Under the pieces are notes generated by a model. The model saw only the letters and a program-made list of their open reading frames with translations, was not told where the DNA came from and did not search any database. A stretch of 64,000 nucleotides of DNA, taken from contig CM049307.1 in assembly GCA_026874595.1 (NCBI GenBank), positions 60,642,870 through 60,706,869 of the forward strand, given 5' to 3'. This stretch comes from Sipunculus nudus (Eukaryota > Annelida > Sipuncula > Golfingiida > Sipunculidae). The position numbers were made by a program, and so were the translations under genes. This document shows positions 1 through 64,000 of the stretch, piece after piece (positions within the stretch are counted from its first letter, which is position 1; every line of letters begins with the position of its first letter).

Positions 1-132
1 TCCAAGCATGTATAAATTATATAAGAATCTGATAAATAAAATATTTTTGTCAGTACCTGAATTCATATTCTTACAATTACACCTGTATTTATGATAAATT
101 TACATTCTCACCCATTATAGACTAAAAGAAAA

Positions 133-315
133 AACAAGTGACCCATGGGTCATGACGCTCAGCTGACTGGGAAGAGATTCGCAAAGGAAATTTTATCATC
201 AGAATGGTAGTATATACCCATTCAACTGAAGCATCAAACAGATTAACCAACAGGCCAAGATTTAGTCTGTATTTATATATCTCAAAAATAGAGAAAAATG
301 TGTAAACTTTTAAAA
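133..315 (-). repeat. Fragment of the D element 5' end
   Basis: Starts AACAAGTGACCCATGGGTCA..GCTCAGCTG, the same end as the D copies at 1788, 11932 and (inverted) 58212. It stops where repeat A begins. Bases 1-132 are AT-rich and show nothing else. Confidence 0.6.
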
Positions 316-1450
316 CTAGAATACGGGTAACCGACAAGTGACTACATGTATCTGCCAAAATCGGATAGTGAGGCATGGATTGAGTGGCAAGGGGAAATAG
401 AGTGAGGTATGTTGCATATTAGCATGGATGTCTGCAGCCTAAATGTGTATGTAGGTTGTATACACCTGCAAAATTTTAGGCAGAAAAGTCAAACCACTAC
501 ATGTATATGAGCGATTTTTGCCCATGGCAGACAAACAGACATACACTGTGCAAAAATCTTTGCAGGTAACCCCTCCAGTTTTGTGTATGATAAAGACCTA
601 TGTGAGATCTAAACACATGCACAATTTTGGCCCAATCGGTCAAATGGTTCCTGAGATATGAGCTTGGATGTGTGCAGCGTTAACTAGAATGTAGGTGGCG
701 CCACCTGTCATAAAATCAAAAAGCTGTCCACGATGTATAAACCTGCAAAATTTTAGGCAGTTATGTCGAACCAATACAGAGAAATGAGTGATTTTAGGCC
801 ACGGCAGACTAACAGACAGACGCTGTGCAAACATTGTTACAGGTGGCGCCACCATTTTTTGTGTATGTTACAGAGCTATCAAAGGGCTACATTTGTATAA
901 ATTTTATTTCCTGATCGGTCAAACGGTTCCCAAGATATAAGCTTGGATGTCATCAGCGTGAACGTGAACATAGGTGGCGCCACCTGTCATAAAATCAAGA
1001 AAGCTATCCTGGATGTATACACATGACGAATTTCAGGTGAATTAGTCAATTCACTGCAGAGATATGAGTGATTTTAACCCAAGGCAGATGAACAGATGGA
1101 CACTGTGCAAACATGGTTACAGGTGGCGCCACCATTTTTTGTGTATGTTATAAAGCAATCCAAGGGCTACATTTGTATCAATTTTATTTCCTGATCGGTC
1201 AAACGGTTCCCGAGATATGAGGGTTTATGAGTGGAAACAGACCCACAAATGGACACTGGATAGAGAGGAAAGGTCAGAGGTCAACGCAAATTGGTTAGGC
1301 ACCAGTTCACATGTGACCCGATAATAGGTGTAAGTTTGGGAAAAATCGGTCCATTTGTCTCCGAGGAGCTCTCTGGAAACGAACGCCGCCGCGGTGGAGG
1401 AACTCGGTCAAAAACATAGTATCCGCAAAACTTCGTTTTGGCGGATACAA
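316..1450. mobile_element. Repeat A copy 1 (Helentron/HINE-like, with internal tandem units)
   Basis: Begins CTAGAATACGGGTA and ends TTTTGGCGGATAC. A GTATC.GCCAAAA block near the start is inverted at the end. The middle is tandem half-units, each holding GGTGGCGCCACC. No transposase is encoded; short open frames here are chance. Confidence 0.75.
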
Positions 1451-4400
1451 AAATACAGGTGGCTCCACCAGTCTGCAGAAACTAATAAAAACACTTAATG
1501 GTCAATATCCATGCAAAAAATCATGGTGATCTCTGCATTAGTTGTTCAGATACTTCAGTTTTTGTATCAAATCGTCCATTATTCTGAGGGATACTTCGGA
1601 GTCTTATAGCTTGAAGGATATGGGTAACAGAGACCTAATTTCAAGTTTCCACAGGCACCTTTCATGGGCCTCCTTGCATGACAAGAATGAAGATTCTAGG
1701 TCCAGTTGTTGCGATTTGTACCCTGTTGACAGATAACCATATCTTTAAAGGTCTCAAAAAAAAGAAAAAAATTTGTAAAAATTTGAAAACAAGGGACCTA
1801 TGGGTCACGGCGCTCAGCTGTTATATATATGATAAAAAAATATTATTTAGAAATGAGGCACATGCTGGTTTGGTGTGGTAATAAATATAAGCTTTATTAT
1901 GAGTTGTTGGTGTTTAGCTTATGTATGATTGGAGACAGGGAAGAGGATTGATTTCATTTATTTTATTAACAAATGGAGTACTATTGTCACACAGATTTTG
2001 ACTTGGCCATATAACTTATGAGCAGAACATATGATATAAGAGTTTAACTATTTATTAAAAAAAAATTACAAATATTGTCCCAAATATAATTTTTATTAAA
2101 AATAATAAGAGAATCTTATGATTTTTTAAAATGAAATATAACTGAAATGATTATTAAAATAATATTAAAGAATATATTCATGAATGCATTCATGAATACA
2201 TTTTGAAAGTATTTGCACTGGTATTCATATACTTTCATTTTTACCTGAATTCCAATTCTTTATGCAAGACATTTTATAATGGAGTACATATTCATATTTG
2301 TATTTAAATCCAATTGCAAAGTTTTCCCACCATTACTGGCAAACTTCAGTTTTCACCAAACAATTATGTTGAGAATCCAGAATATACAAAATTCACACAT
2401 TTAAATTATGATCAAAAGTACCTGGTTTTATGGCTTTTATTGATATTAAAAAAATGTAATATATTCATTTTGGACTAATTTCACATCAATGTACACACTA
2501 GACACAGTAGGAATCTAGATTAATAATATCAACTGCATCTTTGTCTATCATTAATTTCCTTCATATGATCCCTAATGATTAGTAATGAATAATAATAAGA
2601 TTTACTTTTTTATCATTAAAATTGAACTGAAAAATACCATAGGTGACTGCATGGTGTTATTTGGAGTACTTGACATCGATACAAGATTCTTTTATCATCA
2701 GTAACTGCAAGTTGATTTCCTGTTATTATAAACTAACAAATTCTTTTTTTATTTTTCTTTAATTTGTTATTAAAAAACAATAAAAATTTATTAATTTATT
2801 GTTAATTGTTATGTTGTTGGTTAAAACTACTAGATGAGTTGGGTTGGACACCTGGATCAACTGTGGCTGGCCATAAGCTGCCTACCTGCAACAGTGTATG
2901 GCTCGCCTCAAGCATGCATAATTTGCTGAAAGTTCAACAAGGTCAACATACAGGTGACTCAAGAGGGGCTGGAGAGAGTTAAGGTCTGACATGGTCTCAT
3001 AAAAACATTAATAAAAGCTACAATTTTTGGCCAATTTCTTTCAGCTTTCTAAACTAAAAAGCTGAAATCCTTGTGTGCATGATATGAAAATTATATCAAC
3101 CGTGCTCACAGGAAACAAATGTGCCATGGTCAAAGTTGGGCAAAATTTAAGGTACTAATTTTATATTTATACTAATAACATATAGAATTTGAAAAATTCA
3201 GGACTAATTTGGGGTATTCAATTGAATCTTGATTAAATAATGTTACATCCCTGACAAAGAAAAACTAGCTTTAGCAATCCCCTTGTTAAGGGTGTAAATA
3301 TATTTCTTGATTTTTTACATAGTGCATTATGTTTGGGCCCATAACTTAAAACAATTACGCAATACTGACATCATTTCTGGCATATGCATAGAGAATGTAT
3401 AGAAAAATATGTATATTATATATTATTAAAGTCACATCAGTGGTTTTGATATTAGGCAGTCTTGAAGTGTAACAATGGGTTTTTAATGGAAAAATGAAGT
3501 TTTTCATTAATATCTCGAAGGTATTAAGTCCTAGTGACCAAATTCTTGGCATGGTAGGGAATTTTTGAGACATCTAATTGTATGCCAAATTTTAGGAACT
3601 GAGAGCTGAAGCTGGGGAGCTGAGCTCTTGCAAACTGCATAACACTAGCTTGATGTAAACAATTTGTTACATGGTGCTTGAAAACTTGAATAAAATCTAC
3701 AGTTTTTGATCAACTGGTTTCAAATTTTTGGTGTTAACAGACAAAATGCTAACAAAAACATGCTGAGAAAATTAAATCCACAGTACTTACAGTAAAAAAA
3801 CGTGCCATGGTCAAAGTTGGGCAAAATTTAAGGTACCAATTTTTTATTTTTGTTAATATTTTAAAAAATTTAAAAGATTTTGATCTAATTTTGGGTATAC
3901 AATTTAATTTCGATAAATTAAAGTTATATTACTGGAAAAAAAGTCCATAGCTTTAACAAGTTTTGTGTTAAGTGATCAAATATCTTTCCTGATTTTTTAC
4001 AAAATGCATTATGTTTGGGCCCATAACTTTTTTAAATTATATAATACAGACATAATTTCTGGCATGTACATAGGAACTATATAGAAGAATATTTATGGTA
4101 AATATGAGGGAAAACAGATGAGTGGTTTTGATATTAGGCAGTCCTGAAGTGTGAAAATAGGTTTTTAATAAAAAATTGAGGTTTTTCCTTAATTTCTCAA
4201 AGAAACGAAGTCGCAAAGACCCAGTTTTTGGCTTGGTAGGAGATCTTGGGGACATCTAACATTTTGCTGAATTTTGGATTCCTAGGTCTTACGGTTTCAA
4301 AACGTGCCACATCTACGGACGGACGGACGGACGGACAGACCGACGGACGACGGACAATGGACCACGACTATAGCTCAGATGACTTATAGTCAGCTGAGCT

Positions 4401-6118
4401 AAAAAATAGAGGTGGCACACCCAGTCTGCAGAAACTGATGGAACAGCTCATGATCAATATGTATGCCGAAAATCATGACCATCAGTGTTGTAGTTATTGA
4501 AATACTGCAGTTTTTGTATCAAATTTTCCATTATTCTGGGGGGGGGGGGTATTTTGGACCCATACAGCTTAAAGAATATGGGTAACAGAGACCTAATTTC
4601 AAGTTTCCATGGAGACTTTTCATGGGTCTCCCTGTGTGTCAAGAATGAAGATTCTTGGTCCAGTTTTTATGATTTGTGCCCTGTTAACAGATGTTCATAT
4701 CATTAAAGGTCTCAAAAATACAGAAAAATTTCGTAAAAAAACCGAACAAATACAGGTGGTGCCACCAGTCTGCAGAAACTTATGAAACACTCCATGATCA
4801 ATATCCATGCAAACAATTATGGTTATCTCTGCATTAGTTGTTCAGATACTTTAGCTTTTGTATCAAATTTTCCATTATTCTGAGCTGTATTTTGGAGTGC
4901 CATAGCTCAAAGGATATGGGTAACAGAGACCACATTTCAGGTTTCCATGGAGACTTATCATGGGTCTCCCTATGTGTCAAGAACGAAGATTCTAGGTCCA
5001 GTCGTTACGATTTGTACCCTGTTGACAGATAACTACATCCTTAAAGGTCTCAAAAATGGAGAAAACAATTCGTGAACATTGAAAAATACAGGTGGCGCCA
5101 CCAGTCTGCACAAACTGATGAAACATCTCATGATCAATATGTATGTCGAAAATCATGACCATCAGTGATGTAGTTAATGAGATATTGAAGTTTTTGTATG
5201 AAATTTTTGACTATTCTGGGGGGTAATTTTGGGCCCCATAGCTCGAAGGATATGGGTAACAGAGACCTAATTTCTGGTTTCCATGGAGACTTTTCATAGG
5301 TCTCTCAGTGTGTCGAAAATGAAGATTCTAGGTCCAGTCGTTACGATTTGTGCCACGCTAACAGATGACAGCATCCTCAAAGGTCTCAAAAATAGAGGAA
5401 AAAATCGTAAAAAATCAAACAGTACAGGTGGCGCCACCAGTCTGCAGGAACTGATCGAACATCTCATGATCAATATGTATGCCAAAAATGAAGACCATCA
5501 GTGATGTAGTTATTGTAATATTGAAGTTTTTGTATGAAATTTTTTACTATTCAGGGGGGTACTTTGGGGCCCCATAGCTCGAAGGATATGGGTAACAGAG
5601 ACCTAATTTCTGGTTTCCAAGGAGATTTTTCATGGACCTCTCAGTGTGTCAAGAATAAAGATTCTAAGTCCAGTCTTTATGATTTGTGCCTTGTTAACAG
5701 ATGTTCACATTTTTAAAGGTCTCAAAAATAGAGAAAAAAATTCGTAAAAAATCGAAAAATACAGGTGGCGCCACCAGTCTGCAGGAAGTGATGTAACATC
5801 TCATGATCAATATGTATGCCAAAAATCATGACCATCAGTCAAGTAGTTAATGAGATATTGAAGTTTTTGTATGAAATTTTTGACTTTTCTGGGGGGTACT
5901 TTGGGGCCACATAGCTCGAAGGATATGGGTAACAGAGACCTAATTTCTGGTTTCCAAGGAGATTTTTTATGGACCTCTCAGAATCCCAAGTTACAAGGTT
6001 CTAGGTCCAGCGGTTACGATTTGTGCCTGGTTAACGGACGGACAGACGGACAGACGGACGACGGACAAAGAGTGATCGCTATAGCTCAGATGACTTTCAG
6101 TCAGCTGAGCTAAAAACT
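1451..6118. repeat. Repeat B tandem array (about 336-bp units), interrupted by a D element
   Basis: Units start at the GGTGG.GCCACC core at about 1456, 4411, 4755, 5091, 5427 and 5764. Each continues AGTCTGCAG..CTGATG and ends AGGTCTCAAAAAT. The last unit ends in a GACGGACAGACGG run and the hairpin AGCTCAG..CTGAGCT, the same terminus as D elements. Unit 1 is split at about 1787 by a 2.6-kb D element and resumes at about 4401. Confidence 0.85.
1788..4400 (-). mobile_element. D element copy 1, inserted in repeat B
   Basis: Runs from AACAAGGGACCTATGGGTCA to a 29-bp hairpin at 4372-4400 (13-bp arms, one mismatch, 3-base loop) after a GGACGGACGG run. Its B flanks, ..AAAATTTGAAA and AAAAATAGAGG.., join into a normal B unit. 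It matches 55843-58212 in the opposite orientation. No recognisable coding. Confidence 0.85.
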
Positions 6119-6126
6119 AATATTAC

Positions 6127-6376
6127 CATTTTTGCTGAGTTCTGCCCTCAGTTTATTGTTCACTTCAATCAACTGCTGCTTTTCTTTGGCTAGCTGTTTA
6201 ATGTGTGAAGCTGCAGCTCTCAGCTTGGTCTTCAATTGACCAATAGCAGAGTGATCTGAAGAAGACAGCCCTGTGATTGGCTGATTTGCTGTGATGTCAT
6301 TTTGAATATGACCTTCACCTTTCTGGTGACCTCTCAGCCTTTGAATCTCATCCTGAAGTTGTTGGATCACCAATTC
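6127..6376 (-). CDS. CCDC57: CCDC57 exon 17 (last one in the window)
   Basis: Acceptor ttcctggcag, donor gtaata; phase 0 in, phase 1 out; residues about 738-820. A Ser/Thr/Asn linker separates two helices; the second, IKQLAKEKQQLIEVNNKLRA, resembles the C-terminal helix of long CCDC57 isoforms. A repeat hairpin begins 11 bases past the exon end. Confidence 0.85.
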
Positions 6377-9300
6377 CTGCCAGGAAACAAGCAATTTTTA
6401 AAGTAAATGAGAAGACAATAAAAAGATTTAAGAGGGATAGTCACACAAACATAAGTTTCATCAATTATAACTCCATGTTTCACGATTTTGCCCAGTTTTT
6501 ACACATATTCAACTTTGCCCATGATCTCCTATCCAATGTTATCTATGGATTTTACTTGACACATGCAGCTTCATACATTTTAATTTAAGTTCAATAAAAA
6601 AAATTCTAAATCATTTAATTTCTGTTATATGGTAAAGGTCATATTTACGTGATACAATGTATTACCAACTGAAAGGTCATATATTACGTCATACAATAAA
6701 ATTCCATTCAATTGATAACCAGAGTATTGGTAGTCGACAAGCGACTACGTGTATCCGCCAAAATCAGAGTAGGACGGGTGAAGTGAGTCGTGGATTGAGT
6801 GGCAAGGGGAAACAGAGTTACATGTGTTACATATTGTGTTACCTAACATGTGTTACATATTAGAATGGATGTCTGCCACGTAAACATGATTGTAGGTGGC
6901 GCCACCTGTTATTTAAACGAGAAACTATCCAAGATGTATACACATGCAAAATTTCAGGTGGAAAAGTCAAACCACTGCAGAGATATGAGTGATTTTATCC
7001 CACAGCAGACAAACAGATGGAAGCTGTGCAAAAATGGCTGCAGGTGGCGCCACCATTTTTGTGTATGTTATAAAGCTATCCAAGGGCTACATTTGTGTAA
7101 AATTTTTTTCCTGATTGGTTGAACGAGTCCGGAGATATAAGCATGGATGTCTACAGCATGTAGGTGAATTTAGGTGGCACCACCTGTCATAAAATCAAGA
7201 AAGCTATGCGGGATGTATACGCATGCCGAATTTCAGGTAATTTGGTCAAACCACTGCAGAGATATGAGTGATTTTAACCAAAGATAGACAAACCTATGGA
7301 TGCTGTGCAAAAATGGTTGCAGGTGGCGCCACCATATTAGTGTACGTTATAAAGCTATCCAAGGGCTACATTTGTGTAAATTTTTTTTCCTGGTTGGTCA
7401 AATGGTTCCTGAGATACGAGCTTGGATGTCTGCAGCATGAACGTGAATATAGGTGGTGCCACCTGTCATAAAATCAAGAAAGCTACCTAGGATGTATATG
7501 CATGCCAAATTTCAGGTGAACTAGTCAAACCACTGCAGAGATATGAGTGATTTTAACCCAAGGCAGATGAACAGATGGACACTTTGCAAACATGGTTGCA
7601 GGTGGCGCCACCATTTTTTGTGTATGTTATAAAGCTATCTAAGGGCTACATTTGTACATTTTTTTTCCCTGATCTCATCTTTTAATAAAACAGTAAACCA
7701 ACTTAAAGGTGCAAAGAGATAAAATTCAATGACTCTTATACTTTAATTGATATGATATTAAATTTATTTACATTGTACTATACTGGTGTAAAGATGAAAG
7801 GTCATATGACAAAGTTACACTTAAATAAGCTTGATATACTGTGGTAGGCTTAATATTTGCAGGGTTAATATTTTGGTGATTTTATTTTTTTTTTATTTTT
7901 ATTTTTTTCAGTGAGACATAAGTATTCCTTCACCTGAGCTCCAAAGTTGATTGTTGGAGCTGCTTGAGCCACATCCATCTTCAATGCAGACAGCTGAAAA
8001 AATAAGGTTTAAAAAAAATTAACCAAATATATCTGCTTATCAAAACTAGAGTCAGAAATTTAATTTATTTTAAACAAATAACAAGTCAAATTATATTTAA
8101 AATGATTTTGTGCATTTACATTGATACCACATCTTTTGTTCAATTGATTAATATAATAAAGGAAATTTGTTTAATACAGGAACTTATAAAATATTACATC
8201 TATGTGGGGTGGTGTTTTTTTCATTTGTACTCCTTACCTGACATGCAGGGATAAATGGACAATTTTCAAATGTGATGGTTACTTTGCTTTGAAGTCCTGT
8301 AATGAATTTCAGGCAAAGAGAGATGTCTTTCCACATTTGGTGTTCTTTACAAATGTACATACATTTATACTATTTCTATATAGTTTCATTATTCTTGTTC
8401 TGGAATTAAACATCTCACATTTTCCAATACTTTTCACAATTAGCATCTAATGCTTCTCATAAATCAAACTCCAGTCTTATGGTACCATAAGCCCTTGAAA
8501 TCATATATTGATAGATGATACCACTGGATTAGTAAAACAGAGTAAAGGTTAGAAACGAGTGTAAGAGGGCCCTCAGCCCAAAGCTGTATAAACTATTTAT
8601 TCCTGATCTATGCATGTGCATTGAACTGGTCCAAGTGATTCTCGTGCATACAAGGTTTCTCAAGTATATTTAGTGATCTATCATATACACAAGGTGGAGA
8701 TATATCGGAATCTGATTGGTTCACTGAACAGCACGTCGCAAGAATTTTTACTTTTTCCACTACCTCCCTATCCTCCACCCTTTGTCAAATTGTTTTGTAT
8801 GATTGTTAACTTCTTTCATTTGTAAATTTACCTCAGCTATGGTTCTTTCTTTTGTGCTCCATGTTGCACCATATTTATATATACAATGCTTGAGTTCTAT
8901 GCCTTTGTGTTTATGCTGGGGTGGCTTCTTTTGGTTCCCCCAAGCACTATGTGTTGTGTTTATAATTATAATTGTATCACTTGGTGTTTGATTTTACATG
9001 GCAGTGCCCCTTGAGAAGCTTAAATGCATTATAATAACTAACAAGTACATATTAATATTCTCACCCAGGCAATCTTGGACTCTGCTTACATTTATGCCTG
9101 GACTGATTGACATTTAATTTGGGCACTGCCAGCTTGATTTTTTAGTCATTTTCTTAAATGATATAAATGACAGACCTTGTTTTCTGTCTTTGTTTGATTG
9201 AATGTGTGGGGTGTGTGGCTGGATAAAAACTATTTATTCCTGATCTATGCATGTGCACTGAACTGGTCCAAGTGATTCTGACTGACAGAAAATCAAATCG

Positions 9301-12300
9301 CATTTTGGTCTGCTGCCACAGACAGAACAGCTAGTTTCCAGTTTGTCATCACCACTATTCAAGGCTCCATCCAGCTGAGAAGACCCAAGCAATTCACATT
9401 AGATCTGCTGAACTCTCATTGGTTGCCTCATTATATTAGTGATAAACAAACCATTGCAACAACTGTAATCAAAGGGACATTAGCGAGGGTTGTTTATTAT
9501 GTTTATCACATTGTCTACCTGTGGTCTTACATTTAAACACTAACCTGGTTTTCTAGCGAAGTGACCTCCATGTTTTTCTCAATATTACTTTTGTAATATT
9601 CATCAGCTTCTTTTCTTGCCTCCAGCAACTGGAGATCCAGCTCTTTGACTCGCTGTTTTAAAGTTGATATTTCTGCTTCATAGCGGCGTTGTTGTGCTCC
9701 TAACTCATACTTCATTTGATCAACTTCTATCTGCTTCTGTTTTGGCTTTAATATAAAAAGATACATATAATTAATTCAGGTCTCCGAAATGGCTCCTGAG
9801 TCCATTTAGATATTGTTTCAATTTTTCCTTAATACATATTTTATGTATTACCCTTATTCTGTGTAGAATCTCCTACACAGTAACTATTTAATGAAGATAA
9901 CATTAACCAATATTGACAAAATTCAGATGCTAGGAAAAACGTAAGTTTAATATTTGTGTCATTATCAGTAAAATAGTTATAAAACATTATACTGAGCTGT
10001 AATAAAAAATACATAATGCACTGCATGGAAAATATCTTAAATTGTGTACTTAATCCAACAAAATTTTTATAAAAAATATTCATACTAAAATTCATCTGGT
10101 TTCATTTAACCACTGGATAGTGTCAAGTTTTGAAGCAGACAGATACTGATGCAGACATGATATTAACTGACCTGTTTCGACAGCTCATTGACAGTCTTGT
10201 CAAGGTGCTGTATCCGTGCTTGCTGCTTCCTTACCTGTGCTGTCAGCTCCACTTTTTCCTTACGCAGTGATCCTGTGTGATACCGTAATAAAATAACAAA
10301 TTTATGAAGCTATCTGTGGTGTCTACATAAAAAAATGTATTCACAAATTACAAATGTATCACAGTACCTGATGACTTTGTAGCATTTTGTGACTCTCAGA
10401 TTGGAGAGTGTATCTACTGTCAGCGTGCATAATGGCCATACTATGATATATGTATCATATCATGTATCATGTAATCATTTAAGTATCGTGATATGTATCA
10501 TATCATTAGATAATATGTTGCTACAGCCATACAAAATACAAGGAATGCTATGGTTATTTTACCTATGGTGGCATTTAGAGCCTCCACATGACTCCTGATG
10601 AGAACGTTATCCGCTGCAGCTTCAGGCAGCTTGTCCTCCTGGATGCAGGTGTCAGCATCTCCTCTACTGCTCTGGTCCTGCTGCAGGAGACGTAACTTAC
10701 TCTTCATCTCCGTCAGCTCTTTCTCTAAATTCTTCACATATTCTGAATAAAAGAGCACACTTCTGGTACAATGTTAATATGGTTATAATATAATCATAAT
10801 ATACCCAGAAAAGGTTTTAAATATTAACCATTGTTAACAGATCTAGAGTATACTTGAAAATTATTTGTGTGTAAACCCACATCAAACAGCAAGAAGTGAC
10901 AGCAAACTGAGTCATAGATCTGGTACAGTTTTGATATGGTTATCATATAATTGTAATATATGCAGAAAATATTTTGAATATTTATCTGAATATTGTTAAT
11001 AGTTTTTTTTCTTGTAATTACTTGTAATTATTTGTGTATACACCCTCATAAAACAGCAAGAAGTGACAGCAAACTGAGTAAGAGTTAAACCAATAGGAAT
11101 CAACAGCCCCATTTACACATAAAATCTTGACTGCTCTATAATCCTTAAATGTGCTAGATCTGGCTATCGTGCTAGATTTCATTCTAGACCAGCAATCTTA
11201 GGTTGGTCTAGATTCTAGCATGCAATGGTCTAATGCAATAGATAAGACCAGTTTCAATCACTTCAACCAGCACAGTGCAAATACATAATGCAATGTGGCT
11301 CTAGCTAGCTTTGGTTAAGTTGAATGAGATCTTTCAAGTGTAAATGGGGCTAATAAGGTCCAAAATAAGGCCCAAGCTGGTGTGGCTATAACCCTGTTCA
11401 CAACTGACCTTCAGCAACAGACTTGCTTTTGTTGTTTGTTGGTAGGTCATTGCCAAGTGTCTCCATCTGCTGGCGCATCTGGTGAATTACTGCCCTCAGG
11501 TTGTCATTTTGCTGTTGCAGTTCCTGGACCTTGTCTGCTGCTGATGGAGGTAGATTCCCCAGCTCTGCTGTCTGAATTCACAGCAAAACAGTGACTGTTT
11601 TTAATCTATTTAATAAGATCAGTTTCCCAGCCAAACACAGTTTTCAGTCAGTAAAGTCTGTTCTTGTTCACTAAATTATAAGACAGGATCACATATGATT
11701 CATATCCAATGTCAAAGTATGTATAATCCCCAAGCCTTAGATTTGCTCAAGCAGAAAATAATCTGTTTTACTGACATAAAATATATAACTTAACAAGTAA
11801 CGTTCACTGAAATATCATAATAACATAATAACTACAGGGAATATTGAGAATAAACAGGCTCTAAAGGATTTTTCCACCCTCTGATTAGCAAGAATTATTT
11901 TTAAATTGCTACAATACTGTAAACAAGGGACCCATGGGACACTGTGCTCAGCTGAAGTTGACCTTGAAGGTAAAAATCTAAAATAATATCAAATGGCAAT
12001 AAAGTGTAAGAGGAAGAGGTAATAAAGGCCATGGTTGGTTTATATGATTGGCTTGTATTGATGAGCAAGAAATTGTTGCAAATAATATTTTGTGACCTGA
12101 CCATGTGTTTCCTAATGTTGAAACTGAAGCATGTGAGCAGTTTGTGAACAATGGATCTGTACTATATCATGATCATTAGTTGGCTTTTTGATTAACTGTT
12201 GACATTTCAGTAGTTTACACATTTTTTCAATTGAATCTATTTTTTTGTATAATATATATTATTAAATATATATGTATTTTTTAATGAAATGTATACAGTT

Positions 12301-15300
12301 GAAATATAACTAATTAACAGCATAAAATAGGGCAAACAAAGCCTGATCTCTAATTCTGCTGAGGCAGGAAAATAATGAACAAATGTTTGTATTAAATCCT
12401 CATTTTTTTATCACATCAATTTTTTTAAAATTTAAGTTTATATGTCTATACATTTCCAATATAACATATATATCTGAATATAAAAGTTTATTCATAATTC
12501 TCAATTGCATCATCATAAATCTTAATCTTGTCAGAAAACACTACATCATGCATACAAATGTTTATTTATTTTTTACCACAAAAATATATCTTTTAAATCT
12601 GCAAAACAATAAATATCTAAAAATAATACTTGATTTAGATTTCACAATTGTTAATTGTGTCTTTATTTATCCATAATGTTCTTCATATTTTATAAATTTA
12701 AGCATACTGATGGGTTCAATTATATTTGTTAAAATCATTTAAAAGAAAATTTCTTTAAAAATGCCACATTACACAACATTGCATCTTCTGGATTACACCT
12801 TGAATTACTTTTTCAAGGAAAATTTTTGCATGTCGAGTTGAAACAGCATTACAATTAAAGAGATACAGTGAAAACAATAACAATTACTGCATAACACTTG
12901 GTGGGTTGGGTTTGGAGGGGGGGGGGGGGGGGGTGATTGGGATGGTGATATGAGAATAACTGTACACCTGTCACAGCAAGGGATCTCCCCAATTGACTGT
13001 AACAAATCAGAAACCCTGGCATAGCTGACTTCCAGTGACCTGGAGTGGGACCCTGCATCTGTAATCTGTAATCAAAGCAAATGACTACAATAGAGCCTCA
13101 AGAAAAAAAAATAAAAAACTAGCTTAATTGTCAAGCTTTTATTTTCAAATTTCAGATTTAAACATATTAAATATTTATGTTTACATGCTTTGAAAATTAA
13201 ATCAATGGTACTAACATGAAAAAAACGTGCTATGGTCAAAGTTGGGCAAAATTTAAGGTACTGATTTTATTTTTATGCTAATAACTTAAAAAATTTACAA
13301 AATTCAGATCTAATTTTGGGTAAACAATTGAATCTTAATTAAACATAGTTATATACTTGGGAAAATAGACTCTTAGTTTCAAAATTTTTCATGTTTAGTG
13401 AGTGAATATTTTTCCTAATTTTTTACAAAGTCCATTATGTTCGGGCCTATAACTTAAAGAATTTAAACTGAACAGACTTAATTTCTGGCATTTACATAGG
13501 AACTATATAGAGGAATATTTATGATAATTATGAGGAAAAACAGATCAGTGGTTTTGATATAAGGCAGTCCTGAAGTGTGAAAATAGGTTTTTAATAAAAA
13601 ATTGAGGTTTTTCCTTAATTTCTCAAAGGAACGAAGTCGCAAAGACCCAGTTTTCAGCTTGGTTGGAGATCTTGGGGACATCTAACATTATGCTGAATTT
13701 TGGATTCCTAGGTCTTAAGGTTTCAAAACGTGCCACATCTATGGACGGACAGACGGAAGGACGATGGACAATGGACCACAACAATAGCTCAGATGACTTA
13801 TAGTCAGCTGAGCTAAAAATTCTAAGAAAATCAGTGATTAAATCAAGATTATGGCAGATCTACTGTCACATGCTAAACATTCAAGCTATTGTCCCAAAAT
13901 ATCATGCATTTTATTGTTTCATCTGTGGTAAGTCTTGATACTTGCATTGATGAGGTTATCTGTTAGCAGACCATCAGGTTTGAGAACTTACACTGATGAG
14001 GTTATCTGTGAGCAGACCATCAGGTTTGAGTACCTCCACTGATGTGGTTATATGTGAGTAGATCATATTTGAGTACTTACACTGATGTAGTTATATGTGA
14101 GTAGATCATATTTGAGTACTTACACTGATGTAGTTATATGTGAGTTGATCATATTTGAGTACTTACACTGATGTGGTTATATGTGAGTAGACCATATTTG
14201 AGTACTTACACTGACGAGGTTTTATGTGTGTAGACCATATTTGAGTACTTACACTGATGTAGTTATATGTGAGTAGACCATATTTGAGTACTTACACTGT
14301 TGTAGTTATATGTGAGTAGACCATATTTGGGTACTTACACTGATGTAGTTATATGTGAGTAGATCATATTTGAGTACTTACACTGATGTAGTTATATGTG
14401 AGTAGATCATATTTGAGTACTTACACTGATGTAGTTATATGTGAGTAGATCATATTTGAGTACTTACACTGATGTAGTTATATGTGAGTAGATCATATTT
14501 GAGTAGTTACACTGATGTAGTTATATGTGAGTATACCATATTTGAGTACCTACACTGATGTGGTTATATGTGAGTAGATCATATTTGAGTACTTACACTG
14601 ATGTAGTTATATGTGAGTAGATCATATTTGAGTAGTTACACTGATGTAGTTATATGTGAGTAGATCATATTTGAGTAGTTACACTGATGTGGTTATATGT
14701 GAGTATACCATATTTGAGTACTTACACTGATGTGGTTATATGTGAGTAGACCATATTTGAGTACTTACACTGATGTGGTTATATGTGAGTAGATCATATT
14801 TGAGTACTTACACTGATGTAGTTATATGTGAGTAGACCATATTTGAGTACTTACACTGATGTAGTTATATGTGAGTAGACCATATTTGATTACTCACACT
14901 GATGAGGTTATCTGTGAGTAGACCATGGGACTTGAGTGTGGCCAGGGCTTGGTCTCGGTCAGAGGTCAGCACTTTAATCAGGTCATCCCTCTGCTGTAGC
15001 TCCCTCTGACACTCTCTTAAACCAGCTTGTGCCTGGTTATAAACATGAACATACTAGTTATCAGTAATGTCATACACGTTTATCAACAGACACACACATA
15101 AAAGATTATTATAACCTATGTTAAACCAAACTTTAAATTTACACTGAAAACTAGATGTGTCGGAACGACACGAATGCCCCAGCCTGGGGCAAATCAGAAA
15201 CATTTGTTAAATTTTGTAAAATTTTTTAAGTTCAGGAGGTGTTGTATGGTCAAAAGTAGGTCAACAAGGGCAAAATGCAAACTCTATGTGTAACAGGTCA

Positions 15301-18300
15301 TTATAAAGCAACACACTAAAAATCAGGCCAGTATCTACAGGCATTGTGAAAAAAGTCCATACACGTGCATTTTTCATAAAAATTTCTGTCTTTCATAAAA
15401 TTTTCTATGTTCAGGATCTGTCATATGGTCAAGAATGGGTCACCTGGAACGAAACGCGAACTCAATCTGTAAGTGGTCATTATGCGCCCACAGACCAAAC
15501 ATTAGGCCAGTATCTGTAAGCACTGCATTGTGAAACTAGAATATTAGCAAAAGCTGATAATCAGTTATAAATTTAAATTGGAGAGGTATGTACCATGTTT
15601 CATAACAATCCACCAAATGGTTCCTGAGATGTAAGCTTCTGAGTGTTTTTGTAAAATCAGCTCTAAAACAAAGAAAAATAGGTCAAGGTCACCCATCTTT
15701 GCACTTGACCAACACTTTGTTGATATACATCTTCACTGATGAAATAAAATTCCAACGGTGAATCCTTTTAGAGATATCCCGCTCACAAGGCCAAAATTGA
15801 AAAATCTGATAAAAATTAATTAAAAAATCAGAAAATGCAGGTGGCGCCACCAAAATTGTGCAGCACGTACAGACCATCAGTCCCAATGAGCATAGTACGT
15901 TTTGTGAAAATCCACGCAATGGTTCCTGAGATATAGGCTTCTGAGTGTTTTTCTATAATCAGCTCTAAAATGTAGTAAAATGGGTCAAGGTCAACCATCT
16001 TCGAACTTGACTGAGATTTTATCGATATACATCTTCACTGATGAAATAAAATTCCAACTGTGAATCCTCACAAGTTAATCGGCTCACAGGGTAAAAATTA
16101 ACAGACGCGGGACGGACAGACAGACGGACAGCTTGGGTGATGACAATAGCCCATCAGCCTAGGAGCTGAGGGCTAAAATCGGTTGTACATGTACATTTGT
16201 CATGAAAATTTAAATTTTTCATGAAATTTTCTATGTTTAGGAGCCGTAAAACAATCAAAAGTAGGTCAACTGGGACGAAACACAAACTCCATCTGTAACT
16301 GGTCATTATCTGCCCACATACCAAAAATCAGGCCAATATCTGCAGGCATTGTGAAAAAAAGTCTGTACATGTGTATTTGTCATGAAAATTTATATTTTTC
16401 ATGAAATTTTCTAAGTTAAGGAGCCGTAAAACGGTCAAAAGTAGGTCAACTGGGACGAAGCTCAAACTCGATCTGTAACTGAACCATATCTGCCCACACA
16501 CCAAAAATCAGGCCAATATCTGCAGGCATTGGGAAATAAAGTCTGTACATGTACATTTGTCATGAAAATTTCTATCTTTCATGAAATTTTCTAAGTTTAG
16601 GAGCCGTAAAACAGTCAAAAGTAGGTCAACCGGGACGAAACGCGCACTGGATCTGTAACAGGTCAGTATCTGGCCACACACCAAAAATCAGGCCAATACC
16701 TGCAGGCATTGGGAAAAAAAACCGTACAACTGTTTGATTTCGGAATGACGGAAGGACAGAATGACGGACATGGGAAAAACTATATGCCCCGGCCACTTTG
16801 TGGCAGGGGGATAAAAATGTATACAAAGTTCACAGATTTGCTTCATTTGATAATTTGTTATGAAAATACTAAGAATACATTGCTCACACTAACTTTAAGC
16901 ACTATTATTTATGTTGACAAGATCTTTGTATCTTGTCTTTCAATGCTGATCACTTCTCCCCACTAGCTATCACTTCAAATTCATCTTCAATTTAATTTAT
17001 GCTTTCAAAGGGGTTCTACAGTTAGCTGGTTGGCCTAGTGGAAGCATATGCACTCATTATAATAGCAATCTCAGTCTGAATCCCTGTACAAAAGGTCAGT
17101 GTAGGATGGACTTAGGTGGAGGTGCACACTTTATGGTACATGAATATTTTAATTACACACCTCGTCTCTGGTTTTGGTGAGGCTTTTTACCAGATCTTCT
17201 GAATGTTCATACTGGTTCCTCTCTAAGTCCTGTAGGCGTCGCTGCCAGTCAAGGTCAAGCTGTGCTGCTCTCCTCTCCAGTGCTGACTCCCTTTGAGATG
17301 CAGCTGTCAACTCCCGCTGATACCTGTCAAGTCATTAAATCACATCATCAAACTGATGACTGATGATTTTAGAAGATGGATCTAAGGATGAACTAGATAA
17401 TAGTAAAGTATAAACTTGGAAGATAATAATCAAATCTTTTATATTATAAATGGTGGTCACTCCTAGGTCCATATTTCTATCAAATCAAACTTTTCAGTTT
17501 TTTTTTTAATTATCTCCAAGAAAACAGGGGAAATGGCATAGTGAAAAGGAGTATGATATGTAAATATCAGCCACCCACCTTTCTCAGTGAACAGGTCATT
17601 TACAAGAGCAAGTACTGATGCTTATGACTCAATGACAGCTGCCCAGGTTTAATATATATATAACTAGTCATTTCTTGGCACCACAGGTGCCATAGCCATA
17701 TATATAGTATCCCCAGACAATTAACCCCCCCCCCCCTTTAAGAATAGGCACCCCCACCTTTAGCAGCATATACTGACACTTGGTTTCATCTGTCAACTTG
17801 AGAAACAATATTTTTCACAAAATATGGGGGCCAATATGGTGAATCACTCTTGAGAAAAGGTGATTAATCTATACTATAAAAATGGTCAGGTAGGTGGTGC
17901 CACCTGTCTGGTTGATGATACATGGCGGCATGCCGTATCCTTTGTGCCAACTTGTATATTGTTGTGCAATACTATTCTCAGGAATGTCAGTGTGTCACTA
18001 ATGAAGTAACTTTTGTATATATTAATTGTCTGGTCATTGATGTAAATGTATGTTCTATCCATTAGTCTTTAGTCTTAGTGTATTGTAGTTTAGGCTTTTG
18101 TGTATATTTAGTCCGCATGTATTGCATCAATGGCAACATGTATTCCTGTATGTTTTTGGGCGCAATTAACAAAACAAATAGCTTTTATTTAAAGTCTATA
18201 GTTTAGACAACAGTGTTGAGTATTAAATCTCGTCACATGTTGGTGAACAATAATTATGCATTCTGGTGACAGTATTTAATATTTCAGATAAATGTTACCT

Positions 18301-21300
18301 TTCAATATCATGTTTTCTCTGTATTAGTTCTGTCTTTAACCTTTCTTCATTCTCTTTAGCGTTCTGCAGTTCTTCATCTCTTCTCATGCTGCCCTGTGAC
18401 ACCAGAGACATCTGGTGGTCTAATCTTGATCTAACATCTGTCAGCTCTTCTTGTAACCTTGAATATGTAAGCAACATCAGCATTTTCAAAATCAAAGAAA
18501 TATACTTTTTTTCATAAAAGGATATAAAATCTGTGGCAATCATGGAAAAAATCTCATTGGAATTTGGTAAATTTGAACATTTAAATCATATTTTGAGGAA
18601 GAACTAAGTTTGACCATGATCATGCTTGTCCTTTTAAAAACAAATGATTTTAACTGCGATATTAAACAAAAATTAATATATGTTTAATAACCAACACATC
18701 TGTAATATCAATAATGAATAAATAAATAATAAATTAAAATAGCTAAACATGGAACCATCTGATACCACCTCAATTAGATAAACAAATTATAATATTCACA
18801 AGATAATCCCATTAACGAGAATAAATTATGTTCTCTATTTTTTCTTCATAATTCATTGCCTAATATTTCCCAGCATTCAAATATATTTCCCAGCATGCAC
18901 CAGTTTGACCTTTACATTGAATCATGTTGGAATATTTGTCTGACCTTTCAAGCTGCATGTTCTTCTCTTTCTCAGCATCATCTTTGTTCCACTCCAGCTG
19001 CCTAATGGACAGCTGCAGCTGTTCCACCTGCTCCTCCAACTGCCTCTTCTGAGACTGCTGCTCTGTCTCCTTGGCAACACCAGCCTCTCTTAGTCTCTGA
19101 ATTGTACTTTCTTTCTCCTTGCACAGTCTGTCCATCTGTTCATGTCTGTGTAATATAATTATAAAGAGTCATCTAAACAATATTATATGATAATTCATCA
19201 TAAAAAATACAGAACTGCTCAACTTGGATTAATATTTCACAATTCTAACAGCATAAAACATTTAAATATGGGGTCACATATTTGTCCTGTTCATTAAGAT
19301 AGAAAAGGGTACTCTTATAATCACTGAATTTTAATTTTCTATGCAGAATCAGATGTATGCTGGCTGTCCTTGAACAGCAGTTTTGAAAATTCTGAGATGA
19401 CATTTTACTTTTAAAAGAATTTCTAATTAATTTTGAACCCTGAATCATAAACTGTGATAATAGGATTATCTAGCTCTAGAACTGATATGTCTATGTAAAA
19501 AAAAATAAACAGCCATTGAAAGCATAGTGAAGGTTTTATTTATTCAGATTTTGTATATACCAGAAATACTAACATGTAGACTGACACAAATGTTTTACCA
19601 GAACAGGGTATATCAAATGGAAACTTCATAGAATAATAAAATATAGTTAGGGAAACAGAATTAATAGTATTTTATATTGTTGCACTTATTGTTGTTGATG
19701 GTTGTTTATATATAGAGTGCCAATTGGACTAGTGGATTATTCAACAGGATTTTGTTTATTGTGTAAGCAATTGAACTTACTGTACTACAATTTATTATGA
19801 TTAGCTGACAGAAGATTCTAGAGAATTCAATTACTTCTGGAGGCAGTTGATGATTACCAGTAGGTAGATACCAGGAAGATGGGAACGTACTTTGACTTGT
19901 TAAGAGCATTCCAGAATTTTTTATCCGGATTGGTATATAATAGACTTGCTTAAGTTAAGGTCTGGACCGAGCAGGGTGTGTTTGAAATACTGCGTATGAC
20001 AATACTGGTCCTGGAGACAGTATATATGTGGCTGAGCAAGGCGTTAGAGGATTCCTCTAACATGAACTGTACTTTGGTGAAGACAATGTTTCTTGTAGGA
20101 GTGGAGCCAGTCTATGATGGCCGTGGCCCATTATCAAATGTTACTGGAATAAACATGTTTTGTTTACCCCTAGACAGTGTGGTCATTTTGAACTTCTGCT
20201 TGAAAGTTTTCAGCAAATATGTCCGCTGCACATGTGGTATGACATAGACTAAACAAGCACAATAAGAGAAGCACAGAGCCACCTGAATCAGCTAATTTGA
20301 CTTACTTTCTTTGGAAATCCAGCTTCAGTCTGTTCATTGCTGCTTCTGTCTGTTGTAACTTTGTTTCCAATTCCGCTATTCTATAAAAATAAATTAAATA
20401 AAATTTATATTTTAAAGAAAACTAGAAGATAACCTCTGTAAGGTTTAAACCATTATATTTTTTCACTTACCGGTAACTCAAATTAATTGTGGCTGAATTG
20501 TTTGCATTTCTGTTTTGGGTCAAGCAGTTAAATTATTCATGCTAAATGGCAAAAAAAACTAGACTAGTTTCAATACTAGTATATATTAATAGGTTTATCA
20601 ATGACACTTCAACAGAATAGCGAGAACAGAGACCAGTGAAAATCATTAATTGGATAATTCAGAGATAATACTACAGATTCAAGAAGACATACCCAAACTG
20701 TCTTCATATACATATATACACGATTACATTAATGTAAACATTAAAGAAAGAAGTGACAAATAAATAAAGATTAACAAAATCTATGCTTGAAAGTAAATAC
20801 ACCAAAAAAATCATAAACAGGTGCAAAATGAAAAGCCTAAAAATATACAAAACAGATATATACAGCCAACAAACTCCAGTAGAGCCCACTCATACTTAAG
20901 CATTTTGTGTGGGGTTGAGACCAATGGAGGCCATGATTATCAGATATGTGATTAACATGCACTTTTTAGGGCTGTCTGTGTTCCTTTAATGTGAATTCAC
21001 AAGATTTCACTACCAAAATTGTGTTTTTTTCGCCAAAATTGCCAGAAGTTGTGAAAACAGTGCCCAGAGTTTTTCTTGTGACCAGTGTTTTTGCTGGATT
21101 TCTGTGAACATTTCCTTACATAAGTATGCTTCGAAAAGAAAATCAATTCATTATTGTGTTTATTTTTCAAATTTAACACATCACATTCTGTCCATGTTCT
21201 CATATGCTGACTAATTGTCATGTTTTTTTGTGTGTAATTTTATATATTGGAAATAAATTTCAGATGATTTCACAATGTTAGGAAACTGTAGAAAAGTACT

Positions 21301-24300
21301 AGAGTGTGAGTGATATGAATGATATGAATCTTACTGTGCCCCCTTCATGGCTGCCATGTCCTGTAACTCCCAGTCCTTCTGCTTGACCTGCTGTTCTAGC
21401 GCCCTCTGGTGAGCTTCAGCATCATCAACCTGTGACTGAGACTGGTGCTGTGACGCCTTGACCAGCTCAATCTCTTTACTCAACAGTTTGACCTTAAAAG
21501 AACACAGAGATTCAGCATTTTTAATTTTAAAGGAAAACTGACATGCCTTCACCAACAACAACAAATAATCCCAGGCTCAAATGTGAATGGTTTCATAATG
21601 ATGCTTATTGTGCACAATTTTCTTGCAAATCATTTTGTATATTTTTATGATATCACCAAAATGATTCATAACAGAGAATCTGACCTTCAAACATACAAAA
21701 GATAAATTTTAACTTTGACCTGACTATCCTGGTGGTCTAAATGTGAAAAAATTTTGTGAAAACAAAACCAGGAGGATCAAAGTTTAAAGGAAACAATTTT
21801 TTTGACACCCTAACTGTAGGAGGGACAAAATGCAGCTAGTAATGACCCACCTTGAGTTCATGGGCCAGCACTGTGGCACTCATCTCATCTGCTTGCTTTC
21901 TGAACTCATGTTCTCTTTTACACAAGATGCTTTCAAATTCTGTAAAACACCAACATATACACAAATAATAGTTATTTACGATCTACTCTTATCTTGTCTG
22001 CAACCCTTGGTACAGGTGCCATAAAAGTTGATTTATAACTAGAATTTTGCATACCAAGGATGCAAGCCTCAACCATGTGGGGGGGGGGGGGGCATATTGC
22101 ATGATGCTCTCAAAAAATATGTTTGCATTCTCTTATTTGGCCCATATTCCCATGCTTTGTTCATGCATAAGATAAGTGACTGTACAATTGTGAATATTCC
22201 TTGACAACATTTCTGAATCCCAATCATGTGTCAGTTCCACACCAAAATCTAATCAATTTTTCATTGGCCCATTCCCAAAACGCCCTGAAAATTTCCTGAG
22301 ATTCTGTTCATGACTGCACGCATACATTCTTGGTAGAGGCAGAAATATTTATTATAAAAAGTATGCAAATTTTTTCTCAGTACCCTCCAGTCACAAATTC
22401 TTTCATCCAAGTTATCCAAAATTAATTATCACTCACTTGTATGTTACAGAATCAAAGATTAAACATATTCCTTCATCTATTACCATCATATAAAAGATTA
22501 TGAAAATCATGCTAAAGAATGGCTCAGCACCTACCAGTTATGCTATATCTGGGTATGTTCATATAACAATGTACCAGATCAGTAAACTGGTATGGTTTTT
22601 AGATAATCTTAAATTTTACAAAGAAGTGAAGTTTAAGTTTCTATTCAAACTTAAAACAAGGGTGAGGACAATTATCCACTCGTCAATTTGATGAATTATA
22701 TTATTTTATAAATTTATACAGCTCAGCTCTTGTGAGAAGCATAACAGTGTTACAAATAGAAATCTGCATTCTAAGGAATGCAATCCTCTGTCATGTGGAG
22801 GGCCTCCATTGTGGGCTCCCTAAAACCATGATTGCATGCAATTATTCAGCCCATATTCCCAGGTTCATTCGTGCAAAATTGACTTTACTTTTGTGAATAT
22901 TCCTTGAAGATGTCTGAATCCTAGTAATGTGCCGGATCCACACTTAAATATTATTGATTCTTCATTGGCCCATTCCTGAAGGCTCTGAAAATTTCTGTTC
23001 ATGACTGTATGAGTTATGTTGTGAACAAAGAAACACATAAACACACACACACTGGGATGAATGCATATCCTCTACAATGAAGAAAAGGTAGCCTTGCAAC
23101 ATTGTTAGTTCCTACAACTGTTTTGCAAAAAGACCACTGGCAAGGGCCTTAACCACAAAGGTTTAAACCACATAATCTAATCACTTCAAGACATTCACTA
23201 TTAAGGCCTGTGTATTGAGATTCATTAACATCCATGACACTGCTGTTAACATCTTCATAGCAGTGAAAACAATGCCTATGTTTTACTCCATGCAGAGTTA
23301 AAATATTTCTGTTCTTAGCAAAGACATCCTCTTTTTAGTAGTAGCGGTTTACATAACATTCAGGTTTTCATTTCATATTATTTTTTGGGGGGGGAGCCTG
23401 AAGGAGGTACATGCACTGACGGACCTGTGGTTATTTCACGTCGCTGAGCATCCAGCTCCTCCTCCAGCTCCTTCAGACGATGGTCGTGCTGTCTCTTGTA
23501 CACCTCAAGCTCCTGACGCTCCTGCTGAAGCTCAGAATCCTTGGTGCTGCAAGCACAAAATCCTTAAGGTTGTGCATTTACAGACTAAAATAGGGTGATT
23601 AATAAAAGAATGACTGATATATTATCTTTTGACACACTGCAGTAAAACTGTATTTTGTAATATTTATTTTATTCAATATCCTATCCTCCTGGCAGCAAGG
23701 CTCTGGCCATCATGCTGTCAGAGCTGCTTTGGTATCTATTTCACAAATAATGAACAAGCCTGCATGTGTTCAGGGCCAAAAACACCACAATTAAATCCAA
23801 TGAATCAAATGTATACCCTACTGTTCACAACAAGTTCTGAACAAGAAAACATGCACCAGACAAGGTATAGATTTACCTGGCTTTATTTGATGGGTCAAAT
23901 TTAAATGCCCTTCTGGCAATGCTAAATGTTTGATCTGAGAATAGGAATAGATGTGTTTTGGCAGCCACATAAAGGTAGTGTATGTGAGTTTTTTATTGGT
24001 TCAACTGCCTTGTTCATTATTCATAAAACAAATGCCATAGTGGCAGCAAATAAAGGTCTCTGAAAGTTTAGCTGCAAGAGCCTTGATAATAATAAGATCA
24101 AATACCCTGCTTACATCAAAGAAAGGAACAAAAGGTTACTTTAAATTTTTTTTTTATTATCACTGGTAACAATTAAGACCCATTTGTGTCAAATCTTTGA
24201 TAAGTTGAAATTTTCTGAATGTTCCTTGTACAACTTTCCATTTTGACACAAGGTTCTACTCTATCTCTTAACATTTTTTAGTTGGACTTTTCTGCATGAA

Positions 24301-27300
24301 ATGTGGTAATCAAGTATGATATGGCATCAACAACTGCAATTTTCTCACTGAAAATGAAACCATCTTCCTAACTTTAATGACATAATGACATGTATGAAGG
24401 AACAAAATGGTCTATATGTGAAAGCCCATTATAGAAACAAAAATATTCTTATGTTTTGTGAAGGACCAGGAACTACAGATCATAATGTGAAAATTCACCT
24501 GCGGTACTGATCAACATGTGCTTGTTTTTCTCGCAGTCGATGCTGGTAGTGTCTTCGTAAGTCCTCCTGCGATGCCTGTTCCCGCTTCACCTGGGCCTGA
24601 AGCTCATCAATCTTGATTTTTAGATCACTCATCTCTGCTTCTTTGGCTGCCATTTTTGTCTGAACATCTATAAAAAAAGAGACAAGCACATAATTTGCCC
24701 GTTGTATGTCTTATGACTTCTGATCTCATTAAATGCCTGTGAATTTTGTTGAGAGTTTAATTCAGGGGAGAAACTCTATTGGTCAATATTTATAATGAGT
24801 TTCATGGAAATCTATCAAATTTTTGCTAATTCATTATGATGCCACCTAATTCTGGTGACCTTTGGCTTAATCAAATAAGCAGGATTTTGCTGGTAAGTGT
24901 ACTTATGTGAGATAATCTATTGGTAATAAGTCATGCTGAGTTTTGTGAATAGGTATCAAATTCCTGGTAAGCTATCTCAGTGACACCACAAAAGTAGTTT
25001 GGTGACCTCTGATCTCATTAAATATGCGTGGATTTTGTTCATAATCAAACTGTGTGAGATAAACTATCGGTAAAAAGTTATAGTGAGTTTTGTGAATATC
25101 CTTCAAATTTCTGGCAAGTTAACACAGCGACACTAAAAGCTAACGGGCTGACAGACAGATGGACCATGGGTATATACTGGCCATAATACGGGTCTACATC
25201 TCAGGGTCTACATCTCAGTAAAACACTGTAAGATTTCTCCAAAGGATAAAATAAGACAACACAGTGATACACTAAAATGGCCAAACGATCTGTTAATCTG
25301 CCAGCCCTAGAGCTAACGCGATAATTACTAAACTAAAATAAATAACTGTCATAATGTGCAAGATTTTCAGTTTTGGTGAATCAGTCACCAGGAGCTGGAC
25401 TTCATGGGTTACATTAGAGGCTGATGTGCCAGAAATTGAACTCAGAACCAGTGTTGCAGTTGAGTCCATACTATCTGAGTATGAGTGCAAGTCTGAGTCC
25501 AAGCCACTTGAGTCCAAGTCTGAGTTACTGAGGTTTGGGTCTAACTCGGCCTTCTTTCAAGCCTGACTCTTTTGAAACACAAGTCTGAGTCTGCAACGTC
25601 TTTATAATTTAGAGCACCTTACAATTTGAAATTGAGATTATCATGTATATATGTAAGTAAGTTTACACGAGGATTTACTTTAATATCAAATATCATTTGT
25701 GCAGAGATTGAGTTTGGCACATAGTCTAAACTTGTTTTTGTAATATTCAGTCTTTAATTTGTGCAAATGGAGTTTTTTTTCTGTTGGATTCCAGATGGAC
25801 TCGGCCTGATTTCTTGAGTCCTGAAATCTGAGTCTGAGTACAAGTCAGGAGTCCAGGGCCCTAAAGTCCAAGTCTGATTCCAAGTCCCTGAAAAAGTGGA
25901 TCCAATCCAAGTCCGGACTCAGGTCCTAGATCACTGCCCTGATCATGAAGGTATGCATACAGATACTGAGTAGTGTCTTGCATATTATCCTTTACAGTTG
26001 ATGAATGTTTCTATATTGGATCCTGTATAATTTGTTGACCTGGGGAAACAGTATAAACATGAAGACGAAGGGTGCATAGTATGCCTGTCTTATGTCTTGT
26101 GACCTCTGACTTCATTAAATATGCATGAAATATGCTGAGAATATAACTGAGGTGAGAAACTTGATTGATAAATATGTATAATGAGGTTCATGAAAATCCA
26201 CAGGATTTTTGTTAAGTCACCATGGTGCCATCAAAGTGGTATTTCCTCTGACCTCATTTAACATGCGTGGATTTTGCTGGAAATCAAACTTAGGCAAGAT
26301 ATTTTATTGCTTAACATTCTGATGAGTTTGATTAAAATCCTTCATATTCTTCCTAGGTTAATTATCACAGCAACACCACAAAATACCCTGGTGACCCTTG
26401 ACCTTATTAAATATGCATGGATGTTGCCCATAATTGAACTTAGGCAGGATAATCTGAAGGTAAGTAGTTATGGTGAGTTGCATGAAATCCATCAAAGCCC
26501 CGGTAAGTTATCACAGCAACACTAAAAGTTAACGGATGAACGGACAATGGGTATACCATAATACTCCTGTGACCCGTCATATGACCAGCTGTTAAAAGTG
26601 TACTTGACTTACCAGCAAACAATGCATCATATTTGTCCAGTTCCGCATCCCGCTCTCCCAGCAGTCTTAAATTATACTTAAAGTCCTCCTTCAGTTTCTG
26701 GAAACGAGCTCTCTCCTCATTTAGCTGCCTCTCTTTTTCTCTCAAAGCATTCTCCAAGGACTGAGTTCTGTAAAATTATCATAAGGATATTGATTTATCA
26801 ATGGAAAAGCAGAGGCTTTATCATTTATCATACAGCAGTTATATAACTAAAAAAAAAGAGCTTCTAAACATCATCATAAACCTGAGCTTCTTGAAGCCAA
26901 TTTAACTGACAACTGACTATTTCATGTATTGCAAGGTCCTGTTTTAATGTTGTGATAAAAATGTATGTAATTCCTGATATATTGTACATTTGTGATACCC
27001 TCATTACAATTAATCTAATGCAACATTTAAAATTTTAAAATATTTTTGTAAAATTTTCTCAGTGAATAAGATTGCGATTTATTTTAGGACAGATTCCACA
27101 TATGCAGATGTAGTGCTGGTTATTTACAGAGGCTGGTTGTTTGCAAAGGATTTTTATACTGCAATATATTGTGATACATATGGAAGCATACTGCAATATG
27201 TTCAATATATCAACTAGAATACGGGTAGTTGACAAGCGACTACGTGTATCCGCCTAAATCAGAGTGGAACGGGTGAAGTGAGGCATGGATTGAGTGGCAA

Positions 27301-29700
27301 GGGGAAATAGAGTGTTGCATATTAGCATGGATGTTTGCAGCCAAATTGTTTATGTAGGTTGCCGCCCCTACCACAAAATCCAGAAAGCCGTCCAAGTTGT
27401 ATACATATGCAAAATTTAAGGCAGATAAGTCAAACCACTACATGTATATGAGTGATTTTAGCCCGTGGCAGACAAACAGTTGGACGCTGAGCAAAAATGG
27501 TTGCAGGTGACGCCACCAGTTTTGCGTATGATAAAGAGCTATGTGAGAACTATACACATGCAAAACTTTGGCCCAATCGGTCAAACGGTTTCCAAGATAT
27601 GAGCTTGGATGTCTGCTGCATAAACTAGAATGCAGGTGGCGCCACCTGTCATAAAATCAAGAGAGCTGTCAGGGATGTATAAACCTGCAAAATTTTAGGC
27701 AGATATGTCAAACCACTGCCGAGATATGAGTGATTTTATCCCATGGCAGACAAACAGACAGGAGCTGTGCAAAAATGGCTGCAGGTGGCGCCACCAGTTT
27801 TGCATATGATGAAGAGCTATGTGAGATCTATACACATGCAAAATTTTGGCCCAATCGGTCAAACGGTTCCCGAGATATGAGCTTGGCTGTCTGCAGCGTA
27901 AACGTGAATGTAGGTGGCGCCACCTGTCAAAAAATCAGAAAAGCTATCCAGGATGTATACGCATGCCCAATTTCAGGTGAATTAGTCAAGTCACTGCGAG
28001 ATATGAGTGATTTTAACCGAAGGCAGACGAACAGATGGACACTGTGCAAACATGGTTGCAGGTGGCGCCACCAGTTTTTGTGTATGTTATAAAGCTCTCC
28101 AAGGGCTACATTTGGCAAAAAAATTTTCCTGATCGTTCAAACAGTTCCCGAGATATGAGCTTGGATGTCTGCAGCGTAAACGTGAATGTAGGTGGCGCCA
28201 CCTGTCATAAAATCAGAAAAGCTATCCAGGATGTTTACGCATGCCGAATTTCAGGTGAATTAGTCTAGTCACTGCAGAGATATGAGTGATTTTAACCCAA
28301 GGCAGACGAACAGATGGACACTGTGCAAACATGGTTGCAGGTGGCGCCACCATTTTTTGTGTATGTTATAAAGTTCTCCAAGGGCTACATTTGTGCAAAA
28401 AAAATTTTCCTGATCGGTCAAACGGTTCCCAAGATATGTGGGTTTATGTGTGGAAACAGACGCACAAACGGACGCAGAGCGCAGAGGAAAGGAAAGAGGT
28501 CAAACAAAATCGGGGCACAGCAGTTCACATGTGACCCAAACATAATCCCGGGTTTCGTAAAATTCTGCCCAGCGGTTACGGAGGAGTTCTCCGGACACCT
28601 ACACCGCGGCGGCGGCGGCGTGCAGCTGAAAACATAGTATCCGCAAAACTCTGTTTTGGCGGATACAATTAATTGGAAATGTGTTTTCTGGTAAATTCCC
28701 TTGGAAAAACCTTTGATTATATAGTCTATCAATCCTATACTTGAATATTTTATACTTAATAACTTGAGGCCAGTCTATAGACAAGACAGCGGTTAACAGC
28801 TTTTCACTAATCCTGACCAGTTAAGACATCTAAATTAGTAAAAGAAACCTCACTTCTTACAATAAATCAATATTAGTTATGTTTTACAAAATATAGCAAA
28901 ATATTAATATATGAAAAAAAATATGATATGCAATACACACATCACCAATTCCTGATAAACTGATAATATATTGTACACCCCTACTATTTAAAGTGGAGCC
29001 TGCATATTAGGACCACCTTTCCAACTGACCAAAGGTCGGAGATGGTCCAGAGTTGGTCCTATCAGACAGATCACTTATAGCAAATGTGAATGCTTATGGT
29101 TTACTCAAGGTTTGTCTTTTTAGACATGTGTTCTCAACAGATAGTAGTGGTCTGTACTGGTTGTAAACCATGTTGGATGACTGAAAGGACAAGGACTGAT
29201 GATCCAATATTAATTGATTATTTTACGTACTTTCTATATTAATGTGCTTTATAGAATTATACTGAAAATATTGACTGACTAAATTCAGTGTGACTTGTAC
29301 ATCACGCTGAACAATACGGAATATGACCAAATTGCTGGAAATTGCTCCCTGCACAAGGTTAAGTTTTAATGCTTTTTGTCACTGTTTGTCCTGTCTTTCT
29401 TAATCTCTGACAGGATTAGTATATCCTCCTAGTAAATATAAATACATTGTGAGTACATACATAGTCGTTTGTGATTGATTATGCAAAATACAAAAAATCT
29501 AATCAATAATGAAAGAAAATGACCAACCATCGATTTAATCGATTAATCGGCACAACACTAATAGACAGGTGGTGTTTCAGTATGGTTTGTTGGTTAAATG
29601 ACCTGACCCACCTGAGTTCCTGTATATGTTTCCATTCCTTCTCCTTCTGGGCAGCCAGCTCCCTCAGAGAAGACTCTGGTGCCATTATCTCAGTCATCAT
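6127..29700 (-). CDS. CCDC57: CCDC57 orthologue, coiled-coil centrosomal protein (17 coding exons, 3' end outside window)
   Basis: Seen: 17 exons in descending order (29612-29700, 26613-26767, 24499-24667, 23425-23546, 21851-21939, 21335-21492, 20306-20380, 18945-19145, 18299-18457, 17161-17323, 14898-15032, 11409-11571, 10563-10742, 10172-10272, 9545-9736, 7934-7993, 6127-6376) with GT-AG borders and matching phases give about 820 residues of almost continuous coiled coil. There is no signal peptide or membrane segment. Recognised from remembered vertebrate CCDC57: an N-terminal KEKEWKHIQELR, then EDFKYNLRLLGERDAELDKY, then KREHEFRKQADEMSATVL, and RKHEQMDRLCKEKE in exons 7-8, all in the family's order. 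Known of the family: CCDC57 is a centrosome/centriolar-satellite and microtubule-associated protein linked with CEP63 and centriole duplication. The last exon seen ends in phase 1 with no stop, so the C-terminus lies left of the window. No other family fits as well. Confidence 0.9.
6719..7671. mobile_element. Repeat A copy 2 (truncated at its right end)
   Basis: The same GACAAGCGACTACGTGTATC head and alternating GGTGGCGCCACC half-units as the copy at 27214, but it stops at 7671 without the GGCGGATAC terminus. Lies in CCDC57 intron 16. Confidence 0.75.
7934..7993 (-). CDS. CCDC57: CCDC57 exon 16
   Basis: A 60-bp phase-0 exon between tttttcag and gtgaag, encoding LSALKMDVAQAAPTINFGAQ. Supported by splice sites and phase; there is little homology to judge by. 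Confidence 0.72.
8590..9282 (+). repeat. Pair of about 53-bp direct repeats flanking 0.6 kb
   Basis: AACTATTTATTCCTGATCTA..TGGTCCAAGTGATTCT occurs at about 8592-8643 and again at about 9229-9280 with one substitution. The 0.6 kb between includes the 133-bp inverted-repeat element. Confidence 0.6.
8999..9131. mobile_element. Small inverted-repeat element (133 bp)
   Basis: TGGCAGTGCCC at 8999-9009 and its exact inverse GGGCACTGCCA at 9121-9131. Possibly a tiny MITE; no duplication seen. Confidence 0.4.
9545..9736 (-). CDS. CCDC57: CCDC57 exon 15
   Basis: Acceptor aaaacag, donor gttagt; phase 0 in and out; 64 codons, residues about 654-717. Strong heptads with LLEARKEADEYYKSNIEKN. Confidence 0.88.
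10172..10272 (-). CDS. CCDC57: CCDC57 exon 14 (possible alternative donor inside)
   Basis: Acceptor atcacacag, donor gtcagt; phase 1 in, phase 0 out; residues about 620-653. An internal CAG/GTAAGG starting at 10234 is a better donor match than the distal one, and using it would remove exactly 21 codons in frame. Confidence 0.82.
10563..10742 (-). CDS. CCDC57: CCDC57 exon 13
   Basis: Acceptor tttattcag, donor gtaaaa; phase 1 in and out; residues about 560-619. Two short coiled coils (YVKNLEKELTEMKSKLRLL and IRSHVEALNATIG) flank an acidic, Ser-rich linker. Confidence 0.88.
10755..11080 (+). repeat. Two-copy tandem duplication (about 166 bp)
   Basis: TCTGGTACA..TATGGTTAT through AACAGCAAGAAGTGACAGCA occurs twice with a 166-bp offset, just upstream of CCDC57 exon 13 in the gene's sense. 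Confidence 0.7.
11105..11351. mobile_element. 247-bp MITE with AGCCCCATTTACAC inverted ends
   Basis: AGCCCCATTTACACATAAAA at the left, inverse GTGTAAATGGGGCT at the right. No clear target duplication. Lies between CCDC57 exons 12 and 13. Confidence 0.65.
11409..11571 (-). CDS. CCDC57: CCDC57 exon 12
   Basis: Acceptor gaattcag, donor gtcagt; phase 0 in, phase 1 out; residues about 506-559. NDNLRAVIHQMRQQMETL matches the conserved family helix before a polar linker. Confidence 0.9.
11932..13814 (-). mobile_element. D element copy 2
   Basis: Starts AACAAGGGACCCATGGGA and ends with the AGCTCAGATGACTTATAGTC hairpin terminus. Parts such as 13200-13740 align with 3770-4400; the middle (12200-13100) is divergent, AT-rich and holds a poly-G run. 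Lies in CCDC57 intron 11. Confidence 0.75.
13948..14930 (-). repeat. CCDC57: Minisatellite built from the exon 11 end plus 5' splice site of CCDC57
   Basis: Twenty-two intronic units (two of 46 bp, then twenty of 43 bp) abut the exon's own copy. On the minus strand each reads exon-like CTCAA..CT.CTCACA.ATAAC..CATCAGT followed by a donor. Sixteen intronic units carry GTAAGT; others have GTAACT, GTAGGT or no usable GT. The two 46-bp units farthest from the exon keep the best exon match (GATGGTCTGCTCACAGATAA); the 43-bp units share a 3-base deletion. Confidence 0.95.
14898..15032 (-). CDS. CCDC57: CCDC57 exon 11 (its 3' end is the parent of a minisatellite)
   Basis: Acceptor ataaccag, donor gtgagt; phase 0 in and out; 45 codons, residues about 461-505. 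Contains LTSDRDQALATLKSHGLL, a conserved family segment. The last 39 bases plus 7 bases of intron are repeated 22 times in the following intron. Reading past the real donor meets TAA within 33 bases, so use of any repeated donor would truncate the protein. Confidence 0.9.
15151..16816 (-). mobile_element. Repeat E copy 1 (Helentron/HINE-like) carrying a G element
   Basis: Begins CTAGAT plus hairpin GTGTCGGAACGACAC and ends GCCCCGGCCACTTTGTGGC. Internal tandem units of about 181 bp (GTCCGTACATGTGTATTTGT, AAGTAGGTCAACTGGGACGA). Read on the minus strand it ends hairpin + CTAG, as Helentron 3' ends do. Element G occupies 15536-16178. Confidence 0.75.
15536..16178 (-). mobile_element. Element G inside repeat E copy 1
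   Basis: Starts CTAGAATATTAGC and ends with a GACGGACAGACAG run and the AGCCC..GGGCT hairpin followed by AAAA. Contains one GGTGGCGCCACC at 15840. The same E/G junctions recur at 42344 and 49237. Confidence 0.7.
17023..17135 (+). repeat. Possible tRNA-derived SINE remnant
   Basis: TGGCCTAGTGG fits the pol III A box (TRGYNNARNNG); GTCTGAATC about 45 bases on is a B box with two mismatches. It does not fold as a tRNA gene. Confidence 0.3.
17161..17323 (-). CDS. CCDC57: CCDC57 exon 10
   Basis: Acceptor cttgacag, donor gtgtgt; phase 2 in, phase 0 out; residues about 406-460. LDLDWQRRLQDLER matches the remembered family motif around a conserved Asp-Trp-Gln-Arg. Confidence 0.92.
17965..18237. mobile_element. 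Solo LTR (273 bp) with 5-bp target duplication
   Basis: Begins TGCAATACTATTCTCAGG and ends AATCTCGTCACA, flanked on both sides by TGTTG (17960-17964, 18238-18242). TG..CA ends with a 5-bp duplication are typical of LTR retrotransposons. No internal region remains. Confidence 0.7.
18299..18457 (-). CDS. CCDC57: CCDC57 exon 9
   Basis: Acceptor tattcaag, donor gtaaca; phase 2 in and out; residues about 353-405. Ends QRKHDIER, continuing into YQREL in the next exon. A solo LTR lies in the intron about 60 bp beyond the donor. Confidence 0.9.
18945..19145 (-). CDS. CCDC57: CCDC57 exon 8
   Basis: Acceptor ttacacag, donor gtcaga; phase 2 in and out; residues about 286-352. Completes RKHEQMDRLCKEKE and continues as a Gln/Glu-rich coiled coil. 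Confidence 0.92.
19146..20305. other. CCDC57 intron 7, nothing recognised
   Basis: AT-rich, no repeat family of this window, no plausible exon. Introns at 18458-18944, 20381-21334 and 23547-24498 look the same. Confidence 0.5.
20306..20380 (-). CDS. CCDC57: CCDC57 exon 7
   Basis: Acceptor tttttatag, donor gtaagt; phase 2 in, phase 2 out; residues about 261-285. A 75-bp exon, found by phase and homology rather than as an open frame. Confidence 0.88.
21335..21492 (-). CDS. CCDC57: CCDC57 exon 6
   Basis: Acceptor cttttaag, donor gtaaga; phase 0 in, phase 2 out; residues about 209-260. Begins VKLLSKEIELVKAS and contains WELQDMAAMK, both in family order. Confidence 0.9.
21851..21939 (-). CDS. 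CCDC57: CCDC57 exon 5
   Basis: Acceptor ttttacag, donor gtgggt; phase 1 in, phase 0 out; residues about 179-208. KREHEFRKQADEMSAT closely matches the remembered vertebrate sequence. Confidence 0.92.
22039..22341. mobile_element. Repeat F copy 1
   Basis: CTAGAATTTTGCATACCAAG head and an AATATTCCTTGACAAC middle shared with the copies at 22755 and 52748. A poly-G run interrupts it; the end is degraded. Confidence 0.65.
22755..23080. mobile_element. Repeat F copy 2
   Basis: Contains the hairpin GCATTCTAAGGAATGC and the shared GCCCATATTCCCAGGTTCAT block; ends GGGATGAATGCATATCC. Lies in CCDC57 intron 4, 400 bp from copy 1. Confidence 0.7.
23425..23546 (-). CDS. CCDC57: CCDC57 exon 4
   Basis: Acceptor gcttgcag, donor gtccgt; phase 2 in, phase 1 out; residues about 138-178. 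Heptad-rich segment including HDHRLKELEEELDAQRREI. Confidence 0.9.
24499..24667 (-). CDS. CCDC57: CCDC57 exon 3
   Basis: Acceptor tttttatag, donor gtgaat; phase 1 in, phase 2 out; residues about 82-137. Charged coiled coil ending HRLREKQAHVDQYRR, matching the family's conserved His-rich patch before the next helix. Confidence 0.9.
24703..25210 (+). repeat. Repeat I copy 1
   Basis: Degenerate internal units of about 150 bp (CTGATCTCATTAAAT.., GTGAATTTTGTTGA..), ending TAACGG.(C/A)TGA.. and ATGGGTATA..CCATAATAC. Same layout as 26080-26580. Confidence 0.6.
25430..25935 (+). repeat. Degenerate AGTCCAAGTCTGAGTC repeat
   Basis: Imperfect GAGTCCAAG/TCTGAGTCC runs at 25460-25600 and 25800-25930 with unique sequence between. 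Open frames across it are by-products. Confidence 0.6.
26080..26580 (+). repeat. Repeat I copy 2
   Basis: Direct copy of the preceding family (ATATGCATG.., GGATTTTGCTGGAAATC..) ending just before CCDC57 exon 2. The stretch between the copies (25430-25930) is a degenerate AGTCCAAGTCTGAG repeat. Confidence 0.6.
26613..26767 (-). CDS. CCDC57: CCDC57 exon 2
   Basis: Acceptor ttttacag, donor gtaagt; enters in phase 2, leaves in phase 1; residues about 30-81. It carries the most family-diagnostic stretch, EDFKYNLRLLGERDAELDKY. Confidence 0.92.
27214..28667. mobile_element. Repeat A copy 3 (complete)
   Basis: The best copy: CTAG head, inverted GTATCCGCC/GGCGGATAC blocks, and palindromes at 27635, 27784, 27913, 28061, 28191 and 28340, i.e. 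alternating about 149 and 130 bp. Lies in CCDC57 intron 1. Confidence 0.8.
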
Positions 29701-29710
29701 GCATCAAAGT
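29612..29710 (-). CDS. CCDC57: CCDC57 exon with start codon (coding from 29700)
   Basis: The acceptor cttccag ends at 29711 and the donor gtgggt follows 29612, so a 5'UTR exon must lie upstream. Translation most simply begins at the ATG at 29700 (MMTEIMAPESSLREL). The third in-frame ATG at 29685 has the better context (A at -3, G at +4) and could be the main start. A four-codon upstream ORF starts at ATG 29704 and overlaps the first start out of frame. Leaves in phase 2. Confidence 0.85.
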
Positions 29711-29849
29711 CTGGAAGAACAAAATCACACGGCAAATTATAGTACACAATTTTTTTAACCTTTTTTTGGTGGAGGTAACTGCCTCCATTTTGTTAATGCT
29801 AGCATAACGGAGTATACAGTTTAATTATGTACATCTGCAGAATTCTATT

Positions 29850-29983
29850 CCGGTTTCAGACTACTTGACAGGGCATTATCACACGCTTCCTGTTCCGGTT
29901 TCAGACTACTTGACAGGGCATTATCACACGCTTCCTGTTCCGGTTTCAGACTACTTGACAGGGCATTATCACACGCTTCCTTT
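29850..29983 (+). repeat. Three exact-phase copies of a 45-bp unit
   Basis: CCGGTTTCAGACTACTTGAC.. starts at 29850, 29895 and 29940. The copies are nearly identical, so the expansion is recent. Lies just upstream of the CCDC57 start exon. Confidence 0.9.
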
Positions 29984-30110
29984 CATTTTATATCCTAAAA
30001 CACCTGTGGGCCCTGGGTGTGTAATCATCTCCATTGCTGGGTCATAACACAGAGGATCGCCTAAAAGGCACACTTGCTTATGAGTCAGGATTGTTAAGTT
30101 TTTCCCAGTG

Positions 30111-30136
30111 CGGTATTTACCAGCTGGTAAATACCG
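30111..30136. other. 26-bp perfect palindrome
   Basis: The half-site CGGTATTTACCAG is followed by its exact complement. Nearby GGGAAAAAC/GTTTTTCCC motifs recur at 30160-30200 and 30970-31070, suggesting an undefined repeat between them. Confidence 0.8.
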
Positions 30137-30741
30137 ATATTTACCGCCTTTGGAAAAACCTCTCAAAGTGGGAAAATGGGAAAAACTGGGAAAAACCCAG
30201 ATTTTTAAGACGATCTGCCTTTGCACTGACCAATGAATTGCATGCATTTTGCCTGTCGTAATTTTCCATCCTCCTCCATTCTTGTAAAACATTGCCACAA
30301 AGGATCTATAGGCCTGCCTCCTCTCATGATGCCTTGTTAACTTCTTCAGAAAACAAGAACTTATGGCAGACAGGCAGTAACATCAACTTATATAGAGAAG
30401 AGCCATAAAACCTGGTATCCTTTTGGGCACAGTAGGCTAAAAATGGGGTGCTTGGTTTCCTACCTGTATGCACAGAAACCTGCATCATGCTGGACAGGGT
30501 TTCCCCAAGTGATGCCACAATGGGTGGTTGGTTTCTTCTCACCCTAGATAACTAGTTGTATGAGCCCTACATGACTAGCATGGCTTCTTCACACTTCTGT
30601 ACCCCAAAGATTAACTCTGCCTTGATTAGGTTATGCTTAGATTACTTTTGTCAGCTCACCTACTAAAGTTTATGTTGCAGTTAATTGGTAATTAAGTAAT
30701 AGTAATGCACTGGTATGAGTTCATCGAGTTGTGGAAATATT

Positions 30742-30841
30742 GCACACACACACACACACATACACACACACACATGTATATATATTCATCACATGTGGAT
30801 ATATATATATGCATATATGTAAATATGTATATATGTATGTG

Positions 30842-30889
<48 letters not shown>

Positions 30890-30896
30890 TATAATA
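30742..30896 (+). repeat. (CA)n and (AT)n microsatellite
   Basis: CACACA run at 30742-30774, then mixed TATATG and a long (AT)n to 30896. The short frames on both strands are artefacts of the repeat. Confidence 0.95.
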
Positions 30897-31059
30897 TAAT
30901 TTCAACATGCAACATTAAACAGAATTAATTAACTATACATCATTATACTCTCTCAAAAATTTTGATCAGACATTTCCCAGTAATTCCCGGTACTAACCAG
31001 TTTTCCCCAGTTATTCCCAATTAATCCCAGTTTTCCCCCTGTCCGGGAAAAACTAGTTT

Positions 31060-31900
31060 TTCCCGGCGAAAATAACAACGCTGTTATGAGTACATTCCCG
31101 AGGCAGTGGAAATCTTGCACTTCTAAAGCAACTGATTTTCACGCTGCCAGCTTTACCCGTTTATGATATATTTAGACACTAGATGGCGGTTCATTGTCCG
31201 CTGAAAAAAACGTGTGTATGATGTGACAAGCAGCCAACCAGATGCCAATAAACGAACACTCGACAGGCATCCTTGCTCTGCCCATAGCTGTGCTTCAAGC
31301 ACCGCTTGATGACTTTACGGTCGAATTTTAATTGCTCCCTCTGCATTCTTGCATCATCGACCGATTCAATTATGACATTATGACTGTGTTAGCGTAGCCA
31401 TGTATCTGTTGTCTGCAGAACTGAAACCAGCCAGCGAGGTGTGCACTCAGCCTTTGTTGTTACGTTTTGTTTGAATTACAGTAAAACCGTCCGGGCATCC
31501 TATGTGCCCAAGACCCTAAGCAAACCACGTCTCAGGCAATTCTCTCTGAGCCTGTGGCCTGTTCAGACGGTTACCGGGGCGATGAGCTGTAAATCAAAAC
31601 AAAATGAACATGATTAGCTCCGTGTATTCCTAGCTTGGCAGTGTCTTCCAGCACAAGGTCTCACCTGATTGGACAAAAATACAGTGCTCCCCTCTGGTGT
31701 AGCAATTCAAGATACGAGGTCATAACAAACAGCGCTTACGATACAGGTACTAGGCCTATAGTTAAAACGCTGTGTAAAGAGCGTAGTTTCTGAGTAAAGC
31801 ACGGCTTTTGGGCATGACCTTCCCATTATGTCTGCAGAGTGCTTACCCTGGGTGGGGGACAACCACCAAATATCTCACTGCACAACTCCCGGCTTTGAGT
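31060..31900. promoter_or_regulatory. Candidate promoter region between the divergent genes
   Basis: Richer in GC and CpG than its surroundings and free of recognised repeats. A minus-strand CAG/GTGAGA donor at about 31657 could end a CCDC57 leader exon, although the same spot also reads as a CCAAT box. No TATA or initiator can be assigned. Confidence 0.25.
31176..31187 (+). promoter_or_regulatory. Second CTCF-like motif
   Basis: ACACTAGATGGC differs from the CTCF core only at the first base; same orientation as the site at 33507. Confidence 0.35.
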
Positions 31901-33283
31901 GCTATGTTCTACCCTGAGCCACAGAAGCCAGTAAATTATAGCACACTTGAAGTGCTGTGATAAAGTGAATAATTGTAATTTGCAGTTCATTTTCTGTGTG
32001 GACAGTCAATGAACATAACATGCACAAAAAATATTACAGTCACATTCAGTGCTGTTGGAATGGTCTGACAATGATGTGACATTATTGGCTTTGTTAGTCT
32101 ACTCCAGCACCATCAAGTGGAACTCAAAGAAGTGTGAGAGTTGGATTTAGCATTTACCTGCACCATGTGCATGACACCTGAAGCAGCATATATTATACTT
32201 TGATCAATGCCAATCACAATATTGGCACTATATTGTAAATTTAATGCAATATTGTGTGGGGGGGGGGGAATGTAATTATTGTACCTTTTAATCAATATGT
32301 TTCATATTTATTGAAACCAAAATATTTAATGGACTTGTTAAAAATGTCATCTTTTTTAACACATATAAATTACATTAAATATTTTTTTTTATACAAAATC
32401 AATCATGTTTATTAATCAATGTTAAATACTTGTACTGGTATATGGTAATTTATGCAACTATCATAATTAATAATAAATCACTTTTTATTTTACCTTTATT
32501 TATAGATTAATGGCTAAATCAAAGGAAAGGATAAAATTCCTGACACCTTATTCTTCTAGTTGTAAACACTATAGCATTAAAAGTAAATCATTTAATTAAA
32601 GTAAATTAAAGTTGAACAGCATTAGACATAATCACTGCATAGATTCAGTTATCTGGTTATACAGAGAAACAGCTAACTGCATGAGATGTAGGTTATCTTA
32701 CTCGTTTATATCTGAAGGTTTACATTATATTTAACCAAACTGACTAAACGACAACATACAACATGTATCTTTAAGCTGTAAACGTCACTGGAAATGTAAC
32801 TTATGGAGTCACCATTTGTTTTGAAAGTCCCTCGTCCTGTCATTACACGGACGGGTCCGGTTTACGGTTGTCGTAAAGGTAAACAAAGTTGTCGTTACTT
32901 CCGATACCAAGAGTTTTTTTTATATTATTTATCAATGTATACATTCCATAGCTAATCTTTGTCATGTTTCCCTAAATCTACCATTATAATGTATTCAAAA
33001 TATATTTGAGTTATAAATTTGGAAATAATGTGACCCAACTTTTACGACATCTTCTATGGAAACAGCGCGCTGAGAGGAAGAGGATACGTGTGTGTAACTG
33101 TAAGACCTGTTTCGTGTCAGGACGTGTCCTGACATGTTACCTTAGCAGTTCTGCAGATTATAAATTAACAATGCCCAATGAGACTTGTTTGACGCACAAC
33201 AGTATGGAACAACAGCCAGTATCCACAATTTACAAACTGGATAATTTTTAGTTCAGCTGACTACAGCGATCACCCTTTGAGTG

Positions 33284-33759
33284 GGGTCCGCCTAAACACC
33301 CAAAACACCGGTGTTTTGGGTACGTGTGACGAAACACCACGAAACACCCTTTTAAATTCGAATTTGAAGCAAAACACTTGTATCATTTAATAAATCATCA
33401 TCTGTTGGATATGTTAATACAGAATTTGTGCCACTTTTCTGTAAAATTAAAGAAAGCAATAGCGTTTTGTACAATTGACAAGTGCGCTGCTTGATTGCGA
33501 CTTGCGCCACTAGGGGGCAGGGTCATAGCTGGCATATACGGCTGCGGTGGGCGCCGGTGAACCGACCACGACACGAAACACTCGTTTTTATTTTTATGAC
33601 ATGAATTTATGAAACAATATTGCAGAGATATATTTATCAGATGATTATCTATCGATTGGTGTTACGTTTTTGGTTCAGGTTCGAAGTGAAGTGGGTGTTT
33701 CGTGGTGTTTCGTCACAGATACCCAAAACACCGGTGTTTTGGGTGTTTAGGGGGACCGC
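33284..33759. mobile_element. 476-bp hAT-like MITE with 8-bp target duplication TTTGAGTG
   Basis: TTTGAGTG at 33276-33283 and 33760-33767 flanks inverted termini of about 65 bp (GGTCCGCCTAAACACCC against GGTCCCCCTAAACACCC). Each arm holds a perfect 24-bp palindrome (half ACCCAAAACACC) at 33298-33321 and 33721-33744. An 8-bp duplication fits hAT. No transposase; short frames crossing it are chance. Confidence 0.85.
33507..33520 (+). promoter_or_regulatory. CTCF-like motif inside the hAT-like MITE
   Basis: CCACTAGGGGGCAG matches the bilaterian CTCF core CCASYAGRKGGC at every position. It lies between the two divergent genes. Confidence 0.45.
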
Positions 33760-35913
33760 TTTGAGTGTGACACTGTCCGTCATCTTCTTGGACTTCTTGG
33801 ATTCTATGTTAACATCGAAATTGACCTTTTTTTTGGGCTGCACAAATGACGATTCAAGCGACTGTGCTTTGACACAATTAAACCTTGAATCCAAAATTCA
33901 ACATACAGTTAGATCTCTATAAGATCTCCTACCAGACCTGAAATTGTCGCACAATCTTTTTTTCTTTCAAGAATTAAAAAAAACCCTCCATTTTCTATTA
34001 AAAACTTATATTGTTACTCTTCAGGAATGCCAAATATGTAACTGCATTAAATGCTGCTATATCCAGGATCCTGGATACTGCCGCATAAAAAGCTTTAGAG
34101 TAAACTGGAGAACTTAAAACCTTTGTCAGGAAAAAAATTGTGTAAAATCAAATACTGCGTTTATGACAAGGAAACTGTAAGTAATCTAAGGAAGATATAG
34201 TACTTTATTAGAATGACCAAGAAATTCAGCTAAATATTATGTTTTTGTATATAAACAAGACTCATTTTTAAAATTTTGTAACCCTGGTGCTTGAAACTGT
34301 CTCAGAATCTGGAACAATGAACTGCTTGGTCTTTGCTCGCTGAGCCAACACGGCCCATAACCACTGGTTACACAGGTGGCTGCCAGCCAGCCGTGGCTGG
34401 GGGAAAACCCAGAGCAAACATTGTTCCCCGTGTATCACTGTTTATTAGGACAATGTATATTCTTCTAACCAACATTTAACGTGGACAAACACTGTCTAAG
34501 TGGTATGTTATATGCGCATTTGATAAGAATATCTTTATTTTATAACGCATAACACATTTTTAGATGAAATATAAGAATTTAATTGTCATGTGGAATGTCT
34601 CCAGTTTCCTCAAATCATGTTTTAGGGCTCTCGCTCAGCATAGCGTAGTTAGAGAGCACATGAGCTAGGGCTACTGAATATGTAAAGCACAAGTTCTGTT
34701 TAGTTCCTTTTTGGCACAAATTTATTCTCATTAGTTTCTGATGCACATATAAAAAAATTAGATAAATTATTGGTAATTTGTAAAAGTTATGAACCACTGA
34801 GAACATTACCTTAATAAAAAAAGCAAGAAATATATTTTCTCACTTAGCATATGGTAATTCTTGAAGCTAGAGACTTTTTTCAAGGATATATCTTTATTTA
34901 ATCAAGATCTTATTATCTACCAGAAATTTTTAGCATAACATTTAAAATCCCTGCTGTCACAAGTGGACAGTTCCCCCCCCCCCCCCCACACACACACAGC
35001 AATATACATCAAGTGAAATGCAATAATTATTGTTTAAACTCCACTCCAATGTCCAGAACTTTTCTTGAAATAGTAATTTAAAGAGCAACCCAGGAGATGC
35101 CATATTGTTGTAGTGTGGCATTTTTAAAGAAATTATTTTCCTAAATAAATCTCTCAGGTAGATTATTTTACTTATTTGATACCCATCAGCATTAGGCATA
35201 TTTTGTAAAGAGACAAACGGACAAAATAAAATGGATTTCTAAGGGATGAGTTTTAAAGCTAGATATGATAATGTCTGATCACCTTAAAAATTAAATAATG
35301 TATTAATTGCTTGATTATCTACTGTCTCATCACTAGGTCAGTTCAATGTTTCTGCACAAGAAGTCATGACAAGTATCATTTCTTTATGAGATAAAAGATG
35401 TACAAACATCAGCAACAGTAAAAACAGTATATCCTGGATCCAAATAAACTCAAAACTCCAATTAAGTAATAGTCCTTGGACCCAGGTGATATTGTTAAAA
35501 CCCAACAATATTTTATATCATGTTTTCACAGTAGGTGGACAAAGAAGAAAAATAAGACAGATACACAGAAGGTGCAAAAATAGAACATGTGTCTCACATC
35601 TTTGGCAGAATATTTCTCAATTTTCAATATTGATCATTCGCAATAAATTTGGGATATATGTCACAGGACAAGCTTTTATTAAGTGTCACCATGGGAACAT
35701 TCATATCATGTTTTAACAGTTCATGGTCAAAGCTGGTATGACTAATGTTTTCACTTGGACAAAACCCAATCATAACTTGTTCAAAGGCAAATTAAGATCA
35801 TACCAAATGTTGCCTGTTTATGTTTTGTTCTTTTTTTTAAATCTGATAGAGAAAACTGAATTTATTTTATGGGTAATGATAAATTTTTCAATATTCCTGT
35901 CTCTCTTTTTTAG
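33760..35913. other. Intergenic/5' region of the LRR gene, no gene recognised
   Basis: AT-rich. 34850-34930 is a scrap of D element interior (GAAGCTAGAGACTTTTTTC); a poly-C run at 34974-34987 is followed by (CA)n. A leader exon of the LRR gene may lie here or near 32850, but I cannot place it. Confidence 0.4.
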
Positions 35914-36118
35914 GATTAACTGAATAAATCTGTGGATGCCGCTGCAGTAAGACCATGCAATATCAGAACATTAACAGTTTAATTATCACTGAAATTTGCT
36001 AGCAAGAAGAATGGCAAATTATGATTTAATGTATGCATCAAGTTTTGCGATCAGCACAAACACCGTCAATCAATTGTGATATTAGTATAAGTGATAAACT
36101 CAAAATTTGAAGAAAAAA
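35914..36118 (+). other. Probable 5'UTR part of the LRR gene's first coding exon
   Basis: A polypyrimidine tract and tttttttag end at 35913, and no better acceptor lies before the start codon. The leader has several upstream ATGs in other frames. The upstream leader exon was not identified. Confidence 0.4.
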
Positions 36119-37208
36119 ATGAAGGAAAAAACATTGGAGCCAAGTGGTAGGAGAGAGGTTTCAGTAAATGGTGACAGTGATATTTTTCGGTATCAGTCAC
36201 AAGAACTGACTAAGGTTCCAGAGGAAGTTTACAATTGTTCCTGTGTTCGAGAGTTGTTTTTGGACTATAATGAACTTTCTTCCTTGCCAGATGATATCAG
36301 TTGCCTTGAAAATCTTGAAGTGTTGTCAGTTATGGGCAACCAGTTGGAGGAATTACCATCTGAAATAAGTGTCTGTGTCAGGCTTAAGGAGCTTTACCTG
36401 AATGAGAATGAAATTGACTCTTTGCCAGATGACATTACCAAACTAAAAAAGCTGAAAACAGTCAATGTTGTTGGGAATAGGCTGCAGTATCTTCCTACAC
36501 ATATTGGTGATCTCACAAGCTTGGAGGAACTTTATGCAGATGAAAACGCATTACTGAGCTTGCCTTTAACAATATGTCTTTTGCCAAAACTGAAAGTGCT
36601 TGAGCTGGGCCACAATAAATTATTACATCTGCCAGAGAATTTAGGTAATTTGACTGGAGTGGAGATTTTGGATTTGAGTGATAATAAACTCAAAGAGCTA
36701 CCTTCCACCTTCAGTAATCTTTCATCACTTCAGTGTTTGGTGCTCTCAGGCAATTGTCTGACTCATCTGCCTTCCCAGAATGCCTCTCAATCATGCCTCG
36801 TGAAATTTTACTGTGATAACAATCAGCTTATGGAACTTCCTCCATGGGTATCTTATTTGCCGAACCTTGAAGAATTCTCAGTTCAGAATAATCATCTGCA
36901 GCAGGATGCTATCCCAGAATCCTTTGGTCAAGTCAGCCAAAAACTGAGAATTTTTGATCTTGCAACAAATTACTTGGATACCTTGCCTGACTCCATTGGA
37001 AACTTGCAACAGCTGGAAACTTTTCATATAGGAAGTGTGCAGGTAGAGTTAGAAAGGAGAGCATTTTGTAATGGAAACTACCTGGTGAAACTGCCAGATA
37101 CATTTGGTAAAATGAAATCATTGAAACATGCCAGGTTGGATGAAAACCAGTTGGTGGAGTTACCAGAGAGCTTTGGAGAGCTGTGTAATCTAGAATTCCT
37201 AGATCTAG
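36119..37208 (+). CDS. LRR gene exon 1 (coding)
   Basis: One 1090-bp exon encodes residues 1-363 and about 15 LRRs, such as LKELYLNENEIDSLPDDI. The start ATG has A at -3. Donor gtcagt, phase 1 out. The reading frame continues past the donor to a stop at 37262, which is intron, because exon 2 restores the LRR register (LDLGQNRLHELPDSF). Confidence 0.93.
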
Positions 37209-40200
37209 GTCAGTATCATAGGTTTATATTGCACTGTGCTTTACTCTTTCATACTGGTAAATAAGTATCATAGTACACATGTGATTAAGTAAAAAGGGTG
37301 TCAAAGGCTGGTTTAAGACAAACTCAAAAAGGAAAGGCAACTGAAGTCTTCACTGAAGTTCAGTGCAGATAGTCTAGTATAGTGGAAGAGCATTCATCCA
37401 AATGCCCCTTGCCATAAATAAAATAATGTTATATATGCAATATAATGATTAATGCTAATGCTTTAAAGTAATTCTACTTCTCTAGCAATTGGCAGTTGAC
37501 AGAGTCTGTTGGACTATCTAAGGTTGATAACACTGATGACATATTATAAATAACAATTTTGTCTTAATGTCCCTTCATCTGAACAAAAAGAGAAAATGTT
37601 TCATTGAGAAGTTTGTGTTAAACTTTAATGCCATCCAAGCCAGGTATTTGGAAATTTGAAAGCATAAGAGGTAATGATAAAATATGGTCATCCTCTTCCA
37701 TATTTAAAAGATGTTACTAAATGCAGGTCATGCTGGAAGTGTTAAAAAGAATAGAATTAGAAAATAAATCAAGAGAAACACCAGTGTCAATTGTATGGAC
37801 ATGCCATGAATTTTCTTTGATTGACAGGACAGAATCGTCTCCATGAACTGCCAGATTCATTCAGCAATCTGGTGAATCTTCGGTACTGCCAGCTTTCCAA
37901 AAACCACATTGAACTTCTGCCATCAAAATTTGGTCAGCTGACTAAACTAGAAGAGCTGCGTTTAGACAACAACAGGGTTTGTTTTTATTACAGCTAATTT
38001 TACTTTAAAAATTACAAAAAATTTACGATGTATATCTTTCAATGTATGATTATATGTCATACCAAAACACCCATTGTCTTGAATTGCTTACATTTAAAAC
38101 ATAATTTGTAGTGCCCATTGTTTTCCCGTGGAAAATGGAAGAAGATACAGGTATACAAAATTAATAGCCTGATAGAGCACACTTGCCGCTGGTCTCATCT
38201 GAGGATACGCATCTGTTTAGTTAAGGCCTACATTGTTTTTACACCAGAGCATATCAATTGTTCCTTGGTCTGAAACCATTATATGTATTCTCTATGGACA
38301 GATACACCACTGGTATGTAACTGGCCAGGTCTTGCAATGTTAATTACAGATCAGATTGTTCCTTGTCACATGATGATCATTCCCTTCAGATTTTATGGTG
38401 ATGAAAAGGTTGCATATCATAAATGTTTGGTATTCTTGGTTTGATGAAGATTTCTGAAAACATAAACCAGTACCTCCTGACTTTGTAATGATATCTTGTT
38501 TTCTATTACAGCTAGCAGAGCTGCCAGGCTCCTTCAAGAACCTCACAAAAATGATGTCTTTGTCTTGTTAAATCTATTACTAATACAAGTATTACAGCTA
38601 GCAGAGTTACCAGACTCCTTCAGGAACCTCAAAAACCTGATGATTTTGTCTTGTTATCTATTACAGCTAGCAGAGCTGTCAGTCTCCTTTAACATCCTCA
38701 CAAACCTGATGACTTTGTCTTGTTATCTATTACAGCCAACAGAGCTGCCAGTCTCCTTTAAGCACCTCACAAACCTGATGCCTTTGTCTTGTTGTCTATT
38801 ACAGCCAACAGAGCTGCCAGTCTCCTTTGAGCACCTCACAAAAATGATGTCTAAAGTTGTCTTGTTATCAATTAAAGCTAGCAGAGCTGCCAGTCTCCTT
38901 TGAGCACCTCATAAAAATGATGACTTTGTCTTGTTATCTATTACAGCCAACAGAGCTGCCAGTCTCCTTTAAGCACCTCACAAACCTGATGACTTTGTCT
39001 TGTTATCTATTACAGCCAACAGAGCTGCCAGTCTCCTTTGAGCACCTCACAAAAATGATGACTTTGTCTTGTTATCTATTACAGCCAACAGAGCTGCCAG
39101 TCTCTTTTTAGCACCTCACAAAAATGATGTCTTTGTCTTGTTATCTATTACAGCTAGCAGAGCTGCCAGTCTCGTTTAAGCACCTCACAAACCTGATGAC
39201 TCTGGACTTATTTTGTAATAATATGACTGAGGTGCCAGATTCCCTCCATCATCTCACAAAACTCACAAGGCTCGACTTAGATGGTGTAAGTACGAAATAT
39301 TTTTTTCTGATCAGTGGCAAGGTGATGTGATGACAAGTGTGTCTGAATGGGGCCCCATTTTCCATATTTTCCTGTAAGCTTGAGGAATTTGACATTATTT
39401 TTAAGAATTTGGCAAAAGATAAACACCAGTGTATCCACCTGGTGAACTTGGCCCATTGAAAACCTGTCCAGGATGAACCCTGCCAAAGTCATGTGGACCT
39501 TTCCCAGCACAATGACTGGTAATATTTAAGTTGCAGTAAAAATTATGAGAGTTCTATCTTATAAGTAAGGGGTTGGGGCAGATTTGAGCTAAATTTGTGT
39601 GTGTATTCTGTTAGGGACTTAAAGGGACATAATCAGGAGCAATATTATGCCTGTTCTTTCACACAATCAGTTCATTTTTGCTTTAAAGAAAAGTTTCTCA
39701 GCAAAACCATCCAGCACACAGTCTCAGTACCGTGCATATGGCTGTGTAACACCTTGTTATGGCTCTGCATGTTTGTAAACATAGTCCATGTGTGTCTGTT
39801 TACATAACAAGGCCGCATGACTGAGGGTCAGTTGTGAACAGCAACACGCGATGTTTCAGCCAGCAGGAACATGTATTACATTTTGGGGGCAAAGTCAGTC
39901 AGGGGATCTCATGATTGGCAGGTGTTGTGGCTCAGTGATGTACAGAGTCTAAACACGCTGTGTTTATGTTGACACCTATGATTGCACCCCGGTCCACTGT
40001 TTTCAACAATCGTTTACAGGAGCAAACAAACGTTTCATGGCAATATTTTGGCAGGTGTAAAATTAATTATAACGGGAAGAAACTTTGTAGGTGATTAGGC
40101 CCGTTTAAGTGGAAGTAATTTTTGTGCATCGATGAGTAAACATTCTGAGCAAATATTGGGTGCATATTCTCTTATGAGGTGGTGTATTCACTTAGGAATT

Positions 40201-43200
40201 CACTATACTAATGGCCTAGCAGGTATGCAAGAAAATAATGAACTGGTATTGTCATTGGTGAGATGGTTCTCACTTGAATGGTAATCAGTGAGTGTGTGTC
40301 AGTGTGAATATTTAAATTGATATAAAATTACATGAATGGGCAGATTCCCGGTGTAATACATAAAAGACACATAAAAATGGTAAAAGTTCAGATGAATCAT
40401 CATGTTACACTACCTCTACTTACAGAACAAGTTTGGCCTCTCAGCTGCGTCTGTTCCCAACATCAGCCACAGGAATTATTACCCCCCACGTGACCCCAAC
40501 CTGAAGAACAACTGGAGAGGCCGAGTCAGGGGCATACAGCTGTCAGACGAAAACAAACAGGTAAACCCTCAGTGTCAACCAAGGATTCATTAATGTTTAC
40601 AGGCAGTTAAGTAGGGCACATCAACATAAATCAATACAACTGTTTTTCATGAATCAAAATTATATATTGGTTGATGAGTCCTGTTATTTATCTTTCTGGA
40701 TACTGCTCTTGCTGGAGTCCCTTCAAAGAAATTATTACATTTATAAGTAATGCCAAGTTTATTTCATAAAATTAAATTAAAAATGGTATACATTTTGTGT
40801 CATTCATATGCAGCATTTCAGAAATCAGAAACTTTAAACATGTGACATCCACTCTGGTTGGACTGATTACACCGTTTCTGGCACAGTGCCAAGAATCAGA
40901 CCAAAAAGAGCTTGATCCCTGGTATAATCAGACCAACCAGAGCGGGTGCCACATGTTTAAAATTTGTGCTGAATGCACAAGGAGATACCACACTCCCATT
41001 TGTGTGATTACAATTTATTGCTCTTTGTACACCCTGGTGTTCTGACCCAGAGGACCTTGCTATACAAAGCAGCAGTTAAAACAAAGGAGACCTGGGATGA
41101 TTGCAGTGTATAACCGCTGCATGAGGAGCGTATTAGGTAAAGTAAAATGGTGAGTCTTGAGTGTATAATCACTGTGTGAGGAGTGTATTTATGGATTTAA
41201 CATAATGGTTTATGGTTTCAGGTCATCAGGGGGTCAGAAAGTGAGAGTGACACAGAGGAGGATCCACCAAATAAAATAAAATATGACAGCAGAGTCATGT
41301 GGGCAGCCATGAGGCGCAGCCTGGCCCTGTGGAAGTCACATGACAGTAAGGCTGAAGAACGACCAGCGTGGAGACCAATGGCCAGTCATCCAGCTGTGGA
41401 GCCAGGGATGTATGATGATGGGGAGGATGAAGAGGAAGGAGATGAGCAGTGTAACAACATCAGCAACGGAGGTTAGATAAAACTTACCACACTCTATTGA
41501 CTAGTTCTATAGAGCACATTTACTGTAAAGCCTTTTTATTATGGACACCTCTTAATAACTGATATGGGGCCCTCTTGTGAATGTGCACTTGGAGGTCCCT
41601 GAGCTTACTAATACAGGCACCCCTCTGTTGCTAGCAAAACCCAGGTCTCACCATTGTCAGCAATTGGGAGTTTCCACTAGATTTAATTAGTGCACCATAA
41701 GTTTCAGGTTTAAATATGATTTTTTATGCCCCCGCCACAAAGTGGCCGGGGCATATAGTTTTACCCATGTCCGTCATTCCGAAATCAAACAGTTGTACGG
41801 ACTTTTTTTGGCAATGCCTGCAGATATTGGCCTGATTTTTGGTGTGTGGGCAGATAATGACCAGTTACAGATCGAATTGGCGTTTTGTCCAGGTTGACCT
41901 ACTTTTGACTGTTTTACGGCTCCTAAACTTAGAAAATTTCATGAAAAATAGAAATTTTCATGACAAATACACATGTACGGACTTTTTTTTGCAATGCCTG
42001 CAGATATTGGCCTGATTTTTGGTGTGTGGGCAGATAATGACCAGTTACAGATCGAGTTCGCGTTTCGTCCCGGTTGACCTACTTTTGACCGTTTTACGGC
42101 TCCTAAACTTAGAAAAATTCATGAAAAATAGAAATTTTCATGACAAATACACATGTACGGACTTTTTTTCGCAACGCCTGCAGATATTGGCCTGATTTTT
42201 GGTGAGTGGGCATATAATGACCAGTTACAGATCGAGTTCACTTTTTGTCCCGGTTGACTTACTTTTGACCGTTTTACGGCTCCTAAACTTAGAAAAATTC
42301 ATGAAAAATTGAAATTTTCATGACAAATACACATGTACAGACGTTTTTAGCCCTCAGCTCATAGGCTGATGGGCTATAGTCGTCACCCAAGCTGTCCGTC
42401 TGTCCATCTGTCTGTCTGGTGTCTGTCCGTCTGTCCGTCCGTTCCGCGTCTGTTAACTTTTACCTTGTGAGCGGGATATCTCTATAAGGATTGACCGTTG
42501 GAATTTTATTTCATCAGTGAAGATGTATATCGATAAAATCTCGGTCAAGTTCGTAAATGGGTGACCTTGACCCATTTTTCTACATTTTAGAGCTAATTAT
42601 AGAAAAACACTCAGAAGTTTATATCTCAGGAACCATTGTGTGGATTTTCACAAAACTTACTATGATCATTGGGACTGATGGTCTGTATGTGCTGCACAAT
42701 TTTGGTGGTGCCATCTGCAATTTCTGATTTTTTAATGAAATTTTATCGGATTTTTTCAATTTTGGCCATTGTGCAGGATATCCCCAAAGGTATTCAACAC
42801 ACACTGCCAAAAATAATTTTCTTATCTAAGGAAATATTAGTTATTTTCACTTGAAACAAGTAAAATTTACCTAAAACAAGGAAGTACCTAGAAATTAATC
42901 CTTAAATCACAAGAATGAAGCCCATCTTTTTGGTAAATAAGTAAAAATACCTACAGTTTAGAAAAAGTTACTTGATATAAGTTAATTTACCTTCAGCTGT
43001 AGGCTTTACTCCCTGATTTTAGAAAATTTAACTTTAGAATGAGTGAGGTGCAAGTTAAGCTTACTAAAATGAATGTAACCACATATTAAACTTTATGCAA
43101 AATACAATTTTAATCACTGTATATTGTAACATTGTCAGTTAGGTTTACAGTCCTACATCTAACAAATGCTACATAAACGGGGTGCATAAAAGGGGCTGTA

Positions 43201-44110
43201 AAGAATTTCTAAGTGAAAAATATTGAGTAATTATAAACATTTATGCCCACTACTTGTCATACAGCAGTTGTTCTCATTTTGGCTAACCAAGTCACTGAGG
43301 TAAAGTTAAAGTTTTCAAACCTTCAGGGTTATAAGTGTGATAATTTTGAAAGCAGAAAGTACTAAAAAATAGTAATGTTCACAAAATTCTGTATTTAAGC
43401 TGATTTTATCTTTAGGTGATGGTTAAGGGCACCAGTTTTCAAATTTATCTGTGAATTTACTTTATCCTGGTTTTTGTTCATACTGATTTTCAGAACAATT
43501 TAACCATCTCTTAACCACCCTTCTTGAAAAATCTAATTCATGCTCGGTGTTCACATTATGTGGATTTATACAAGATCAAGCTCGGTTCACAATATGTGGA
43601 TTTATACAAGATCAAGGTCTCTTTTAATTATATTAATTTATTAAAGTCATCATCATCACCCTACTTTAAGGAGTCTAGCTAGACCTTTTCTTTATCACAG
43701 AAATCAAAATAAACTCTTAAATGAATTCACAGCTAGCAGTTAATTTGTTTTAAAAAAAAATTATTTCCAGTTTTATTAAACATTTTATTTGACCTGAATT
43801 AATAAACTTAATATATGTGAAGCATCATATTTATAAAATATGGAGAATTGCATGTATGTATTGTAAAATAGTATATCAGGAGATGTAACTGTAAAAAATG
43901 AAAAAAAAATGGGACACATATATGTTATATGTATACACACACAAGAAACTTTAAAAAAATAAGAAAGAAATTTTCATGCAATAATTAATTTATACACAAA
44001 AATATTATATCTTAATAATCTTACAGTTGTTTCTTTAATCACACAAATATGTACCATAATAGAAGGTAACTTTGCCTGCTTTTTTTTTATTTCCTGCTTA
44101 TTTTCATCAG

Positions 44111-44170
<60 letters not shown>

Positions 44171-44318
44171 CAACCCAGAAATAATTGTGAAACAAATGTG
44201 ATTTATATCTTATGATTATTAATTATAAAAGAGAATCAATATCTGAAAAATTTACTGTCATTGTTACCGCAGGACATGCAAATTTTGAATAAATTTACAC
44301 ACATACATATATACATTT

Positions 44319-44354
<36 letters not shown>

Positions 44355-47300
44355 AAGTATTGTGTATTTTACGACATGACTGCACTTACGGCATGACCGC
44401 TTTATGGTACCAGTGACAGTTTATGGCGCCTAAACTTTGTCAGAACGTGTATTGTAAGTTGAAATGAGGTGCTCGCATATGAACTCAACCAATTTGGAAA
44501 CGCAGTGGATGACTTGCATCAGCTTATCTATGAGCGTAAGAAACCAAAAATATCTTATTCTAAACTGCCATCGTGCATTTTGTGTTTTTTTTTTATTCGA
44601 CTTGTGACATTGACCCCTAAAAGACCCCCATTATCACTCGCGCGTCAGCAGTTTTTTGCTGGTGTTAAGTAAACCTTCATATTATGTGATTTATCACAGA
44701 GCATTGTTAGAAAATAAATAATAAAACAGTAGCTGTAACAAATATTAATAATTTTATGAACTTTTGACGCCGTGAATGACCTTAAGAAGAAAACTTGTTT
44801 GACTTGAAGTTGACAGTTTTAGTAAGGCTAAAACGTGGATGTTAGAAGTCTGATCATGGATATACTACATATCACTTATCAGCAAACAGAGAAATCAAAC
44901 ATAAATATGTAATTTCAGTTTTAATTTATCTATGAGTGTAGAAACATGTTTAAATTTGTATTTAATGTATTGTTATTAAAAGATTATGCAAGCTACTCAC
45001 TGTTTCATATTTACAGTTAGATTAACAATATGACAATTGACATCCATTTTCTGTGGAATCATATGATTACTGTGAGATACTCTGCAGAAAATTATTTTAA
45101 AACCATAGATCTTTATTAACAAGTTTTATTTTCCTTACATCTCCCAGACATCTATGAGTTGAATCATAATTTAGATATTTAAAAAAAGGTTAATTTTAAA
45201 ATAGTTTAGCTTTAATAATAATACTTATACACAACATACAGCTCACATACAACATTTAAAACTTAACATACAAGTGGAAACACTTCTTTTTTTCAATATA
45301 TCAATATTTTAGTTCCAATTATAAATAAATTTAATTTTGAACACATATTTGCATAGTTTCAGGACTTCCTAATATGAAAAACCACTGATCTGTTTCTGCT
45401 CATATTTATTTTGCATGTCCTTCTATACTTTTCCTTTGTACATACCAAAAATTAGGCATGTATTGCTTAATTTGTTGAAGTTAAGTTCCGAACATTGTAC
45501 ACTTTGTAAAAAATCAGGATATATATTTACTTAGTTAACATAAGAATTGCTGAAGCTACAGACTTTTTTTTTCAGGGTAATTTGCATTTAATCAAGAATT
45601 AATTATACACCAAATATTTGGTCTGAAATTTTCAAATTTTATAAGTTATAAGCATTAATATAAAACCAGTATTTTAAATTTTGGCCATTGAATTTTTTTT
45701 CCTGTAAGCTCTGTTGATTTTATTTTAATATCATGCACACGTAAGGATTTTAACTTCTAAATTTTAATTTTAAAGGAATTGACCAAAAACTGTTGCTTTT
45801 ATTAAAGTTTTAATGAGACCATGTCACACCTAGGCTATACCGAAGCCCCTCTATATGTCCCTATGTTGACCTTTCAGGCTTATTATGCATGCTTGAAGGG
45901 TGGCAAACTTTACAGTCCTCCAGCTCTTGAGTGGCCACACCTGGATCTAACTGTGTCAAACACCACTCCTCTAGTAGTTGTTTTGGCCAAAAACAAAATA
46001 AACAATAATTAAAACAAAAAAATTGTTATATAATAACAAATTTAAGAAAAATTAATGGTAAAGGAATTTTTTGTCAGTGAATAACAGCAACCTTTTTAAT
46101 TTCTGATGTTGTATGGATCTTGTATGGATGGCCAAAAATGTATTCCAAATGACACCATGCAGTCACCATTGGGTATTTTTCATTTAAATCATAAAAATAA
46201 AAAATAATTGAATAGTTTTGTATACTTTTGGTTTAAGGGGTTATTTTAAGCAAATTAATGATAGACAAGGATGCAGTTGGTTATATTAAGTCATCTGAGC
46301 TATAGCCATGGTCCATTGTCCATCGTCTGTCTGTCCGTCCGTCTATCCGTTAGACTGGCATGTTTTGAAACTAATAGGCCAACAAACCCAAAATCCGGCA
46401 TACTGTTAAGCCGGCCGTACATGAGGCGACAAGTCGCAGAACACGCTTGTTCCGCGACAAGTCGCACGGGGGTAAGTCGCACCTTTTCATGGGTTGCGGG
46501 ACATGTCACAGAAGAAGTAACATGTTTTTTTTACCTGCGACTTGTCGTGCGACATCTGGCCAAGTGTTGGGAAAAGCCAACAAATAATAGTTTTATATAC
46601 ATAACGATTGATCATGTTATCCATTGATAATGTGACCGTCTATGGTTTCACTGTGTCTGATTAGGGTGCTATATATGTGTGTGTTTGACGGTCAACAGGA
46701 AACTCAGAAGAAATTGTGTAGCTATCCCAGAATACCTATGCCTATTTTTCTTATATATCTATATTAATAAAGAGAAACAAGACGAAATATGTCCTAGGCA
46801 GAATACATTTTTTTTGTCACTCGCACTTATATTGATAAATTGTGTTATTTTGTTGAAACCTGGAAGTTATGTTCGGTGCATGTAGTTTTAATAATAGTTT
46901 TGCAGGACATGTTGCAGAACATGTCGCTGTGTGTATGGACTGTTATTGTGGTGCAACATGTCGCAGAACTCTGTGTTCTGCAACATGTCGCGCGACATGT
47001 TGCCTCCCTGTATGGCTGGCTTTAGATGTCCCCAAGATCTCCTACTTAACGAAAATTTGGTCATTGTAACTTTGTCCCTTTAAGAAATTAAGGAAAAAAC
47101 TAAATTTTCCATTAAAAATCTCTTTTCACACTTCAGGACTGCATAAAATCAAAACCAATCTGTATTTTTCGTCATATTAACCACAAATATACCCTCATAT
47201 AGTTCCTATGTTCATGCCAGAAATAAGGTGTCAGTATTACTTAATTTATAAAAGTTATTGGCCCAAACATAATGTACTTTGAAAAAAAATCAGTAAAGAT

Positions 47301-50300
47301 ATTTACCACTTAACATGATAACTGTCAAAGCTAGAGACTTTTCTTCAGGTATATAACTGTATTTAACCAAGATTAAATTGTATACCCAAAATTGGATCTG
47401 AAATTTGTAAATATTTCAAGTTATAAGCATCAATATAAAATCAGTACCTTTAATTTTGCTGATCTTTGACATGTCACTTTTTTTACCTGTAGGTATATTC
47501 ATTTTTAATTTTTATAGCAGGTACACATAATTAATAAACTGTTAAATACTGATTTGAAAATAAATGCTAAAAAATTAGGCTAGTCATTAATTTTTTCAGG
47601 GGCTCTATTGTATTAATTTGCCATTTCATGCAAGCTCCAGGCTGCCCACTTCCGGTCACAACAGCCCTGCCAGGGTAACCTTATAAGTGATGCCACAACA
47701 TTCCAGCATCCCTGCTGTGACAGGTGTACAGTTATTCTTATGTCAACTCCCCCCCCCCCTTCAATCATATCAACCATCCATGACCTATATTACCTGTTCC
47801 TCTCAGACTTTATCTCCATTTGATATTATTTTAGATTTTACCTTCAAGGTCAGTTTCAGCTGAGCACAGTAACCCATAGGTCCCTTGTTGACTGTTGAAT
47901 TTAATAGGGTAGCATGTATATCACAAGTACAAAGAAGTACAAGCATCATTGAAACAAATATTACTCCTGAAATACTGGCATGGATTGCAGTAAAATAATT
48001 TTAGGTGTTTGATATGAATTCAAACCCATCTTGAGCTGCACAGATGTATGAAACCCAAAACAATTGTAGTTTGTACCACAAGTCTTGTAAATGACTTAGC
48101 TATCTGAAATGTATAAATATGCCCATTTTCTATCTGATATGGCAAACCCCTCTTGAAAAATAATCAGGGATATACACGGTGCAAAAATTATTGTAGGTAG
48201 CCCCATTGGTCTTGTATAGGATGAAGCTATCCTAAATGTAGAATTAAATAAATTTTCAGAATTATATAGCAAATTCTGCCTGAGAAATCAGCAGGGATAT
48301 ACACAATGCAAAAATTAATATTTATTTATGTTCATATCGCTAGTCATTTCCTTTAATACAACATTTAGCTCACTTGAGAATTGAAGTTTTGCATATTGTA
48401 TTTGTCACAGATACTTATTTCATGATGAGTAATATAAATAAATTTTATAGATTACTTGAAACTTTTTTTAAGCATGATAGATTGACAGTAATCTCATGTA
48501 TAATTACTTTAAAGTATTACTCATTGTAGGATCCAAATATGGGATAACTGATATCATATGCATTGATCAATTATATAATATGCTTTGATTTTTAGTCCAC
48601 TGCATGCATTTGCATTGATACAATGCATGCATATTGCATTAAGGATGGTTTTAGGATTCCTTTCTTGCTTAAGGATATTTTCCTTGAGTAAGTAAATATT
48701 CCTTAAACATTTGGAAAAATATATGAATTTTCTTACCCCAATCCCAAATGACTTAAAACAAGAAAATATTTTTAAGAAACTATTCCTTATTTTAAGTCCA
48801 ATTTTCTTATTTAAGTTAAATTTCCTTGTTTGTTTCTTATTTAAGATAAATTTCCTTGTTTGTTTCCTAGGTCCTATCAAGAAAATATTTCTAGTTTTTC
48901 AAGTAAAATTTTCTAGATTATATTTAAGGAAATATTTCTTGCCTCACTCCCAAGGATATTTTACTTATATAAAGTTTTTTTTTTCTCATTATAAGAAAGA
49001 GATTTTTGGCAGTGCAGGAACTTCATTTCTTCAGTGCTATTGCATTATATTTACAAAATCTTGGTCAAGTTCAAAGATGGGTGATCTTGACCTACTTTTC
49101 AAGGTCACAGAGCTTAGTATAGAAAAAAACTTAGGAGCTTATTTCTCAGGAAGCATTTGGTGGATTGTTATGAAACATGGTATATACCTCTCCAATTTAA
49201 ATTTATAAATGATTATCAACTTTTGCTAATATTCTAGTTTCGCAATACAATGCTTACAGATACTGGCCTAATGTTAGGTCTGTGGGCGCATAATGACCAC
49301 TTACAGATCGAGTTCGCGTTTCGTCCCAGTTAACCTATTTTTCACCATATGACAGATCCTGAACATAGAAAATTTCATGAAAGACAGAAATTTTCATGAA
49401 AAATGCACATATATTATGCCTGCAGATACTGGCCTGATTTTTGGTGTGTTGCTTGATAATGACCCTTTACAGATCAAGTTTGCATTTTGCCCTTGTTGAC
49501 CTACTTTTGACCATACAACACTTCCTGAACTTAAAAAATTTTACAAAATTTAACAAATGTTTCTAATTTGCTCCAGGTAGGGGCATTCGTGTTGTTCCGA
49601 CACATCTAGTTCATGCTTTTATTTTGTCATATTTTGTCCATGCTAGGCATGTCTGCATTAACGAAAGAAACCAAACTTTTCATTGAGCTTAAACTATGTA
49701 GAGACTTACATTTTGGACAGGGTTTTGGATCTTTTGTCATGACAAATATTGATATTATATTTGTAATCACTGCCAGGTATTAATATTCAAATTTCCCATG
49801 TTAGCCAGGGCTAGCATTCAAAATGATGTGCTGTTTTTTGTTATACACAGACTGGAAGAGTGGTACTGGCAGCAGCTCTAACAGCCCCGGCAGAACATCA
49901 GCATCCCCAGTCACCAATCAGGAGGAAGAAAACTGGGATGAAGAGATAGCTGCTGATGGTCAGTACGGGTACATCCTAATGCAAGAGTGTCTGTGGCTGT
50001 TTAATTATCAGACCTCAGCAGCTATGAAGCATCATAAAGATTTAAGTATCATGAATTAATAAGGCAACCTGGTATATTAGTCAAATTCCTTGTGTAGCCT
50101 ATACTAGTGGTATGCCAATTAATAAGTTATATCAATGATTGGTCATTTTCCAAATTAAATTGGTGATATTTTTTGCATAAATGATCACAATTTCACAAAT
50201 ATGATGGATGCACTTCCAAAGAAATCATATTATTTAAATAAAATATTCTAATTCTGTCAGAAACATAAAAAGATAGGGCACTAAATTGTGAACTACTTAA

Positions 50301-51594
50301 AACTGAACCTTGTGCATTGAATAAGTGTGAACTTCCTGGCCATTACCTTCACTTTTCCATGTGATGTACGAGTCAGGCTTAATTTACCAGGTCAATAATA
50401 TTATATAATTCTGTACAGCAGTTTTTACAGAAATATAGAATGTACATCAATTCATGATAGATGATCAGTCTTTTTTATTTTTCAATCAATTACTATGATT
50501 TTATTGCTGGTTCTTACCACTAGACTTTACCCATCTGAAGCTTGAGACAGTAAAGTTGTAGTTAACCAATTGAAAATTCATATTGAAAATAGAGTTGACA
50601 GGAATGATATACAGTTATTATCAAGACTTCAGAGGTTTCATATGTGAGGGAATAATGATATTAATCTAGAAAAACCTAGTTTATTTAGACATAAGAGCGA
50701 ATATCTGAGGTTCCATCATAATTTCACCATTGTGACAGTGTATACATAAAAGAACATTTTGACTGGCCAGATCCATCATGATAATCTTAGCAGGGAGTTT
50801 TTCTTCCCACAAACCCAGTACTCTTCATAACCAGTAGTTACATAGCATTCATTATAAGACTCTGACTCAACTGCTTCTATCAATATAAGGTTTGCTATAC
50901 AGATAGTTATAGCCAGGGACTTGGCATATGAAGAGAGTGATCCAATTATTGAGACCAAGGTAGTGCAGGTGTCAAAAACCATTCTACTTGAGCAGTGATA
51001 TTCAACTGACTGTGCAATGAAAGCAGTGATTCAGTGGAATAAGTTTTAGAACAAATGTAAAGTGACCACTGTTTCAGTAGTTTACCTACCAAGATGATGC
51101 TACAGCATCAACTCAGGGTCGTGCACAGTGGACCATTTATTATAATGCAGGGTCGGGGATACTGTGCCCAGCAGGTCACAATGCCTGTTTGTGTAGCCTG
51201 CCCACATTCTTGTATCAGAGAATCAGTTTTGTGTAGTCCCAGACTTGCTCACATAGAATATCATATATTGACTACAATGTTGTCAACAGGAACAGATGAT
51301 AGTGATGGATTGTCAGTCCATATATTAATGGGCTAATATTAAACTAATATATATATATATTAGCGACTTTTGGATTAATTTTAGATATAGGGGTTTTTGC
51401 CAAATGTGCTACTGTTAAAGTGTTACGTTATTGTTACAGATAATTGGGATGCAGGATGGGATGAAGAAGCCCCTGAACTACCTCAGCATCACCTCCTGCC
51501 CTCAGATCAGCATGCGCTGCCCGTGGTACGCAGACATCTCCCTGCATTAGCAGTACCTGGCCAGTTTGACGATGTTGACGACAGCGACGTCTAA
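36119..51594 (+). CDS. Leucine-rich-repeat protein, SHOC2/PIRL-like, with acidic Trp-containing tail (7 exons, complete)
   Basis: Exons 36119-37208, 37828-37976, 39154-39285, 40426-40560, 41222-41471, 49851-49958 and 51440-51594 join with consistent phases into 672 residues. Residues about 25-460 are about 18 typical 23-residue LRRs (consensus L..L.L..N.L..LP..F), with one irregular repeat carrying an extra loop near residues 305-316. The rest is non-repetitive: a basic stretch (RDPNLKNNWRGRVRGIQL), a Ser/Asp/Glu-rich segment, and two exons each carrying Asn-Trp-Asp motifs (ENWDEEI; DNWDAGWDEEAPE), ending FDDVDDSDV. There is no signal peptide or membrane helix, so it is probably a cytoplasmic scaffold. 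The ATG at 36119 is used; an upstream in-frame TTG is not a start. I do not recognise a named orthologue; SHOC2-like, LRRD1-like or PIRL-like labels would be guesses. Confidence 0.88.
37828..37976 (+). CDS. LRR gene exon 2
   Basis: Acceptor tgattgacag, phase 1 in; encodes two LRRs (LHELPDSFSNLVNLRYCQL, LTKLEELRLDNNR). The donor after AGG is gtttgt, a weak 5' splice site, and it opens the intron that holds ten competing acceptors. Phase 0 out. Confidence 0.88.
38473..39201 (+). repeat. Minisatellite built from the 3' splice site plus start of an LRR exon
   Basis: Ten copies begin after an AG at 38511, 38597, 38666, 38735, 38804, 38877, 38946, 39015, 39084 and 39153. Spacing is 86, 69, 69, 69, 73, 69, 69, 69 and 69. 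Each unit is 21 bases of intron end (TTGTCTTGTTATCTATTACAG class) plus 48 bases of exon start (LAELPVSF.HLTNLMT). Unit 1 has an in-frame TAA, unit 5 is frameshifted by +4 bases, unit 6 has a decayed AAG acceptor and unit 9 has an in-frame TAG. Only unit 10 continues into a full exon. Confidence 0.95.
39154..39285 (+). CDS. LRR gene exon 3 (last copy of the acceptor array)
   Basis: Acceptor tctattacag, donor gtaagt; phase 0 in and out; 44 codons (LAELPVSFKHLTNLMTLDLF onward) completing two LRRs. It is the tenth copy of the array and the only one followed by a donor in an open frame, so it is taken as the functional exon. Confidence 0.87.
39286..40425. other. LRR gene intron 3, nothing recognised
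   Basis: Unique-looking sequence without repeats or phase-compatible exons. The same holds for intron 4 (40561-41221) and intron 6 (49959-51439), apart from short AT runs. Confidence 0.5.
40426..40560 (+). CDS. LRR gene exon 4
   Basis: Acceptor cttacag, donor gtaaac; phase 0 in and out; 45 codons. NKFGLS closes the last LRR; the rest (YYPPRDPNLKNNWRGRVRG) is a basic, aromatic post-LRR segment. Confidence 0.88.
41222..41471 (+). CDS. LRR gene exon 5
   Basis: Acceptor tggtttcag, donor gttaga; phase 0 in, phase 1 out. Begins with a CK2-like acidic Ser cluster (GSESESDTEED), then an amphipathic basic helix (VMWAAMRRSLALWKS), then an Asp/Glu run. Confidence 0.87.
44112..44167 (+). repeat. (AT)n microsatellite
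   Basis: About 28 uninterrupted AT units. A second (AT)n lies at 44319-44351. Both are inside the 6.2-kb insertion in LRR intron 5. Confidence 0.95.
45350..46285 (+). mobile_element. D element partial copy (interior only)
   Basis: Aligns with about 56770-57710 (for example CCACTGATCTG, TGAGACC.TGTCA, CTAGTAGTT) but lacks both termini. It abuts D copy 3. The left edge is approximate. Confidence 0.65.
46286..47889 (+). mobile_element. D element copy 3, split by a Harbinger-like MITE
   Basis: Head TAAGTCATCTGAGCTATAGC with a GTCCGTCCGTC run; tail CCCATAGGTCCCTTGTTGAC. Interior is AATCCGGCATACTGTTA, a 613-bp insert, then GATGTCCCCAAGATCTCC, where copy 4 reads straight through. Confidence 0.85.
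46409..47021. mobile_element. 613-bp Harbinger-like MITE with TTA target duplication
   Basis: Ends AGCCGGCCGTACATGAGGCG and (inverted) AGCCAGCCATACAGGGAGGC. TTA flanks it at 46406-46408 and 47022-47024, against a single TTA in D copy 4. The interior is full of GCGACAAGTCGC/GCGACATGTCGC-type palindromes. A 3-bp TTA duplication is typical of PIF/Harbinger. Confidence 0.85.
49851..49958 (+). CDS. LRR gene exon 6
   Basis: Acceptor ttatacacag, donor gtcagt; phase 1 in and out. Ser-rich linker, then QEEENWDEEIAADG. The intron before it is 8.4 kb of nested transposons. Confidence 0.82.
51440..51594 (+). CDS. LRR gene exon 7 with stop codon
   Basis: Acceptor attgttacag, phase 1 in. Encodes DNWDAGWDEEAPELPQ, a His/Pro/Leu-rich stretch and FDDVDDSDV, then TAA at 51592-51594. 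The first AATAAA I see downstream is at 53024, inside an F repeat, so the real poly(A) site is uncertain. Confidence 0.85.
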
Positions 51595-51962
51595 TGTTAT
51601 ACATGTTGAGCATGTTTATGTATGTACCATGAAAAGAAGGTATATACAGCTAAGATTGTAATCCAGACACATCTTAGAAGTCCTGAGGTGATATTGCAGT
51701 TTTGATCTTGTCTTTGTGAGTTTAAAATCTGCCTAATCAAGACTGTAATAATCATTTTGGACCACACTATGGACACCTGTTGGCAATGACAAACACAATG
51801 ATAAAGTAAAAAGCACAAAAAGTATCATATATTTAAAAAGCGAGGTTCTGTCAGAGAGTCATTTAACAAACCCAAGAATACCTGCTCAGTGACCTGATCA
51901 CTCAAGACATAGGCAATGCACATGCTTATGGAAAATATAAATTGCCGTCTTGAGTAAGCAAT

Positions 51963-52245
51963 GATCACAAATGCAGTCTGGCATAAGCAGTGATCATAGT
52001 TCCCATCTGGCATACTTGTAAGTAGTCATCTCGGTTGCAATTTGGCACAAGGGGTGATCATAGTTACAATTCAGCTCAAGTGGTGATCACAGCTGCAATC
52101 TGGTACAGGTGTTGATCACAGCTGCAATCTGGTACAAGTGGTGATCACAGCTGCACTCAGGTACAAGTGGTGATCACAATTGCAATATGGTACAAGTGAT
52201 GTTCACAGCTGCAATCTGGTACAAGTGATGATCATAGTTGGTTTG
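51963..52245 (+). repeat. 29-bp tandem repeat with TGATCA cores, 3' of the LRR gene
   Basis: Units GATCACAGCTGCAATCTGGT.. start at 51963, 51992, 52056, 52085, 52114, 52143, 52172, 52201 and 52230, with one irregular 64-bp step. Begins about 370 bp past the stop codon, so probably in the 3'UTR. Confidence 0.9.
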
Positions 52246-52747
52246 GTTTAAGGGACTGTTAAATGTTATATTTGCCTGGATTCAGTCCTGCCTGACATAT
52301 GCATCATACACTGGTGATAGCATGGATCATTTGTTTGCACGAAGTGAGCTGGACTGCAGGGATTAAGATGTTTTATATGTTTATGGCTACAGCACACATT
52401 GCCAGGTTCATACTCAATGCAATATTTGCTATTTTCTTTGCTTAAGATATCTTTGATTTGGAAATGTTACAGTTTTGACAGATGTTAGTATGACAATACA
52501 TGATTTCTCTGTTCATGTCATTTTTGAAAAAGTTTGTTGTATGGATTCAAACAGTGTCTGTGTTGTCATAGAACAGAGTGATGAATTTGAAATTTGCCTG
52601 CAAGGTTTCATATAACCAAACTTTTGATTTGAAGACCATCTCATTTCATCACATTTCTTTCAAATGACTCGGCCTATATATTCTAGTTGCCATATGTAAT
52701 GACAGATTTTCAGGGCAACCAACAAACATACACATTTTAAATGTGAA

Positions 52748-53082
52748 CTAGAAATGTGCATTCTAAGGAATGCAAGCCTCCGCCATGTTGGGGTCCCTTT
52801 TTTGGGATGCTCCCTTATCCGTGTTTGCATTGACTTATTTGGCCCATATTCCCAGGTTCATTCTAGCATTAGTGACATGACATTTGTGAATATTCCTTGG
52901 TGTTCCTAAATCTGGATCATGTGCCAACTTCACCAAAATTTAATCGATTCTTTATTTGCCCATTCCTGAAATGGCCTTAAAATTTAATGAGATTCCACTC
53001 AATATTGCATGAGGTATGTTGTGAATAAATCGACAAGCACTCACACAAACAGGGATGAATGCTTAACCTGGCGGAGGCACAT
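52748..53082. mobile_element. Repeat F copy 3 (complete, Helentron-like)
   Basis: CTAG, then hairpin GCATTCTAAGGAATGC at 52758-52773, then GCCTCCGCC, which recurs inverted as GGCGGAGGC at 53071. This is the same terminal plan as repeat E. Lies in the 3' flank of the LRR gene. Confidence 0.75.
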
Positions 53083-53641
53083 ATATACACCCAATATACA
53101 GGAAATATGAGAGGTGGTGAAATATTTTGTTGCATTTCACTGTCAATTTATAATCTTATATTGTAGGTAAATCAAGTTTTATTTGTAATGTAAACTGTTT
53201 TACATTTAGTCTTAATGAAGGACAACTGTCCTGGGAGTCAAACTCAGATTAAGATTTATATTGCTGCATTCTGCAAATGGTATTTCAAGGAGCCAGTCTT
53301 GCAAATGACCAGCTCCCTAAACTTGTGAAAGAAATTATATATTGAGAACTGCCAGTCCATGGAATTCTGACAAAAATAACAGGTTTTTGTTATACATTAA
53401 TATTAAATAATGTGACAAATTTGTATTTCAAGCCTATGGTGCTAATTAACGTAGATAACCCCACTGTTGGTTAAATAAAATGTTCACCCAGCAGATTAGA
53501 ATGAATCATGGTTCAGGCAAAGACTTCAAGTGGCTTATCCTGTGATACTGTCCCATAAGGAGAGTTGTCTAGGAAATTATCCCACAGAGGAATTTTGGCT
53601 GTGATATACCTCTGACAAAATATTTATCAGAAATTGTTATA

Positions 53642-53924
53642 CAGTGGAGCATTGTTTAACTGAACATTTCAGGGGACAAGGGTTTTGTTCAGATAAACAA
53701 ACGTTCAGATGAACAGTGGTGTGCTAAATAAAATTGTGGCATGTACTACTGGTAATTAGTCAGGACCAGGAGTCAATACACTTGCGATTTTTGTTCTTCT
53801 GATTCAACAAAAAAAGAATTTACTTTTGTAAAAATTTTGGATATGATTTCTGTTCTCAAATTTCATTTACAGATAAATGTTTTTATCTCCAATAAACAGT
53901 ATTTGGATGAACAGTGCTCCACTA
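53642..53924. mobile_element. 283-bp Tigger/pogo-like MITE
   Basis: CAGTGGAGCATTGTTTAACT at the left and its diverged inverse ending GTGCTCCACTA at the right, flanked by TA. CAGTGG-type ends with a TA target fit Tc1/mariner-pogo. Confidence 0.7.
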
Positions 53925-54324
53925 TAAGCTAATATATAATCCCTTAGATTAATGTACGTAATGATAATTACAGTTTTTCACCTTGAGCTTATGATTTGTC
54001 ACTTTTCCATTGTTTAGTTGTATCATTTAATGAAAATATATTAGATGTGGCATTTTGATATGATTTGGATAATGCCTCATGTAATTGGTAATTGTTCAGC
54101 CGGTTTCATTTTGAAAATGCTGTTGACAGTTTTATTTCTTGAACAAATTATTTGCATTGTTATTCCTTAACTCCAGTAATTCAAGTTTTCGTATATTTAG
54201 AATAAAACCAGTCCCTTGAATCCCTATTTATGGGAGTGATTTTATCAAGAAATAGATTAAAGGGGCCTATTCTGACATGTATTAAATACTGATAATCCAT
54301 TGAACCTTATTTAAAACCAGCCCA

Positions 54325-54600
54325 GGAAATGCAGATCCCATCGCACATAGGCTACTTGTTTTGATTATAGCCACATGTTTATTACATGTTGGGCCCACTT
54401 GAATAATTCAAACACATTCAACAAGGACATCTGGCAAGTCTGATGAAACAGAGTTTAGGAAAGGGTGGTTTGCAACTTGTGAAATTTCAACTTCCACACA
54501 TATGCAACCAAATTCTGTATGTGACATGGTTTTTCTGTTTGTCAGCATTGGTGCATGTACTGTGTTTACTTACAGCTTGTAGATAACAGAAATGTTATGA
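54325..54600 (+). repeat. Repeat J copy 1 (uninterrupted)
   Basis: ATCGCACATAGGCTACTTGT through TTCTGTTTGTCAGCATT to CAGCTTGTAGATAA. It matches 55625-55842 plus 58213-58265. Confidence 0.65.
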
Positions 54601-55624
54601 AAACTTGTCGAAACAGGAGTTACCTAAGGTATATAAATATGTATACAGAGTAAGCCAGAAATCACATAAATTTGACAGAAAAGGTATGTGAATAAACAGC
54701 TCTAAAGACCTGTGCACTATGAGTATATTGATGTGCCTTATGTAGTGTGTCACAAAAGACGCAGTTTCTTCCATTACTTGTTACTTAACAGATTTCTTGA
54801 TAAAATCACACCATCATATAGGAATTCAAACAACTGTGTAAACCAATGATTGATTCATATAAGTCAGGTAATTATAATAAGACTTCATATCAATGATAGT
54901 GAAGGCGGGACCTGTAATGAGTAAATGCCATTTGTTTGACATCTAAACTTGATTAGGTCAATAGAGGGTTCTGTACTATTCTTTTAATTTTATTAACGTT
55001 TACCAGGATTTCGATGATTTTATTTTTCAGAATATAACTTCAGTATCAGTGTTCTAATCTGACAAAATGAGTGACATATAATTCATTTCTGCAGTCATTT
55101 TAATGTATTTCTAATGTCGCAAGGTCATATGCTGCTACCTGTGACTCCTTATGTTTCAGTAATTGTTACAGTTGATGCATTTTTGTTTGCTTATGTTTAT
55201 GAACACAGAAAGGTCTGATACAAAAGTGACAGTGATTTTGCAAGGTTAATATGACTGAAATGCTACCACCAAACCATGTGAATACTTCAGTGTAATTTAT
55301 TGCCATGAGCCATGGAAATATTAATCATACCAATAAACTATGGTTTTGATGAGTGCTGGCTTTTAGTCAAAATTTCTGTTTTGTAACAGGATTACTTTAG
55401 ACTTATCTTTTTGTAAACTGATAATATTTCTTTTGGCCTTGCCATATAAATGCAAATGTTTTCACATGCTTCATCAGAAGTACTAGAGCCTGAGCGGTTC
55501 TAATTTGTTACTTTTGTCATGAGACAACTTTTGCGAGTCTCATTTTTAGCTCAGCTGACTATAAGTCACCCCCCTCTTCCATCTATTAGCTATAGATAAT
55601 CCCCTGAACCGCCTGTAGAAATAC

Positions 55625-55842
55625 AGTAGGCGGGATAACGCTGATCACATCGCACACAGGCTATTTGTTTTGTTTATATTCACATTACTAATGAGGGGTA
55701 CCTGCAAAAATAATCCAAGCACATTGAACAAGGACACCTGGCAGCATGTGAGATAACCAGTTTTGCAAAGAGCATTTTGCAACTAGTGACTTTTCAATTC
55801 TTTCAGTTTCCTCACAACCAACCACCTAAGTTGCATGTTTTT
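55625..55842 (+). repeat. Repeat J copy 2, left part (right part at 58213-58265)
   Basis: ATCGCACACAGGCTATTTGT..ACAAGGACACCTGGCA; interrupted by D copy 4 and resuming TTTCTGTTTGTCAGCATT. A short D-like scrap lies just before it at 55547-55570. Confidence 0.65.
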
Positions 55843-58212
55843 AGCTCAGCTGACTATAAGTCATCTGAGCTATAGTCGTGGTCCATTGTCCGTCGTCCGT
55901 CCGTCTGTCCGTCCGTCCGTCCGTCCGTAGATGTGGCACGTTTTGAAACCGTAAGACCTAGGAATCCAAAATTCGGCATAATGTTAGATGTCCCCAAGAT
56001 CTCCTACCAAGCTGAAAACTGGGTGTTTGCAACTTCGTTCCTTTGAGAAATTAAGGAAAAACCTCAATTTTTTATTAAAAACCTATTTTCACACTTCAGG
56101 ACTGCCTAATATCAAAACCACTCATCTGTTTTACCTCATATTTACCATAAATATTCCTCTATATAGTTCCTATGTACATGCCAGAAATTATGTCTGTATT
56201 ATTTAATTTAAAAAAGTTATGGGCCCAAACATAATGCATTTAGTAAAAAATCAGAAAAGATATTTGATCACTTAACACAAAAAATGTTAATGCTATGGAC
56301 CTTTTTTTCCAGTAATATAACTTTAATTAATCAAAATTAAATTGTATACCCAAAATTAGATGAAAATCTTTTAAATTTTTTAAAATATTAATAAAAATAA
56401 AAAATTGGTACCTTAAATTTTGCCCAACTTTGACCATGGCACGTTTTTTTCCTGTAAGTACTGTGGATTTAATTTTCACAGCCTGTTTTTGTTAGCATTT
56501 CAACTGTTAACACCAAAAATTTGAAACCAGTTGATCAAAAACTGTAGATTTTAATCAAGTTTTCAAGCACCCTGTAACATATTGTTTACATCAAGCTAGT
56601 GTTATGCAGTTTGCAAGAGCTCAGCTCCCCAGCTTCAGTTCTAAGTTCCTTAAATTCGGCATACAGTTAGATGTCTCCAAAATGCCCTACCATGCCAAGA
56701 ATTTGGTCACTAGGACATTAGAGATATTAATGAAAAACTTCATTTTTCCATTAAAAACCCATTGTTACACTTCAAGACTGCCTAATATCAAAACCACTGA
56801 TCTGACTTTAATCATAAATAATATACATATTTTTCATTCTCTATGCACATGCCAGAATGATGTCAGTATTGTGTAATTGTTTTAAGTTATGGGCCCAAAC
56901 ATAATGCACTTTGTAAAAAATCAAGAAATATATTTACTCCCTTAACAAGAGCATTGCTGAAGCTAGAGATTTTTTTGTCAGGGATGTAACATTATTTAAT
57001 CAAGATTCAATTGAAAACCCAAAATTAGTTCTGAATTTTTCAAATTTTATTTAGTATAAATATAAAATTTGTACCTTAAATTTTGCCCAACTGTGACCAT
57101 GGCACGTTTGTTTCCCGTGAGCACTGTTGATATAATTTTCATATCATGCACACATAAGCATTTCAGCTTTTCAGTTTAAAAAAGCTGAAAGAAATTGGCC
57201 AAAAATTGTAGCTTTTATTAATGTTTTTTTATGAGACCCTGTCAGACTTTGGCTCTCTCCAGCCCCTCTTGAGTCACCTGTATGTTGACCTTGTTGACCT
57301 TTCATCAAATTATGCACGCTTGAGGCGAGGCATACATGGAATCCAGGCAGCTTATGGCCAGCCACAGTTAATCCAGGTGTCCAACCCAACTCATCTAGTA
57401 GTTTTAACCAAGAACATAACAAAAAACAATAAATTAATAAATTTTTATTGGTTTTTTATAACAAATTAAAGAAAAATAGAAAAGGAATTTGTTAGTTGAT
57501 AAGATAATAACAGGAAATTAACTTGCAGTTACTGATGATATAAGAATCTTGTATCGATGGGTAGAATGTCACATATTCCAAATAACACCATGCAGTCACC
57601 TATGGCATTTTTCAGTTCAATTTTAATGATAAAGAAGTAAATCATATTATTCATTACTAATCATTAGGGATCATATGAAGGAAATTAGACAAAGATGCAG
57701 TTGATAATATTAATCTAGATTCCTGCTGTGTCTAGTGTGTACATTGATGTGAAATTAGTCCAAAATGAATTTTTTAGTTATTTTTTAATATAAATAAAAG
57801 CCATAACACCAGATACTTATGATCATTATTTAAATGTGTGAATTTGGTATATTCTGGATTCTCAACATCATTGTTTGGTGAAAACTGAATAAATTCCAGA
57901 CATGGTGCAAATACTTTGTAATTGTATTTAAATACGAATATGATTTTGTACTCCATTATAAAATTTCTTGCATAAAGAATGGGAATTCAGGTAAAAATGA
58001 AAATATATGAATACTCGTGCAAATACTTTCAAAATGTATTCATGAATGCATTCATGAATATATTCTTTAATATTATTTTAATAATCATATCAGTTATATT
58101 TCATGTATATATTTATATTTATTACCACACAAAACCAGCATGTGCCTCATTTCTAAATAATATTTTTTTATCATATATAACAGCTGAGCGTCGTGACCCA
58201 TAGGTCCCTTGT
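55843..58212 (+). mobile_element. D element copy 4 (complete)
   Basis: Head AGCTCAGCTGACTATAAGTC with a GTCCGTCCGTCC run, tail CATAGGTCCCTTGT. It is an inverted near-copy of 1788-4400. Repeat J flanks it on both sides, and the intact J copy at 54325-54600 shows the empty site. The 60-90-residue frames inside recur between copies but look non-coding. Confidence 0.85.
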
Positions 58213-58265
58213 TTTCTGTTTGTCAGCATTTCTTTAATTTACAAACAGCTTGTAGATAAACAAGC

Positions 58266-61200
58266 TCATACATCAATCACAGAGGCATAATAAGAACTTT
58301 TCTGGGAGAAATTACCGAGAGTTCATTAATTAGTAGAGTATCCGGGAAACCAGAATCACAACAGTCTATAGGAGTCTGTGAATAGCTGGCTTTAAAAAGA
58401 TAATGGGTCACATGCTTATTTCTTCAACAAATGTTTCATTTCTACTGACACCAACTAAGGACTCTAGTCCAAATGTTGGCTTCTGTTTCAGTCCTAGATG
58501 TTTTAGCACTAAAAATATTGTTTTCACACTGGTGCAATGCAAACGCAAGGGTAGTTCACATTTTTATTGACCAAACATGACTAGTTTAACAATACAATAT
58601 GCATACCTGCCTCCCAGAGGAGTCAAGAACATAACAATATGATCCCATTATAAATGTGTATGAGGAAAACAATATTTGATACATGATAATCAAGGACTTT
58701 GGCAGTTTCGGGCAAGTGGTTTGCAATTTCTAAATAAGATCAGCCCATTAACAAGATTCATGGTATGGTTTCTGCATAGATGCCAATCACGATGATCCAA
58801 TATTAATATGAATTCTTCAATCTATAAAATAGAAATAATTTTGACAAAAAACAAGATCTATGCCACCTGCTAACTTTTTTAAACCACAGGATCTGATAAA
58901 CATATTCATATTACAATAAATAATATCAGTTATAAGCAAGGTTTCTAATTCAAATAAATGAATAAATGAGAACCTCATATATGTGTACTTCATCTGAAAT
59001 TTTTTCCCCCATAAGTACAGCTTGGATGTTTGAAGATCCCTCTTTAAAGAAACATCTAGAATACCTTCCCTTCAGAACAGGTTCATTGAAATAGAGATGA
59101 AACTTCCATACTGCATAAAACATCAAATTTATTTTGATTTAACTATTTAAAACTATAAATGAAACTATTTTGCTATATTTTCATTATTCTAGTGTTCAGT
59201 TTTTCCTTTTGTAAGTGGACTAAAGGGATCCAGAAAATATTAAATGCTTTACTTTTTACTTGTTGATATATTGACTAAAAACTTGATCAATAATCTCCAT
59301 TAATGAATATGATCCAGATTACCTAGATTCTACTTTATTTCAATAAACTTTACTCAGAACAGAAACCCCCTGCTGTATCATTTACCTCCAGGGATCTGGT
59401 GATGTTTACTGGTTTTGGCATCACTAAATCATACTAATGACATTATTTACTTTAACCTTGTAACATTTATCATTGTTGCAGTTTTTTATTAGTTCATATA
59501 TCAGGATGTATTCTATATATCTGTCCAGATACCTACACAGATTAAAGATCAAATTTAAAAAAAGTACAGTAAGCAAACAAAAAAACCAGGTATTTTAGTC
59601 TGTATCAATATTCATCACATTATGAGTATTATTCTTTGTGTAATAGATAAATACATCAGAATACGAAGTACATTGTGATACAAATTTCAGGTTCCTAGAT
59701 ACAAGTATACATATTTATCTGTGACGTATCTGTATCTGAGTGCAAAATAAAGTCATACATTTTTCCTGCAAGTCCCCATTTCACTGAGAGAAAAAAGTCT
59801 ACTGACTTCAATAATTTATTCTTTTTTTTCAGCTACAATACTCCAGCCTTAAGTTCTGCATGCAGCAAATATTTTGGCAGCCTTTAATTTTTTTCTTGTT
59901 GAACACTGATTCACCAGAACTGGCGATCATTTCTCTGTCATAAATATAAACCAATTCAATTTGACTCTTTTGTTTTGCTTCATTTTTTTTTATAATATCA
60001 TTCCCAGATAGTGTGGCACCTTTAATTATTGCCCATGTTTACTCTATCAAGGTCATATGACAACATCTAACAAATGCTCCTTAGTTTCACAATACTCCGA
60101 CCTCAACCATTTTGCATATATATATATATTTATATTTATATATATATATATATAAATGCCATGTTAAATTCAGGTTGAGCATAGCCATTCCCTGTTTGGA
60201 GTAGCCTTCTACTTGTGACCTATTAAATTCATTTCTATATTTGACATTCTTGGAATCTGAGCAAAAAATATACAGAATATTGATAGTCATACTGATATAG
60301 AATATCAATGTTTTATAACACATTGTATGTCACTCTGCAATTTTGGTCTTGGAAATCCTCTTGAGCAATGATACTTATGTTGCTTGGAGTGCCTTGTCTA
60401 CAATCAGGCCTTAGGGAGACTGCACAGATAACACATTTCAAAGTGATGACATTACAATCACAGCCAAGTGGTGACATTTTATTTGGAGAACTGGACACAG
60501 TGTGACAGACGTGATATGTTATCAGATATTCTGCCACCTTGAATTTTTATACATCCTGTGTCCAACTTACTTAGGTGGTGTATGTATAACTATTTCAGTA
60601 GTTGTACTCTTGTCCTGTACAACAAATTTATTATGAAAATCTGCATTGAAAATCTGGAAAATACCTAAAATTGCACTCTTATCCACTCAAGTATCAGCTT
60701 CTCAATTGTAACTAAGACCAATTATTAATGATTTCTGATATATATGTACAGTAAAACCTCAAACTTTAAAAAATAAAATGGTCACAATTTTTATCTGGTT
60801 GTCTCAGCAAGGTCTCACATAAACATAATCAAGACCATAAACAAGTGGTTGTTATTTTCAGGTGGTCGCTAAACAGAAGTGGTTGATTTTTTCAAGGCTT
60901 TCCCGTACATTATACTGAGTTTGTAGTCTGTAATACATGAAAGGTTTCTATACAACATTATGCGAAAAATCTAAATGTGACCCATCTGGATTCTGTACTG
61001 GATGCTACTTATATATATATATATATATATACATCCAAGGTATGACCCTTAGCTACTGTACCCTGTAGCTATATAGCATGCATGGTTGCCCCTCTGTGGT
61101 ACTTTTAACTTCATAGTAAAGGTGCCTCTTACCATGTACCATAGATCAAATAAAAAAAATAGTAACAAGTTAAGTCCATTGTAAACTACAAAAATTTGTA

Positions 61201-62218
61201 TCATCATAAAAGTGAGTATATGCAGGTTGCACAAGGCTTTGGGTGATATGCAGTAACAAGTTTTAAAAAGTGTGAGGTACTTAATTTTTCCCTTTTAGGC
61301 TTGTGACCTAATGAATGCACACTGGTGTGTATAACCTGATATAGGACAAACAATTATATACAAAGTAAGTCTTTTTAGGCAATCCCGCTGAGAAATCCCT
61401 CACCTTTGTGCAAGTAAAAACTATAGGAAAACTCCCTTAGACCATGGAGGGCTCTATATATATACAAATATATACATATAAAAATGCACACTTTGGTCCC
61501 CAGTGTCTGAAAGCTTTGTGAAAATTTTTAATAAAATAAAACTTGAGATAATCTTTACATTATTTTAACACACAGTTATACAGTTAATATTATTGCACAT
61601 GATAATTCAAAGAGAGTCCCCTTTGACTTGTGCATTCTCAAAAATGCAAGATTATAAATACCATATAAAGAAGTGAATCTCCATAACAAAATAGACAATA
61701 TGTATTGATATCACAAATATAATATGACTACATGTACTGTCTATATGCAGGAATGTATATTTACATTGAGTTGCAGTACTGCAACCTCACAGTATAGTAA
61801 TGCTATTTGCTTTGTTCCAAATATATACATTGTTTAAATGACACATAAAAAAGACAAGGTAAATGCTTAAATGTCAATAGAGCATATCTCAAAGTGTACT
61901 TAAAGTTATCACTTTTGCTCATGGAAATTTATTTCATGTTTTCTTGTATAAATACAGTGATTACATTGAACTTGACTTTAAAGTATATACTGATCAGATG
62001 CACAATTGAAACTACTTCTTTTAATCCAAGTGTATTCCCTTAGTTTTGTTCAACTGTCAGTGTCAGTGTAATTTCCCAGCATATGAAGCATTTCTGTATT
62101 TATTTCAATTTTAAATGAAGTTAGTTTACCAAATTTGACTGAAGGTAAACATAGGAAATCTTTTTTAATTTAAATCTTTAAATTCTGTTCTCATGCAGTA
62201 TTGTTAATCTTATTGTAA
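58266..62218. other. AT-rich stretch without recognisable genes
   Basis: Few repeats ((TA)n at 60120-60150 and 61010-61030; a TACAGTAAAACCTC pogo-like end at about 60748). Frames are short and unsupported. It could be intergenic or the long 3'UTR of a gene to the right. Confidence 0.4.
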
Positions 62219-63416
62219 CTAGATGTGTCGGAACGACACAAATGCCCCCGCCTGGGGCAAATTAGAAACAATTGTTAAATTTTGAAACATTTTTTAAGTT
62301 CAGGAGGTGTCATATGGTCAAAAGTAGGTCAACAAGGGCAAAATGCAAACTCGATCTGTTACGGGTCATTATCAAGCAACATACCAAAAATCAGGCCAGT
62401 ATCTGCAGGCACTGAAAAAAAAATCCATACATGTGCATTTTCCATAAAAATTTCTGTCTTTCATGAAATTTTCTAAGTTAAGGAGCCATAAAACGTACAA
62501 AAGTAGGTCAACTGGGACGAAATGCGAACTTGATCTGTAACTGGTCATTATCTGCCCACACACCAAAAATCAGGCCAATATCTGCAGGCATTGTGAAAAA
62601 AACTCCGTACATGTGTATTTGTCATGAAAATTTATATTTTTTATGAAATTTTCTAAGTTAAGGAGCTGTAACACGTACAAAAGTAGGTCAACTGGGATGA
62701 AACGCAAACTCGATCTGTAACTGGTCGTTATCTGCCCACACACCAAAAATCAGGCCAATATCTGCAGGTATTGCAAAAAAAAGTCAGTATACATGTGTAT
62801 TTGTCATGAAAATTTATATTTTTCATGAAATTTTCTATGTTCAGGAGCCGTAAAACAGTCAAAAGTAGGTCAACTGGGACAAAACGTGAAGTCAATCTGT
62901 AACTGGTCAATATCTGCCCACACACCAAAAATCAGGCCAATATCTGCAGGTTTGTGAAAAAAAGTCCGTACATGTGTATTTGTCATGAAAATTCCTATTT
63001 TTCATGAAATTTTCTAAGTTAAGGAGCCGTAAAACGGTCAAAAGTAGGTCAACTGGGACGAAACGCGAACTCGATCTGTAACTGGTCATTATCTGCCCAC
63101 ACACCAAAAATCAGGCCAATATCTGCAGGCATTGCGAAAAAAGTCCGTACATGTGTATTTGTCATGAAAATTTATATTTTTCATGAAATTTTCTAAGTTA
63201 AGGAGCCGTAAAACGGTCAAAAGTAGGTCAACCGGGACGAAACGCGAACTCGATCTGTAACTGGTCATTATCTGCCCACACACCAAAAATCAGGCCAATA
63301 TCTGCAGGCATTGAGAAAAAAAGTCCGTACAACTGTTTTATTTCGGCATGATGGAAGGACGGAATGACGGACATGGGTAAAACTATATGCCCCGGCCACT
63401 TTGTGGCGGGGGCATA
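62219..63416 (-). mobile_element. Repeat E copy 3 (no G insert)
   Basis: CTAGATGTGTCGGAACGACA head, six tandem units of about 181 bp, and GGCGGGGGCATAAAAA end. The most regular E copy and the empty-site reference for element G. Confidence 0.8.
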
Positions 63417-64000
63417 AAAATATTGTCAATGTATTTGCAAAAGAATATAAATGTACCGGTAGGTTTAACTGACTATCAGAAAAAAAGTTATTCAGGATCC
63501 TATGGTTTATTGTTTCTGGATGAATCCACCTTCTTTATGAAATGAACAACATGTACAGTATATCAGGTAAAGTGGCTTAATCATTTTTTCACAAGAAAAC
63601 CCCCTGTTCACTCATGAGCTTACTGTGGAAGCCAGCCTTTTTCCTTAGGTTTGGTCCTTGCACAAGTTCAATGGCTAAGAAAGTCAAGCTCAGCCAGATA
63701 AGTACCAAACAACAATTTTTTTTTGCAAATGATCTTGAGCATTTTGAAAAGCTTCAAATGCTTAATGCCACATCTCCTTGTTTTAAGAGCATCACATACC
63801 CAGGGAGGGTGAAACTGGCAGATATTCTGAATCCCACAGGCCAAGATCTCTGACAGAACTCCATCCTGGTTTCATGGATAATACAGGTTCTCCTATATTC
63901 ACCATATGCTGCTACACACCCCTTTAGCCTAAGGACATGCATACTGAGTTTAGGTCCTTTAAACCAGGCTTTTAAGTCCTTTTACACAATGTATATCCTT
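63417..64000. other. Right edge of the window, unassigned
   Basis: A 79-codon ATG frame at 63614-63853 (+) follows a run resembling an acceptor, but the protein is not recognised and no splice partner is visible. Confidence 0.3.

Follow-up and report, generated by a model that had tools for sequence, protein, structure and literature searches.

When the boundary between an intron and the following exon is itself repeated in tandem, which of the resulting 3' splice sites is joined to the upstream donor, and what becomes of the protein? This question is raised by a locus of Sipunculus nudus, in which ten copies of an intron-end/exon-start junction lie one behind another at positions 38491-39201 of the 64,000-nucleotide stretch of DNA analysed here (the window), within a predicted LRR gene. 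As far as the excerpts of PMC5389562 go, the choice between equal 3' splice sites has so far been studied with artificial constructs carrying two sites. The present array is a natural counterpart, in which eight well-scoring sites, six with the same 21-nt tract, share one donor.

The host gene and its repeated splice junction

On the + strand of the window, five coding exons can be joined, from ATG to stop, into a predicted LRR protein of 586 amino acids; the model is a prediction assembled from open frames and splice signals, and it covers coding exons only. Exon a (36119-37208) begins with the ATG at 36119, has an open frame and ends at the donor tag/gtcagt. Exon b (37828-37976), which was placed by its frame and splice signals, ends in phase 0 with ...LRLDNNR and is followed by the donor agg/gtttgt. 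Exon c, the third coding exon, would in its shortest form occupy 39154-39285, encode two LRRs and end at the donor ggt/gtaagt. Exon d (40426-40560) and exon e (41222-41476, with the stop) were placed by frame, and both were matched in a search with the C-terminal 183 amino acids. Joining exon b to exon c keeps the LRR register. Seven Pfam families, all of them LRR families, are found in the 586-aa protein at E values up to 0.001, the best being PF13855 (E 1.4e-49). Among the best 60 of 322 matches to solved sequences, LRRD1 is at the top (E 1.8e-78) and SHOC2 is among the next. Judged by its Pfam LRR families and solved relatives, the predicted product is an LRR protein of the SHOC2/LRRD1 type. 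No death domain (compare the name LRRD1) was detected by Pfam, at E up to 0.001, in the five modelled exons; further exons could hold more.

The four donors of the gene score 3.01 (exon a), -0.84 (exon b), 1.77 and 3.30, and its three acceptors other than those of the array score 5.58, 4.46 and 4.31, on a generic matrix that is not trained on the host species. The exon b donor is thus the lowest-scoring of the four, which agrees with the description of gtttgt as weak in the first-pass annotation of this DNA, and seven other GTs in 37851-38511 outscore it. It was retained because, of the subset of GTs that were tried, no other was seen to connect the two frames with the LRR register kept.

Two further features of intron b may be recorded. 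Overlapping the donor, where the intron begins, is an acceptor-like copy on the + strand at 37979-37996 (TTGTTTTTATTACAGCTA). Aligned to the unit 1 acceptor with a single 1-nt gap, it is identical at each of the 18 aligned bases, and none of 2000 control sequences from a first-order Markov model of the intron attains its score of 15 (maximum 14). It could hardly serve as an acceptor for the overlapping donor, because the intron would then be 17 nt long; it may be left over from the events that gave intron b its 5' end and its weak donor. Deeper in the intron, an acceptor-like site (4.77) and ctg/gtatgt at 38313, whose score of 3.68 is the highest of any donor-like site in intron b, would delimit a 65-nt pseudoexon at 38248-38312.

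Each copy in the array consists of a tract ending in AG followed by the first 48 nt of exon c, and the sequence supports the earlier claim of ten tandem 3' splice sites, each fused to the start of an LRR exon. On the + strand, the exon copies of units 1 to 9 occupy 38512-38559, 38598-38645, 38667-38714, 38736-38783, 38805-38852, 38878-38925, 38947-38994, 39016-39063 and 39085-39132; the tract and AG of unit 10 follow at 39133-39153, and its exon copy starts at 39154. The spacings between successive exon copies are 86, 69, 69, 69, 73, 69, 69, 69 and 69, so that the unit of 69 bp originally described holds for seven of the nine and fails after unit 1 (86) and after unit 5 (73). Independently, TRF reports a repeat at 38590-39201 with a period of 69, 8.8 copies, 89% matches and a score of 892, that is, a unit of tens of base pairs in tandem, as in a minisatellite extending over a splice site. 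It also gives the array a 280-bp period, about four units.

The consensus tract, TTGTCTTGTTATCTATTACAG, is 21 nt long and occurs unaltered in units 3, 4, 7, 8, 9 and 10; unit 5 departs from it by one change, unit 6 by two, unit 1 by three and unit 2 by ten. All ten tracts end in AG, nine of them as CAG, and the acceptors of units 1 to 10 score 7.87, 0.58, 5.28, 5.28, 5.04, -0.31, 5.28, 5.28, 5.28 and 5.28, which places eight of the ten between 5.0 and 7.9. The two weak sites are those of unit 2, whose disrupted tract has an extra AG at -10, and unit 6, whose tract ends in TTAAAG through a change of CAG to AAG plus one further change. Unit 6 had been said to have lost its AG. This was mistaken: the AG is retained as AAG and, with a score of -0.31, the acceptor would be weakened and not dead. 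For comparison, 168 further AGs taken from portions of the introns average -4.57 and reach at most 5.10. A single site with a score like those in the array is nothing special, since the + strand of the window has 3517 AGs, of which 79 score at least 5.27. What is beyond chance is the clustering of good acceptors and not any single score: within the window, no other stretch of the + strand is as dense as the 730 bp from 38512, with eight sites scoring at least 5, while the densest stretch of the - strand has four.

Candidate branch sites were sought with the motif yUnAy, and they occur within 60 nt of all ten acceptors. Nine of the ten have a candidate at a distance of 27-40 nt from the exon start, which falls within the preceding unit's exon copy or, in the case of unit 1, in the intron (CTGAC, with its A at -32). 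Unit 2 has candidates at -15 and -53 only, and in unit 6 an AG at -23 sits between the candidate at -40 and the acceptor. A CTGAT candidate at -27 is shared by units 3, 4, 5 and 8. The competition between near-identical acceptors that was foreseen for this locus can thus be upheld for units 3, 4, 7, 8, 9 and 10, with their identical tracts, but not for all ten, as unit 1 scores higher, units 2 and 6 are weak and the branch candidates differ. The mean unpaired probability of the acceptor regions ranges from 0.38 to 0.63 across the ten units without a trend towards unit 10, and RNA structure is therefore not used as an argument here. In a search for structured RNA, no Rfam family was found at its gathering score within the window. 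Among the GTs within the repeat units (38512-39201), the highest score on the generic matrix, -2.15, belongs to gct/gtcagt at 38678; the modelled exon b donor itself reaches only -0.84. The GT at 38678 is created by a substitution in unit 3 (CTGCCAGTC to CTGTCAGTC); GTCAGT is also the donor of exon a.

Composition and origin of the repeat unit

The intron end that precedes unit 1 (38491-38511, + strand, ATATCTTGTTTTCTATTACAG) lies outside the repeat proper and has the top acceptor score. It is identical to the unit 10 tract at 18 of 21 positions, whereas the LRR codons at the equivalent place in exon c (CTGGACTTATTTTGTAATAAT) agree with the tract at 6 of 21. These figures indicate that the unit is a copied splice junction and not a decayed LRR, and the intron end is the likely source of the repeated tract. 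It might be argued that the units are former coding LRRs that have decayed into intron, as the unit is exactly one LRR long (69 bp, or 23 codons, with the next LRR of exon c following 69 bp on, from 39154 to 39223) and the tract, when read in the LRR frame, contains no stop (LSCYLLQ). The LRR consensus includes an asparagine, however, and LSCYLLQ has none. Synonymous changes are not in excess either: of the 23 distinct departures from the consensus among the exon copies, 5 are synonymous and 18 are not, where 23.6%, or about 5.4 of 23, would be expected to be synonymous. The changes look neutral, as in non-coding DNA, with no sign of coding constraint. Nor does the array resemble a tandem expansion of coding LRRs, given its intron-like tract and the interruptions found for the three units that the first-pass annotation had named: a TAA behind unit 1, a frame-shifting 4-nt insertion behind unit 5 and a TAG in unit 9. 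A decayed coding array was rejected on account of the tract, and we regard it as very unlikely. The agreement of the unit with the length of one LRR may be due to chance, or to misalignment between neighbouring LRRs at the first duplication.

On the copied-junction reading, a tandem duplication spanning the last part of intron b and 48 nt at the start of exon c would have arisen by recombination or slippage between short intron/exon matches, and would have grown to ten copies. A possible seed for the first duplication is the pair formed by AATGATATCT in the intron (38487-38496) and AATGATGTCT in the exon copy, or else TGACT, a pairing made by eye and without a control; a related match between the intron and exon c (TTTGTAATGATAT / TTTGTAATAATAT) is weak, being reached by 39 of 2000 controls. 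The outcome would be a small minisatellite that has grown over a splice junction without destroying the reading frame of the gene.

An origin from a dispersed repeat or transposon was considered and rejected: in the assembly, neither the array (38473-39201) nor 37985-38500, which makes up most of the intron before it, was matched anywhere but at its own position, although these counts of one are lower bounds and a missing match does not prove absence. With the same reservation, the assembly search yielded no second copy of the array. A query covering only the C-terminal 183 amino acids revealed no paralogue or second haplotype copy; its five matches all belong to this gene, two of them being array units. 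As the array is known from one assembly, extra units might have been made by the assembler. Such an error is extremely unlikely, as the units are 64-99% identical in pairwise comparison and hence no exact stutter, the assembly comprises 153 contigs for 1.43 Gb, and the array, at 0.7 kb, should fit within one long read.

The window contains other repeats. Four tandem arrays with units of 278-336 bp (457-1218, 4402-6035, 6865-7673 and 27319-28365) have a consensus with the palindrome GGTGGCGCCACC, according to TRF. Three further arrays with units of about 180 bp (16184-16720, 41794-42348 and 62289-63331) appear by eye to form one family present in both orientations, and the second of them sits just behind the host gene; repeats of this kind occur in molluscs. 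A 43-bp unit is present in 23 copies (93% matches) at 13935-14926, and three identical 45-bp units (100% matches) are found at 29848-29981 within a 79-aa open frame. Inverted repeats that resemble, by eye, the remnants of small DNA transposons were seen at about 40832-40963, inside the host gene's final intron, and at about 33280-33760, upstream of the gene.

Reading frames and the choice of acceptor

All ten acceptors lead into the exon in phase 0, with LAEL or PTEL as the first residues, so that the earlier statement on phase is borne out. Entry at unit 1 ends at LSC followed by the TAA just behind the copy, 849 nt before the last exon junction. Entry at units 2-5 runs into a stop after the frame-shifting insertion behind unit 5, 517 nt before that junction, and entry at units 6-9 ends at the in-frame TAG of unit 9, 309 nt before it. 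Only entry at unit 10 leaves the 586-aa frame open. Thus, as had been claimed, full-length protein would be obtained from the last acceptor alone, and the outcome for the protein hangs on this site. By the usual distance rule of NMD, a stop far enough upstream of the last junction leads to decay, and all nine messages made from upstream acceptors are therefore predicted to be NMD targets. The choice of acceptor would also set the lengths of intron b, from 535 nt (unit 1) to 1177 nt (unit 10), and of exon c, from 774 nt (unit 1) to 132 nt (unit 10), with a following intron of 1140 nt. Junction counts over this range would read the effects of distance, order and exon size.

It is probable, in our judgement, that the array is a minisatellite laid in ten copies across a 3' splice junction, of which unit 10 supplies the acceptor used in the mature message. 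Most units would constitute a portable 3' splice site, comprising a branch candidate in the preceding exon copy, a short pyrimidine tract, an AG and an exon start. The acceptor whose AG ends at 39153 would be the main site joined to exon b, and the other nine would then lie inside the 1177-nt intron. It would be joined because it gives the smallest exon with the downstream donor; unit 10 is also the sole unit to keep the frame. Upstream acceptors would be used infrequently; after such use the remaining units would stay in the exon, leading to an early stop and, as predicted, to NMD. The sequence itself shows the array, its phases and stops, the identical tract of six units, the intron-like character of that tract and the lack of any sign of coding constraint on the copies, whereas the exon model, the main role of unit 10, the low upstream use, the NMD and the origin of the array are inferred.

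Excerpts of PMC9225289 describe how such choices are made in human genes. Alternative 3' splice sites overall favour the upstream one, a preference that is significantly reduced for long introns, and the authors conclude that, where exons are defined as units, the sites nearest to the far end of the exon are favoured. When sites are separated by more than 12-20 nt, the choice is said to fall at first recognition, with separate tracts and branch points (PMC9225289). Given long flanking introns and exon definition favouring the closest sites across the exon, unit 10 would be expected to be the main site and the others to see some use. With a beta-globin substrate carrying duplicated 3' sites, splicing was very inefficient and went exclusively to the distal site; duplicated strong 3' splice sites can be doubly occupied, and a substrate of this type was spliced poorly (PMC5389562, excerpts). 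It follows that the array might lower the splicing of intron b altogether.

Several findings count against unit 10. Its score is below that of unit 1 (5.28 vs 7.87), which is also transcribed first, and it is without the CTGAT candidate of units 3, 4, 5 and 8. Skipping of exon c would likewise stay in frame (542 aa), and the donor in the model was picked by frame and LRR register while seven GTs score better. If an upstream acceptor were to win, most likely that of unit 1, which is the first transcribed, scores best and bounds the shortest intron, most messages would stop early and little protein would be made. We think this unlikely. Besides its score and its CTGAC branch candidate, unit 1 is favoured by Reed and Maniatis's intron-centric rule of proximity, as PMC9225289 presents it, and by the overall upstream preference in the human data. 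Against it, an intact five-exon frame of 586 amino acids would not be expected to last in a long near-null allele, and the flanking introns (535-1177 and 1140 nt) are longer than the 365-nt introns of the exon-defined minigenes in the excerpts of PMC9225289, a mode in which upstream preference is reduced.

That all nine upstream acceptors lead to early stops, and that nine of nine keep their AG, could also be read as the mark of a selected regulator, in which poison acceptors, dependent on copy number, set the productive share, perhaps differently between individuals. In units 3-10 without unit 6, variable sites number 1 of 21 in the tract and 11 of 48 in the exon copies, but this difference is not significant (Fisher P 0.089), and with unit 6 included it becomes 3 of 21 against 12 of 48 (P 0.53). 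Moreover, 4 of 69 circular windows of 21 sites, the tract included, are equally invariant without unit 6, and 20 of 69 with it. Across all ten units it is the tract that is more variable (14/21 vs 18/48, P 0.036), as it is in units 2-10 (13/21 vs 18/48, P 0.071), mostly owing to unit 2. Retention of the AG does not demonstrate constraint, because the independent units are few. Thus, with ten units from one assembly, selection on the extra acceptors is not demonstrable either from the variability of tract and exon copy or from AG retention. In the human ABCA7 VNTR, skipping of exon 19 rises with the length of the repeat at the splice site, which speaks for a regulator, but use of the donor in the next unit does not change with VNTR size (PMC5954066, excerpts). 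A selected regulator is, on balance, improbable. Equally doubtful is its fuller form, a poison-acceptor rheostat in which the number and strength of nearly self-contained 69-nt units would set the fraction of transcripts reaching the productive acceptor, copy number would vary between individuals, and the eleventh copy, overlapping the donor, would be part of the device or of the origin of the intron. The reading that we prefer remains that of a minisatellite grown over the junction, with unit 10 as its productive acceptor.

Comparison with known systems

No natural array of 3' splice sites comparable in kind and size was found among the titles and abstract openings of open-licence literature, which does not imply that none has been published. 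NAGNAG acceptors lie a few bases apart and have one branch site in common. These and other tandem alternative acceptors resemble the array in presenting alternative 3' sites in a row, but the sites of the array are 69-86 nt apart and most have branch candidates of their own. The substrates of Reed and Maniatis (1986) were reportedly made constructs with two sites. In that work, as told in PMC9225289, and in GloC-2x3ss (PMC5389562), a single donor is contested by equal 3' splice sites. Judging from the excerpts, the substrates of PMC5389562 were made and had two sites, whereas the Sipunculus array is natural and has eight sites scoring at least 5.

In the potato RdRp gene, a tandem duplication over an intron-exon boundary made a new intron, the donor of which came from the exon copy (PMC4974935, excerpts). 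As here, the duplication runs over a 3' splice junction and copies the putative branch site, the pyrimidine tract and the 3' splice site. In potato, however, a single duplication was accompanied by a new intron, whereas in Sipunculus there are ten copies and the best GT of the units (38678) is the poor one described above.

The nearest precedent among the sources covered is the VNTR in intron 18 of human ABCA7, a mirror image of the Sipunculus array with donors in place of acceptors. According to the excerpts of PMC5954066, its 25-bp units flank exon 18 and include the donor of that exon, the first two bases of the unit correspond to a donor, and the donor of one unit is used, giving an out-of-frame message. 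The two loci are alike in that a minisatellite takes in a splice site. They differ in what is repeated: in ABCA7 it is a donor within an intronic unit, and in Sipunculus an acceptor together with 48 nt of coding exon in every unit.
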